A DNA stretch of 64,000 nucleotides, taken from positions 806,001-870,000 of the forward strand of contig JBAIAA010000751.1 in the NCBI GenBank assembly GCA_037893245.1, given 5' to 3'. Below the pieces are notes generated by a model. That model was not told the origin of the DNA, made no database searches, and saw only the letters and a program-made list of their open reading frames with translations. Source of the stretch: Crossaster papposus (lineage: Eukaryota; Echinodermata; Asteroidea; Velatida; Solasteridae). Positions within the stretch are counted from its first letter, which is position 1. Each line of letters starts with the position of its first letter. Of this stretch, positions 1-64,000 are shown piece after piece. A program made the position numbers and the translations under genes.

Positions 1-29
1 GCCTGTACTTCCAGAGATAGAGGGGCCTA

Positions 30-910
30 ACAACTGCACCTTTAATGTGACGTCACATGACCCACGATGACGTCATCGTGACGATTTTTCCCTTGGCCCT
101 CCTGGGGATGGTGGTTGAGGTGTGTGCTAAGTCTGAAGTCGATAAAATTTACGAAAATTTCAAAGTTAATATTCTGAAGAAAAACGTGTACAAAACCTAT
201 GGGGGAATAATTTTCACATTTAACGTGACGTCACGTGACCTTGAAAGACGCAATCGTGCCGAATTTCTTCCAATATCATTTGTGGGTGGTGTTCTAAGTT
301 TATGCCAAGTCTCAAGTCGGTCGGATTTACCGAAGTGCCAAAGTCAATAGTCTGAATAAAAACGTGTACAAAACCAATGGGAGAAAAATGTGAACCTTTA
401 ATGTGACGTCACGTGACCTTGAATGACGCAATCGTGCCGAATTTCTTCTAGGACCGTCTGTGAATGGTGGTCTAAGTGTGTGCCAAGTCTCAAGTCGATC
501 GGATTTACTAAAGTGTCAAAGTCAATAGTCTAAACAAAAACGTGTACAAAACCAATGGGAGAAAAATGTGAACCTTTAATGTGACGTCACGTGACCTTGA
601 ATGACGCAATCGTGCCGAATTTATTTCAGAAACATCTGGGGGTGGTATTCTAAGTGTATGCCAAGTTTCAAGTCGGTCGGATTTACCAAAGTGCCAAAGT
701 CAATAGTCTAAAGAAAAACGTGTACAAAACCTATGGGGACAAATTGAACCTTTAACGTGACGTCACGTGACCTTGAATGACGCAATCGTGCCAAATTTCT
801 TCTAGGACCATCTGTGGGTGGTGTTCTAAGTGTATGCCAAGTCTTAAGTCGATCGGGTTTACCAAAGTGCCAAAGTGTATTGGCAGAACAAACGTGTGTA
901 AATCCTATGG
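30..910. repeat. 178-bp tandem repeat, five units
   Basis: The palindrome GTGACGTCAC recurs at 47, 225, 403, 581 and 757, giving periods of 178, 178, 178 and 176 bp. Each unit continues with a conserved stretch ending in AACGTGTACAAAACC. In units 2-5 the palindrome overlaps CACGTG, so each carries a CRE-like and an E-box-like site. Open frames here run through the repeats and are not considered genes. Confidence 0.9.
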
Positions 911-925
911 GTAAAAACACTGAAA

Positions 926-1186
926 GTGGAAAAAAAAAAAAAAAAGAAAAAAAAAAACTTTAACGAAAACAAAAGCTGTTTCGGTGAAAAACCGAAACAG
1001 CTAAAAAAGAAAAAAAAAAACTTTAACGAAAACAAAAGCTGTTTCGGTGAAAAACCGAAACAGCTAAAAAAAACTTTAACGAAAACAAAAGCTGTTTCGG
1101 TGAAAAACCGAAACAGCTAAAAAAAAAGAAAAAAAAAAACTTTAACGAAAACAAAAGCTGTTTCGGCTGAAAGGCCGAAACAGCTA
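926..1186. repeat. A-rich tandem hairpin cluster, four copies
   Basis: Four near-identical units of TTTAACGAAAACAAAA followed by the perfect stem GCTGTTTCGG / CCGAAACAGC are separated by purine A/G runs. The stem is 10 bp with a 6-7 nt loop. The Lys-rich open frame across it is low complexity, not a gene. Confidence 0.85.
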
Positions 1187-1436
1187 AAAACTAGAGATAT
1201 GTCTGTTCAAGGAACAGAGCATATGGCTTTTTCGCATTTTTTTGTTGTATTGTTCATTACATTTATGATTTCATTTAATAAATTTCTTTACTTTAATTTT
1301 TTCAAAACTGCAAATTTTTAATTATTAATTGGATTATATCTCTCGCGGTTAATTTTCAGAAATGTTTAAAGGTTTTTTATTTGTAATTTCCGGTCTAGTG
1401 ACGTCATATTATCGTGACGTAATTAACAGAAAGCTC

Positions 1437-2348
1437 GAGAGCTGTCTTAACTTTGCTATTTAAAGCAAAAATCTGGATTATATCTATCGCGGTTGATTTT
1501 TAAGCGACGTTTTAAGGTTTTAAGGTCTTTTCATTGTAACTTCCGGTTTGGTGACGTCATCAATAAATCTCTTTCTCAATATGTTGTTAGCACGAAGCTG
1601 ATTATATACTCCGGTTATAAAGTGATTTCAGCAAACTTCGCCACACACATCAACAGATTATTCATTTTAACCATTTTTCAACCTGCCGCTAGAGGGCGCT
1701 ATAACGTGTTATGACGTCGCCGGTAATTATTTTGAAAAGTTTATTCTAGCCAGACACTAACATCGTTGACAGTAAGTTCATATCATTTTTCAGTTTTAAA
1801 TTATAAGGCACTTCCGGTTTGGACCGGAAGGAAGGGTCACGTGATTTCACGCACATGAGTTGAAATGAAGATCTTTAATTATTCTATCTATCGAGAGCTG
1901 TCTTAACTTTGCTATTTCAAGCAAAAATCTAGATTATATCTATCGCGGTTGATTTTTAAGCGACGTTTTAAGGTTTTAAGGTCTTTTCATTGTAACTTCC
2001 GGTTTGGTGACGTCATCAATAAATATCTTTCTCAATATGTTCTTAGCACGAAGCTGATTATATACACCGGTTATAAAGTGATTTCAGCAAACTTCGCTGC
2101 ACACATCAACAGATTATTCATTTTAACAATTTTTCAACCTGCCGCTAGAGGGCGCTATAACGTGTTATGACGTCGCCGGTAATTATTTTGAAAAGTTTAT
2201 TCTAGCCAGACACTAACATCGTTGAAAGTAAGTTCATATCATTTTTCAGTTTTAAATTATAAGGCACTTCCGGTTTGGACCGGAAGGAAGGGTCACGTGA
2301 TTTCACGCACGCGAGATAAAATTAAGATCCTGGATTATCCTATCTATT
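1437..2348. repeat. 456-bp direct duplication
   Basis: The block starting GAGAGCTGTCTTAACTTTGC at about 1437 is repeated at 1893, offset 456 bp, with few differences. Each copy contains one TGACGTCA, one CTCF-like CCGCTAGAGGGCGC (1686 and 2142) and one inverted ETS pair (about 1806 and 2267). The short identical open frames in the copies follow the repeat and are not supported as genes. Confidence 0.85.
1686..1699 (+). promoter_or_regulatory. CTCF-like motif, first of nine
   Basis: CCGCTAGAGGGCGC fits 13 of 14 positions of the CTCF core pattern CCASYAGRKGGCRS. It recurs in the same orientation at 2142, 3840, 4884, 6586, 7656, 9071 and 10107, with a one-base variant at 8485. Binding is inferred, not shown. 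Confidence 0.4.
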
Positions 2349-5300
2349 GCCACAAAAATTAAGTTTCGGTCTTTTGCGGTTGATTTGTTATTGATTTTCA
2401 AAGATTAAATCAATTACACCTTTAAGATGACGTCACGTGACCCCTGATGACGTCACCATGACGTATTTCTGCGAGACACGAGTTCACTATGGGGTCTTCA
2501 CCTGGGTTAAGTTTTATGTAAATACGACTTTGTTTTCTATTAAAAGTGACGGGCAGAAAAAACGTGTACAAAGTCTATGGGGTTTAGGTTACTAAAAGAA
2601 AAGAAAAACTAGAACTACGTCTGTTCGAGGAACAGAACATAGGGCTTTTTCGCATGTACATTTTGTTTAGATTTAGTTTTCAAGAAATTAAACTATTATA
2701 CCTTAAAAAACATTCAAAACGAATTTAACTGAATTGAAACAGATTAAAATGAATTTAAACAGATTAAATCAAATTTAAATGATTTTGAACGAATTTAAAC
2801 TATTAAAAACATTTTTCAAGAATTGAAAATAAAATAAAACGAATATAAACGCATGTAAACAAAATCAAAGTTCATGACCGTCACATGCCCCCTGATGACG
2901 TCACCACGACAATACGTGTCAATTCACATATTGTCACTATGATATTGGTCTGTGCCAAGTCTGCAGTCAATCTGATCAAAGGAAGTGTGAATTTTTTAAG
3001 TGGAATAAAATTAGAAAGAAATAAAAATTCATTAAAAATGAATTGATAACGTCAGTAATACGTCACTTCGGTTTTGCGTACCAATGATCGTATCTAACTT
3101 CTCAAGTTTCATGACGATCGGACCTATTCTTTTGTTTATTTTTTAAAGTTATGTTTTTGATGACGTCATTACGAAGTCACACACGTCCAAGGATCAAATA
3201 AAGGATACAAATAGGCGTACAGCTCAAAAACTTATTGGAAATAAATTGGAATTTTTTTGAAATAAATTGTTTTAATGAAAGTATATGATTGACACCCCTT
3301 GGTATATAGCTGTAGTGGTGGCGTAACTACGGAGGACGTCCTTCCTTCCCGTTGGAGATATATGTGCGCCCCTGGGTACTACCCCGACCCCCATTTGAAA
3401 TGTATAATTACTACACACAAGTTCCTGTATTCAGTACGTGCTCCTCTGGAAAATTGGTGCACGGCTTTAAGATATTCAGCTCTAGGCCGCTGCTTGTTGT
3501 ATTGCACTTCCGGTTTGGACCGGAAGGAAGGGCCAAGTGATTTTACGCCCGGGCGATAAAATAAAGATCCTGAATTATTCTATCAATCGCCACAAACTTC
3601 AAGTTCAGGGCATTTGCTGTTGATTTATTGATTTTTAAAAATTAAATCTATTGCACCTTTAAGATGACGTCACGTGACCCCTGATGACGTCATAATGGCG
3701 TCCTTCTGCGAGACATGAGTTCACAAATATGAAGGCGCTCGATTATGCTATAAAATCGCGTAAAATTTGAACTCAGATCTTTCATAGTTGATTTTATAAA
3801 GATTTTAAAAGATTAAATATAGAAATCATTTTCAACCTGCCGCTAGAGGGCGCTATAACATGTTATGACGTCGCCGGAATTTTTTTGAAAAGTTTATTCT
3901 AGCCAGACAATAACATCGTTGAAAGTAAGTTCATATCATTTTTCACTTTCAAATTATGAGGCACTTCCGGTTTAGACCGGAAGGAAGGGCCACGTGATTT
4001 CACGCACACGAGATAAAATGAAGATCCTGGATTTTTTTCTATTAATTGCCACAAAATTCAAGTTTCGGTCTTTTGCGGTTGATGTTTTATTGATTTTCAA
4101 AGATTAAATCAATTGCACCTTTAAGATAAGGTCACGTGGCCCTGATGACGTCTTTCTCGTGGTGTCTGTCGGCGAGACTGGAGTTCACTATTAATATTGG
4201 GTCTTCACCTGGGTCAAGTTTATGGGAATACGACTTTGTTTTTCCGTTAAAAGTGCTTTGAATTGTGCAAGCAACGTTTACAAAGTCTACGGGGTTGGAT
4301 TCTGCGTAGCCGAAAGCGTGTTTACCTACCTGTCGTACGCGGCGCCCTTCCCCATGGGCAATTTGATGACGTCATCTTGTTTCACAGGTTGGCGGCTAGT
4401 GTCCGCTTGGGTGAGCGTACATGTGCTTGCACGAACGATGTCAGTGGTGATACATTCGCTCAATGCATAATACACTATCAGTGTATACGTACATGTACTA
4501 GCATGTATATTATACGTGTGCCATGCACACGTAAGGGGTCAATGCTTTTTGCACCTAGGCCAAAACGATTACATTTCAAGGGTGCCGCAGGGTATGTTCA
4601 AGTTCGTTTTTTGCCCCAAAATACAGGGAAGTTCGAGAACTACTTTTACATTAACCTTTAGAACAAAAATCAAGATTGTATCTGTCAGGTTTAATTTTTT
4701 TGGAATTTTCAAAGGAAAAGGAGTCTTTTCATTCTAACTTCCGGTCTGGTGACGTCATAATTTGTTATTCCCGTCACCTTGTTCCTAGCATGAAGCTGAT
4801 TAAATACACCGGTTATAAAGTGATTTCAGCAAACTTCGCCACACACATCAACAGATTATTCATTTTAACAATTTTTCAAACTGCCGCTAGAGGGCGCTAT
4901 AACATGTTATGACGTCACCAATATTTTTTTTGAAAAATACATTGTAGCCAGACACTAACATCGTTGAAAGTAAGTTCATATCATTTTTCACTTTCAAATT
5001 ATGAGGCACTTCCGGTTTAGACCGGAAGAAAGGGTCACGTGATTTCACGCACACGAGATAAAATTAAGATCCTGGATTATTCTATCTATTGCCACTAAAA
5101 TTTAGTTTCGGTCTTTTGCGGTTGATTTGTTATTGAATTTCAAAGATTAAACCAATAACACCTTTAAGATGACGTCACGTGACCCCTGATGACGTCACCA
5201 TGACGTATTTCTGCGAGACACGAGTTCACTATGGGGTCTTCACCTGGGTTAAGTTTTATGTAAATACGACTTTGTTTTCGATTAAAAGTGACGGGCAGAA

Positions 5301-8300
5301 AAAACGTGTACAAAGTCTATGGGGTTTAGGTTACTAAAAGAAAAGAAAAAAAAAAACTAGAACTACGTCTGTTCGAGGAACAGAACATAGGGCTTTTTCG
5401 CATGTACATTTTGTTTAGATTTAGTTTTCAAGAAATTAAACTATTATACCTTAAAAAACATTCAAAACGAATTTAACTGAATTGAAACAGATTAAAATGA
5501 ATTTAAACAGATTAAATCAAATTTAAATGATTTTGAACGAATTTAAACTATTAAAAACATTTTTAAAGAATTGAAAATAAAATAAAACGAATATAAACGC
5601 ATGTAAACAAAATCAAAGTTCATGACGTCACATGCCCCCTGATGACGTCACCACGACAATACGTGTCAATTCACATATTGTCACTATGATATTGGTCTGT
5701 GCCAAGTCTGCAGTCAATCTGATCAAAGGAAGTGTGAATTTTTTAAGTGGAATAAAATTAGAAAGAAAGAAAAATTCATTAAAAATGAATTGATAACGTC
5801 AGTAATACGTCACTTCGGTTTTGCGTACCAATGATCGTATCTAACTTCTCAAGTTTCATGACGATCGGACCTATTTTTTTGTTTATTTTTTAAAGTTATG
5901 TTTTTGATGACGTCATTACGAAGTAACACACGTCCAAGGATCAAATAAAGGATACAAATAGGCGTACAGCTCAAAAACTTATTGGAAATAAATTGGAATT
6001 TTTTTGAAATAAATTGATTTAATGAAAGTATATGATTGACACCCCTTGGTATATAGCTGTAGTGGTGGCGTAACTACGGAGGACGTCCTTCCTTCCCGTT
6101 GGAGATATATGTGCGCCCCTGGGTACTACCCCGACCCCCATTTGAAATGTATAATTACTACACACAAGTTCCTGTATTCAGTACGTGCTCCTCTGGAAAA
6201 TTGGTGCACGGCTTTAAGATATTCAGCTCTAGGCCGCTGCTTGTTGTATTGCACTTCCGGTTTGGACCGGAAGGAAGGGCCAAGTGATTTTACGCCCGGG
6301 CGATAAAATAAAGATCCTGAATTATTCTATCAATCTCCACAAACTTCAAGTTCAGGGCATTTGCTGTTGATTTATTGATTTTCAAAATTAAATCTATTGC
6401 ACCTTTAAGATGACGTCACGTGACCCCTGATGACGTCATAATGGCGTACTTCTGCGAGACATGAGTTCACAAATATGAAGGCGCTCGATTATGCTATAAA
6501 ATCGCGTAAAATTCGAACTCAGATCTTTCATAGTTGATTTTATAAAGATTTTAAAAGATTAAATATAGAAATCATTTTCAACCTGCCGCTAGAGGGCGCT
6601 ATAACATGTCATGACGTCGCCGGAATTTTTTTGAAAAGTTTATTCTAGCCAGACAATAACATCGTTGAAAGTAAGTTCATATCATTTTTCACTTTCAAAT
6701 TATGAGGCACTTCCGGTTTAGACCGGAAGGAAGGGTCACGTGATTTCACGCACACGAGATAAAATGAAGATCCTGGATTTGTTTCTATTAATTGCCACAA
6801 AATTCAAGTTTCGGTCTTTTGCGGTTGATGTTTTATTGATTTTCAAAGATTAAATCAATTGCACCTTTAAGATAAGGTCACGTGGCCCTGATGACGTCTT
6901 TCTCGTGGTGTCTGTCGGCGAGACTGGAGTTCACTATTGGGTCTTCACCTGGGTCAAGTTTATGGGAATACGACTTTGTTTTTCCGTTAAAAGTGCTTTG
7001 AATTGTGCAAGCAACGTTTACAAAGTCTACGGGGTTGGATTCTGCGTAGCCGAAAGCGTGTTTACCTACCTGTCGTACGCGGCGCCCTTCCCCATGGGCA
7101 ATTTGATGACGTCATCTTGTTTCACAGGTTGGCCGCTAGTGTCCGCTTGGGTGAGCGTACATGTGCTTGCATGTACGCTTGGGTGAGCGTACATGTGCTT
7201 GCACGAACGATGTCAGTGGTGATACATTCGCTCAATGCATAATACACTATCAGTGTATACGTACATGTACTAGCATGTATATTATACGTGTGCCATGCAC
7301 ACGTAAGGGGTCAATGCTTTTTGCACCTAGGCCAAAACGATTACATTTCAAGGGTGCCGCAGGGTATGTTCAAGTTCGTTTTTTGCCCCAAAATACAGGG
7401 AAGTTCGAGAACTACTTTTACATTAACCTTTAGAACAAAAATCAAGATTGTATCTGTCAGGTTTAATTTCTTTGGAATTTTCAAAGGAAAAGGAGTCTTT
7501 TCATTCTAACTTCCGGTCTGGTGACGTCATAATTTTTTCTTCCCGTCACCTTGTTCCTAGCATGAAGCTGATTAAATACACCGGTTATAAAGTGATTTCA
7601 GCAAACTTCGCCACACACATCAACAGATTATTCATTTTAACAATTTTTCAAACTGCCGCTAGAGGGCGCTATAACATGTTATGACGTCACCAATATTTTT
7701 TTTGAAAAATACATTGTAGCCAGACACTAACATCGTTGAAAGTAAGTTCATATCATTTTTCACTTTCAAATTATGAGGCACTTCCGGTTTAGACCGGAAG
7801 GAAGGGTCACGTGATTTCACGCACACGAGATAAAATTAAGATCCTAGATTATTCTATCTATTGCCACTAAAATTTAGTTTCGGTCTTTTGCGGTTGATTT
7901 GTTATTGAATTTCAAAGATTAAATCAATAACACCTTTAAGATGACGTCACGTGACCCCTGATGACGTCACCATGACGTATTTCTGCGAGACACGAGTTCA
8001 CTATGGGGTCTTCACCTGGGTTAAGTTTTATGTAAATACGACTTTGTTTTCGATTAAAAGTGACGGGCAGAAAAAACGTGTACAAAGGCTATGGGGTTTA
8101 GGTTACTAAAAGAAAAGAAAAAAAAAAAAAAGAAGAAGAAGAAAAAAAACTAGAACTACGTCTGTTCGAGGAACAGAACATAGGGCTTTTTCGCATTCAC
8201 AATTTGTTTTTATTAAATATTTTAAAAATTGAACTTTTAAACCATCAAAACAATTTAAAATCATTGAAAACTAATTTAAGTTAATTTAAACAGAGTAAAA

Positions 8301-10560
8301 TGAATTAAAACTGATTAAAACAATGACGTCACACGTTTGTGAACTTTGTGTGCAACTATCTATCACCTAACAACACAAAATGAGGTGTTATGTTAACACG
8401 ATCCGTTGCTGAGATATGCCTTCAACGTCTAAAAACGTAATAATTCAAATATAATCGTAATATGACGTAACATTTGTCAACATGACGCTAGAGGGCGCTT
8501 TAACATTTTATGAAGTCACTGTTAACTGTTTTGTTACTTACAACCTAGCCAGCGCCTAACATCGTTGAAAGTAAGTTAGCATCGTTTTCCACTTTTAAAT
8601 TATAAGGCACTTCCGGTTTGGACCGGAAGGAAGTGTCAAGTCTTTTTGCATGTAATACAAATTATGAAGACCATGGATTAATCTATCAATTTCCTTAAAA
8701 ATCTAAATCAGATCTCTTACAGTTGATTTTATATTGATTTTCAAAGATTAAATTTAGAAATATTTGGTTGCTTGTAATCTGACACTTGGTGACGTCATTG
8801 TGACGTAATTAACAGAAACTCGAGATCAGTCTTAACTTTGCTATTTGAAGCAAACATCTGGATTATATCTATAGCGGTTGATTTTTAAGCGACTTTTTAA
8901 AGTTTAAAGGATTTTTTTATTGTAACTTCCGGTTTGGTGACGTCATAAATATTTCTCCTTCCCAATATGCTCTAAGCATGAAGCTGATTATATACACCAG
9001 TTATAAAGTTATTTCAGCAAACTGTGCAACACACATCAACAGATTAATCATTTTAACCATTTTCAACCTGCCGCTAGAGGGCGCTATAACATGTTATGAC
9101 GTCGCCGGAATTTTTTTGAATAGTTTATTCTAGCCAGACACTAACATCGTTGAAAGTAAGTTCATATCATTTTTCACATTCAAATTATAAGGCACTTCCG
9201 GTTTTGACCGGAAGGAAAGGTCACGTGATTTCACGCACGGGAGATAAAATGAAGATCCTGGATTATTCGATTAATTGCCACAAAATTCAAGTTTCGGTCT
9301 TTTGCGGTTGATGTTTTATTGATTTTCCAAGATTAAATCAATTGCACCTTTAAGATAAGGTCACGTGGGCCTGATGACGTCTTCCTCGTGGTGTCTGTCG
9401 GCGAGACTGGAGTTCACTATTGGGTCTTTACCTGGATCGAGTTTATGGAAATACGACTTTGTTTTTCCGTTAAAAGTGCTTTGAATTGTGCAAGCAACGT
9501 TTACAAAGTCTACGGGGTTGGATTCTGCGTAGCCAAAAGCGTGTTTACCTACCTGTCGTACGCGGCGCCCTTCCTCATGGGCAACTTGATGACGTCATCC
9601 TGTTTCACAGGTTGGCGGCTAGTGTCATCTTGGGTGAGCGTAAATGTGCTTGCACGAACGATGTCAGTGGTGATACATTCGCTCAATACATAATGCACTA
9701 TCGGTGTATACGTACATGTACTAGCATGTATATTATACGTGTGGCACGCACACGTAAGGGGTCAATGCTTTTTGCACCTAGGCCAAAACGATTACATTTC
9801 AAGGGTGCCGCAGGGTATGTTCAAGTTCGTTTTTTGCCCCAAAACACAGGGAAGTTCGAGAACTACTTTTACATTAACCTTTACAGCAAAAATCAAGATT
9901 GTATCTGTCAAGTTTAATTTTTTAGGAATTTTCAAAGGAAAAAGAGTCTTTTCATTCTAACTTCCGGTCTGGTGACGTCATAATTTTTTCTTCCCGTCAA
10001 CTTGTTCCTAGCATGAAGCTGATTAAATACACCGGTTATAAAGTGATTTCAGCAAACTTCGCCACACACATCAACAGATTATTCATTTTAACCATTATTC
10101 AAACTGCCGCTAGAGGGCGCTATAACATGTTATGACGTCACCAATTTTTTTTGGAAAAATATATTGTAGCCAGACACTTACATCGTTGAAAGTAAGTTCA
10201 TATCATTTTTCACTTTCAAATTATGAGGCACTTCCGGTTTAGACCGGAAGGAAGGGTCACGTGATTTCACGCACGCGAGATAAAATCAAGATCCTGGATT
10301 ATTCTATCTATTGCCACAAAAATTAAGTTTCGGTCTTTTGCGGTTGATTTGTTATTGAATTTCAAAGATTAAATCAATAACACCTTTAAGATGACGTCAC
10401 GTGACCCCTGATGACGTCACCATGACGTATTTCTGCGAGACACGAGTTCACTATGGGGTCTTCACCTGGGTTAAGTTTTATGTAAATACGACTTTGTTTT
10501 CGATTAAAAGTGACGGGCAGAAAAAACGTGTACAAAGTCTATGGGGTTTAGGTTACTAAA
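2267..10560. repeat. Large tandem array, ~2.74-kb units
   Basis: Equivalent landmarks (the inverted ETS pair followed by a CACGTG-containing segment) lie at 2267, 5007, 7781 and 10232, so two full units of ~2.74-2.77 kb are followed by a 2.45-kb variant. The variant lacks the segment around 3299-3559 and instead has sequence like 1300-1700. Unit 2 has a 32-bp local duplication at about 7150-7200. Internal sub-repeats recur about every 0.4-1.7 kb. No homology-supported coding sequence was seen; frames of 60-140 codons repeat with the array. Confidence 0.85.
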
Positions 10561-10567
10561 AGAAAAG

Positions 10568-10902
10568 AAAAAAAAAAAAAAAAAAGAAAAAAAAAAATCA
10601 GAACAAAAACAAAGGCTTTTTCGCAAAATTGCGAAAAAGCCAAAAATCAGAACAAAAACAAAGGCTTTTTCGCAAAATTGCGAAAAAGCCAAAAAGAAGA
10701 AGAAGAAAAAAAAAATCAGAACAAAAACAAAGGCTTTTTCGCAAAATTGCGAAAAAGCCAAAAAAGAAGAAGAAGAAGAAAAAAAAAAATCAGAACAGAA
10801 ACAAAGGCTTTTTCGCAAAATTTGCGAAAAAGCCAAAAAAAAAAAAAAAAAAACTTTAACGAAAACAAAAGCTGTTTCGGCTGAATTGCCGAAACAGCTA
10901 AT
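10568..10902. repeat. Second A-rich tandem hairpin cluster, five copies
   Basis: Four units contain the stem GGCTTTTTCGC / GCGAAAAAGCC with a short AAAATT-type loop. A fifth has the GCTGTTTCGG stem seen at 957-1185. Linkers are runs of A with GAA. Together with the cluster at 926-1186 this brackets the large array. Overlapping Lys-rich frames on both strands are artefacts of composition. Confidence 0.85.
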
Positions 10903-11020
10903 AATGGACGCAAATGTGTAAAACTATAATTCTCATCGTGGCCTACATTTGTATCACTCAACAGGTTTACCTCATAAAAACTAACCCCATACAAATTTGG
11001 ACTAACCCTACCCATTTTAC

Positions 11021-11075
11021 AACATTGCATGTAATGTACATGTACATGTACATGTACATTACATGCAATGTTGTA
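11021..11075. repeat. Palindrome with TGTACA core
   Basis: ACAACATTGCATGTAATG pairs with its complement across a TACATG-repeat centre, a near-perfect 50-bp palindrome at the inner end of the duplicated segment. The partner copy at about 50,850 lacks most of the centre. Confidence 0.7.
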
Positions 11076-11746
11076 CATGTACTGTATACGTTTATATCGA
11101 AGAGGGGAAAATTTGAGATTTTACATGTTGCTATAAAGTTCATGCATATGACGCTACACGCACGTCGCACTTCACGACAGCGCCCCCAATGAGGTCTAGT
11201 TGCGTAATCACGGCATATACCGTCTGCACTTTGTTTGACCTCAATAATGGCCGCTCGGCCCGGTTGTTCGTGCGATTAGCGCGTACGCGTAGCGCGCGTG
11301 ACGTCAATGCAACCCCTTTATTGACGGGCTTGCCCTTTATGTCGTCATGCCGACCTCGATAATGTTTTTACAAGGGAAATCATAATGCCCATTGTCGTGT
11401 AGTCATTAATGACCACACAATGGGCGCATTGTGAGGTCATAAATTTGTGATATGAAACACGTAATCTTGTAAACTTATAGTGCGTCCTACTTTAAACCGT
11501 AAATACCGCCACGTTCATGGGTCTACAGTTAGTTAGGCCTACGTTCGTACTTCGCACACGATTTTGAAACGACTCTCAATTAGTCTCAATACCTTGGGCC
11601 ACAATTGTCTTTGTATCTTAATATTATATCAACAAAATATGGGATCTTATTCCTTGCTCTTTCGTGAGAACGTTGTACGTACAAACAATGAACGGGTGTC
11701 AGTGTGCGTCAGTAAAATTTGCCACGGGCCGGGGGCAGAAACTTAC

Positions 11747-11789
11747 CTCGAGCACGCCGCTTTCGCTTCTTGGACTCGTGACAGCCCAT
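11747..11789 (-). pseudogene. Orphan copy of acylation-type first exon
   Basis: These 43 nt are identical to exon 1 of the 50,250 gene: ATG, then codons for GCHESKKRKRRAR, then one base and a GTAAGTTT donor. No downstream exons of that gene follow on this strand; array DNA begins within 900 bp. It is therefore a duplicated promoter/first exon without a body, unless it splices to something outside the window. The local sequence upstream, including a CCAAT box, is also preserved. Confidence 0.7.
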
Positions 11790-12370
11790 TCTTCAGCCGA
11801 ACCGATCTTAAAATCAGCTACGAAATTTCGGAATTTGTTGTACCGGTATTCGCGATAAGAGATACAGAAAAACGCACAGACACGTCCGCTTCTCGTAAAT
11901 CCAAAACTTTTTCTGAAAACAGCTGGCCGGACGGCTCATCTCATTGGTGGAAAGTCTGGACACGCTCATGCATAATTCATAATTCATGGTGTTTTGCCGT
12001 TTCCAAGTTGTTGCTCGTTCATCGATATACTTCAAATTTGAGAGTTTAATTTGCGCCTCATCCTACAGTGTAATATCACATTTTCATCGAATTTTGCTAA
12101 GTGGGTAATTAGTATTTTATAAGATAAGAAAAACCCAATTTTAGCTAAAAATGTATTTGGTACGATATAACTTAATTTATAATTTTTGAAAGAGCGCTTG
12201 ACAACAAAACGCAATCATGTGTACGTCATAATCGCGCACGTACGTCACTCTGTACATATTAATAGCGCTGTGCCAATTGGCTAAACACACAGACGTCTGC
12301 GCGTACGTGTGAAGTGATCTTTTATGACGTAGTTAGTCGCGAATAGTTGGCGTGTTCGACTAGAGTTCGT

Positions 12371-13815
12371 GCAGGGGGGGGGGGGGGGGGGGCGGAAGGG
12401 GTGTTGCGCAATCATTTGCAATCGCAGTTTGGGTACACTCCATTAAAAAAAAAGGTAATGACCATTAAACATAAATAAATAATCCATGTATACTGTTAAC
12501 ATTTTCTCTTTAACAGCACTGAAAACATAATAGTTTATATTGAAAGAGTATTTTCAATTGTTGAGGTGCTTAGTTTTAAATAAAATGCGTACAAATATTA
12601 CCGACAATTTCCCGTTGGTTTATTGCAGCAGCTAACGTGTATGAATGGGTCCAGGTGGGAATTTCGTTACAAAACGTCTCCCCTAAAATGGCTACAAATA
12701 TCGACATAATGTGAAAACAATTATCGTTCATCCTCTGATTTTTTTCCACTAACGTAATAATTAGGAATAGATCTTTCATTCCTGAAAGTTAAATAAAAAT
12801 CCCTCGGTACATCCTCTGGATATTTGACCTTTTTTTGAGAATTTATTTTTGAAAATGGTTTCTGCCAATTCTCAATCGCGAAAGTTTACGCCATGCCTGT
12901 ACTATACGAATCTGGCTTTGCGGACGTAGCATGAATCACTGAATTCGGGAGAGCTATGCACGGAGCAAATTTGTACGTGTTTCAATGGTGCGCTTCGAGG
13001 TAGCGATCTATACGTGTTTACTGTATGAGATGTTCGACTCGTGAGCGTGGAAGAATGAATGAGATACATTTCAACGTTGGTGGCGCACTTTTTTGGGACC
13101 CCTTCCGCCCCCCCCCCCCCCCCCTGTTTTAGACCGTAAATTACCGTTGTACGCAAGACTAGCCAATCAGCACATGCGAGTGTTCGTGAGGTCAGCAGTG
13201 CTTGCGTTCCATCCAATGAACTATTGGGACTGTACCGTAGCTTATTGTTATTCATAATAAGGTCTTGCATACGATCTACATGATTATTATAATCATTAGT
13301 ATACACCACCCCCCCCCCCCCCCCCCCCGGTCGCATGACTGACACGCCAGATATGTACATGTACAATAGCGGGAATTGTAATGGTATTTTCAACATGCAG
13401 GTTGTCGGGATCAAACCATTTAAATGCAGGGAACACGAACGACTGCTCGTTGCTCACGCAGTGTCAGTGTGGTGGACATTGTACCGTAAAATGGGAAACC
13501 ATAGTCAATATTTTCAGACAATTTACAATATATTTCTGCATATTAAACAATAATGTTATATTTTCCGTGTTGTGTTTTACAATAGAGTTGGGTTTGAGCC
13601 AACAAACATTTTTGACCGTAAACAAAATCCGTTTGCACACCAAAAAACTACAAATAAAAATCGAATTGATTGCTCAAACACCCCAGAATTTTCTGAGAAG
13701 CTACAATTGACGATTGCCCTTTTTAAACACAATGAGTTGAATAGGTTTCCGGAAGCGTATTGTACGTTTCATAATCATTTAAAGAAATTCAGGGTTAGGG
13801 CAACTTTGCATATGA
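12371..13815. other. Intergenic, homopolymer-rich
   Basis: I see no gene here. The notable content is three long G or C runs, at about 12,375-12,392, 13,112-13,124 and 13,310-13,328. A frame of 170 codons on the minus strand runs through the C/G tracts and has no recognisable domain. Confidence 0.5.
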
Positions 13816-13990
13816 AGCACGATATGTGGCAAAGAAACCCCCCCCCCCCTCTTTTGTGTTGACCATTGTGTTCCCGGAATCTCAGGAATTCCTTTTAGGT
13901 TTCAAGGGGGGTGGGTTAGGTTACAATAGCGTTGAGTGCGTATAAAGTATAGGGATAAAAGGGGGGTACCCCTCTGCCACATATCGTGCT
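13816..13990 (-). mobile_element. MITE with AGCACGATATGTGGC ends, copy 1
   Basis: AGCACGATATGTGGCA at the left pairs with GCCACATATCGTGCT at the right. Inside are a C run, GGAATTCCTTTTAGG and GGGGGGTACCCC. Copies occur at 18,179-18,360 and 33,565-33,743 in the opposite orientation. Flanks TATGA and GGGTATA are shared between copies, so the true ends may lie slightly outside. Confidence 0.75.
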
Positions 13991-14775
13991 GGGTATACAA
14001 CTTTGGTCAGATCGTTTGGGGAAACAAATTTCAAAAAAAATCACATAAAATCCAGTTTGATGTTGTTTTTCAACTCTTATTTACATAAATAATAAAAACC
14101 AAATACATAAATACAAGTAAAATTATCAACAAAAGATTGTTTTTTGCATGTAGTGGCCAAAGTTACCCAGCATGTACCGTAAAATGGGAAACCATAGTCA
14201 TTGTGTTCCCGGAATCTCAGGAATTCCTTTTAGGTTTCAAGGGGGGTGGGTTAGGTTACAATAGCGTTGAGTGCGTATAAAGTATAGGGATAAAAGGGGG
14301 GTACCCCTCTGCCACATATCGTGCTGGGTATACAACTTTGGTCAGATCGTTTGGGGAAACAAATTTCAAAAAAAATCACATAAAATCCAGTTTGATGTTG
14401 TTTTTCAACTCTTATTTACATAAATAATAAAAACCAAATACAAAAATACAAGTAAAATTATCAACAAAAGATTGTTTTTTGCATGTAGTGGCCAAAGTTA
14501 CCCAGCATTGTACCGTAAAATGGGAAACCATAGTCAATATGGTTTAATATGGTACCCCTCTGCCACATATCGTGCTGGGTATACAACTTTGGTCAGATCG
14601 TTTGGGGAAAAAAATTTCTAAAAAAATCACATAAAATCCAGTTTGATGTTGTTTTTCAACTCTTATTTACATAAATAATAAAAACCAAATACAAAAATAC
14701 AAGTAAAATTATCAACAAAAGATTGTTTTTTGCATGTAGTGGCCAAAGTTACCCAGCATGTACCGTAAAATGGGG
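13867..14775. repeat. 335-bp tandem repeat carrying part of the MITE
   Basis: GTGTTCCCGGAATCTCAGG and all that follows recur at a 335-bp offset, with a third copy starting internally at about 14,550. Each unit contains the right half of the AGCACG element, a ~200-bp AT-rich tail and TACCGTAAAATGGG. No coding potential was seen. Confidence 0.85.
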
Positions 14776-15190
14776 GTGGGTCACGGTCACGGTCACGGTG
14801 CACGTTTATTGGTTCTGATGTGAGAGTTAATATACCCCTTTTCTATCTCTGGGGTGGAAATATAATACACCAGTTAAGGCATCCGCGTTTTGGTATGTCT
14901 GACGGTAATAAAAAAAAGTTTTTGCGTGGACGGCACTAATAATCATTAGGGACAAACATCCCCACTGGAAGCTGGTTTATATACTCTATACTTGGTGTAA
15001 GTAATTACCAGGCCTATGTGTTTCCTGCATTTAAAGTGGTTTGATCCTCACAATTACAACCCGCATGTTGAAAATACCCCATTGAAATTCCCGCCATGTA
15101 CAGTACATGACTGTATACGTATCCCATTGAACCTTAGTTTTAACAATAGAAGCGGGCCGGGCGTCATTGTAAGCGCCATTGTACACATCT
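14776..15190. other. Intergenic stretch
   Basis: It begins with a short GGTCAC tandem run and otherwise shows no gene or repeat that I can name. Confidence 0.4.
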
Positions 15191-15436
15191 GGGGCCAATT
15201 TCATAAAACGTGTAAGCACCAACATTTTGCTTAGCATGAAAATTCATCTTGGAAAAAAACGGGTTACAAGGCAAACCAAAATGTTTGTTGATGTTTAGTG
15301 TTTGTGATTGGTATTCAGCTGGTTTTTGCTTTGAATGAAAAGCACATGAGTTCTGGCTGATAACTTGTTTTTATTGAGCAAGACTTGTTTGTGCTAAGCA
15401 AATTGTTGTGCTTGCATGTTTTATGAAATTGGCCCC
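15191..15436. mobile_element. MITE with GGGGCCAATTTCA ends, copy 1
   Basis: GGGGCCAATTTCATAAAAC at the left pairs with TTTTATGAAATTGGCCCC at the right. Internal GCTTAGCATGAA and TGCTAAGCAAATTG segments are subterminal inverted repeats. Related copies lie at 32,247-32,489 and 41,598-41,841, each ~245 bp. Ends of this kind are, to my knowledge, frequent in echinoderm DNA. Confidence 0.8.
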
Positions 15437-15479
15437 TGGCGTGTCAGTCACCAGCGGGAGGAGGGCGTGTATATACCAA

Positions 15480-15799
15480 TAATTAGAATAATCATGTATA
15501 TCGTATGCCAGCATTCCGTCTATACGTCTGTTCTTGATCTTCAAAATCAGCATCTTCCAATAGACACTGTTTAGTTGTTGGCTCGTAGCAGAACTTGTAG
15601 CGTTCTGCTGTGCGCAGCCCGCGGCGCATCGCTGCTTGGAGCCCCGTACAGACGAGGCGAAAACACGGTGCCGAGTAGTCGCGCCTTGACTAAGCAACTC
15701 GAACTCGACAGAACGATTTAATGCCGGCTCGGCCGAAGTCATTCCGGCTACGAGAATTGCACAACTGACTACCACAACAGTGAGGAATAGACTCCCCAT
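15480..15799 (-). pseudogene. Broken copy of PAN-domain exon 1
   Basis: The first 73 codons (MGSLFLTVVVVSCAILVAG onward) match exon 1 of the gene at 28,528 almost exactly, including the signal peptide. A 4-nt deletion relative to that exon, in the codons after RCAAGCAQQNA, shifts the frame. The 3' end with the splice donor is replaced by unrelated sequence. It lies downstream of the FAMeT exons on the same strand, so it cannot be their first exon. The upstream flank is duplicated too. Confidence 0.85.
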
Positions 15800-15892
15800 G
15801 CTTTGCGTCTTAAGTACTTTCTTGTGTTTTGCTATTAACTAATTGTCCCGAAAAACAGTCCTACAGTCCTTGAACCGTCACCATCTTTGAGT

Positions 15893-16867
15893 CTTAACAT
15901 CAGGCAGACGTCGCTTGACCCCAGGTACAACATATCAAAAAAGGGTGGCGATCGGACATTCCATTGTCCAGTTATGGTCACTTGCGATTCTCCATAGACC
16001 GTGTACTTAACCCTAACCCTAACCCTAACCCTTCCCCTAGGGTTAGGGTTAGGACCTAAAACGTCATAACAGGAGAACCAAAAGTCCTACAGAGTTGATC
16101 TTTGGCCACAGTGCGTCTACCTGGGGCTGCCACATTCTATTAGAGTCCGAACTTGATTGGTCACTGCAGTGGTCAGTAATGGCCGAAATGACGCTGTGGG
16201 GGCGGAAGGTGTATAACTCCGCCCCTAAATGGGTGACGGTCTGGACTTAACATCAGACAGACGTCGCTTGACCCCAGGTACAACATATCAAAAAAGGGTG
16301 GCGATCGGACATTCCATTGTCCATTTATGGTCATTTGCGATTCTCCATAGACCGTGTACTTAATCTTAACCCTAACCCTAACCCTTCCCCTAGGGTTAGG
16401 GTTAGGACCTAAAACGTCATAACAGGAGAACCAAAAGTCCTACAGAGTTGATCTTTGGCCACAGTGCGTCTACCTGGGGCTGCCACATTCTATTAGAGTC
16501 CGAACTTGATTGGTCACTGCAGTGGTCAGTAATGGCCGAAATGACGCTGTGGGGGCGGAAGGTGTATAACTCCGCCCCTAAAAGGGGGACGGTCTGGACT
16601 TAACATCAGGCAGACGTCGCTTGACCCCAGGTACAACATATCAAAAAGGGGTGGCGATCGGACATTCCATTGTCCAGTTATGGTCACTTGCGATTCTCCA
16701 TAGACCGTGTACTTAACCCTAACCCTAACCCTAACCCTTCCCCTAGGGTTAGGGTTAGGACCTAAAACGTCATAACAGGAGAACCAAAAGTCCTACAGAG
16801 TTGATCTTTGGCCACAGTGCGTCTACCTGGGGCTGCCACATTCTATTAGAGTCCGAACTTGATTGGT
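15893..16867. repeat. 353-bp tandem triplication with telomeric palindrome
   Basis: CTTAACATCAG recurs at 15,893, 16,246 and 16,599; the third unit is truncated at 16,867. Each unit contains three to four CCTAAC repeats, CCTTCCCC, then TAGGGTTAGGGTTAGG, that is, telomere-type repeats facing each other. The whole block is inserted in the upstream flank of the PAN pseudogene; the equivalent sequence at about 28,613-28,678 lacks it. Confidence 0.9.
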
Positions 16868-17530
16868 CTTCCGTTTTCCCTGTTATTGGTTACACCCTCT
16901 CACGTGATCAGTCACTTCTCCTTATAATAAGCAATTTGCGAGTTAAATTTAAATAACATCTGGTACACTGACTTGTTTAAGATGCAAATGCTTGGTGTGT
17001 TTTATCTTCTCCAGACTAAATGCACTGTTGCTATATCACGTTGCTATACGTGTAGTTGTCGTAATCGTGATTTATGACTAGTAATGGTAAAAGCTTCTTT
17101 TCACCGTCGCGTTTACATGTATACTTTTTTTAATAATTAAAACGAAATGAAATTACGGCAGACCTTGAGTCCTTTCATTAGTCTTGTAAATACAAAGTGT
17201 ACTTATATTTTTATTAAGTGAATGACAGCAATTACAACAACGCGTGTATAGACAACAAAATTAGAATTAAAAATTAATCAGGAAGTCACTTTGCAAAAAA
17301 ATATTTGTAGAGACAAAGTCATAGCAGACACTGATAGAAACTGAATTTGCATTTACAATTATTTTATTTACAGACACAAAAAAAACAATAACGATAGCAA
17401 AGATTAAATTATTTGCAATTATGTTTACGATTCACATTTTTGGGGGGTGTATTTAATTTGTTTTGTATGCGTTTCATTTTCGTATGTTTTTGTATATATT
17501 TTTTATTTGTTACAAATTTATTTTATTTGC
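16868..17530. repeat. Duplicated upstream flank of PAN exon
   Basis: This matches 28,678-29,360 and, in part, 30,838-31,350, with small differences. It is AT-rich with no recognisable gene. It represents the upstream region of the duplicated first exon. Confidence 0.85.
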
Positions 17531-18116
17531 GTTTCCTATATTTTTCATTTGTTGTTGTTTGAAAAGTATGTACTTATACATCTACTTATGTTTGGTTCAA
17601 TACCCGGGTGATCAGTCAAGAAACTTATCGTCTGGTCGTTACATCTTACAAATGAAAAGAAACCAACCGCGCGCCAGTTTGTATACGACCCTATTTACAA
17701 CATAAACATCAACCTACATTAATAATATCCATAACCTTACTTTTCTGATTTGTTTCACAGCTCGTGAAACAAATCTCGTGATAACCAAGGGCGCCCTCAA
17801 AAAACCCATTTTCGGAGTATTGATGATTGATGAACTGCATGGACGGACGGCGCGCCCGGAACAAAATACTCGGTCTTGGAGCAAGACTTGGAGCAAGTAT
17901 TGTTCCAAAAGCCAGCGCTTTAGAGCTGGATTCAAACATTTCGTGAAGGGGTGGTTTGGAAATGAGCAAAGACATTTTCCACCAATTTTGTATTGAAATC
18001 GAAGTTTATTTAATTTAACTGTATTTAGATTTAGATAATTTATAAATATTGAAACCAAGCACAACCTGTGGGTAAGGTGGTATACAGCAAACATTGAATG
18101 CTTTATCGATCTCGTG
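17531..18116. other. Intergenic stretch
   Basis: No gene recognised. A frame of ~126 codons on the minus strand and an overlapping one on the plus strand show no motif I can assign. Confidence 0.4.
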
Positions 18117-18460
18117 ATCTAGTAAAACTAGCCTCCCTCTGTGATCCCTGGAGCATTCCAATTCCCTCGTCTATACCCAGCACAATATGTGGCAGAGGGG
18201 TACCCCCCTCTTATCCCTATACTTTATATGCACTCAACACTATTGTATACCTAACCCATCCCCCCTTGAAACCTACTAAAAAGGAATTCCTGAGAATCCG
18301 GGAACACAATGGTCAACACAAAAGAGGGGGGGGGGGGGTTTCTCTGCCACATATCGTGCTTCATAATTATCTTCGCATTTGGAAAACAGAATGCTCCATT
18401 GATCACCGTCACCTCAGGAGGCAAGGCTAGTTTTACTACACCACTCGAAGCGGTCAATAT
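18117..18460. mobile_element. Inverted-repeat element carrying a nested MITE
   Basis: AGTAAAACTAGCCTCC near 18,120 pairs with GGCTAGTTTTACTACACC near 18,425. Related sequence forms the 49,030-49,215 palindrome. The AGCACG MITE lies inside it, so this is a nested insertion. Confidence 0.7.
18179..18360 (+). mobile_element. MITE with AGCACGATATGTGGC ends, copy 2
   Basis: AGCACAATATGTGGCAGAG pairs with CTCTGCCACATATCGTGCT. It contains a run of 13 G and the GGAATTCC segment of copy 1 in reverse. It is inserted in the TAGTAAAACTAGCC element. Confidence 0.8.
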
Positions 18461-18916
18461 TTGTATAATATCTGTGGTGGAAGATCATGGCGTGCGTACG
18501 TTAGAGGGCGCCCACATCGGCGGCCTACGCGCGCTGCAAACCGCGACTAGGTCGTCTTACAAACAAGACTATGTCGTCAGTTGGAGTCGGGTCAAGTATT
18601 TTAAGGAATAGTGAGAAATCCTGCCCAGGATTGGATCAGAGTTTACAAGGTAAAGCCGATCATTTTGCTCGCCTGTTCAAAAACTAAAAATGGAGCGGGT
18701 AACTATTACGAAATGCATCTTTTTAGACTATACTGAGAGTATGTTAAACACTAAAAAATACAAATATAGAAGGTTAATTGACCTCTTTTGCTACATGAAG
18801 TGGTGAAACGAAACAGCGATTAAATAGAATGTACAGTGTAATTTGCATTGTTTTAATAGTAGATATCCTAATGTTTTATTCCTACACGATTCAGTGATTT
18901 ATAGTAGAATATTTAT
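18461..18916. other. Intergenic stretch
   Basis: No gene is supported. A GTTAGAGGGCGCCC motif at about 18,502 resembles the CTCF-like core of the array but is isolated. Confidence 0.35.
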
Positions 18917-19195
18917 CAGGTGCGGATTCAGGGGAGGGGTCCTGGGTGTCCGGACCCCACATTATTTCTTTATTTTGTTTTAATGTATTGTTATATCAGA
19001 GCAAAATAGCAGCGTGGTGCTTCCTGTACAATATTTCCAATAGATCTAAACGATCAAAATATATAAGAAAAATAGGCTCATAATGTGCCAGAATGCACCT
19101 CCGAGCTTCTACTGTAAATAAAATTCGTGGGGAGAGCCCCAGACCCCCCGCCATGGCTAGGACCCCACATTCATAAATTCCTGCATCCGCCCCTG
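18917..19195. mobile_element. MITE with CAGGTGCGGATTCAGG ends
   Basis: CAGGTGCGGATTCAGG at the left pairs with CCTGCATCCGCCCCTG at the right. TTTAT on both sides is a likely 5-bp target duplication. The element is 279 bp and non-coding; CCGGACCCCACATT and AGGACCCCACATTC repeat inside the ends. Confidence 0.75.
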
Positions 19196-19616
19196 TTTAT
19201 CAGTCGGTGCCTGTGTTCGAAGCAACCCAAGTTATCATAATCTAAAGAATGGTGCTTGACAGCTCATTCCGAGAAAATAGTATTCTAAGATTTCGATTTT
19301 GAACCAACTACGAATAGTAGTTGGAAATGTTCAAATATTCGTCTCTGAGACGCAATTTTGGACTCCTATTCAAAGCAGACAATAATTATTCGTCTCGTAC
19401 GTGTGTTCGCAGCAAATGCCTTTTTGGCGTTCCATACGAGAGTGGTTCCGTTTGTTTTCACACGGGGTTTACTTGATCTCGTGCATAAAACAAACAGACC
19501 CAAACCGACGACGGAGGAGTTCTCGCTTGGTTGCGCTAGATGGAACGATTGCTTTGTTTCTATTTAGGTGGTGGTGTTAATTTTGTTATTATTATTTTTT
19601 TTTTTTGGGGGGGGTC
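19196..19616. repeat. Dispersed repeat fragment upstream of gene end
   Basis: The segment around 19,240-19,320 (ATTCCGAGAAAATAGTATTCTAAGATTT) resembles 40,170-40,210 and, inverted, 44,320-44,350. The rest shows nothing recognisable beyond T and G runs at 19,590-19,615. Confidence 0.5.
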
Positions 19617-19891
19617 TTAAAAACACCCGTTATAGATAATCCAGTGATTACCATAAACCCAACCACCTAAACCGATGAATCTTGGCGGGTCGGTCGGCGG
19701 AGAGGGGTCGGTCCACTCCAGGTAGGCCGCCTTCTCATGTTTGCCTAAGGCAAAGTAACCGTGGTCGTATCGCAGCCAGAACCGTCGCATCTCAACTCCG
19801 CTGACGACACCGCCGGCTTCAGCTGGTATGCTGATCAGGTCGAAGGAGTCCCACTTTCTGCGGATGATTGTTTGGTTGTTGCTGCTCTTCC
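19617..19891 (-). CDS. PAN plus FAMeT gene exon 3 (FAMeT C-half, stop)
   Basis: 275 nt after a GTTTTAG acceptor, ending in TAA. RFWLRYDHG..ALGKHE..LEWTDP..FIGLGGWVYGNHW is the typical domain end. No clear AATAAA follows on the minus strand. Confidence 0.9.
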
Positions 19892-22800
19892 CTAAAACTG
19901 ATGACACCAACCAAATAATCAATTCATTTTCAGTGGTGTAGCACTAATTTCAGACTACATGTATATACAATAATAGACTAATGGTTGTAATATTGCGCAT
20001 GCTAATAGTTAATCCTTCGCGTCAGGATTATTTTGAAATTGGCCGGGCCCAGGCGGTTTCAGGTCGACATCGTGGGTAGAACACCCTGATTGTTCCGGCT
20101 GCGCTTGCTGCGAGCCAGTCACTGACGGATACTTCTGGCCTTGCTCGCGACTTGTTTATCCTTCATCCGTTTTGAAATTTTGAAAGAACTTTGCGTTTAG
20201 ACACGAACTGAGTTGCCAACCATTAGAAAATGTTCAAGTCGTTAGCCATACGTACCCACTTCGTAGTTGATACCTGCGTGTGTGCCGTTTACAGATAAGC
20301 TCACGATTGCGTCTGCGGAACTTTGGACGTCAAAATCCAAGAAGAATGTACCATCAAAAGCGGGAAAGGGGAAAGTATGGTTGAATTGTGTCCCACTTGT
20401 AAACGTGTTTGATGTGCACACTGGGGGAAAAAATAGTACAAACAAAACATGTAATCATGTGTTCAATAAGTTCGTACAGAAAGCAATGCATTTTTACACG
20501 GCATCATTTTTTAATGTACGTATAGTATTCCAGCGATTTTGCGTTTCTTATTTCAGGGAGTTTAGTTTCGTTCGACAATAGAGACATTCGGTTTCATTTG
20601 GCATTTCAATGCAGTGTTTGAGTGCATGTATTGTAATTTGGATAAACTCTACTTGGAGACAAAAACATTGATGATTCGGGGCTAGGGTGGCATCAGTGGC
20701 TTGTGCGTAGAGCGCTCGCCTCTCACCAATGTTGCCCGGGTTCGATTCCCTGCCCGGACGGTTATGTAAGTAGAGTTGTGCGTTGGTTCTCTCCTGTGCC
20801 CCGAGGGTTTTTCTCCGGGTCTTTCGGTTTTCCTCCCTCTGGAAAAATCTAACACTTTCGATCTCAGGCTGTGCTCTTTGAGGCGCCAAGTGTACAATTA
20901 TTATTTTGCGCTATTATTTACATATATTAAATTTTGCCCGTGCAATTTTATATATAATTTTATATATCTATAAAACGATTCAACTTCGGAAAGTGCTCTA
21001 CTTTACAGGGAGCGGTACAAAATCAATTACAAACTAGTATAGGTTTTAGTTTACCATATTTTATTCCGACACTCGTCAGGGAATATTGATTGCAATTCCC
21101 TGACGAGTGGAGGTATCCACGAAACAGATTTGTCGGAATAAAATATGGTGAACTAAAACCTATCATAGTTTGCGATTGATTTTATATATACATGTATATA
21201 TATTATTGTTGGACAACTTTCATTATATACATATACTTTTACATATCATTATGATTATACTTATATAAATAATATCGACGGAAATGTTTTATTTGTAAAT
21301 AAAGAATTTTGCACCAACAACAATTATATATATATAATTGCATGTGCAAAAGTATGTTACATATAAAATTTGTCAGTCGTTATTATGTATAAAGTATAAA
21401 GATACGTTAATTATATGTACATGCATATAATGAAAGTTGTCCATCAATAATATATATATAATTGCAAGTGCAAAATGTATTATTTACATATAATCTTTGC
21501 CCGTCGACATTATTTATATATAATTATAATATCCATTGAATTATATATATATATATATTGAAAGCTGGCAACAATTATATATATAATTGTGTGGTGCAAA
21601 ATCTATTTGTAAACAAATGAAAATAATTGTTAAATAATGTATTATACATTATATAATGAAATGTTTGTAAATAATAGCGTTAAATATTAATGTTACACTT
21701 GGCGCCTCATATTGCTCCGTAGTCATAATGAGTCGATGTGGCCGGCTGCCAGAGGCGCCTTCACGTGCCAGCAATTCGACTACGTTGTAGCTGCGTACTT
21801 CGCAGTGATGATCAGTCTCCCTAATTATCAATTGTCTATAATTTATGGGCAAAAATACTCTCACTATGAACAGCGAACGAATATTCTGTTTAAGCCAACG
21901 GCTGACGAGTAAATGGCCATCAGGAAATTAAAGTCATTTGGCACGTCACGGTCTTTTAATTTGTTCACCTTTGCAAAACCAAAAGACAAAAAAACCTACA
22001 AACAAACACACAACATGGGACTATTATATCACGATAGATAGCGCTGTATTATCGGGACCAAACTCTGCCAGATATCGAATTGTTGTACAACCAAATTATT
22101 AAGAAATATCTTTTTTATTTGAAAGTAAATGATTGTAGGCACCCAGCAAAATTATTGCGCTAGATATTCTATAATTGTTCAAAAAATTTAATTTTATAAA
22201 AAGAAGTTCGCAAACGCCGTCCGGCAATATCACGACAAAAAAGAACAGCACTGCCCGACGCCACGCCACTGTGGCCACTCCTTTTTTTCAAAGATCTTGG
22301 GAATTTGGGATTTTGTATCAACATTTCACGAAATCTTGGGATTTTTCCGTTTGTATACATTTTTGGCATTTTTGTTAACCATTCTTTTCTATTTAAAGGG
22401 ATCGTACACGTTTGGTAATTGGAACCCATTGTTTGTTTCAATCCTATATAGTTATAGATATATACCATAAAACTAACCTGTACAAATTTCAATTCAAAAG
22501 GTGGTAGCGATTTTGAGGTATTGCCGAAAATCTGGAGCGGTTATGTCCACGCAGGAAAAATAATCTGCATTGGAATACACAGTCTGAGAAACGTCACTGC
22601 AGTAACGCTTCTCAGATTCAGATTTTTGGGGATAAAAAGTGATATCTTTTTCCATAACCGCAGCACTTCGAAGTGAAAAGTTTCTAAAAATGCATTATGC
22701 TATCCAAAGCTGCTGTACTTCTTACCAGGTAAGTTTTTATTGCCAATAATTTTTGGAGTAATTACCAAACGTATACGATCCCTTTAAGGCACTTTTGTAA

Positions 22801-25800
22801 GCCGCAAACAACTTTTTGAGTGTGGACGGAGCCTCTGTGCGCATGTGGCTCCTCAAGTGTAATACTTTCTTCCTACATTCTTTCGTCAGAAAATGATTTT
22901 TTTTCCTCTATTTCTTACCTCATATTCATTGCGGTAGTGATACAAAATAAATGAAACTGACAAAGTTTTTGATGGTGCACATTGGGGTTGGTCGTATGCG
23001 GACCCTGCTGTTTAATATTACAATATCATGATATTGTATCTCGAATTAATCCTAATTTTCGTTTGAACAATACGGCCTATTAATTTGGCATTATGATTAA
23101 ACAAACGTTTCCGTGAAATTGTATTTAAAAGGATCGTATATACGTTTGGTAATTACTCCAAAAATTAATGACAATAAAAACTTACTTGGCAAGATGTACA
23201 GCAGCTTTGGATAGTATAATGCATTTTTAGAAACTTGTCACTTCGAAGTACCGCGGTTATGGAAAAAGATATCACTTTTCATCTCCAAAAATTTGAATCT
23301 GAGAAGCGTTACTGCAGATTGTGTATTCCAATGCAGATTATACTTTCTGCGTGGACATAACCGCTCCAGATTTTCGGCAATATCTCAAAATCGCTATCAC
23401 CTTTTAAAATGACATTTGTACAGGTTATAATCTATAACTATTATAGAATTGAAACAAACAGTGGGTTCTAATCACCAAACGTATACGATCCCTTTAAGTT
23501 CTCGTAACGCCTCAAATACAAGGTAACTTGTATCTTAAACTCTGTTCAACACTCTTTGTTTACTTTAAATTACTATAAATTCTTAATTCTTAATTATCAA
23601 AGGGAATTATAGGAACTGAGCCCAAGGCGGAATGCGTGTCAAGTTTAAATGCCTGAATTCTGTGTTGTGAGTAAAGTGGACTCTACGTCTAACTGGAAAT
23701 AATCGTTCCTGGCGCTCTCCGTTTTCCATCTGCCCTGTTTAGAAATAAGGAATGGGGGCACATTGGCGTTAAAGGCAGCAGATGCCCCGCCTGATCTCAA
23801 AATATGAAGGCCATAAGTGGCAACGTTGGGAACGATAGTTCGGAGAGCGTATGCGTATAGAACTATGTCACGCGTGCGTGTATAGCTAAGAGGATGGTTG
23901 GATGGTCCAAGGCCTTTCTTGGTGGCAACAAGCCTGCGGAGAACAGGTAAGGGTGAATCATCGGAATCGCCTAATGTTGTGAAATAACGTTCGGCCACGA
24001 GCACTGGACAGGTTGGTTTAAAAGTTCTGGCAATGACAACTTTGTTCCTTGTCTGAATTGGTCAGATTTTGATTTCCGAAGGTGTATGATTAGACGGTCT
24101 GATGTTATTTTGCAGTCATTTCTATTAATGTTTTTCATGTCGTCGAAACGAAGAAACCCAGCGTATGAGATAAAACATACGAACAGAATGCGCAGATCTG
24201 CGAGTGTCGCAGAGCTGTGCCCGTGTTTGGTATGCAGCTTTGCCAGAATGTCCGGTGTGATTGGATCTTTCCGGACGGTTGGTGAGGAATTGAGCCTTTT
24301 GAAGCCTTGCAAAGTCATCTTAGCCATACTGCTGTCTGTTGGTGAAGGCAGACCGGCCAAACTGTGCACCCACTTGATTGACGATGCGGCAAGTTCAGCG
24401 GAGGACTTGGGTCTGGTGGTTGACAGACGGGATATGTACAATGCGAAGTGAAACGGGCTGACCGGGAACGTTGTGATGTCCGATTTTGATGAGGCCCAGT
24501 TCTCCCACTTGGTCCAAGAAGCCTTGTATTTGGTCGATGTAGAATCAGACTTGAACGAAATCAATAGACGGCAATGGGGGCTCGTAGGCAATGGGAGGGG
24601 GGGGGGGGGGGGGGGGGTGGGGGCTTGTAGACAATGTGCGGAGGGATGGGTTGCGGAGGGGGGACGCTTGGTTGTTCCATTATGTAGAGGCCAACAGTAC
24701 GGTACACGTCAGACGAACAAATACGCCTGTACTGTGTTAAAATACACTGGTCCCCCTCAAAGACCATAGAACCATCAACAACCAACACTTGTACATGTAG
24801 TTCCTATTTTATCCGATGTATATATACGCATTTTTCTCTAACGATTCAATTCAAAGACCTTGTCGGGTAAGTAATTATGATCGTGCTGCGACCTGCAAGG
24901 AGAATACGCGTTTGTTCGTCTTGTAGTTTTATGATGGTTATGATTCTGCGCTGAGTGTATGCGCAGCAGGTTTAGTGCTGCTACTCGGTGGCCATAACAA
25001 AAAATTGTGGGGGGGGGGGGGGGGGGAAGTGGGTGCAACCCGGACCCTCAGCGGAGGTGCACCCCCCCCTGAAATCGCGCTTAAACATTGATAATAAAGA
25101 TTTAATGATTATAGGGAATGGGTGGGTGGGCGTATCTCGTGTAGCAGGGTGTGTCGCTTGACCGAGAGTGAATGCAAAGAACTAATAAAAGCAGCTCTAT
25201 TTAAGCAGAGATGAATGGACATTTCTTATTGCATAACATGTCGAGTGGCGCTATACGAAAAGATGCTGGAGCGTATCGTTCAAAAAAACGAAAATAAATT
25301 TCACATTATATCGTCACCGTTTTCACGAAGAGGCGAACTTCATGAAAAATCGTCTATTTATCGAAATAATTTTTTTGATGAAAACGATTAAATATTGCAA
25401 TTTCTACAACCTGGTGAAGTTATACATCCAAAAAATCATTAAAATCCTAATTAACCTAATTAACGAATGGGCGAATTGGTCCTCAAGTGCCCTTTTGCGT
25501 TTTCACGAAGAGGCAAATTCGAAATAGCGTTGACTTCAACGTGTTTATGAAGGGGCACTTTGGTGCGCGTAGTGACTTTAGCGTTTTCACGAAGAGGCGA
25601 ATTGGGCGCGTAATGGCTTTTAGCGTTTTCACGAAGAGACAAATTTGCGGCGCAATGGGGAAATGTATACATTCTGACTCTCACAGCCACGGGCGAATTT
25701 GCTAATGTATCGTTTTTTCGTTTTCACGAAGAGACAATTCTATTAATTGATTAATTCTGCAAAACTAATCACCTATTTTTCTTAACGTTTGCTATATTTA

Positions 25801-28528
25801 AGAAGATTGAAATCTCTTCTTTCCCATGATACCTTAATCTTGTATATTCTATGGATATTTATGTTTCAAACTGCCAAACGAAAAAAAGGACGAACTTTAC
25901 AAGCGATTTTCTCGAAAGTTTGTTCAGACCGTGAAAGGCTCAATTTGTCTCTTCGTGAAAACGGTGACGATATAATAATATATACTCATTCAATAACATT
26001 ATTACGTGATTACCACACGTGCGCCGCACACTCGGAGTGTGTCGTCAACCCCCGTGTGATAATACGGCCTTAAATGGAACAGTGGGGTTCGTTGTACCGG
26101 TAATAATTCTGTGTGTGTCTATATGGCTTAAAATTATGTTATACATACCGCTATAAATTGCGCGTCGACACTGACAGCATAATTATACTGTATTGACTGA
26201 TGTACTGTACATTTATTCACAAAATTGGGCCTTTTTGCGGGTTCGCTGGTCCGTTATAGCATCATCCGTGCTATCTTATGACATCTTGGGAATTCTTGGG
26301 AATTTTACTGCCATCATCTAGGGATTTTCGTATTTGATGAGTGGAGTGATGAGTGGGGTTCGTCGCGTTGTACCGGTGATAATTCTGTGTGTGTCTATAT
26401 GGCTTAAAATTATGTTATACATACCGCTATAAATTGCGCGTCGACACTGACAGCATAATTATACTGTATTGACTGATGTACTGTACATTAATTTTTTATT
26501 CACAAAATTGGGCCTTTTTCCGGGTTCGCTGGTCCGTTATAGCATCATCCGTGCTATCTTATGACATCTTGGGAATTCTTGGGAATTTTACTGCCATCAT
26601 CTAGGGATTTTCGTATTTGATGAGTGGCCACGCTGCCCGACGCCGGTTGAAAGCGAACGCCTTTTTCGAATTTGCGGCGCTGGCAAATCCTTCCACGCCA
26701 TTATCGCTCTCTTTGGAAGTAAGTACACACAGTCACTTGTCGGGTTAGTAACCAAAGCTTTCAGTATTTCCGTCAGTATGTACGAACAAATCGTCACCGA
26801 CACCACGAACTGACACCTAGTGGTCGCCATTGCAGAAATACAATTCGGAGAAAAACGCTTTTAAAGGTTTGACACGAGTTGACTCCGTCAACAAATCCGT
26901 TTACTTGAGGGGTTTTGGTATCATTAAACGTAACAATTCGTTAACTGCTGAAACACATCTTTATATTGTACAAATATGCTTAGGTAATTAATAATTAAAT
27001 AATTAAGATGGGTGTCAGTTCGTTAAAACGAAAACTGTCGCGTTTTCGGAGAGTGCGCGCACACAGTGCAATGAGTGAGTGTCAGTTCGAGAAAACGAAA
27101 ATTGACGCGTTTTCGGGCACCCAACCGCGCATATGGAGACTTGTGGGGAAGACCTTTGTTACCCTCTTTTGTTTTCCTTTGTCCTATTGTAATATTTAAC
27201 GCTATGGCGTTTCCACTCTGGGGTAAATAGATTTTTAAGGATTTCCGCTCTTATTTATCCTATTGTCCTATTATGTTACCTTCCCCATAAGGCTGCGCGT
27301 ATACGAGCAGTGCGCGCACACAGTGCTTGGGTGTCAGTTCGTGAAAACGAAAACTGTCGCGTTTTCGGGGAGTGCGCGCACACAGTGCCGGGTGCCGCCA
27401 TTCTGACAACATCGAGTTTTATTTATGTCGTAGACAAACGTGACATTATCTATACAAGGCGTAATACAATATTGCCCTGGGTATGTTGTATAGACAGTGC
27501 AGGCCCGTACGCAGGGGGTGCGGGGGGGGGGGGGGGTGCGACGGGTGAGTACGCACCCCCTCCCCCCCCAAAAAAGAAGAAATTGGTCCACAAAAGGTCC
27601 ACATTTTCCGGGACAAATAATGGTATTTTGATGTAGAAATAACTGTACTGACACACGAAAACAATTGGTCCCATTAGTACAAATTGGTCCCATTAGTACA
27701 AATTCGCCCCCCAAATTACCAAAAGGTCCACATTTTTCAGGGTAAATAATGGCATTTTGATAGGCACACGAACAATTTTGGTTCCATATTTGGTCCCATC
27801 AGTACAAATTCGCACCCCCCCCCCCCCCATACAAAATCCTGCGTACGGGCCTGCACGGTGCTAGTTCGTGAAATCTTTTTCACAGCGCGCCCCGCAATTT
27901 CGTTTTCACGAAATAACACCGAGTGCAGTGTCACTTCGTGGAACCGAAAAACGCCAGAATGGACTAATTTCTGCAAAACTCGCCAAAAAAAATAAGCAAA
28001 TTAAGATGATTCTAGAAAAAAACAACTTCGCAATGTTATAGTTCATGACACAAAATGATAAATTCGGCAATGATATTTCTTTTTGAATTTCTTTAATTTG
28101 CGTGTACACATGTGATGCAGAGGGTGTCAGTTCGTGGTGTCGGTGACGAAATCTATGATATATACACCATTACGAGTACATGTAATAACCTTGTCTCGTT
28201 CAATTTCATACTCACCCGGATTATCCCTGATGTAGCAGGAAAAATTGCCCGTCTGCTCTTGATCTTCAGAATCAGCATCTTCCAATAGACACTGTTTAGT
28301 CGTTGGCTCGTAGCAGAACTTAGTACAAGCGTTCTGCCGCGCGCAGCCCGCGGCGCATCGCTGCTTGGAGCCCCGTACAGACGAGGCGAAAACACGGTGC
28401 CGAGTAGTCGCGCCTTGACTAAGCAACTCGAACTCGACAGAACGATTTAATGCCGGTTCGGCCGAAGTCAGACCGGCTACGAGAATTGCACAACTGACTA
28501 CCACAACAGTGAGGAATAGACTCCCCAT
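19617..28528 (-). CDS. Secreted PAN plus FAMeT-domain protein, 3 exons
   Basis: Exons are 28528-28216, 20420-20256 and 19891-19617. All junctions are GT-AG and phases 1, 1 agree, giving 250 aa. Residues 1-23 are a signal peptide (MGSLFLTVVVVSCAILVAG..TSA). Residues ~45-100 have the PAN/apple-like cysteine pattern CAAGC, C..FCY, C. Residues ~105-250 match the farnesoic acid O-methyltransferase (Methyltransf_FA, PF12248) domain: NQTIIRRK, RFWLRYDHG, ALGKHE, LEWTDPSPP and FIGLGGW. In animals this domain is mostly found in secreted proteins and is probably not a methyltransferase; the role is unknown. The 7.8-kb first intron is the weakest link: exon 1 fits in phase, but transcripts should confirm the join. 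The exon has duplicates at 15.8, 29.9 and 30.6 kb. Confidence 0.75.
20009..20230. mobile_element. Dispersed element, AACACCCTGAT family, copy 1
   Basis: AGAACACCCTGATTGTTCC and GCGCTTGCTGCGAGCCAGTC match segments at 37,847-38,093 and 42,405-42,510. In the 37.8-kb copy the ends TTAACCAGTTCACG and GTAAACTGGTTAA are inverted. This copy lies in intron 2 of the FAMeT gene. Confidence 0.65.
20256..20420 (-). CDS. PAN plus FAMeT gene exon 2 (FAMeT N-half)
   Basis: 165 nt after a polypyrimidine CCCCCAG acceptor, ending at a GTACGT donor. The encoded HTFPFPAFDG..FDVQSSADAIVSLS segment matches the beta-rich first half of the FAMeT domain. An N-glycosylation sequon (NGTHAG) follows. Confidence 0.85.
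20682..20890 (+). mobile_element. tRNA-derived SINE with conserved central domain
   Basis: TGCGTAGAGCGCTCGCC resembles an A box and GGGTTCGATTCCC is a B box of an RNA polymerase III promoter. These are followed by TTCTCTCCTGTGCCCCGAGG, TTTTTCTCCGGGTC and CGGTTTTCCTCC, a central domain shared by many invertebrate SINEs. It ends in an AT-rich tail. It is not a functional tRNA: the acceptor and anticodon stems do not form. Confidence 0.8.
21021..21183. mobile_element. Long palindromic element
   Basis: AATCAATTACAAAC..ATAGGTTTTAGTTTACCATATTTTATTCCGAC at the left pairs with its complement ending near 21,180, giving ~50-bp arms. An inner CTCGTCAGGGAAT / ATTCCCTGACGAG pair makes a long hairpin, typical of a small foldback MITE. 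Confidence 0.8.
21184..21700. repeat. AT-rich microsatellite region
   Basis: TATATA runs separate repeats of GCAAAAT..TATTTGTAAATAA. ACAACTTTCATTATAT appears inverted as ATATAATGAAAGTTGTCC. No gene. Confidence 0.7.
21701..22396. other. Intronic stretch with dispersed repeat
   Basis: 22,090-22,200 (ATTATTAAGAAATATCTT..TGAAAGTAAATGATTGTAGGC) recurs at 38,805-38,910 and inverted at 51,890-51,970. No gene is recognisable. Confidence 0.5.
22397..22783 (+). mobile_element. TTAA-flanked MITE, copy 1
   Basis: TIRs AGGGATCGTACACGTTTGG and CCAAACGTATACGATCCCT are flanked by TTAA on both sides (22,393-22,396 and 22,784-22,787). The inner arms also pair (GGAGCGGTTATGTCC, CATAACCGCAG). A TTAA target suggests a piggyBac-type mobiliser, although the TIR does not begin with the usual CCC. 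No coding capacity. Confidence 0.85.
22788..23124. other. Spacer between two opposed MITEs
   Basis: I see no gene or repeat in this segment. Confidence 0.35.
23129..23493 (-). mobile_element. TTAA-flanked MITE, copy 2 (inverted)
   Basis: Same family as 22,397, in the opposite orientation, bounded by TTAA at 23,125-23,128 and 23,494-23,497. The pair of opposed copies could itself form a large stem-loop. Confidence 0.85.
23645..24591 (-). pseudogene. Tyrosine recombinase, DIRS/Ngaro-like, frameshifted
   Basis: Two frames together encode ~330 aa of a tyrosine recombinase/integrase. The N-terminal part has the SAM-like core-binding region (STSTKYKASWTKWENWASSKS). The catalytic part has the first arginine in SYAGFLRFDDM, then HILRSGGASAA (HxxR) and a candidate tyrosine in ESARNDYFQLD. 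The frame shifts near 24,000-24,045, where FRQGTKLSLPE leaves frame and FKPTCPVLVAERYF continues in the other. Such YR proteins are carried by DIRS/Ngaro retroelements in marine invertebrates, but no reverse transcriptase, RNase H or split direct repeats are visible here. It is a relic inside intron 1 of the PAN plus FAMeT gene. Confidence 0.8.
24592..25311. other. Intronic stretch with G runs
   Basis: No gene. Long G-rich runs occur at about 24,594-24,622 and 25,010-25,026. Their complement gives a false proline-rich frame. Confidence 0.45.
25312..25969. mobile_element. CGTCACCG-ended transposon with subterminal repeats
   Basis: CGTCACCGTTTTCACGAAGA at the left pairs with TCTTCGTGAAAACGGTGACG at the right. 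ATAT on both sides (25,308-25,311 and 25,970-25,973) is a candidate 4-bp target duplication. TTTTCACGAAGAGRCRAA recurs at about 25,500, 25,583, 25,624 and 25,718 as a subterminal array. It has no long frame, so it is non-autonomous. Confidence 0.8.
26083..26630. repeat. ~270-bp direct tandem duplication
   Basis: GTGGGGTTCGTTGTACCGG..TTTTCGTATTTGATGAGTGG occurs twice in tandem with few changes; the second copy has small insertions. No coding potential. Confidence 0.85.
26792..28148. mobile_element. CGTCACCG-ended transposon, 1.36 kb
   Basis: CGTCACCGACACCACGAACT and its complement at 28,129-28,148 form a 26-bp perfect TIR. AAAT on both sides (26,788-26,791 and 28,149-28,152) fits a 4-bp target duplication. 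The repeat GTCAGTTCG(T)GAAAACGAAAACTG..GCGTTTTC occurs at about 27,013, 27,082, 27,335 and, inverted, near 27,870-27,950. It contains a nested MITE and no long frame. Its right end is only ~70 bp from the end of PAN exon 1. Confidence 0.8.
27499..27854. mobile_element. MITE with GCAGGCCCGTACGCAGG ends
   Basis: GCAGGCCCGTACGCAGG pairs with CCTGCGTACGGGCCTGC. Inside are long G and C runs and repeated AATTGGTCCCATTAGTAC / GGTCCACATTTT segments. Truncated copies lie at 29,365-29,515 and 31,360-31,510. It is nested in the 26,792-28,148 transposon. Confidence 0.85.
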
Positions 28529-29660
28529 GCTTTGCGTCTATACTTTCTTGTGTTTTGCTATTAACTAATTGTCCCGAAAAACAGTCCTACAGTCCTTGAA
28601 CCGTCACCATCTTAACTAAAGTGATGCAACGTTGCCAAGCACCGCGATATCTGCAAATAATTTCCCTATTATTCCCCGTTTTCCCTGTTATTGGTTACAC
28701 CCTCTCACGTGATCAGTCACTTCTCCTTATGATAAGCAATTTGCGAGTTAAATTTAAATAACATCTGGTACACTGACTTGTTTAAAATGCAAATGCTTGG
28801 TGTGTTTTATCTTCTCCAGACTAAATACACTGTTGCTATATCACGTTGCTATACGTGTAGTTGTCGTAATCGTGATTTATGACTAGTAATGGTAAAAGCT
28901 TCTTTTCACCGTCGCGTTTACATGTATATTTTTTTTAATTTTAATAATTAAAACGAAATGAAATTACGGCAGACCTTGAGTCCTTTCATTAGTCTTTTAA
29001 ATACAAAGTGTACTTATATTTTTATTAAGTGAACGACAGCAATTACAACAACGCGTGTATAGACAACAAAATTAGAATTAAAAATTAATCAGGAAGTCAC
29101 TTTGCAAATAAATATTTGTAGAGACAAAGTCATACTAGACACCGAAAGAAACTGAATTTGCATTTACAATTATTTTATTCACACACACAAAAGAAACAAT
29201 AACGATAGCAAAGATTAAATTATTTGCAATTATGTTTACGATTCACATTTTTGGGGGTGTGTATTTAATTTGTTTTGTATGCTTTTAATTTTCGTATGTT
29301 TTTTTTATATATTTTGTATTTGTTACAAATTTATTTTAATTGCGTTTCCTATATTTTCCATTTATTGGTCCACAAAAGGTCCACATTTTCCGGGGTAAAT
29401 AATGGTATTTTGATGTAGAAATAACGGTACTGACACACGAACAATTTTGGTTCCATATTTTGTCCCATCAGTACAAATTCGCACCTCCCCATACAAAATC
29501 CTGCGTACGGGCCTGGCCACATAGTACAGGTTCCCACTTTCAAAATTGGCTTTTCTCCTTAGGGCCCTTTTTGTTTTTTATCCAGGCCTGGAGGGTTTTG
29601 TCCTGAAGACAGGAACTCTATCTAGAAGTCGCTGCACCTCCTCCACAAAGTCGGCCATGA
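28005..29660. repeat. Tandem segmental duplication, unit X
   Basis: This unit contains PAN exon 1, its upstream flank, a truncated GCAGGCCCG MITE and a possible small exon at 29,578. It is repeated, rearranged, at 29,672-31,655. Confidence 0.85.
28216..28528 (-). CDS. PAN plus FAMeT gene exon 1 (signal peptide, PAN)
   Basis: 313 nt from ATG to a GGTGAGT donor, phase 1. It encodes the signal peptide and the PAN-like cysteines. It is the only one of the four copies in the window that is unbroken. Confidence 0.85.
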
Positions 29661-29669
29661 CGATGATTC
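29578..29669 (-). CDS. Possible terminal exon of a duplicated PAN-type gene
   Basis: After a TTGTTTTTTCAG acceptor the frame in phase with PAN exon 1 encodes GIIVMADFVEEVQRLLDRV and ten more residues, then TAA. It lies just downstream of the split exon at 29,858. A related sequence at 31,535-31,655 lacks the acceptor. No homology is known to me; it could be chance. Confidence 0.3.
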
Positions 29670-29857
29670 CTGAAAAAACAACTTCGCAATGTTATACTTC
29701 ATGACACAAAATGATAAATTCGACAATGATATTTCTTTAATTTTTGTGTACACATTGTGATGCAGAGGGTGTCAGTTCGTGGTGTCGGTGACGAAATCTA
29801 TGATATATACACCATTACGAGTAATAACCTTGTCTCGTTCAATTTCATACTCACCTG

Positions 29858-29966
29858 GATTATCCCTGATGTAGCAGGAAAAATTGCCCGTCTGCTCTTG
29901 ATCTTCAGAATCAGCATCTTCCAATAGACACTGTTTAGTCGTTGGCTCGTAGCAGAACTTAGTACA
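29858..29966 (-). pseudogene. 3' half of split PAN exon 1
   Basis: Codons for the segment from TKFCYEPTTKQC to RDNPG are kept, with an intact GGTGAGT donor, on the minus strand. The 5' half was moved to 30,638-30,837 by inversion, so the exon has no start or signal peptide here. Confidence 0.8.
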
Positions 29967-30637
29967 TACATTCGCATTTTTGTATCACTGTGGAGACATG
30001 GCTTTGTTCTCGTGTACAAAATGGTTAGAAAGTCGAGCACGTTTTTTCAAAATGCTCCCATTTTAACCATAATTTTTTTCCTGGGTTGAAATTTCGACCC
30101 AATATACCCTATATTATACCCTAACCCAAACACTAACCCTAACCCACATCCTAATCCTAGTTTTTGAGTAATTTAAGTAAAATCCAAAAATCTAATTCGT
30201 GAAATTCCCAATGGAGACCTATTCATCTATAGAAATTTACCCTCCGGAGACGTTTTGTCTCCATTGTACACATTGTGTTCATGTCTCCAGAGGGTACGGT
30301 ATTTCGCACCGTGATATAGCAACAGTGTATTTAGTCTGGAGAAGATAAAACACACCAAGCATTTGCATTTTAAACAAGTCAGTGTACCAGATGTTATTTA
30401 AATTTAACTCGCAAATTGCTTATTATAAGGAGAAGTGACTGATCACGTGAGAGGGTGTAACCAATAACAGGGAAAACGGGGAATAATATGGAAATTATTT
30501 GCAGATATCGCGGTGCTTGGCAACGTTGCATCACTTTAGTTAAGACTCAAAGATGGTGACGGTTCAAGAACTGTAGGACTGTTTTTCGGGACAATTAGTT
30601 AATAGCAAAACACAAGAAAGTACTTAAGACGCAAAGC

Positions 30638-30837
30638 ATGGGGAGTCTATTCCTCACTGTTGTGGTAGTCAGTTGTGCAATTCTCGTAGCCGGAATGACT
30701 TCGGCCGAGCCGGCATTAGATCGTTCTGTCGAGTTCGAGTTGCTTAGTCAAGGCGCGACTACTCGGCACCGTGTTTTCGCCTCGTCTGTACGGGGCTCCA
30801 AGCAGCGATGCGCCGCGGGCTGCGCACGGCAGAACGC
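30638..30837 (+). pseudogene. 5' half of split PAN exon 1, inverted
   Basis: ATG and 66 codons (signal peptide to CAAGCARQNA) match exon 1 at 28,528, on the opposite strand. At the breakpoint the frame runs into upstream-flank DNA and stops after 13 unrelated codons. The upstream flank came with it, so the promoter may be intact. Confidence 0.85.
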
Positions 30838-31655
30838 CTGTTGCTATACGTGTAGTTGTCGTAATCGTGATTTATGACTAGTAATGGTAAAAGCTTCTTT
30901 TCACCGTCGCGTTTACATGTATATTTTTTTAAATTTTAATAATTAAAACGAAATGAAATTACGGCAGACCTTGAGTCCTTTCATTAGTCTTTTAAATACA
31001 AAGTGTACTTATATTTTTATTAAGTGAACGACAGCAATTACAACAACGCGTGTATAGACAACAAAATTAGAATTAAAAATTAATCAGGAAGTCACTTTGC
31101 AAAAAAATATTTGTAATGACAAAGTCATACTAGACACGGAAAGAAACTGAATTTGCATTTACAATTATTTTATTCACACACACAAAAGAAACAATAACGA
31201 TAGCAAAGATTAAATTATTTGCAATTATGTTTACGATTCACATTTTTGGGGGTGTGTATTTAATTTGTTTTGTATGCTTTTAATTTTCGTATGTTTGTTT
31301 TATATATTTTGTATTTGTTACAAATTTATTTTAATTGCGTTTCCTATATTTTCCATTTATTGGTCCACAAAAGGTCCACATTTTCCGGGGTAAATAATGG
31401 TATTTTGATGTAGAAATAACGGTACTGACACACGAACAATTTTGGTTCCATATTTTGTCCCATCAGTACAAATTCGCACCTCCCCATACAAAATCCTGCG
31501 TACGGGCCTGGCCACATAGTACAGGTTCCCACTTTCAAAATTGGCTTTTCTCCTTAGGGCCCTTTTTGTTTTTTATCCAGGCCTGGAGGGTTTTGTCCTG
31601 AAGACAGGAACTCTATCTAGAAGTCGCTGCACCTCCTCCACAAAGTCGGCCATGA

Positions 31656-32246
31656 CGACAACATGTGCTATGCGTACTCGTACGTGCGTACGTATTACAC
31701 AGTACGTACGTATTACATGTACCAGGTTGAGAATATAATTTGTACGTTTGCAAGAAGTCTGAAAATACTGATAACTGCCATTTTCCCTTCCTCGCAGAAA
31801 CGTAGATCGGTTGATTTAATTTTATTTTGATAAATCGATGAAGGGAAGAGAAGTCCAAATAATAAATACTATGTGGACTTAATTCATTGAAATAACATCC
31901 ACAATGCACACTATTTTGTGATATACACTACGGCGGCGATTTCTCGTCAACTTTGGAGGGGACGGGGAAAAAGCGCACGAACAATAACAACTTTGATGTG
32001 TAGTTGGGCAATATAATGACCAATATAAGTCACCCTTAATGTATTTGTTTAATTTGTTTTATTGTTATCAACCACGTACGAAGTACAAATCAGGTATAAT
32101 TTAAATATCACTCATTTAATGACCTTTTTGTAAACCAAATAAAGTAAAATAAAATAAGTTTTTTTCGCAGGACTCTTTTTGAAGAATCGTCGAATGTCCA
32201 TCTTAAGCTTGTTCCTTCCTCAATGATTTAACAAAGCCAGAAACCA
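31656..32246. other. Intergenic stretch with dispersed repeat
   Basis: Imperfect ACGTACGT runs occur at about 31,680-31,715. 31,780-31,890 matches 48,245-48,375 in inverted orientation (GATAAATCGATGAAGGGAAG). No gene. Confidence 0.5.
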
Positions 32247-32489
32247 GGGGCCAATTTCACGGCGCTGCTAAGCACACAATTTTGCTTAGCACAAAAAAGT
32301 CTTGCTCATTAAAAACAAGTTATCAGCCAAAATTCTACGTGTTTTTCATGCCAAGCAAAAAACCAGTTGATTATCAATCAAAAACAATAAAGATCACATA
32401 CAAATTTGGCCTGTAACCTTGTTTTTACCAAGGACAAATGTTCATGCTAAGCAATTTTGTTTGCTTAGCAGCTCCGTGAAATTGGCCCC
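32247..32489. mobile_element. MITE with GGGGCCAATTTCA ends, copy 2
   Basis: GGGGCCAATTTCACGGCGCT pairs with CTCCGTGAAATTGGCCCC. Inner GCTTAGCA / TGCTAAGC repeats are preserved. Confidence 0.85.
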
Positions 32490-32734
32490 AGAATCCCGCG
32501 CACCACATTAAAGGAATGGATACCGGTTGTATTGTACCATGGAGGAAGGGTTTTCCTTCCTCCATGATTGTACATTGCTTCTATTGTGTTCTTAGTGCGG
32601 GTGGGGTTGTTCATCCCCGATGTTCATAAAACGTTAGAGAGGTGTTACGGTTTTTGTATTTACATTTTATATTCATGCACCCCTTTAGTTGAAATGGAGG
32701 TGTCCTATTGATGTTACGTTTTGAGAATTGTTAA

Positions 32735-32815
32735 TTATACAGTTATGTGGCACAACCTGGGAATGTTAATTATGCAGTTATGTGGCACAACCTGGGAATG
32801 TTTGGAATTATTCCA
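32735..32815. repeat. 40-bp direct duplication
   Basis: GTTAATTATRCAGTTATGTG plus CACAACCTGGGAAT occurs twice in tandem just upstream of a TATATAAG box. Confidence 0.8.
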
Positions 32816-32821
32816 CATGGG

Positions 32822-32829
32822 TATATAAG
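32822..32829 (+). promoter_or_regulatory. Candidate TATA box
   Basis: TATATAAG lies ~110 bp upstream of an ATG that opens a 26-codon frame (MADKLRVGNLMLRVVLLCGC..., stop at 33,014) resembling a signal peptide. AATAAA-type signals follow at about 33,205-33,235. It could be a solo LTR or a short transcript; the evidence is weak. Confidence 0.3.
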
Positions 32830-33014
32830 GGGGTAAAACTGAGAGTACAAGGCCCTGACAGCAGCACTTTTATACGGCGTCATGGTGGAGGGCTGGTCCA
32901 TGTACATCTGACCAGAGATGTTTACTTGTGCTAATGGCGGACAAACTTCGCGTCGGGAACCTGATGCTGAGGGTCGTCTTGCTTTGTGGATGTGTGAGCC
33001 TCGCGGCTATTTAG

Positions 33015-33564
33015 GAAGTTCGGTTGCCGTAAACTCCAACAGCTAACTTTCGCACGTCGGTGATAACTTTCCGTTATTCGTTGACTTTGTGTTTCGCGTC
33101 GGTGGGCCGACTACACGTGGACGTCGCCAAGATGTTGTCGCCGTAAACAAAATGGTTTCTGCTGCAGTGCTGCTGTCGGGCAAAGGTTTTTATGATTGTA
33201 ATAAATAAATGTATTGTATAAATAAATGTATTGTATAAATGAATGTACTAAATATGTAGGCCAATAGTGAAGTCGTATAATTTGGTGTTTAATGTCAACA
33301 TGTAATATTAGAGTGACAAAATGCGATAGATTTTGTTTGTATTTTGATGTACTGGTGTATTGAAATTGTAAATGATTGGAAAATAATAGAATTGACAAAC
33401 TGAAATTTTAGTAGTCCTTGATTTTTATTTTGCTTGATTTTCAATATGCAACAGAGGTTAAAGTTGTGCGTACATTATACCCTGGCCCAAAATAGCTTAA
33501 TTACCAGACTAGTCGTTCATCAATAAAGAAATACGAACAACAAATATTGTAGACTGCTATACCC
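33015..33564. other. Intergenic, AT-rich
   Basis: Repeated AATAAATGTATTGTATAA occurs at about 33,200-33,245. No gene. Confidence 0.4.
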
Positions 33565-33743
33565 AGCACGATATGTGGCAGAGGGGTACCCCCCTCTTAT
33601 CCCTATACATTATACACACTAAATACTATTGTAACCTAACCCATCCCCCCTTGAAACCTAAAAGGAATTCCTGGGATTCCAGGAACACAATGGTCAACAC
33701 AAAAAGGGGGGGGGGGGGGGGGTTTCTCTGCCACATGTGTGCT
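33565..33743 (+). mobile_element. MITE with AGCACGATATGTGGC ends, copy 3
   Basis: AGCACGATATGTGGCAGAG pairs with CTCTGCCACATGTGTGCT. It includes a G run of ~17 and GGAATTCC. Confidence 0.8.
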
Positions 33744-34524
33744 TCATATGGAGGCTTCATATGGAGACTGCATACCAATCCCTTATCCCTGACCAATACT
33801 CTTTCGGAAGAACGCACAATCAGTTCAACTTCTATTAGAGAGAATATGTACCGGTAATCGGAAATTTGATTTGGTGTCTTTTGTGTCTCCTAGGAACATT
33901 TAGAAAATGTGTGCTGATATGGGTGTGTTTTGGTGCAAACTGGTGCATGTAAAAGTCAATGACCCATGTCAAAAAATTTTTGGGGGGGAACTGCCATAGC
34001 CACCCCCCCCCCCCCCCAAAACAACAAATATTGGGGGGTGGTGTCCCCCCCACCCGGATCGCCGCCCATGGCTGTACATTATGTAAATGCAGTGTCTTCA
34101 TGCAAAAATTATCAGTTGGATTGAGCGCAATCAATTGCAAATAGTGGCTCAATAGCAACAATCAAACAACGCATTTTCCTACTGGTTAAAAGATAGCGTT
34201 ACCTTTAACAAAAAATGCTAATCAAAAAAATTGTCTCCATGACATGTTTCAACATATTTTGTTTTTCAGAGTTTATTACCATTCAAGTTGAAGAACCAGT
34301 AAGAAAACTTTTTCATAGACATCTGGTGGAATAATTATAAATTGTACAAATTTGACAAAAACGGTATAAAATAGTATAAAATAGTACGACAATATAATAC
34401 TTAGCATTTATAAAACTTAAGCATATTACAATATAGATAGGTATGTTATCAAAAAGCTATATCAAATAAACTTCCAAAATGCTGATTCTGATGCATGCAG
34501 TTGGAAATCTTTTCTGCGGGCAGT
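33744..34524. other. 3' flank of the cobalamin-binding gene
   Basis: C/G runs occur at about 33,980-34,050. The part nearest 34,524 is presumably the 3' UTR of the minus-strand gene. Confidence 0.4.
34272..34277 (-). terminator. Candidate polyadenylation signal
   Basis: TTTATT on the plus strand reads AATAAA on the minus strand, ~250 nt after the stop of the cobalamin-binding gene. Confidence 0.4.
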
Positions 34525-34586
34525 TTACCAAGATCTATAATAGAAGATGTATTCACCACCATCCACAGGGATAATTCCATCCGTTC
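34525..34586 (-). CDS. Cobalamin-binding gene exon 8, C terminus
   Basis: 62 nt, acceptor CTCCCTAG, stop TAA. Encodes TDGIIPVDGGEYIFYYRSW, the typical terminal strand ending in RSW. Confidence 0.9.
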
Positions 34587-37500
34587 CTAGGGAGAAAAAG
34601 TTGGTAAACAAATATAAAATGTTCACCACAAATACAATAAGGAAACATCCATTAGTAGATTTGAATTCTAGTACAGTGGAATTACGAACATCGCAGGATC
34701 CAAAGATTTTGTTCAGTATATGTGATACGATCACGCCGAATCAGTCGGATGTCGGCGAATCCCAAAAATGCACTGTATTCTTTGTTGGTATTTAAACAAA
34801 TTTACATAACTCGACAACAAAACATCGTATCAACATGGGGTTTTCAGTTTTTAAAACGTACAGATTCCCTCTTTGAAACTACATGAACACTCATTTTTTG
34901 ACCGGGGCCGACATCCGACTGATTTCGCTTGATTGTGTCACATATCGTTCATTCGAGACGGTGCCCGTCCTTTTAAATAGCGACCTCTTGTGGCTTTCAA
35001 GTGCAGCTTCTTTTAGTCATCACACTGAATTCAAAAGCAATGGCTGGCTTTTCCCTTCTTTTCATTTGGGAAATATACAATAGCCAACTGGCTTTCTTTA
35101 ACATAAAGCACCAGCCGTTTAAACACGGCCTAAATGGCATGTTCGGTATAGCCGCATGTTCGGTATGGACGCATGTTCGGTATAGCCGAATGTTCGGTAC
35201 AGCAATGTTAAAAAACAACACAATTAAACATGCGATGTGGGTCTGTTTTGGTACAAAAATCGGACACATTGTTTGTAAAATATAGGACGTTTTGCCTTTA
35301 AAGTTAGATATTCATTTATTTTGTTTGGATTCAAATTGGTTTTGGGCAGTTTTTTTATAAAATAAAATTAGATCTTAGTGGGAAATGCCTTAATTAGTCT
35401 TGGCTTTGTGTCACAGTGGATCACTCCAGACCAAATCTAGCACTACAGGGTGGTTTAAAACACCCAGTTAACCCAAGTTTAAGGCGACTGTTCACTCACC
35501 TACTACAACTCTAGAGAATTGTGTTTACCTAGTGTTGATGAGTTGGGAGTTTAGAAATAATCCTGAAAACAGAGGTCTAGCTTAATTGGATCTCAAGAAT
35601 GGCCTATTACTGATGGCATGTACAAAACTGGATTGTCCACAGGAGCTTCATTGTAAATGTTGAAGACAGAAACTAAGCAAACAGCTCTACAGCAAGTATT
35701 TGGTTGAAACAAACATTCCCCTGGCACCCGATTTGTTTCATATTCAATAATACAGAGCACTGACACCAGACACAAAAATCTGTTTTGTAATGAGCAGGTT
35801 CTACTGCAACTGAACCACTTTCCACCTCACCTGTTGAAGCCGACTCCCTGTCTGGACCAATCAGAATGCTCCAGTACGTATGGTCTATGTCGTCATTGGC
35901 CAAGCCATTGAAGCTAGTGATGGAGTTTCCAAAGTCCGTCATCTTAGATTCAAATCTGAACAAAGAAAAGAAGCCTAGATTGTTTGAGCATTTATAGCTA
36001 CCACATCACATCAATAAGCCAATTAATAACAACAGAGTATTTGATCGAAAAAAGTACCAGTACTAATTGACCTTTTGCTCACTGGCACGTCGCCACGCCC
36101 TTTAGAACACCCTATGTGCGGTAATTTTTGTTTTTCCCTGATTTTTGCATGTTTCGTATCGACTTGTAATGTGATTGGACAAATTTTATATTTCGCATTG
36201 ATGCGATTCTATCGCGATGGGTACATTCTTATGAGACTTATCATTCTGCAGGATTCACACGGTAATATTTGTTACTACCAGCCATCGATTTTTGCGAAAC
36301 CTTTGGTGCCATGAGGTGCCTTGAAGTCTATAGGCGCTTTCACACTGTCAAAAATCTCTGGGTTGGAACCAGTTCCAACCCCGAGATTTTTTCAAAACTT
36401 TTCACACTACTAAAATTTCAACCCGGTTCCAACCCGGGTAGCATGTTCCAGCCGGATCGAAAATCAACCCTGGTAGGGACCAGGGTTGAAAATCTCAACC
36501 CGGATTGAAATCGCATTTTTTGGCGTGAACCGTGGCAAAAATGATAGTGTGAACCGCCCCGAGTCGAGTTCGCTTAGCGCCGATCCGTGTTGAGTTGTGG
36601 CGCGAAATCCTACGGAAATCTGACACGCGGTACAAAGGTCAATAAACAATCAGTTCTGCGATCGACGTGACACGTGCATGTACATGTACGTACATGTACA
36701 GTATGTACATTACATGTATTGGCACGTCACACATGTTGTGCATATGCGCTAGCACACACGATTCTTCACCAAACCCCAACACAACAGCAACAACACGCAC
36801 TCAGGCATTTCTCTTCAATTTTGTTTGAAAAAAAATGGGTCCCAAAAAGTCTGACAATAAAGCTGAAAGACCGACATGGAAGGACAAAGAAGTAAAGGCC
36901 ATGTTGACGATTTGATCGGACGATGCGGTTTAGTCGCAACTGGACAGCACGACAAGAAATAAGGTGTTCACAAAAATGTCTGAGGATCTCGAAGGCCAGG
37001 GAATCCACAAGACAAAACGCCGAGCCAGTGCCGCATAAATTAACAAATTTGAGGCGGGATTATAAGCATTGTGGGATCGGGAAAATCATCACAGCGCGCC
37101 TTTTTGAATGCGATCCGTGTTGAGAAATGTGTAGTGTGAATGCAAGGCGGCCCAAGCCGGATTGATTGTTACACGGTTCACTAGCGGCTGGTTCGCGATA
37201 TGAACAGTGTGAACGTTGCGTCTCCGTGATCCGTGTCGAAAACAACCCATGCTGAACCAGGTTAGAACCGGGTTGGTTTCAACACGAGATAGTGTGAAAA
37301 CGCCTTATGATGATGTTGTCCTCTGTCTGGATGGCACAGCAGATTACATGTAGGTTTTAGAGTTATCCACCCAGATTTTAGCTGGTGTAAAGACTGTCGA
37401 GGTGCACCCATGCACAACAATGGCGGACACCACCGCCCCCCCCCCCCCCTATTTTTTGTTCTGGATCCGCCTTCGATGCACAAGAATTTAAGGAGGTAAT

Positions 37501-40500
37501 TGCCAGAAGGTTTAGAAGCGAGATTGTTGATGTAGTCGTGTAGTCTTGAGTTGGTGGATGCCCACTCTTCATTTTAGTGATCCGCCATCCAGGACGGCAA
37601 AAGGAAGAAAAGGGATTTAATCTCGCTTGTACGACGGGTGAAGTGCTTGCGCGACAGGTGAGTGCTGGCACTTCAGCCCCTGGTGGTTCAGCATTGGCTG
37701 GAATGGGGGCATCCTCTGGCTTCCTCGGAGGTCTGCTTTTGCGTAAAGCTTCAGGGTCAGAAATTCACGGCGTAGTAGTGCAGAATAGATATTTTAATGG
37801 CTTCAATCCATAAAAACATACTCTGAATTCTGACCTCATAATATTTGTTAACCAGTTCACGTAGGGATTATTTTGATTTTATTCGACCACAGGCACGGAA
37901 TTATTTTTGACGAGTCTCGATCTGGGATGGGTTCAGGCCGGCATCTGCAGGTAGCACACCCTGATATTTCCAGCCTCGCTTGCTGCTAGCCAGTCGCTAA
38001 CAAATACTTTTTGGCCTTGCTCGTGGCGTGTTTATCCGTCATCCGTCTTGAACCCTCGAAAACCTTTGCGTGTATACATGTCCTCCAACGTAAACTGGTT
38101 AATTTCCATTAGTAACAGTAACAGTGCTGTTTACAGTTACAGTAACAGTTTCAGAACAGTAAATTGAGCAGCAGTCTCTTTAAAGCCGTGTTCGCACTGG
38201 ATAAACATTTTGGGTAACTTTATCATGACGCCAGGTAACATTCCGATGGGTTAATCTTCCCACCGTCCGCACTTGGATTTAATTGACGCGGGTAGAATTG
38301 CGGAGACCATGGGTAAACTAACCGAGCTGGCTCCAAAACATTAAAGAAGGCGCCCTGTGTGACCTATGACCGCGACTTGACGACCGGATCGTCTGTTCCC
38401 GACGCTAAGCTCTCAACATTAAATCTTCCATCACCGGGTGATGGAAGATTTAACCGAGACGTCGTGTCCGCACTGGATTTTCTGGCTCGGTTAAACTGAT
38501 GTGGTCAATCTTCCTGGGCACCTTTGGCTCGGTTAAACTACCCACGTGGTGGGGTAAGTTACCTGTGAGGAAAGTTACCCAGGCTGTTCGCACTGCACTT
38601 GAAATGGGTAAGTTACCCATTGGCTCGGTTAGTTTGTCCAAATTAAGTCCAGTGCGAACAGGGCTTATGTCAGGGGCCTAAATTTGTATAGATTTCCCGA
38701 AAGAGGTGACTTTTGAGAACCTCATGTGGGCAAGTTATTTAGTACCCATGGAGAAAGATTTAAAGGTAGCACACACTATTTGCAGATATAGAAACATTTA
38801 CTACCTAATTATTAAGAAATATCTTACTTATTTGAAAGTAAATGATGATTGTAGGCATCCAGTAGAATGATTGCGCTAGATATCATGTAATTGTTCAACA
38901 AAATTGAATTAAAAAATAACCAACCAAGAATAACATAAGAACCACTGCCTGACGCCGGTTGAAAACGAATGCCGTTTTTCTTGCTTTTTCCAGCATCCAT
39001 AATTATGAAACTTCGGACAGGTCAGTTTATGATGTTTACTATCCAATACAACAACTTAAATCCACTCATTCGTGATAATTACAGCAATTACTAATGGTGT
39101 ATCCACCTTTAATTTTTTTTCAATTACACAAGTTCCCCTGACCTGAATGCACCATTGGAGCTCTCCATGGCCATCTGCAGGAACTGAAACAATGTGGACC
39201 CAGCAGGGGCAGTGACTGACACCGTAACTGGCGGCTCTTCGGTGTCAACGCCATTCTCAACCAATATCTGGATTGTAATGGGTGGGCCGGTGGGTTCAGT
39301 TGGGACGGACGGTTCACCACCAGACTGGGAATTGCCAGGGTCTGCTTCTGAAAATAAAAAAGTTTCATTATTAAACCAATATCCCCCTTATAGGCTCTCG
39401 AACTAGAAAGCATACCAAAACTAACAAATAAATTAATTAGCTGCACAAAGGTTCAATAAGTATTGGTACTGAACCTAACAGTACTATATAAACCTGCCAA
39501 TTAACTCCAACTGCTGAAGTTTGCTTGACTTTGTACAGATGGGTCTATGCGTTGTTCAGTGTTCATCAGGATTAGGGCTGTGGTGACTGGCCATTGGTTG
39601 TGTGTTGGACTGTGTTTGAGTGGGGACACACAGGGTGTACACATGCCGTATCTCGTTCGGAAATTTAAAACGGCCCAAATAGTGTTTGACATACCCACAA
39701 ATCTGTTGACATTTTTTCAAAAACACTATTCGGTATTTTTTTCACACAACAAATGGAGCCAAAGATGGTGTTCGGTATAGTGTCGTTTTATGAATAATGT
39801 CCCGCTCTCTGAATGTTCTGCTCACCATGAAGGTTGCAAGCCATCTTGACATCCTTGACGCTGCCATAGTGACGGTTAGCAAGGATAGGCATGATTTGCA
39901 CAGTGGCTCCTAGGTTACCAAAACTGCCGTCCTCGCGTTGGGCTGCGAGGACACGTTGCAGGGCTGCGTCCGCACGCCACAGAGATGGTGGGATGTTGGC
40001 TGCATTCAGGGCCTGTCAGAACGACAATGTTGCATAACCAACAATGATTATTAAGCAACAGTAGGCCATTTGTCAGTTGAGCATTTTTATCGTTTGAAGC
40101 AGCAAAAGTGCTCACAAATCTAAAGACTGGTGCTTAACATTAACCCGACAAAGTTTTATCTCTGTGAATGATGTATATTCCGAGAAAACAATATTCTAAA
40201 ATTTCAAATGTGGCCGAGCCACAATTTGAATTGTGACTACAATCAGCATTTGGGACGTGTTCCTATACAGCCGATTGCAGCTATGCGCGCGTCACTCACT
40301 GATTCGACCAATAATACGCAGGCGTGTTTATTGTTCTAACACGTGTGCACACCATGGACATTTTTTTAAACGAGTCTTTTTGACACATCTTTAGAAATTA
40401 CGTATTTTAAAGTTTGCGTCTCCGAGACACATCTTTAGAAACAATGTTTTTTACATGCAAAATGACAGAATGCCAGAAGGAATAATTAACAAGGACTTTA

Positions 40501-43500
40501 GATGCATTAATATCTTTATACACCATGCAGGCTTTTCAACAGTACATGCATTTTGGTTGGTTACTTTCTGGTATACTTCAGCTTTAAAGGGATCGTATAC
40601 GTTTGGTAATTGGAACCCACTCTTTTTTTCAATCCTATATAGTTATAGATATATACCATAAAACTAACCTGTACAAATTTCATTTCAAAAGGTGGTAGCA
40701 ATATCAAGACATTGCCAAAAATCTGGAGCGGTTATGTCCACGCAGGAAGAATAATCTTCATTGGAATACACAATCTGAGAAACGTCACTACAGTAACGCT
40801 ACTCAGATTCAAATTTTTGGGGATAAAAAGTGATATCTCTTTCCATAACCGCAGTACTTCGAAGCGAAAAGTTTCTAAAAATGCATTATACTATCCAAAG
40901 CTGCTGTACTTCTTACCATTTCAGGTTATTCCAGCCAGTAAGCAGTTTGCAGCAGTATTCATCTTATTCGTACTTCTTACCAAGTAAATGTTGATTTCCA
41001 TTAATTTTTGGAGTAATTACCAAACGTATACGATTCCTTTAAAGACATTTAAAAAAAAAAAAAAATTGGCCCAATCACGGTCATGATAATCTCTTGCCAC
41101 AAAGTGTATACATAATGTAAACAGGTTTTTGCCCTTAACTACAGTAGCAAGCCCTGTCAACAAACATTGACTGCCAACATATAGGGCTGGACAGTTCAAG
41201 AAATTTTAGATCACTAGATATTTTTGTCTCAGTTGAAATGTTACCCAATCAATGAGCAAGAACTGGTAAAATGCTTTACAAAGGTGGAATCCACATACCT
41301 GGCTTGCAAGGGCTGTGCTGATGCCATTGCCAAAGGAGCCATCTGTTTGCTGTTTGCTCCTAATGCAGGACACCGTCTTATTAAACTTGTGCTCAAAGCG
41401 CGACCTGAAGGAAGCAGGCACGCTGGGTTTGGCACAGGACATGGCCATCACAGTCAAGGATGCAACATCAGGACCTACAGTTAACAAGCCACAAGTCAGT
41501 TCCAATTAAAAACGTTGGTTCATTCAAATTAATTGTTTGTGAGGTAATTTGGCCAGATGACAGCTAGCTTCACTGCAAACAGTTTGTGAATGGGTTCGGG
41601 GACCAATTTCATAAAACATGTACGCGCACAAATTTGCTTAGCATGAACATTTTTCCTTGGCAAAAACAGGGTTACCAAATTTTTAGGTGATGTTAATGGT
41701 TTGTGACTGGTATTCATCTGTTCTTGTTGTTGTTAATAGCATGAAAAGTACATGGTTTGGGATGGTAACCTCTTTTTACCGAGCAAGACATTTTGTGCTC
41801 AGAAAATGGTTGTGCTTACCGTGTTTTATGAAATTGACCCCATAATGGCAAGAACCTATCTTGCGCAACCCTCTACTCTACATCGTGTCCCTAAGATCCT
41901 AGATCCACAACTGACCTTCCCCATCAAACCTGTAGCAACCGTCTTCCCTTTGCCCGCCCAGCAGCTCCCGGATGTGCTTCAGCTTCACCGCACCGTCTCC
42001 GCTCTGGCAAAGTGCCAGCACCCCCAACGAGTACTGGAAGTGGTTGTTGAACCCTTCCCGGGGGAAAACTCGCATGTTGTGTTCTAGTAGCTCCACCAGG
42101 TCGTTGCCGTAGAAATCCTGTGTGTCGTGGCAGGTGGACTCCAGTGCTAGGACGTACATTGCCAGGCGGCCTACCGATATTTTGGCCAGGCGGGAGTGAC
42201 GCTGGGAACTGGTACCACAGCCACTTAGTCTGTAAAAAATCCCAACAAAATACATTTGAATTTTTTTAAACAGATTATATTAACAAGATGCAACTAAACA
42301 AAAATATGGTTCAACTTAAAAGGATGGGTTTAAATTCAGGGGAAACTGGATCAGCATTTAACAGCTACCAAGTTGAATGCTTGAGCCGATGCACTGCACT
42401 TGAACATCAATCCGAGATGGGCTAAAGCCGGTATCTGTGGGTAGCACACCCTGATATTCCCGGCCTCGCTTGCTGCAAACCGGTCGCTGCCCGATACTTT
42501 CGTGAGATAAGTGGACCTGCACCTCAGCACTGAATCAACTCTTCCACTGGGAAGGTTCAGTCCCTCGGTCATCCAAACCAGGATATCATAAATCTGCCAA
42601 AAGTGTTTGCCACTTTGCCTTAAATGTTCCATTAAGCGGGATTTCCTCCATCGTGACAAAATAAAGTACAAAATAAAAACAGAAAGAATATTTTTTTAAA
42701 CCAAACTCCGTACTTAGCAAATCGCCCAAGCTCAGCCAGGAGCTCAATCTCAAGCTGTTTGATTCCTAGCTGTGTCTTGAGTGCATTCTCGTGATACCAG
42801 CTCTCATTGGCCAACTGCATTGCCATGACAACAGAGGAGGTGCTGATGCCACCATTCCAGCCCCAGTCTTCATCCTGTTGCCGTAGCAACCACTTGGCTG
42901 CATTTACACGGGCACAGGTGACATCATCATCTACACAGGCGGTGGGCGTTTGGATAGGACTGTCCCCTGTGGAATAAAGGTTCAGTTTAATAGTCTTATA
43001 ATTTGTCCAATACATTGCTGTTTTATGGTTTGACAGCACAGTCCAGTCTTTTGCATGTGTTCCTATGTGGAACACAATTCTGCACACAGCTTCACTGTAT
43101 ACCAAAGATCGTAGAGCGCCGCTCTATGGTCTTTGGTGTATACACTATATATGCACAAAGACAAAGTATGTGCATTTTTGTGCTGCTAAACAACTGACCC
43201 AAATAGTGACTTCTACATATGAGGGTTAAAGAAAAGAAAAGTATACCTTTTGTAACCATCCAAAAATTTTACCAACCAAGTTATTGTTTAAAAGCTTACT
43301 TTACTTTAAAGGTTGAATATACCTTTTGAAACTATTCAAAAAGTAACCAACCAAAATACTGTTGAAAAGCTAAAATTGTAAAGATATTTTGATTCTAAAC
43401 TCCGTGTAAAATTATCTTGTCTGACATGCTGTCATTTTTAAGAAAATGACAAAAGAATGTCAAATGTGCGTCTTAGAGACGCACATTTAGGCATTTCCTT

Positions 43501-46500
43501 TAACCCTAACCCTCCCAAATCCTCCAAATTCCTCATGGCAAAATGCAGGATTTTGCAGGATTGAGGTCACTTGGAGTTTGATGCATCGCAGGATTTTGCA
43601 GGATTGAGGTTACTTGGGGTTTTACCCCTGCAGGAATATGGAGGATTCAGGTTATCAGGCTGAATGTGACCGACACAAGGATTTTGCAGGATTGAGGTCA
43701 CTTGGAAGTTGATGCATCGCAGGATTATGCAGGATTGAGGTTACTATTTTGTTTTGCCTGACGTGATACAGTAAATGGGGATTTAGGAGGGTTGAGTTAA
43801 CTGGGGAGTGGGGACTTAGACTAGAATATTATTTTGGAGGATTCAGATTGTTTCATAGCTAATACATGTATGGTACTGTTCATTTACTATACGGGGTGGG
43901 AGATGACAACCAAGTTATTGTTTAAAAGCTTACTTTACTTTAAAGGTTGAATATACCTTTTGAAACTATTCAAAAAGTAACCAGCCAAAATACTGTTGAA
44001 AAGCTAAAATTGTAAAGATATTTTGATTCTAAACTCTGTGTAAAATTATCTTGTCTGACATGCTGTCGATTTTAAGAAAATGACAAAAGAATGTCAAATG
44101 TGCGTCTTAGAGACGCACATTTAGGCATTTCCGCAAATAGTGCGCACAAGTGTTTAAACGATTTGCGGCACATACATGTACGTTGGTGCTACTATTGGTC
44201 AGTTCTGTGCGTGACATGCGAGTAGCGGCAATTCGTTGGCTGAGAACGCGCCCCCTAAACGCATATTGTGGTCGCAATTCAAATTGTTACTCTGCAAATT
44301 TTGAATTGAAATCAAAGTCTTAGAATATTGTTTTCTCAGAATATATATGTATCATTCACAGAGCTAAAACTTTACAAGGTTAGTTGTCAAACACCTGTCT
44401 TTATATTTTGAGCGCTTTTGGTGCTTTATACGATAAAAATGCACAACTGACAAAACTGACGGTCTAATTGTCCCTTCAAATACTCAAAAATCTCTGTGAA
44501 AATATTCCTTGCTGCATTAAATTTCATTTTTATAGAAAATATTTATATAATGTCATTTCCAAAGCTGTGTCTCAAAGATACCTAAAAAGAATCCCACGCC
44601 TCGGCTCGGTGATGTTAAAATAATCCTGGCACAAAATGGTTAAACAGTTCGCGCCGGTTTTCTTTCAAGTTACTAACAGTAAGACCACTGGCGGGATTTT
44701 TTTTTTATAAACAAAAATTGTTTTTTTATTCAGTGAAATATTCCAGTTTTGATAAATGTACTACAAGATGCTAACACTTAGTTTATTAGCACCGTTATTT
44801 GCTTGTTTTTGCCAACATTCTGTCTCATAGGGCATTTTTTCTCGCCCTAAATGGGCGTCATATTACATCAACCGCTACCCGCCATAAAATCTGACGGATA
44901 TACGTCATCTGTTTAACTACACACCGGGTCGGGGACAAAAAGGTGTTTCAGGGTAATATGCGCCATCTTGTTCACGGGGCAAATTTACACGCGTTGCTGT
45001 GTACGCATCGTCGATCAAAAACGTTTGCGCTTCCAAGTCATCATGCGTTCATTCTAAAATGTGCGCGCGTCTAGCAACGCGTTTATTTCGCCCCGTGAAC
45101 AAGATGGCGCATATTACCGTGAAACACCTTATTGTACACGGTACAACAAGCCCAGCTGAAAAGCACCCTTTCAAGAATTTCAAAGGAGATAAAGGAACAA
45201 TATATATTACCGGTATCTCATATCTGGCGCTACTAGTCCGGGGAAGTTCTGCATGCATCATGCCAAATCTCTTAAATGTGGTTTAAAAAGTCGCCAAAAT
45301 CCACAAAAATACTTAACATAACAAAATACCTCAAAATCACCTAAATAGCCTTCCATCATCCATGTGTGTCCAAGAACATCGTATTGGGCTTCGGGGGTAC
45401 TCACGATCAATGTCCAAATGTTAAAAAAGCGATAACTAGAGTCCAGTAACTCGGACTAACATCAACCACAACAACCAAGGAAACCTTTGCAGCATATCAT
45501 GTGCGGAATTAAACTGCTGAGCCCGACAAATTAACACGTCATCCGTGAATAGTAAATTGTTTTTATTTTTTATTTATTTATTTTTATTTATTTTTTTTTT
45601 TTTGGGGGGGGGGGGGGGGCGCTTGCACGGCTTGGGACGTGTTTATTCGATTGTAGGTCAACTCGCCCCCTGACCGACTCGCCCCTTACCTACTCGCCCC
45701 TTACCTACTCGCCCCTTACCAACTCGCCCCCTGACCGACTCGCCCCCTGACCGACTCGCCCCCTGACCGACTCGCCCCTTACTAACTCGCCCCCTGACCG
45801 ACTCGCCCCCTGGCCGACTCGCCTCCTGACCGACTCGCCCCCTGACCGACTCGCCCCCTCGTTTGATTTATGGACTTTGTACGATCGATGTACATCATAT
45901 ATATTCGTTACCATAAAATTCGTCATTTTGAGGAATAAAAACGAACTCTCAACTTAGACATTTTGCGGACTGATCAGAGGAAGCAAAAAATAGGCTGCAA
46001 GAATGCGACTTCCAAGAAATCAATGGAAACGGACAACTTTCTAATAATATTCTTCCTCAAGTTGTGTACAATTTATTTACATTAGGCATACAAAGAAATG
46101 ATTCAAATATTATAATTAAGGAGAAATCTACAATGTGATGGACTAGACTGGACTCCCGCGAACAATAAATGACGACGATTCCGAACCCCCGCGCATGTTC
46201 AAGTTTGGCGAACTTTTGGAAACTTAAAAATACGAATGTTGACTTTGCCATTTTTTTGGCATTCGCATCCTTCGCAAATCGTTCGCGTGCCCCGCAAAAA
46301 CCCACCCTAAAGCATGCATAAAAACGGTTTATGGATGTGTCTTTAAAAAGTTCGTGCTTTTTATGTTCTGAATATTCTCAGGTCTAACACGACATACCAA
46401 ACGTCTTATAAAATGTGAAAATCACATTTAACACCATTGGACATACAAAATACCAAAAACAGTCCCCCTTCTGCAAAAGTAGCAACCTCATTGGTCAAAT

Positions 46501-47489
46501 TAGCGACTTTATTGTATTCACTGTCAGCTCTTTGATCTGGGTTTTTCACCATCTTTCACCACGTTTGGCGGACTGATCAGAGGGAGCCGACAGTTTTGTA
46601 GATGAGCGTCGTAACACCCAGTTCAATCCCTCATTAAGAGCGTTGGTTTTCGTAACAAAGAATGGTGGAGTGATTGACAGATTCCCTATAGCTTCCTTGA
46701 AAAGCCCTCACCTATTGGGTTGGAAAGCAGTAAACAAAATCGCATCAAATTATGCGATCAACTTGTCCCCCCGCGCTCCGAAAAAAACCCTCATAAAAAC
46801 AAGAACCAAACATGATTATTTCCCCCCCCCAAAAATTTTTTTCTTTAAATATATAAATGTATAAATAAATTGTTATGAGTTTAACTTTTTTGGCTTCGAG
46901 GATTTAGGCTTTGTCTTTAATTTCCACCACCGAAACGAACATCAAAAGGTATTTTCTAAAACTTAGATAAAAATAATCGAGATTAGGGCCTATGCAAGAG
47001 AATAATCAAGGAAAAAGTTTACCCACATCGTCTTTACAGTTGTTAAGTTCTACGAGGGCAAATGATACAAATTATAGAATTAAAAATACATGTAAATCAA
47101 ACCAGGGGGCGAGTCGGTCAGGGGGCGAGTCGGTCAGGGGGCGAGTCGGTCAGGAGGCGAGTCGGCCAGGGGGCGAGTCGGTCAGGGGGCGAGTTAGTAA
47201 GGGGCGAGTCGGTCAGGGGGCGAGTCGGTCAGGGGGCGAGTTGGAAAGGGGCGAGTAGGTAAGGGGCGAGTCGGTCAGGGGGCGAGTTGACCTGACACCG
47301 TTTATTCGTCCTTCGTTTTAAATTTGCTAACTCACTGGTTTAAAGATCGATTAATTGACATTTTATAAACTTACCAATACCACCCCCATCTCCTATGCCC
47401 GGACCCCACAACCTTCTTGGAGGCTTAGCATTGATGGTGGTCGACGACAACGCCAGCAAGAACAGAGAAATTAACACAAAACCCTTCAT
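34525..47489 (-). CDS. Cobalamin-binding intrinsic factor/transcobalamin-like, 8 exons
   Basis: Exons 47489-47375, 42966-42714, 42229-41916, 41474-41299, 40012-39826, 39347-39143, 35955-35831 and 34586-34525 join in phase with GT-AG introns to 1437 nt, 478 aa plus TAA. Residues 1-21 are a signal peptide (MKGFVLISLFLLALSSTTIN). Exons 2-5 form the alpha/alpha-barrel of the eukaryotic cobalamin-binding family: WLLRQQDEDWGWNGG, YSLGVLALCQSG, GPDVASLTVMAMSC, QQTDGSFGNG..STALASQ and REDGSFGN. Exons 6-8 encode the C-terminal beta domain (DUF4430 type: ITIQILVENG, TYWSILIG, GGEYIFYYRSW at the end). Vertebrate members bind vitamin B12 extracellularly for uptake. Length is slightly above the usual 400-435 aa. 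I cannot say which vertebrate paralogue it is closest to. No inactivating change was seen. Confidence 0.93.
34587..35830. other. Intron 7 of the cobalamin-binding gene
   Basis: 35,136-35,205 holds four imperfect copies of GCATGTTCGGTATAGCC. I see no other feature. Confidence 0.5.
35831..35955 (-). CDS. Cobalamin-binding gene exon 7
   Basis: 125 nt, acceptor TTTGTTCAG, donor GTGAGG. Encodes FGNSITSFNGLANDD and HTYWSILIGPD. Confidence 0.88.
36332..37305. mobile_element. PIF/Harbinger-like relic with MYB/SANT remnant
   Basis: AGGCGCTTTCACACTGT at the left and ACACTATCTCG..AAAACGCCT complement at the right are TIRs, flanked by TAT on both sides (36,329-36,331 and 37,306-37,308), a 3-bp target duplication. 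Inside, from ATG at 36,835, MGPKKSDNKAERPTWKDKEV and, after stops, SQLDSTTRNKVFTKMSEDLE then LTNLRRDYKHC resemble the MYB/SANT-like protein of Harbinger elements. Stops and a frameshift show it is dead. No transposase was seen. It lies in intron 6 of the cobalamin-binding gene. Confidence 0.75.
37306..37846. other. Intron 6 stretch without feature
   Basis: It holds a C run at about 37,436-37,449 and no gene-like content that I can support. Confidence 0.35.
37847..38093. mobile_element. AACACCCTGAT-family element, copy 2
   Basis: TTAACCAGTTCACGTAGG at the left pairs with GTAAACTGGTTAA at the right. The interior GTAGCACACCCTGATATTTCC..CTCGCTTGCTGC is shared with 20,009 and 42,405. Confidence 0.75.
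38183..38666. mobile_element. TIR element, AGCC(G/C)TGTTCGCACTGGA ends
   Basis: AGCCGTGTTCGCACTGGA pairs with TCCAGTGCGAACAGGGCT. Repeated GGTTAAACT / GGGTAAGTTACC segments and GATGGAAGATTTAAC palindromes occur inside. No target duplication could be fixed. Non-coding. Confidence 0.8.
38667..39142. other. Rest of intron 6
   Basis: 38,805-38,910 belongs to the dispersed repeat also at 22,090 and 51,890. ACGCCGGTTGAAAACGAATGCC near 38,950 matches 26,640. Confidence 0.5.
39143..39347 (-). CDS. Cobalamin-binding gene exon 6
   Basis: 205 nt, acceptor TTATTTTCAG, donor GTCAGG. Encodes a Pro/Ser/Glu-rich linker, then ITIQILVENGVDTEEPPVTV and STLFQFLQMAME, the start of the C-terminal domain. Confidence 0.9.
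39348..39825. other. Intron 5 of the cobalamin-binding gene
   Basis: I see no repeat or gene inside. Confidence 0.35.
39826..40012 (-). CDS. Cobalamin-binding gene exon 5
   Basis: 187 nt, acceptor TTCTGACAG, donor GTGAGC. Encodes ALNAANIPPSLWRADAALQR, REDGSFGNLGATVQIMPIL and an NRHYGSVKDV segment. Confidence 0.88.
40125..40400. repeat. Dispersed repeat in intron 4
   Basis: AATGATGTATATTCCGAGAAAACAATATTCTAAAATTT recurs in part at 19,260-19,300 and inverted at 44,310-44,370 with matching flanks. Confidence 0.55.
40588..41038 (+). mobile_element. TTAA-flanked MITE, copy 3
   Basis: AGGGATCGTATACGTTTGG and CCAAACGTATACGATTCCT are flanked by TTAA at 40,584-40,587 and 41,039-41,042. Compared with copy 1 it has a ~60-bp insertion near 40,920-40,980. 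It lies in intron 4 of the cobalamin-binding gene. Confidence 0.85.
41299..41474 (-). CDS. Cobalamin-binding gene exon 4
   Basis: 176 nt, acceptor AACTGTAG, donor GTATGT. Encodes GPDVASLTVMAMSCAKPSV and SKQQTDGSFGNGISTALASQ, the best-conserved family region. Confidence 0.92.
41598..41841. mobile_element. MITE with GGGGCCAATTTCA ends, copy 3
   Basis: GGGGACCAATTTCATAAAAC pairs with TTTTATGAAATTGACCCC. It lies in intron 3 of the cobalamin-binding gene. Confidence 0.8.
41916..42229 (-). CDS. Cobalamin-binding gene exon 3
   Basis: 314 nt, acceptor TTTTTTACAG, donor GTCAGT. Encodes LAMYVLALESTCHDTQDFYG (a conserved substrate-side helix), then FNNHFQYSLGVLALCQSG and REDGCYRFDGE. Confidence 0.9.
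42230..42713. other. Intron 2, holding AACACCCTGAT-family fragment
   Basis: 42,405-42,510 is a partial third copy of the element at 37,847. It leaves a frame (FAASEAGNIRVCYPQIP) that could be mistaken for an exon, but it recurs in the other copies outside genes. Confidence 0.65.
42714..42966 (-). CDS. Cobalamin-binding gene exon 2
   Basis: 253 nt, acceptor TTCCACAG, donor GTACGG. Encodes CVDDDVTCARVNAAKWLLRQ, WGWNGGISTSSVVMAMQLAN and KQLEIELLAELG, the first barrel helices. Confidence 0.9.
43272..44130. repeat. ~228-bp direct repeats flanking a GCAGGATT minisatellite
   Basis: 43,272-43,500 and 43,906-44,130 are near-identical (AAGTTATTGTTTAAAAGC ... TGCGTCTTAGAGACGCAC). Between them GCAGGATTTTGCAGGATTGAGG and variants repeat. 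The repeats do not begin with TG or end with CA, so an LTR is not supported. Intron 1 of the cobalamin-binding gene. Confidence 0.75.
44150..44410. repeat. Dispersed repeat, inverted relative to 40,125
   Basis: TCTTAGAATATTGTTTTCTC and TCATTCACAGAGCTAAAACTTT are the complement of the 40,170-40,210 region. Confidence 0.55.
44939..45132. mobile_element. Palindromic MITE, ~190 bp
   Basis: AAGGTGTTTCAGGGTAATAT..CCATCTTGTTCACGGGGC at the left pairs with its complement ending AAACACCTT at the right, giving 40-bp arms. Inner GCGTTGCT / AGCAACGC pairs extend the stem. Confidence 0.8.
45649..47299. mobile_element. Complete foldback element, TU-like
   Basis: Each arm is ~200 bp of 13-16-bp tandem repeats, CTCGCCCCCTGACCGA on the left (45,660-45,862) and its complement on the right (47,104-47,290). 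Outer ends GATTGTAGGTCAACTCG and CGAGTTGACCTGACACC are inverted. GTTTATTC on both sides (45,641-45,648 and 47,300-47,307) is an 8-bp target duplication. The 1.2-kb centre contains 46,150-46,315, which resembles 59,893-60,058, and no long frame. TU elements of sea urchins are foldback elements with 15-bp repeats in their arms. It sits in intron 1 of the cobalamin-binding gene. Confidence 0.88.
47375..47489 (-). CDS. Cobalamin-binding gene exon 1, signal peptide
   Basis: ATG to GTAAGTTT donor, 38 codons plus one base. It encodes a hydrophobic signal peptide and a Gly-rich linker (RRLWGPGIGDGGG). The 4.4-kb intron that follows holds the foldback element. Confidence 0.85.
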
Positions 47490-47566
47490 TGCGGAGGGAA
47501 AAGTCCTTGACTAGTCGTCGAACACAAGCAAGAGAGGGTTGAAATGCTGTTGTTAGTGTATCCTCT

Positions 47567-47576
47567 ACTATATACT
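47567..47576 (-). promoter_or_regulatory. Candidate TATA box of the cobalamin-binding gene
   Basis: GTATATAGTA on the minus strand lies ~80 nt upstream of the ATG at 47,489, placing a start site near 47,540. A tandem TTCGGATGC minisatellite begins ~100 bp further upstream. Confidence 0.55.
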
Positions 47577-47689
47577 CTGCTGTACTAGCCCTCTATTCCC
47601 AGGTTGGACAACGTCTTCATCGCACTACGACGAGTATGAACAAGTTATGAAGCAGAATCAGTGTCAAAAAGATCAGACGTATTTTTTTT

Positions 47690-47950
47690 ACAACTCGGAT
47701 GCTTTCCTAATTCGGATGCATTCCTAATTCGGATGATTTTTGCAAACTCGGATGCTTTTCTAATTCGGATGAATTCGTAATTCGGATGCTTTTTGTAACC
47801 TCGGATGCTTTTTTAATTCGGATGCTTTTTGTAAACTCGGATGCTTTTTTAATTCGGATCACTGATTCGGATACTTTTCTAGTTTGAATGGTTTTTGTAA
47901 ACCCAACATATTCGCAAATCGGATGCTTTCCCAATCCGGCACTAGGGTGG
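47690..47950. repeat. TTCGGATGC minisatellite upstream of promoter
   Basis: About 14 copies of (A/C)TCGGATGC or TTCGGATG, spaced 15-20 bp by TTTTT(G)TAA linkers, lie 120-380 bp upstream of the TATA box of the cobalamin-binding gene. Confidence 0.8.
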
Positions 47951-48072
47951 CCCTGAAAGGACATCACACATCGCAGATTCATGGAGTTGAGGCTGCACAA
48001 CGTACATAAACAGAACTTCCGCATTCATGACCCTGTGACCGGTACATGCAGACAGGGCGACAAGGCCGCCGC

Positions 48073-48763
48073 GCCGGTGTGGAAGGTAATTCTGTCCCCC
48101 GGTAAAATTGTCCGGGGGGACAGAATTACCTAGGTAAAAGTGTCCCCCTGGAGACGTTAATTCTGTCCCCCTCCAGTTTATTCTGTCCCCTCTCTAGGTA
48201 ATTGTGTCCCCCAATATTCCACACATAAGCGGTTATTTTGATGTTATTTCAATGAAAAGCCCACATGGTATTTATTATTTGGACTTCTCTTCCCTTCATC
48301 GATTTATCAAAACAAAAATACAAATACAAATAACTTTATTAATTAAATCAACCGATCTACGTTTCTGCGCGAAAGGGAAAATGGCAGTAATCAGTATTTT
48401 TAGACTTCTTGCACGCGTACAGATTCTAGATACCCAGCACGAAATAAGAAAGCACTTTTGACCACCTGTAATTTGTAGAACTCTACACATCCTACAGTCT
48501 GCCACAAATAATGCACCATGGAGGGGTGAACCTGTACTACACTGGTTGTTGCGTCTAGTGGGTGCTAGACTTGTGACGTTGCACGGGACAAATTTACCAG
48601 GGGGACACGTTTAACGTTGGACGGGGAGACAGAATTACCTGGAGGGGGACAGAAATACCTAGGTAAATGTGTCCCCCCGGACAGATTTACCGGGTCACGG
48701 CCTGGTAAGTCTGTCCGGGGGGACACATTTACCAGGGGGGACAGAATTACCTTTCACACCGGC
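48073..48763. mobile_element. TIR element rich in GTCCCCC / GGGGGAC motifs
   Basis: GCCGGTGTGGAAGGTAATTC pairs with GAATTACCTTTCACACCGGC. Inside, GGTAAATTCTGTCCCCC-type blocks recur many times in both orientations, with the dispersed repeat 48,245-48,375 in the centre. No target duplication or gene was seen. Confidence 0.8.
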
Positions 48764-48804
48764 CACGCACGCGCACGTGTGGGGCCGGGGGGGATAGGGC
48801 GGCC

Positions 48805-48905
48805 GGGTGGCCGTGGGCAAAGATCGTAGAGCGCCACAAGGCGCTTCATGGAGTGGCCGTGGGGGCCGCCTACAGCGCTCTACGATCTTCTACGATCTTT
48901 GGTCT
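48805..48905. repeat. Nested short inverted repeats
   Basis: CAAAGATCGTAGAGCGC pairs with GCGCTCTACGATC, repeated once more as TCTACGATCTTTGG. A short palindrome of the same sequence is at about 43,103-43,135. Confidence 0.7.
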
Positions 48906-49029
48906 AGAGCCGCCCATTTATGATAATTACCCCTAACCATCCTAGAAGGAAAAAAAACATTCGCCGGCGCCGGGGCCGCCGCGCTAGAATAGCCGGGCAG
49001 GCGCACCCATAGAGCCCATTATACAAATA

Positions 49030-49215
49030 TTGACTGCTTTGAGTGGTATAGTAAAACCATGGAGCATTGCTCCATGGTAAAACTAGCCTCCCGAGGTGAT
49101 CCATGGAGCATTCTATTTTCCCGAGGCGAAGCCGAGGGAAAATAGGAATGCTCCATGGATCACCGAGGGAGGCTAGTTTTACTATACCGCGAAATAAAGC
49201 CGTCAATATTTGTTT
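49030..49215. mobile_element. Nested palindromic element
   Basis: GTATAGTAAAACCATGGAGC..CTAGCCTCCC pairs with GGGAGGCTAGTTTTACTATAC. CCATGGAGCATTCTATTTTCCC has its own palindromic partner. Related to the 18,117 element. Confidence 0.75.
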
Positions 49216-49669
49216 TATAACAAATCACTCACAGATTCTGCACAATTTCAGCTTCCTGAAAGTATAGTAATGACAACAAATCTCCGAATTATACGTCTCT
49301 CGATCATACGTGTACTTTGTTGCCTTGATGAACGAGTGCGAAGGTGATAGAGCAATGTTTACGCAATGCACCGAAACACACGTCTGGGTTTCAGTCACGC
49401 TTTCGTTGCTATGCGCATCGTTCGTGTGTTGCTATGCGCATAGTCCTTTTTGCGTGGTATAGTCTTTTTGGATAGCGCAAGTAAAAAATAGTAAAAATAG
49501 CAAGTGACACGTGCCGCGCTCTCGGCCAATCAAGACACAGAATCTGTGAGTGAGGTGTTATAAAGAGCTATATTCAATTTAATATAGCTATGAATAGTAC
49601 AAAGCGCGAGAAGTCACGTGAGCGTCAATTCGAATGGTCTCGCGCTTACTCGAAGTACGTACGCGCGGG
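49216..49669. other. Intergenic stretch
   Basis: It contains TTGCTATGCGCAT direct repeats at about 49,407-49,440. No gene. Confidence 0.4.
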
Positions 49670-50089
49670 GAATTAATAATCGAACACGCCAACTATTCGT
49701 GACTAACTACGTCATAAACGCTCACTTCACACACACATGCAGACTATACTACTGCGTTTAGCCAATAAGCACAGCGCTATGTGCAGAGTGACGTACGTGC
49801 GCGATTATGACGTAGCACAGGATTGCGTTTTGTTGTCAAGCGCTCTTTCAAAAATTATAAATAAAGTTATATCGTATCAAATACATTTTTAGCTAAAATG
49901 AATTTTTTTTGATCTTATAAAATACTAATTACCCACTTAGCAAATGTCGATGAAAATGTAATATTACACTGTAGGATGAGGCGCAAATTAAACTCTCAAA
50001 TTTGAAGCATATCGATGAACGAGCAACAACTTGGAAACGGCAAAACACCATGAATTATGAATTATGCATGAGCGTGTCCAGACTTTCCA

Positions 50090-50094
50090 CCAAT
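50090..50094 (+). promoter_or_regulatory. CCAAT box candidate
   Basis: CCAAT lies 156 bp upstream of the exon 1 ATG and is kept in the inverted duplicate (ATTGG at about 11,944). No TATA box is evident. Confidence 0.35.
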
Positions 50095-50249
50095 GAGATG
50101 AGCCGTCCGGCCAGCTGTTTTCAGAAAAAGTTTTGGATTTACGAGAAGCGGACGTGTCTGTGCGTTTTTCTGTATCTCTTTTCGCGAATACCTGTACAAC
50201 AAATTCCGAAATTTCGTAGCTGATTTTAAGATCGCGGTTCGGCTGAAAA

Positions 50250-50292
50250 ATGGGCTGTCACGAGTCCAAGAAGCGAAAGCGGCGTGCTCGAG
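50250..50292 (+). CDS. Scaffold gene exon 1, N-terminal acylation motif
   Basis: 43 nt, ATG to GTAAGTTT donor, phase 1. Gly2, Cys3 and Ser6 followed by KKRKRRAR fit an N-myristoylation plus palmitoylation signal with a basic membrane-binding patch. Confidence 0.7.
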
Positions 50293-53200
50293 GTAAGTTT
50301 CTGGCCCCCGGCCGTGGCAAATTTCACACACGCACACTGACACTCGTTCATTGTTTGTACGTACAAACTACAACGTTCTCACGAAAGAGCAAGGAATAAG
50401 ATCCCATATTTTGTTGATATATTATTAAGATACAAAGACAATTGTGGCCCAAGGTATTAAGACTTGAGAGTCGTTTTAAAATCATGTGCGAAGTACGAAC
50501 GTAGGCCTATAACTAACTGTAGACCCATGAACGTGGCGGTATTTACGGGTCTAAAGTAGGACGTATTTAGTTTAATTAGATTGTTGATTTTATTTTCTTG
50601 CTAGCAATAGCATGCAACAGCAGCAGCAAGATCACGTGTTTCATATCGCAAATTTATGACCTCACAATGCGCCCATTGTGTGGTCATAATGACTACACAA
50701 CATGGGCATTATGATTTCCCTTGTAAAAACATTATCGAGGTCGGCATGGCGTCATAAAGGGCAAGCCCGTCGATAGCAACATGCAAAATCTCAAATTTCC
50801 CCCTTTGCGATAACGTTTTACATACCTGTAGGGCCTACATGTATATGCAATGTTGTACAATGTACTATAAAATGGGTAGGGTTAGTCCAAGTTTGTATGG
50901 AGTTAATCTAAGTTTTTGGTAGAATTGAGTGATAAAAATGTATTAGAATGAAATAAAATCATTATATAGGCCACGATGATAATTATAGTTTTACACATTT
51001 GCGTCCCTTAATTCTTCCAAATAGGCACTTGGGGAGACAAATTAGCGTAAGTTTTTAGGTAATAAGGAGACAGTGGCACTTAGCCTAGGGAGACATTTCA
51101 GTGTCTCCCTAAGTGTCTAGCTACCCTAAAAATATATATTTGGGAGTTATTTTTGTCCTAGAACGACAGATTTTGGTCTAAATAGCATAAATCTCGAAGA
51201 TCTTAGAGAATATTTTTCATTACTTTATTTTAGGTTGTGAATTGTTTGCATGGGTCCAGAAGTTGTTTCATGTTCATTTTAGGCTCAAATGTTTAAACTT
51301 GTTTCTTGGAAAATACAGGTCCTGTGGAAAAAGGAAGTTCAGTGCATGCATGGGATTGAATAACAAAGCAATACGATTTAAATGCTCAAACTTTCGGGAC
51401 CAGTTCAGACTTGAATTATTTTTACTTCATTATATTCCCAAGTTTAATTTGTCTTTTAAAATAGCTATTCCTGGCTACACAACTGATTAAGACCTTACTT
51501 AAGACCTTATGTGGTAAGGGGTGTTTGCATGTTTGTTTTTATTTGAGTGAAAGGGTTAGCATTATTTCTACTATGAAAAGAACAATCTTAAGTTCGAGGT
51601 GCACTGTGAAGTGTAATAAAGCGTTCTGAAATAAGCCACAGTTAAATGTAGTATACACATTGGTAATCGCTTGAATTATCAGAAATGGGTAAATTTGATT
51701 GGCTGTATTTTTTTGCAAATATCGTTCAAATTATGCTGTTTGAAGTTTTACAATCATGGATGCAAAACAAAAGAGAGAAAAAACAGCGTTCGTTTTCAAC
51801 CATCGGGCCGTTGTTTTTATTTAATATTTATGTTATTTTTAGCAGCAATTGCGAAAAATGTATAAAATTCAGCTTTTGAAACAATCACAGGATTCCTAGC
51901 ACAATCATTTTTTTGGATGCCTAGAATCATCATTTACTTTCAAATAAAGTAAGATATTTCCTAAAAATTCAGAAGCAAAATGCTTTGATATCCGCAAATG
52001 ATGTATCTTACATTTAACCTTTTAACACTTTGTTGTCTTAGAATCTGGCAATGAGCACCAGAAGCTTTCCAGGAGTGCTTTGAAGAAGCAAAAAAAGGTA
52101 AGTTAACAATGAGGAAATGTCAGGACATTTTTACTTGTATTTGCAGTCCAACAAATGTATACGTTTTGTGAATTCATGTTCAAAGATACTATTTTCGATT
52201 ATCAAAATAAATAATGTATTTGCAGAGATGTAGTAAAGTCCCTAAAAATCACCATTAAAATCAGCCTCATGGTTCTCTTGTATCTCCCCCTATCCAGGCT
52301 AAGGCCAAGGTGGCCAAGGCCCTGGCCGAGACCAAGGCGAAGGGTGATGCTGAGCTGAGAGCTGTAGCTCTGGCCGTAGCTGGACTTGGTGAGTTGTAAC
52401 ATCTCTCAGGGTTTCCACTGAATGTTTTGTAGGGAGAGACCTCATCATGAAAAGATATATCACTGACCAGGAACTATGTATTGCATACACAGAATAGTCT
52501 GCCACTTGGTGATGCCCCCACACCAAAAAAAAGAAAGAAGACATTTAAAAATACAAGTGCTTAATAAATATTGTTTTATTTTGGGAGCTAAAAAGTAATT
52601 TGTATTGAATATACATTACAATTTTAAAATTGTGTTGTCAACTCTGCAGGAGAGGTCCAGCTGCCTGCCATTACAAGCAAGCAAACCCATGAGCAAACCC
52701 CTGAGCAAACCCCTGAGCAAATCCCTGAGCAAAATACCACCACCCCTGAGCAATCCCTAACCAATGAGCATACTACCCCCGAGGAAATCCTGAAGGTCAG
52801 ATATTACCTTTTTTGGTCAAAGTACTTACAGTTCAAAACTTTTAAAAACTTGATTTGCCAACAAATAAGTTTAAATTAAAAACAATATCACAAACACCAA
52901 TTAATACTTCATGCAAAGCAATTAAAGTCAAAGTGAGTTTGACAATGTTTACTTTTTACTTTTTGTTAAGCATGAACCAACATCAAGCTAGATAACATCC
53001 TTTATCATATGACAAAAAATATAGGGCATTTTAAGAGGCTGATAGATAACATCCCGAATATTGAGATTATATTACCTTTTATTCACAGGAAATGAAGAAA
53101 GAGACAAAGGAGGAGATGAAGTCCCCCAACGGAATGATGACTACTGATTTCTCTGTCGCAGCTGCCATTACTGATGCAGTTGCCAAGGTGACCAATGACG

Positions 53201-56200
53201 ATGCTGTGATAAAGAATGAGGACCTGAAGGCCATCCTGGGGCTGACCCAGGTGAATAACTTACCCACCCCCCCCCTCCCCCAAACAATAATAATAATAAA
53301 TAAATAAATAAATATAACAAAATTAACTTAAATAAAATCTCACTATTTTCTTGATTTATGTGCCTACATGATTTAAAAGCACATACATTTTCTGCTTGTG
53401 CTGTTATTAGAGAATTGTGATTCTTGGTGCAGAATTCTGTGGTTAGCAAGTGTACAAACTCGGACATATTGTCCAGGTTCCAGTATAAGGGTGCTATAAT
53501 GATACTTGGTATAAGTACAGCCAGGTTTGACTTTACCTCACACAAGTATATGATTTTCGGTTTATTTTCAATTTCTTATTAACGAGCCTTGATTTCCTTT
53601 ATTTGACAGTCTACCCTGGCCACTGAGCGTCCTACCAGCTCCGCATCCATTGAACCTAGACTGATTGTTGTCAATGAGGCTGACATCTGCATTGACAACA
53701 CCGTGGACAAACCACCTACTGAAGTGAGTCCCTTTATTGTAATATTTAACTTCAGTAGTTTGCTATGAATAGAAGTAAGTAGTGATAGTGATGGTGATAG
53801 TGGTACAAAGGAATGGGATGACGATAATGGTGATGAAAATGATGAAGACAACAGATAAGTTTATTTGAGGACCAGTGGATAACTAATGGTTGATCTGTGA
53901 GGTAGGTAGTACCTACACACTTATACTGAAGTCAAAACATCTCAAGTCAAAGCATAATTTTAAACTCCTTGCTGTACAATATATGGGTGTATTGGTTCTT
54001 AGCGAAACAATCTTCCTTTTTAAGTATAGGCTATACCCCTGAATTAACCTATCACAGTAGAACTGTGTCAACGCATGCAGCTTGTGAAATATCAATGCCG
54101 AATTTGAAAAAATCTGAGAAAAACACACATTTCTGCACAAAATTCGCTAAGGTTAATTTACAGTTAAAATAATAATAATGATTGGTTGGTTTGATTGAAG
54201 TAAGCTGATAAGTATAGTTTCTGCTGGACCTTGCTTACATTGCTGACTTTTCAAATGTGATCTATGCAGGCACTGATCAAGAAGCCTACCATCACTGACA
54301 AGGATATACAAGCTACTGTTGCCTTGATGAGTGAGAACAAAGATGTAGAAATCAAGGAAGAGGATGACGAGGATACTGATCAGGTATGAGATTTGTTCAA
54401 TAAAAAACCTTTTCCTGAAATAGTTGTACTAATCACAGTACAGTCACTGTGAGAGTTCCGGATCACTTTTTATACTAAACGCCACACATCGGCATATTCT
54501 CCTCTTCATTAGACCAGTGACATCATTTTGTAGTAAACAAATATTCCACCTCATCTACAACCGAAACTGCCGGTTGACAAAGACTCATTCAAGGGAAATA
54601 AATCTCAAGTTTTTTGCTGGATTTAACGCAACAGTTCCGGATCACGCATTGCCTGTCATTCAAACAGCGCGCATTGACCAATACTATTACGAGTTTTAAT
54701 CAGGTAACTTAGCAACAGTTGCTACAGGCATGGTTTGTGACCACACCCACTAGCTCAGCTATAGGGCAGTCTGCATACGTTATACTATGGTTATACGTTT
54801 CTGCATGCATCACATCAAAGGTGATCTGCAACTGTCACATCGCAGAAAAAAAATCTTTTGACAAATACGGCAATTCAGTTAATTCACATTTCCAATTTCT
54901 TTTTACTATATACTAAATTTTCTAAAATTACTAAATTTCTTTTCAGAATATTGCAAAATAATAGACGTTGAAATTTGTGGGGGGAAAATCAGGTTATATA
55001 CTTGAATTAAATCTAAGTTAATCAAATTGATCCAGAACTGTCTATGATCCAGAACTGTCGCACCGACTGTACACATTAGAAATCTGTGAAACACAAACCA
55101 GCAAATATGATGTGACATAGAATTCATTTTGATTTCACACTGTTTTATTTTATCATCGCATACAATGTTTAATTTGTGTAACTGTTATTATGATTAGACA
55201 GTCCAGGATTGGATGCTTTTTCACTCTTTTAAACCAGGACTCTTCCAGCAGCCTGAAAGTGGAAGCTGATAACCTGGTGAAGGCCGTCTTTGCCAGTCTG
55301 GACAAAGATGAGATGAGTGCACCTCAGCCAGAAGGGCTAGAGTCTGCAGCGGATGAGGTAAGTCAACATCAAAGTAGACAAGCATCAATTACATCAATTG
55401 CATTATAACTTCATTGGCACATATGTTCACTAAAGATACAAGGCTGGGCATCCACTACCGCCGGTATAACTGTACCGGCCAGCCTGTAGCTCGGCCGGTA
55501 AGTTTTATCCTCTTGGTACCGGCCGAGACTCTGACTGAGGCACTTACACGCTTTGGAGATTCTTTGTGTTCAGGCTCCATAGCAGATTCCTATCTTGGAC
55601 CAAACAATGAGGAGTGTTTATAATTCGCTTTCTCCTCCACTGGTCCACAAAAGGCCTAAATACATTTATTTAATACTTATAATGTAATGTATGCAGTGCT
55701 TCATGACAACCAATTAATTTGTGAAAATGCCATGTAAAGAAATTTCAAGATGCAGTCAGGAAGCTTGTTTACGCCATGCTTACACAATATACAATAATTC
55801 TGCTTAAAACCCTTTTGTTGAACTCTGGAGGCTAACATGCTGTGTTTTGCTTGAGAGACTCTGATTGTGCTCTAATGTGTCGACGAGATATACTGCAGTA
55901 AGACCAGCCTTGTACCAGCCGAGAGGGGCAATTAAGGGGCTGGCCAGTAAAAAAAACGGCCGGTAATGGATGCCGGGCCTAACTTTAAGATTTTAAATTG
56001 TTGTAATTTTGTTATATATCATGATTAGACAGTCCATGATTGGTTGCTTTTTCTTTCTTTTGTATATCAGGACTCTTCTAGCAACCTGGAAGTGGAGGCT
56101 GCTAATCTGGTGAAGGCCGTCTTTGCCAGTCTGGAAAAAGATGAGATGAATGCACCTCAGCCAGAAGGGCTAAAGTCTGCAGCTGATGATGAGGTAAAGT

Positions 56201-59200
56201 CAACATCAAAGTAGACAAGCATCAATTGCATCATAACTTTATTGACATATGTTCACCAAAGATACTAGGCTGGGCATCCACTGCCGGCCTGTAACTGACG
56301 TACCGGCCAGCCTGTAGTTCGGCCGGTAAGTTTTATTATCTTTATACCGGTCGAGGTACTGGCCGAGACTCTGACTGAGGCGGCTTACCCAATTTGGAGA
56401 TCCTTTGCAAAGGGGCTGACAGTAAAGAAACTGGTCGGTAATGGGTGCTGGGCCTAACTTTAAGATGTACAATTTCAATTTCTTATTAACGAGCCTTGAT
56501 TTCCTTTATTTGACAGTCTACCCTGGCCACTGAGCGTCCTACCAGCTCCGCATCCATTGAACCTAGACTGATCGTTGTCAATGAGGCTGACATCTGCATT
56601 GACAACACCGTGGACAAACCACCTACTGAAGTGAGTAGATGACTTTATTGTAATATGAATGGAAGTAAGTAGTGATAGTGATGGTGATAGTGGTACAAAG
56701 GGATGGGATGGTGATAATGGTGATGAAAATGATGAAGACAACAGACAAGTTTATTTGAGGACCAGTGGATAACTAATGGTTCATCTGTGAGGTAGGTTGT
56801 ACCTACACACTTATACTGAAGTCAAAACATCTCAAGTCAAAGCATAATGGGTGCTGGGCCTAACTTTAAGATGTACAATTTTTGTAATGTTATATATCAT
56901 GATTAGACAGTCCATGATTGGATGCTTTTTCTTTCTTTTGTATTATCAGGACTCTTCCAGCAGCCTGGAAGTGGAGGCTGCTAATCTGGTGAAGGCCGTC
57001 TTTGCCAGTCTGGACAAAGATGAGATGAAAGCACCTCAGCCAGAAGGGCTAGAGTCTGCAGCTGATGAGGTAAGTCAACATCAAGCAGGCCATGCAGACA
57101 AGCATCACCTTCATTAACACATATGCTCACCAAATTTACTTACTTAGCTATAGACAGCCCTTTAGGACAATGGCAGGAATTAAAAAAACAGAACGTAGAA
57201 CACTAAATAACTTTAAACTTGGCACTGCATATTCTAGACAGTTTAGCGTAAGTTTTACGGCATTAATAATAACATTATAATAAATATTAATAATAATAAT
57301 AATAATAACTTAAGATTTATTATAGTGCCCAATTGCTTATACATGAAATAAATCATGCTCCCAGGTGCTTATGATGGAAGTGAAGAAAACCTATGATTAA
57401 AATACAAACTATTAACCAGAACATTATTAAAATTTAAACATACAAAATATCAACTAAAACCCAAATTTATATTTAATAAAAATTAAAATTCACTGAGAAA
57501 AATGCCATAACAATACACGAATATCTCACAATAATAAAAACCCTTGTATGTAAAAACAGTTTGAGAAACTTTAAAAACAGCCATTAGCCTATAGACATGT
57601 GAGCAATTAGGTTAAAAAAGCTTGCTAAAAAAAAGCCGATTTAAACCCGATTTAAATTTCCTGAGAGTAAGTAAGTAGTTTACTTCATATATTTGAATAA
57701 CAATTTATATCATTTTTCTAAGATTTATATATTCATAATATTGATTACTTAAAGTGATAGCTATGGACTGTCTGCATAAACATGAAATGAAGCTTCATAA
57801 ACACTCAGAAAAGTTCATACATTCTTTTGGTACATAGCGTTATGGGGACGACCCATAGGGTTTGTGTGTAAACTGAAATCTCTCTAATCTCAAACTCAAA
57901 ACACTCAAAAATTATAAAATTATCAGGATGACCCTAATTTGTCCTCTTCTTCATTTTCTTTCATTATACCCTAACCCGATTTTACCTTGTTCTACCTTTA
58001 CTGAACACCCAACGCGCTATGGGGACTCGAAAATGTCCCCACTACTCGATCTGTCTTTTCCAAACAAAAGAGCCTGTCCCCCTAACGCGGTGCGTTTGTA
58101 TTGACCGGCAATCGTGGTCGTCGGACAAAAGAATTGGGAGTCAAACAATGGGTCCACGATTGACACAACGTCCACGATCTTTTCCCGTGTACAAATCCTA
58201 TGGCGATCATCAAAAAACGTTAGTGTATAAACAAAAGAGGGAAGACGGTCGGACAATATACCCCGTCCACGATCGAAGGCCTTTACACACTTGTGTGAGT
58301 GCCTACCCTGCATCTGAAACACACCAATGCTGGGCTATATGCCTCGTATATATAGTGGCAATGGTCATGTGCCTGTGTGCACAGAATTCTCAAAAGTCAG
58401 ACATGTCTTTTCTTTGATGGTTATAGATTACTGCAGCAGAGCAGGCAGCCATTTTGGAGCAGGAGGCTGCTTATCTTGTGGATGCTGTCTTTGACAGCTT
58501 GGATAGAGAAGATGAAGAGGAGGCAGAGACTACACCACCAGTCATTGATGACATGGTGGGTTCAATTCTATGTTTGGATATTATTACAATGTTTATCGAA
58601 ATTCTAGAACGAAATGAATAACAGCTATATGAATAAAGTTGTGAAACAAAGTTGTATGCGTTAACAACAAAAAACAAATTATGCAAAATTAAGTTCATTA
58701 CTAATACAATGAAAGTCAGATCTGAACTCATGTCACATGCTATTATACTGACAGCTTGACTTACGATTATTGACTTATTTCACATGTGACAGCTGACTAA
58801 TTGGGTGATTGACTTGATTATAACTCTGAGACACTGAGATGATTGAACAACTCAATATTTGATACTTTTTTAACACTATAAACTCAGTTTTGTTCAGAGA
58901 GATTATGTGAAGAAAAAAATCGAACCCAAGACCTCCTGCTTTTTAGCATGTTGTACATCATTGTTTAAATATGTCAACATTGAAATGAAATATTTGGTAT
59001 TTATACCTATAGCAGCCTATGGGTGTGTCAGTAGAAGCATCTTCTAATCTGGTGGAGGAGGCGGCCCGAATCGTAAATGCTGTCCTAGCCCGTGCTACTG
59101 CAGACTTCCAGTCTGAAGGGCAGATCAATGCTTCAAACATAGAGACATTTGACATGGTAAGTTATAAATACAAAGAAATTTGTCAGATTCTTACAATTCT

Positions 59201-62200
59201 TTCCAAAATTGGTAATACTCAAAAAGCATGCAGTTTACATCACTAATCTTATTTATGCATATTTTCCTAGACCGGCAGTTATTACTGCTAAGAGTTAATA
59301 GCGCCCTCTGGCCTCCTACCCATAGTGCCCCTTATTATGTATTTCTCGTGCGCATCCTCTCTTCTCTTAGCGGCAGGTCGGGTAGGACGTGTTTATAATA
59401 CGCTGATATTGTCTTTTCTGCTACTGTTATCGCTTAAGAGTAGTATTTAATTAAAGTTGAGATAAAGTTCAGTTGTATAGTGGTGTTTTTGTCCGACTCA
59501 GTTTATTTATTAAGAAATAAAATGTTTTCGCGCATATTTCGCCAATAATGAACGTCGTGCGACATTTATGCAGCATTCGTACATATGTCGCGCGATTATC
59601 TTGCGAAAGGCTTGCGTTTGCTTCTTTGGCAAAGTCACCTGTTCTCAAGAAGTACGCGAACAGTTCGTAAATCGCTCGGGAAATGATCGGAACGAACTTC
59701 GCTCCTTTCGCGAGACATGCGCGATACATTCTCCAAACTGTCGGAATCTGTTTGGGGTTTTACAAAGATTTTGCGAAACATCACGCACGTCATGAGTAGG
59801 TCGTGCGCATATGACGAAGCTTTTAAGACATTTTCGAGATCAAATCACGAGCAAATCACAACCCGGAATGCTAGAAGCAAATTTTTTGAAATCCCCGCCG
59901 AACTAAAAATGACTCCCGCGAACAATTGACGACGCTTCTGAACCCCCGCGCATGTTTGGCGAACTTTTGAACTTAGAATACCAATGCTGGACTTTGCCAT
60001 TTATTCGGCATTCGCATCCTTCTCAAATCGTTCCCGTGCCCCGTAAAAAACCCATGCACCCTAGTGCTTGAGAGAAAAAGGACGTGCACGAATCATACAT
60101 GCTGCAGGGCACAATTGGTAGGAGGCCAGAGGGCGGGTCTAAATTGTAATTGTAACCTATAACCAACTACCTATGTTTGCAATTTTGATGATCCCCTCTT
60201 CTATATGGGAACGGATTTCTGTGAATGATAATTTTCCTCCTCGTAAATTTTAGCAGCCTCATGATGATTTCCAGGATGAATCTCAAAAATACAACCTGGA
60301 CCAACAGGCTGCAGAAATGGTTGATGCCGTGCTAGCCAGCATTGCCACCTCTCCAGAGGACAAGGTCCCAACTCTGTCAAAGACAACAGACACTGATGCA
60401 GTAAGTTAAGACACAATTAAGTTACTAGCTGTACTTTTTAAAATTTGATCAAACCTGAAAGTTCAGCAACCCTCAATTGTGTCTTTTTATCAACAGACTT
60501 CCAACACTACATCAGTCGACACAGCTGAGTTGACACGTATCATCTTGAATGGGTTGAAGAAATCAAGCATCAACCTTGTTCGCCTGAACTCTGAGATGTC
60601 CACTCAGACTTGTGAGATGTCCATTCAAACTGATGATGTAAGTCAAACCAACATAAATAAAGTCACTATACAGCTAAAATACTTTGACATTAGGGAACTA
60701 TACTTGAAAACTAAACCTACAGATACAACTTTTGGGATAACTTTTTTCTTGACATTTTTTTTCAGATCAAAAGTGAGGAGGCAAGTCCATCAAAAAAGCC
60801 TTCAGCTGTATCTAAGATTAAAGCAGCCTTCAAGTCGGCATCCAAGAAAAGCCGAACGGCTCTTCTGGGCAAAAAGGATAAACAGAACGTGGATACAAAA
60901 TCCAGTGGGAGTGGCAAAGACATCAAACCTGACAAGGCTTCTGGCAAAGGCAAGACCAAGTTGGCTGATAGTAAGAAGCCTGCCCGCGATGTGAAGAAGT
61001 CTACAAGCCGTCGCAAGAAGTCTCCCACTGTTGCTCGTAAGAAGTCTCCCACTGTTGCTCGTAAGAAGTCATCAACTGAGCTAAAAGCCCGCAATGCATC
61101 AAGCAGGATGCTAAAACTCAAAGAGGCTGCAAATAACACATCTTTAGGTTCCACAGCCTCCAGCTCCAAGGGCAAAGAGATCTCCACTAAGAAGTCAGAG
61201 TCTTCCAAACATTCTCAGAAGTCTGCTACTGCAGCAAGAAATACTACCAAGAGCAAACCTAAACCTGCCGAGAAGTTGAAGGCTTCTAAGAGCTCTTCCA
61301 GTCAACGCAAAGGTGACAAACACAAATCACCAAACAACTCTGCAAGTGCCCATACAGCAAGCAACAAGGAGTGTACAGTATCTGCCAACACTTTGCCAGA
61401 GGAAAAGCAGCAACCCAAAACAGCAAGTGTTGCTAGTAATGCAACAAAATCATGTGACAAGTCAACTATGAAATCCAAGTCATCTCGCAACGTGAAGCCA
61501 GGCCGAGTGAGCTTCCAATTAAGCACCACAGGACGTTGCCTCATCAGCCCATCACAAAGTAATGCAGACCTCCACTGTGGAAAGTATGGACGGTAACATT
61601 GCACTCACATCCACTGACCATCCAGGCACTTCCAAGCTGAGTGCTAAGCGCCAGAAGCATTTTGGGAAAGGTAAAATGTCCATCACGTGCGATGTCACTC
61701 CCCGCAGAGCCAACTCTGCACGCCAGGCCCATGGTCAAAAGACATCCTTGGCCATGCTTGCAGAAGCCAGACCCAGTACAGTGTTGGCTACTCAGATGGA
61801 ATCTGCCAGCAAAATGGATCATTTATCTCTTCCGGAATCTGACAGCAGTGCCATGGGTGACAACACTAAGGTGATCAGGGAAAACAGTGTCACACATCAA
61901 CTATCTTTGGAAGACCAACCATTGGATGGACTACAGCAGGATGCTATTACTGCAGTGAATGATAACAGTCAAGAACATCAGCAGCAGGTTCAGGTGCAAA
62001 TTCAGCTGTTGCGTGGCAATAATACCAACACTGTTAACCATTCAACAGAGGATTCTGAAAGTACCAGTGAAAAAAATCCTCTCAGTAGAGCTTCAAAGAT
62101 TCCAACTCCGACAAAGATGGCTTCCAACAAGCCATCAAGTGATACTCTGTGCGGCCCTGGTCACCTTATCAGAGATGCGGCAGGTGCTCTGGAGAAGCAG

Positions 62201-63394
62201 CGACAGATAAAGAGTAGAGCGACCACTCCCTCCACCACTCCCGGTCATCTTACACCAGTACCAAGCGAGTCCCGGCAGAGCACTTCAAAGATCCCAAACA
62301 AGAACTACATCGTGGATTCTAGAACTCCTGGTGAGAGGAGTCCTCTCCATCAACAAGCCTCAAAGATTCCAACCCCGACAAAGATGGCTTACAACAAGCC
62401 ATCAAGTGATACTTTGTGCGGCCCTGGTCACCTTATCAGAGATGCGGCAGGTGCTCTGGAGAAGCAGCGACAGATAAAGAGTAGAGCGACCACCCCCTCC
62501 ACCACTCCCAGTCATCTTACACCAGTACCAAGCGAGTCCCGGCAGAGCACTTCAAAGATCCCAAACAAGAACTACATCGTGGATTCTAGAACTCCTGGTG
62601 AGAGGAGTCCTCTCCATCAACGAGCCTCAAAGATTCCAACTCCGACAAAGATGGCTTACAACAAGCCATCAAGTGATAATCTGTGCCGTCCTGGTCACCT
62701 TATCAGAGATGGGGCAGATGCTCTGGAGAAGCAGCGACAGATAAAGAGTAGAGCGACCACCCCCTCCACCACTCCCGGTCATCTTACACCAGTACCAAGC
62801 GAGTCCCGGCAGAGCACTTCAAAGATCCCAAACAAGATAAACATCGTGGATTCTAGAACTTCTGGTGAGAGGAGTCCTCTCCATCAACGAGCCTCAAAGA
62901 TTCCAACTCCGACAAAGATGGCTTACAACAAGCCACCAAGTGATACTCTGTGCGGCCCTGGTCACCTTATCAGAGATGCGGCAGATGCTCTGGAGAAGCA
63001 GCGACAGATAAAGAGTAGAGCGACCACCCCCTCCACCACTCCCATTCATCTTACACCTGTACCCAGCGAGTCCCGTAACACTCCAGAGATCCCAAACAAG
63101 AACAACATCATGGTATCTGGAACTACTGTTGAGAGAAGTCCTCTCCGGCGAGCCTCAAAGATTCCAACTCCGACAAAGATGGCTTCCAACAAGTCATCTA
63201 GTGATACTCTCTGGAGCCCTGGTCACCTTATCAGAGATGCGGCAGGTGCTCTGGAGAAGCAGCGACGAATAAAGAGTGTGGCAACCACCCCCTCCACCAC
63301 TCCAGGTCATCTTACACCTGTTTGCGGTGCTGGGGAGTCTCCCCGTCAGGAGAATGCTGAGGTGCAGCTTGGCTGCACTCAGCGCCAACATTAG
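50250..63394 (+). CDS. Candidate acylated AKAP-like scaffold with SxIP repeats, 16 exons
   Basis: Exons 50250-50292, 52042-52097, 52298-52388, 52650-52795, 53089-53250, 53610-53723, 54270-54383, 55238-55357, 56071-56193, 56517-56630, 56950-57069, 58427-58555, 59013-59156, 60254-60400, 60497-60637 and 60766 onward join with GT-AG sites and consistent phase (588 aa before exon 16). Domains in order: MGCHESKKRKRR (myristoyl/palmitoyl plus basic type); Glu/Pro repeats; seven or more short amphipathic helices of the form AxxLVxxVFxxL, like PKA R-subunit docking helices of AKAPs; MSTQTCEMSIQTDD (LC8-like); a Lys/Ser-rich region with KKSPTVAR repeats; then 89-aa repeats with SKIP motifs. The frame changes between 61,523 and 61,593: uncorrected, the protein ends at 864 aa; with the switch it is ~1460 aa. 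I recognise no named family. The function is inferred from motifs only. Confidence 0.75.
50293..52041. other. Intron 1 of the scaffold gene
   Basis: The first 700 bp belong to the inverted duplication. 51,890-51,970 is a dispersed repeat (also at 22,090 and 38,805). I see no other gene. Confidence 0.5.
52042..52097 (+). CDS. Scaffold gene exon 2
   Basis: 56 nt, acceptor TTGTCTTAG, donor GTAAGT. Encodes ESGNEHQKLSRSALKKQKK, basic. Phase fits exon 1. Confidence 0.7.
52298..52388 (+). CDS. Scaffold gene exon 3, Ala/Lys helix
   Basis: 91 nt, acceptor CTATCCAG, donor GTGAGT. Encodes AKAKVAKALAETKAKGDAEL plus RAVALAVAGL, predicted helical. Confidence 0.75.
52650..52795 (+). CDS. Scaffold gene exon 4, PEQ repeats
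   Basis: 146 nt, acceptor CTCTGCAG, donor GTCAGA. Encodes repeated TPEQ / IPEQ, low complexity, probably a disordered linker. Confidence 0.75.
53089..53250 (+). CDS. Scaffold gene exon 5
   Basis: 162 nt, acceptor TTCACAG, donor GTGAAT. Encodes an acidic/basic stretch, then FSVAAAITDAVAKVTNDD, a divergent form of the amphipathic helix. Confidence 0.8.
53610..53723 (+). CDS. Scaffold gene exon 6 (STLATERP module, copy 1)
   Basis: 114 nt, phase 0 at both ends. Encodes STLATERPTSSASIEPRLIV plus NEADICIDNTVDKPPTE. The protein sequence is the same as exon 10. Confidence 0.85.
53724..54269. other. Intron 6, GTGATA-type microsatellite
   Basis: GTGATAGTGATGGTGATAG and GATGATGAAAATGATGAAG runs occur at about 53,780-53,860; duplicated at 56,665-56,750. 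Confidence 0.6.
54270..54383 (+). CDS. Scaffold gene exon 7
   Basis: 114 nt, phase 0. Encodes DIQATVALMSENKDVEIKEE and an acidic DDEDTDQ tail. Confidence 0.8.
54384..55237. other. Intron 7 of the scaffold gene
   Basis: I see only short repeats of GTTCCGGATCAC (54,456 and 54,632) and GATCCAGAACTGTC (55,029 and 55,047). Confidence 0.4.
55238..55357 (+). CDS. Scaffold gene exon 8 (docking-helix module 1)
   Basis: 120 nt, phase 0. Encodes ADNLVKAVFASLDKDEMSAP and QPEGLESAADE. The helix fits AxxLVxxVFxxL. Confidence 0.85.
55441..55982. mobile_element. Intronic TIR element, GGCTGGGCATCCACT ends
   Basis: AGGCTGGGCATCCACTACCG pairs with CGGTAATGGATGCCGGGCCT. CCGGCCAGCC / GGCTGGCC repeats occur inside. 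A shorter copy is at 56,267-56,456 and only an end remains at 56,846-56,862. Confidence 0.8.
56071..56193 (+). CDS. Scaffold gene exon 9 (docking-helix module 2)
   Basis: 123 nt, phase 0. Encodes AANLVKAVFASLEKDEMNAP with one extra Asp codon near the end. Confidence 0.85.
56267..56456. mobile_element. Intronic TIR element, internally deleted copy
   Basis: Same ends as 55,441 (AGGCTGGGCATCCACTGCCG and CGGTAATGGGTGCTGGGCCT) with ~350 bp of centre missing, in intron 9. Confidence 0.8.
56517..56630 (+). CDS. Scaffold gene exon 10 (STLATERP module, copy 2)
   Basis: Protein identical to exon 6; the flanking intron sequence is also duplicated, showing a recent event. Confidence 0.85.
56950..57069 (+). 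CDS. Scaffold gene exon 11 (docking-helix module 3)
   Basis: 120 nt, phase 0. Encodes AANLVKAVFASLDKDEMKAP. Confidence 0.85.
57070..58426. other. Intron 11 of the scaffold gene
   Basis: An AATAAT microsatellite is at 57,280-57,308. A plus-strand frame at 58,019-58,417 has no recognisable domain. Confidence 0.45.
58427..58555 (+). CDS. Scaffold gene exon 12 (helix module 4)
   Basis: 129 nt, acceptor TTATAG, donor GTGGGT. Encodes EQEAAYLVDAVFDSLDREDE, divergent in sequence but with the same spacing of hydrophobic residues. Confidence 0.82.
59013..59156 (+). CDS. Scaffold gene exon 13 (helix module 5)
   Basis: 144 nt, donor GTAAGT. Encodes NLVEEAARIVNAVLARATAD. The acceptor is ATAGCAG, so it may start at 59,013 or 59,016, adding or skipping one Gln. 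Confidence 0.82.
59302..60136. mobile_element. Intronic TIR element, CGCCCTCTGGCCTCCTACC ends
   Basis: The 19-bp end CGCCCTCTGGCCTCCTACC is perfectly inverted at 60,118-60,136. 59,893-60,058 resembles the centre of the foldback element (46,150-46,315). No target duplication is visible. It lies in intron 13 of the scaffold gene. Confidence 0.8.
60254..60400 (+). CDS. Scaffold gene exon 14 (helix module 6)
   Basis: 147 nt, donor GTAAGT. Encodes LDQQAAEMVDAVLASIATSP. Again a TAGCAG tandem acceptor with an optional Gln. Confidence 0.82.
60497..60637 (+). CDS. Scaffold gene exon 15 (LC8-like motif)
   Basis: 141 nt. Encodes TAELTRIILNGLKKSSINLV, a last helix, then MSTQTCEMSIQTDD; TQT is the core of dynein-light-chain LC8 motifs. 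Confidence 0.8.
60766..61596 (+). CDS. Scaffold gene exon 16, first frame (Lys/Ser-rich)
   Basis: After a TTTTTTTTCAG acceptor, 276 codons rich in Lys, Ser and Ala, with SKIKAAFKSASKKSRTALLG and tandem RKKSPTVA. It stops at TAA 61,594-61,596. The second frame is already open from 61,523, so the two overlap by ~70 nt. Confidence 0.8.
   Translation: MKSEEASPSKKPSAVSKIKAAFKSASKKSRTALLGKKDKQNVDTKSSGSGKDIKPDKASGKGKTKLADSKKPARDVKKSTSRRKKSPTVARKKSPTVARKKSSTELKARNASSRMLKLKEAANNTSLGSTASSSKGKEISTKKSESSKHSQKSATAARNTTKSKPKPAEKLKASKSSSSQRKGDKHKSPNNSASAHTASNKECTVSANTLPEEKQQPKTASVASNATKSCDKSTMKSKSSRNVKPGRVSFQLSTTGRCLISPSQSNADLHCGKYGR
61562..63394 (+). CDS. Scaffold gene exon 16, second frame (SxIP repeats)
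   Basis: The +1 frame is open from 61,523 to the TAG at 63,392-63,394. It encodes five 89-aa repeats (start points ~62,091, 62,358, 62,625, 62,892 and 63,153) with ASKIPTPTKMA, GPGHLIRDA, ALEKQRQIKS, ATTPSTTP and TSKIPNKN. The copies retain the reading frame, which argues for coding. It probably continues the upstream frame through one frameshift (real, polymorphic or a sequence error); independent translation from the ATG at 61,562 is less likely. Confidence 0.8.
   Translation: MQTSTVESMDGNIALTSTDHPGTSKLSAKRQKHFGKGKMSITCDVTPRRANSARQAHGQKTSLAMLAEARPSTVLATQMESASKMDHLSLPESDSSAMGDNTKVIRENSVTHQLSLEDQPLDGLQQDAITAVNDNSQEHQQQVQVQIQLLRGNNTNTVNHSTEDSESTSEKNPLSRASKIPTPTKMASNKPSSDTLCGPGHLIRDAAGALEKQRQIKSRATTPSTTPGHLTPVPSESRQSTSKIPNKNYIVDSRTPGERSPLHQQASKIPTPTKMAYNKPSSDTLCGPGHLIRDAAGALEKQRQIKSRATTPSTTPSHLTPVPSESRQSTSKIPNKNYIVDSRTPGERSPLHQRASKIPTPTKMAYNKPSSDNLCRPGHLIRDGADALEKQRQIKSRATTPSTTPGHLTPVPSESRQSTSKIPNKINIVDSRTSGERSPLHQRASKIPTPTKMAYNKPPSDTLCGPGHLIRDAADALEKQRQIKSRATTPSTTPIHLTPVPSESRNTPEIPNKNNIMVSGTTVERSPLRRASKIPTPTKMASNKSSSDTLWSPGHLIRDAAGALEKQRRIKSVATTPSTTPGHLTPVCGAGESPRQENAEVQLGCTQRQH
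62091..63336 (+). repeat. 267-bp coding tandem repeats (89 aa), five copies
   Basis: Periods are 267, 267, 267 and 261 bp. Copies 1-3 are nearly identical; copies 4 and 5 are more diverged, and copy 5 is truncated. Confidence 0.92.
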
Positions 63395-63919
63395 AAAACC
63401 AAAGTAAAATGCTGTGGGCAGTTCCTCTCTATACATGTTTACTTTATGCCACATCCGTAATAAGAATAGACAATTTTATGCCAAATCAAAAAGATTTTTT
63501 CTCCCGACTCTCATGGCAGTGTTAGAGGTCTTGCTTTTTTTAATTTGTACTTTACTTGCACCTGGCATCATTTGTAGCCCCTTTTTCCTGCCCATATCTA
63601 CCTAGATATTTGTACGGACACTGCTGTAAAAAATATTATTTTCAACCCAATACAATTTTTAGAGACTCGCATAAAATTGCCATACTACGTCAGTACTTTT
63701 AGTCCGGTTTTCCTTCGCTTCCAGTAAAGTCATTTTATAAACTCAATTTCCTTCAATTTTTTTTGGTTTCAGAAAAACAAAAAAACATTAACTTATTTAC
63801 GGATGTGACACAACTATCTGTATCCTGAAATGGGCTAATAGGTATGCAATCCTTTTGAAAAAAACTCATAAAGATGCATTGATGACTTCTGAATAATGCA
63901 TTGTTTGTCTTCCAACTTC

Positions 63920-63925
63920 AATAAA
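63920..63925 (+). terminator. Polyadenylation signal of the scaffold gene
   Basis: AATAAA lies 526 nt after the TAG stop, in an AT-rich 3' UTR, followed by TGTTTG and a TGTG-type downstream stretch. Confidence 0.6.
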
Positions 63926-64000
63926 ACATGTTTGTACCATGTGCCCTACCTGTGTAAAACAAATACTGGATCTATGGTAAATACTATTTAGAGAGGAACT

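Follow-up and report, generated by a model that had tools for sequence, protein, structure and literature searches.

Several known proteins resemble parts of the present locus. The anchor smAKAP (C2orf88, AKAP19) is a small protein with N-terminal myristoylation and palmitoylation and a PKA R-subunit helix, and is described as having one RI-binding domain (PMC13025221). AKAP9 (AKAP350) is a type II PKA binder that is also associated with EB1 (PMC13025221, PMC5668257), a link that may run via p150glued; it is a centrosome and Golgi protein with a PACT domain (PMC5668257). RSP3 combines a predicted PKA-anchoring domain with a second helix, which binds DPY-30-domain proteins, and with LC8-type TQT motifs (PMC12399478). 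AKAP-Lbc (AKAP13), the source of Ht31, is tabulated as an RII anchor (PMC13025221). In the yeast protein Kar9, several linear motifs for EB binding are found in a disordered region that is basic and rich in Ser and Pro, and MACF, APC and SLAIN are named as its functional counterparts (PMC9859758).

The window, which is the whole stretch of Crossaster papposus DNA analysed here (64,000 nucleotides), contains a gene whose coding region extends from an ATG at 50250 to a stop codon at 63394. Both limits agree with the original prediction. As modelled, the coding region is composed of 17 segments with GT-AG junctions and comprises 1,455 codons. The gene is real, the encoded protein is long and probably largely disordered, and an annotation of the gene may already exist elsewhere. 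It is moderately likely that the product, at about 1,455 residues, is a multivalent A-kinase anchoring scaffold that is acylated and also able to bind EB proteins. There are precedents for the parts and for several of their pairings; what may be new is the combination as a whole and how many PKA sites it has, and we know of no single protein with all of it. The features of the gene are the following.

50250..50292, forward strand: exon 1, MGCHESKKRKRRAR, myristoylation/palmitoylation-type N terminus and polybasic stretch
52042..52097, forward strand: exon 2, basic, own frame best of six
52298..52388, forward strand: exon 3, Lys/Ala-rich, matches the loose helix pattern only, codon test
52650..52795, forward strand: exon 4, EQTP repeats, codon test
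53089..53250, forward strand: exon 5, weak helix, loose pattern only, codon test
53610..53723, forward strand: exon 6, copy of exon 10
54270..54383, forward strand: exon 7, fits neither helix pattern, codon test
55238..55357, forward strand: exon 8, AKAP-type helix LKVEADNLVKAVFASL
56071..56193, forward strand: exon 9, AKAP-type helix LEVEAANLVKAVFASL
56517..56630, forward strand: exon 10, copy of exon 6
56950..57069, forward strand: exon 11, AKAP-type helix LEVEAANLVKAVFASL
58427..58555, forward strand: exon 12, AKAP-type helix LEQEAAYLVDAVFDSL
59013..59156, forward strand: exon 13, AKAP-type helix LVEEAARIVNAVLARA
60254..60400, forward strand: exon 14, AKAP-type helix LDQQAAEMVDAVLASI
60497..60637, forward strand: exon 15, degenerate helix, STQT/SIQT pair (possible LC8 site)
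60766..61506, forward strand: exon 16, Lys/Ser-rich basic region
61507..61531, forward strand: frame-change site, modelled as a 25-nt GT-AG intron
61507..61567, forward strand: alternative 61-nt intron, fits nearly as well as the 25-nt one
61532..63394, forward strand: exon 17, runs to the stop codon
62090..63391, forward strand: repeat region, eight SKIP motifs in five units (each about 89 aa long), the end of the last unit being divergent

Exons 1–16 are linked by 15 GT-AG introns, all of them phase-consistent. To this extent the original count of sixteen phase-consistent exons stands, but the last of those exons holds a frame change, and the number of segments is 17, or 16 with a frameshift. 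Codon statistics trained on the last two segments (exons 16–17) were applied to exons 1–15, and the own frame was the best of six in 14 of the 15, exon 12 being the sole exception. Exons 6 and 10 differ by one synonymous change in 114 bases. A bacterial promoter scan of positions 49600–50300 was uninformative, and plasmid, Rfam and tRNA searches found nothing. TAGGCCTA was counted as well; the count is not taken as evidence of the organism.

The segment 60766–63394 does not form a single open exon. Reading from 60766, frame A stops at 61594–61596, and the SxIP part is in a different frame (frame B), which is open from 61523 for 623 codons. The codon statistics indicate that frame A is coding up to about 61506–61512 and frame B from about 61546. 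The one-protein reading depends on a putative junction near 61500–61570, because, unless a short intron or an indel changes the frame at that point, the protein ends at 61594, before all of the SxIP motifs. Scored by codon statistics, introns of 25, 61, 40 and 76 nt reach 45.9, 45.1, 42.9 and 42.1, respectively, and a free switch that leaves a gap of 10 nt reaches 49.0; an indel fits nearly as well as the 25-nt intron. Introns of 154 and 235 nt (31.3 and 23.1 versus 45.9 for 25 nt) were rejected because frame A keeps its coding statistics to about 61506–61512.

It is unlikely that what the gene mainly makes is a shorter protein, terminated at 61594 after about 864 residues, that anchors PKA at a membrane and lacks the EB part, in which case the SxIP part would belong to a minor isoform or be a broken or mis-sequenced extension. 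In favour of such a product are the stop in frame A and the poor splice sites of the junctions preferred by codon statistics: the donor at 61507 scores 0.6, compared to 3.6–13.3 for the other donors of the gene, and the acceptors at 61531 and 61567 score 2.4 and −2.0, compared to 0.4–11.9 for the other acceptors. Furthermore, an intron of 25 nt is, to our knowledge, shorter than any known animal intron. However, the same statistics also mark frame B as coding, both frame and motif are preserved across its repeats, an AATAAA at 63920 is positioned beyond its end, and the 61-nt intron is of ordinary length.

The scaffold reading begins with the N terminus. The Gly2/Cys3/Ser6 and basic N terminus that had been noticed originally is present in exon 1 as MGCHESKKRKRR. 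The N-myristoylation pattern is G-{EDRKHPFYW}-x-x-[STAGCN]-{P}; the sequence MGCHES matches it with Gly2 and a small residue at position 6, provided that the predicted start codon is used. The sequence of exon 1 also occurs in an inverted copy. The N terminus is predicted to be acylated, and a myristoyl group on Gly2, a palmitoyl group on Cys3 and the polybasic stretch could together hold the protein at a membrane. The acylation-type N terminus and the predicted PKA R-subunit helices recall smAKAP. However, smAKAP is described as small and as having one RI-binding domain (PMC13025221), whereas the present protein, which is predicted to have 1,455 residues and carries six helices of RII-like type as well as an SxIP tail, is neither small nor limited to a single R-subunit helix.

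The AKAP helix consensus is given as LxxxAxxIVxxAIxxA (PMC3682517). A pattern adapted from it, in which similar residues were allowed and which was widened after the sequence had been seen, is matched by the helices of exons 8, 9, 11, 12, 13 and 14, compared to a mean of 0.004 and a maximum of 1 match in 2,000 shuffles. The same pattern has no match in a further 77,939 aa translated from the window, nor in exons 3, 5, 7 and 15; a looser pattern is matched by exons 3 and 5 but not by exons 7 and 15. This loose three-turn helix pattern gave nine matches (mean of 1.3 and maximum of 7 in shuffles) and was not relied on because two of the matches are out of register or span an exon border, and exon 14 is missed. 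The six helices belong to four types, and those of exons 8, 9 and 11 are recent copies.

Similarity to Ht31, the sequence of which was taken from PMC6488650 and is that of the 24-residue AKAP peptide in PDB 2drn_C, differs among the helices. Exon 12 scores 34 and exons 13 and 14 score 33 each, values reached by none of 48,299 non-gene background windows, and exon 13 is identical to the Ht31 core in 7 of 16 positions. The scores are 22 for exons 9 and 11, a value equalled or exceeded in 11 of the 48,299 windows, and 17 for exon 8 (106 of the 48,299); exon 15 has no similarity to Ht31. Hydrophobic moments are above most shuffles in exons 12–14 only, and those of exons 8, 9, 11 and 15 are unremarkable against shuffles. 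The seven positions of the docking face are hydrophobic in all four helix types, and several other positions vary. Exon 13 was modelled as a helix with a pLDDT of 87 over residues 11–30. The AKAP-like helices originally proposed are thus supported by the consensus, Ht31 similarity and a helical model, but the six identified here include duplicates. The PKA-anchoring part is well supported at the sequence level, and the helices are predicted to bind R subunits. The helix of exon 13 shares those 7 residues with AKAP-Lbc; neither RhoGEF nor any other family was found in the Pfam scan of the present protein.

The docking partners of the helices might be other R2D2/DPY-30-type domains instead of PKA, as could be the case in a cilium or a sperm tail, which we regard as rather improbable. 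The precedent is RSP3, with its second helix that binds DPY-30-domain proteins (PMC12399478) and its combination of a PKA-anchoring helix with TQT motifs. However, the present helices resemble the Ht31 core of a listed RII anchor (PMC13025221), neither the radial spoke protein 3 domain nor its family was found in the Pfam scan, and an axonemal protein would presumably need neither an acylated N terminus nor SxIP motifs.

The LC8 binding and TQT motifs are the weak part of the original prediction. The protein contains a single TQT, for which shuffles give an expectation of 0.57, and four [STV]xQT (1.6 expected), counts that are not clearly above chance, and LC8 binding was rejected as an established feature. 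The sequences EMSTQTC and EMSIQTD in exon 15 lack the D/S at −4 and the K at −3 of the LC8 (DYNLL) client motif [D/S]Kx[T/V/I]Q[T/V][D/E] (PMC3078936). The two are seven residues apart, and because of this spacing they are probably not occupied together.

The eight SxIP motifs expected from the original prediction were all found, but they represent two motifs multiplied by repeat duplication. Each of the eight [ST]xIP motifs is SKIP (0.85 expected in shuffles), and the net charge around them is +1 to +4. One repeat unit was modelled as mostly unstructured, with a mean pLDDT of 58. The dN/dS values among the repeats are 0.24 to 0.96, indicating that constraint is at most moderate. The motifs are located in basic, probably disordered sequence, as is characteristic of SxIP-type +TIPs, and the repeats are predicted to bind EB proteins. 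Kar9 similarly has several EB-type motifs in a disordered basic region; the present protein differs in that its eight SKIP motifs are in near-identical units and are joined to PKA-type helices. The pairing of type II PKA with EB1 would be shared with AKAP9, whereas no PACT family was found in the Pfam scan of the present protein. The acylation-type N terminus and the SxIP repeats, which agree at the motif level with the original expectations of acylation and of an EB-type C terminus, are candidate targeting features of the protein.

Pfam searches with the whole protein and three parts of it identified no family at the curated cut-off; the sub-threshold matches were Glucokinase, zf-CCHC_2, FliL and Glypican. 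PDB sequence searches with window sequence retrieved no AKAP, EB-binding or LC8-binding chain, and these searches have low power because Ht31 itself retrieved only its own chain and designed proteins. Narrow phrases describing the combination matched no paper in open-licence PMC. It is very doubtful that the product is a disordered microtubule- or membrane-associated protein whose helices and SxIP motifs arose by chance, were multiplied by the repeats and do not have the functions proposed: copies in repeats and duplicated exons are not independent and no family matched in the Pfam scan, but the hydrophobic docking face is kept in four helix types while several other positions vary, and the helix and SKIP counts exceed shuffles and background.

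In the anchoring scaffold that we prefer, each of the six helices could dock one PKA regulatory-subunit dimer, and one chain would possibly gather several PKA holoenzymes. The four helix types may have been multiplied through duplication of phase-0 exons. A Lys/Ser-rich linker would connect the helices to the five disordered C-terminal repeats, the eight SKIP motifs of which could bind EB-family proteins with avidity. PKA would thereby be concentrated where microtubule tips meet the cortex or membrane, a putative location; a site in sperm, egg or cilium is speculation. The last repeat unit contains RRASKIP and three of the four other units contain RASKIP, and RRx[ST] sites number one versus 0.68 expected. 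The serine within the putatively EB-gripping SKIP motifs may itself be in a PKA-like context. It is improbable, as a further step, that the protein is a self-tuning membrane-to-plus-end tether with up to six PKA dimers, from which cAMP would release the gripped microtubule end.

If the full protein is made and its motifs bind as predicted, a single molecule would join membrane, PKA and growing microtubule ends, and each chain would offer several sites for PKA. The protein would provide a simple route by which cAMP could influence microtubule ends at the cortex, and would be an example of exon duplication raising anchoring capacity.

The locus at 50250-63394 on the forward strand is a real gene. 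Rebuilt from the sequence, it starts at 50250 with ATGGGCTGTCACGAG and consists of 17 segments with GT-AG joins and 1,455 codons, in which the sole stop is the terminal TAG at 63392-63394. Of the 15 introns that separate exons 1 to 16, 13 are in phase 0 and two, introns 1 and 3, are in phase 1. The sequence AATAAA is found at 63920. A codon table trained solely on the last two segments was used to score the remaining 15 exons in six frames. The predicted frame was the best of the six in 14 of them; the exception is exon 12, in which one reverse frame scored 0.31 compared to 0.15 for the predicted frame. None of the 390 intron frame-windows of 60 nt reached a score of 5. In six overlapping 60-nt windows covering 61306-61515, the frame open from 60766, which includes exon 16 (frame A), scored between 5.1 and 7.8; the final three windows (5.2, 5.1, and 7.7) fall outside the training stretch.

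The original prediction described sixteen phase-consistent exons, which is correct for the earlier exons but not for the last one. Frame A terminates at the stop codon 61594-61596, and every SxIP motif is encoded in a different frame, open from 61523 (frame B, exon 17). When the borders were chosen freely by codon statistics, the best twelve choices ended frame A at 61500-61512 and began frame B at 61523-61538. The modelled junction is a 25-nt phase-0 intron, with its donor GTGAGC at 61507 and its acceptor CACAG, the last base of which is 61531. Codon statistics were used to score the 49 GT-AG pairs in 61250-61640 that unite the two frames without a stop.

Candidate junctions between frames A and B
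61507-61531, forward strand, 25-nt intron, codon score 45.9
61507-61567, forward strand, 61-nt intron, codon score 45.1
61492-61531, forward strand, 40-nt intron, codon score 42.9
61492-61567, forward strand, 76-nt intron, codon score 42.1
Free switch with a 10-nt gap, as from an indel, codon score 49.0

The 25-nt intron is one candidate junction and is not unique; the region 61492-61567 also allows introns of 40, 61, or 76 nt, or an indel. Splice-site scores support none of the candidates. In a wider search of 497 pairs, the 25-nt pair scored 3.1 compared to 13.2 for the best pair, which excises 577 nt. The donor at 61507 scored 0.6, whereas the other donors of the gene scored 3.6-13.3, and the acceptors at 61531 and 61567 scored 2.4 and -2.0, compared to 0.4-11.9 for the others. 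An intron of 25 nt would be extraordinary for an animal, whereas one of 61 nt would not; the latter choice makes the protein 12 residues shorter. Without any candidate intron or indel, the protein would end at about 864 residues and contain no SxIP motif.

The consensus of RII-anchoring helices is LxxxAxxIVxxAIxxA (PMC3682517). The predicted AKAP-like helices were recovered: with similar residues allowed, six segments match the consensus, one each in exons 8, 9, 11, 12, 13, and 14. The widened pattern has a mean of 0.004 and a maximum of 1 match in 2,000 shuffles of the protein, and no match among the 77,939 residues translated from elsewhere in the window. Since its residue classes were widened after the protein was seen, comparison with Ht31, the anchoring peptide of AKAP-Lbc (sequence in PMC6488650; identical to the AKAP peptide PDB 2drn_C), is the cleaner test. 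In ungapped BLOSUM62 scoring, exons 12, 13, and 14 (34, 33, and 33) lie above all 48,299 background windows, which reach 29 at most. A score of 22, equalled or exceeded by 11 background windows, was obtained for exons 9 and 11, and one of 17, equalled or exceeded by 106, for exon 8; exon 15 gave -1. All seven positions of the docking face carry hydrophobic residues in the four helix types, with a mean BLOSUM62 of 2.95 compared to 1.65 elsewhere, and positions 6 and 11 are always alanine. Exon 12 alone has a hydrophobic moment clearly above shuffles, of which 21 in 2,000 were as high. The excess is less clear in exons 13 and 14 (71 and 90 of 2,000) and lacking in exons 8, 9, 11, and 15 (490, 356, 354, and 574 of 2,000); this result counts against the PKA-type reading. 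An AlphaFold model of exon 13, calculated from seven rows that all come from the gene itself, contains one helix with pLDDT 87 over residues 11-30 (mean 69). PDB searches with the gene sequence retrieved no AKAP, and had low power for so short a motif, because Ht31 as a query gave, apart from its own chain, nothing but designed proteins.

Within 53610-57069, exons 6/10 and 8/9/11 are local duplicates of phase-0 exons, with partly similar adjoining intron sequences. Exons 6 and 10 differ by a single synonymous base in 114. Exons 8, 9, and 11 form three pairs; two have a dN lower than dS (0.068/0.163 and 0.044/0.119), and one has a slightly higher dN (0.045/0.037).

The eight anticipated SxIP motifs are present as eight [ST]xIP sites, all SKIP, compared to 0.85 in shuffles, the repeat copies not being independent evidence. 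Five have the context ASKIPTPTKM, unchanged in all five C-terminal units, and three TSKIPNK; this second site is replaced by EIPNK in the fourth unit and absent from the fifth. The net charge surrounding the motifs is +1 to +4. Unit starts are spaced by 89, 89, 89, and 87 residues, and the later units are 97, 90, 83, and 71% identical to the first, the model of which (mean pLDDT 58) is largely unstructured apart from a short helix at 30-42. The dN/dS ratios among units, 0.24 to 0.96, indicate at most moderate selection on the whole unit. The protein contains 41 [ST]P sites, many within the repeats, compared to 20.8 in shuffles, making proline-directed phosphorylation possible.

The N terminus MGCHESKKRKRR contains the predicted Gly2, Cys3, and Ser6 followed by a basic run, a pattern resembling that of acylated proteins, the start codon being a predicted one. 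An inverted copy of 49677-50775, which covers sequence upstream of the gene, exon 1, and the beginning of intron 1, lies at 11319-12362 on the reverse strand (about 92.5% identity over 900 bases and a 150-base piece at 94.7%). The copied exon 1, with its ATG at 11789, retains MGCHESKKRKRRAR and a subsequent GTAAG. No further exon copies were found in the window by tblastn, which also overlooked this short one, so that additional short exon copies may exist.

The proposed LC8 binding is not counted as supported. One TQT (0.57 in shuffles) and four [STV]xQT motifs (1.6) do not clearly exceed expectation, and the QT pair of exon 15, with members seven residues apart, departs from the natural consensus (PMC3078936) in having neither D/S at -4 nor K at -3.

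Other features of the window
41899-42279, reverse strand, ORF with a Cobalamin_bind Pfam match, E 4e-14
28127-28537, reverse strand, ORF with a PAN domain Pfam match and a signal-like stretch at its start
15371-15838, reverse strand, duplicate of the preceding ORF, with a signal-like stretch at its start
23645-24708, reverse strand, two overlapping ORFs

Judged by its Pfam match, the ORF at 41899-42279 belongs to a transcobalamin/intrinsic-factor type gene; two neighboring reverse-strand ORFs, up to 43123, resemble more of such a gene and have no Pfam match. The ORFs at 23645-24708 resemble a tyrosine-recombinase mobile element, and the one scanned (23971-24708) has no Pfam match. Many direct repeats, about 75-97% alike, cover most of the first 11 kb (1-10900).

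In the proposed mechanism, the N terminus would attach the protein to the membrane, the six helices would gather several PKA dimers, and a linker rich in Lys and Ser (66 Lys/Arg and 18 Asp/Glu among its 247 residues) would join them to the repeats, which would bind EB proteins. Yeast Kar9, Bim1 (orthologous to EB1), and Bik1 (orthologous to CLIP-170) assemble through a multivalent web into a body that remains at microtubule ends (PMC9859758); by analogy, it is plausible that the many SxIP motifs act by avidity. One unit contains RRASKIP, in which the serine that begins the SxIP motif lies in a PKA-type site; since the protein has a single RRx[ST] compared to 0.68 expected, control of this serine by PKA is only an idea.

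The original prediction stands for the gene and most exons, and not for the last exon and LC8. Pairs of the properties occur in known proteins: smAKAP, which myristoylation and palmitoylation keep at the membrane (PMC13025221), combines an AKAP with acylation; AKAP9/AKAP350 combines an AKAP with EB1 association (PMC13025221, PMC5668257), and RSP3 an AKAP helix with LC8-type motifs (PMC12399478). Searches of the open-licence literature, a few of which were directed at the combination, brought up no paper with the full set. We rate the predicted product as an AKAP-like scaffold of unusual multiplicity with an EB-type tail, several of whose property pairs are already known.
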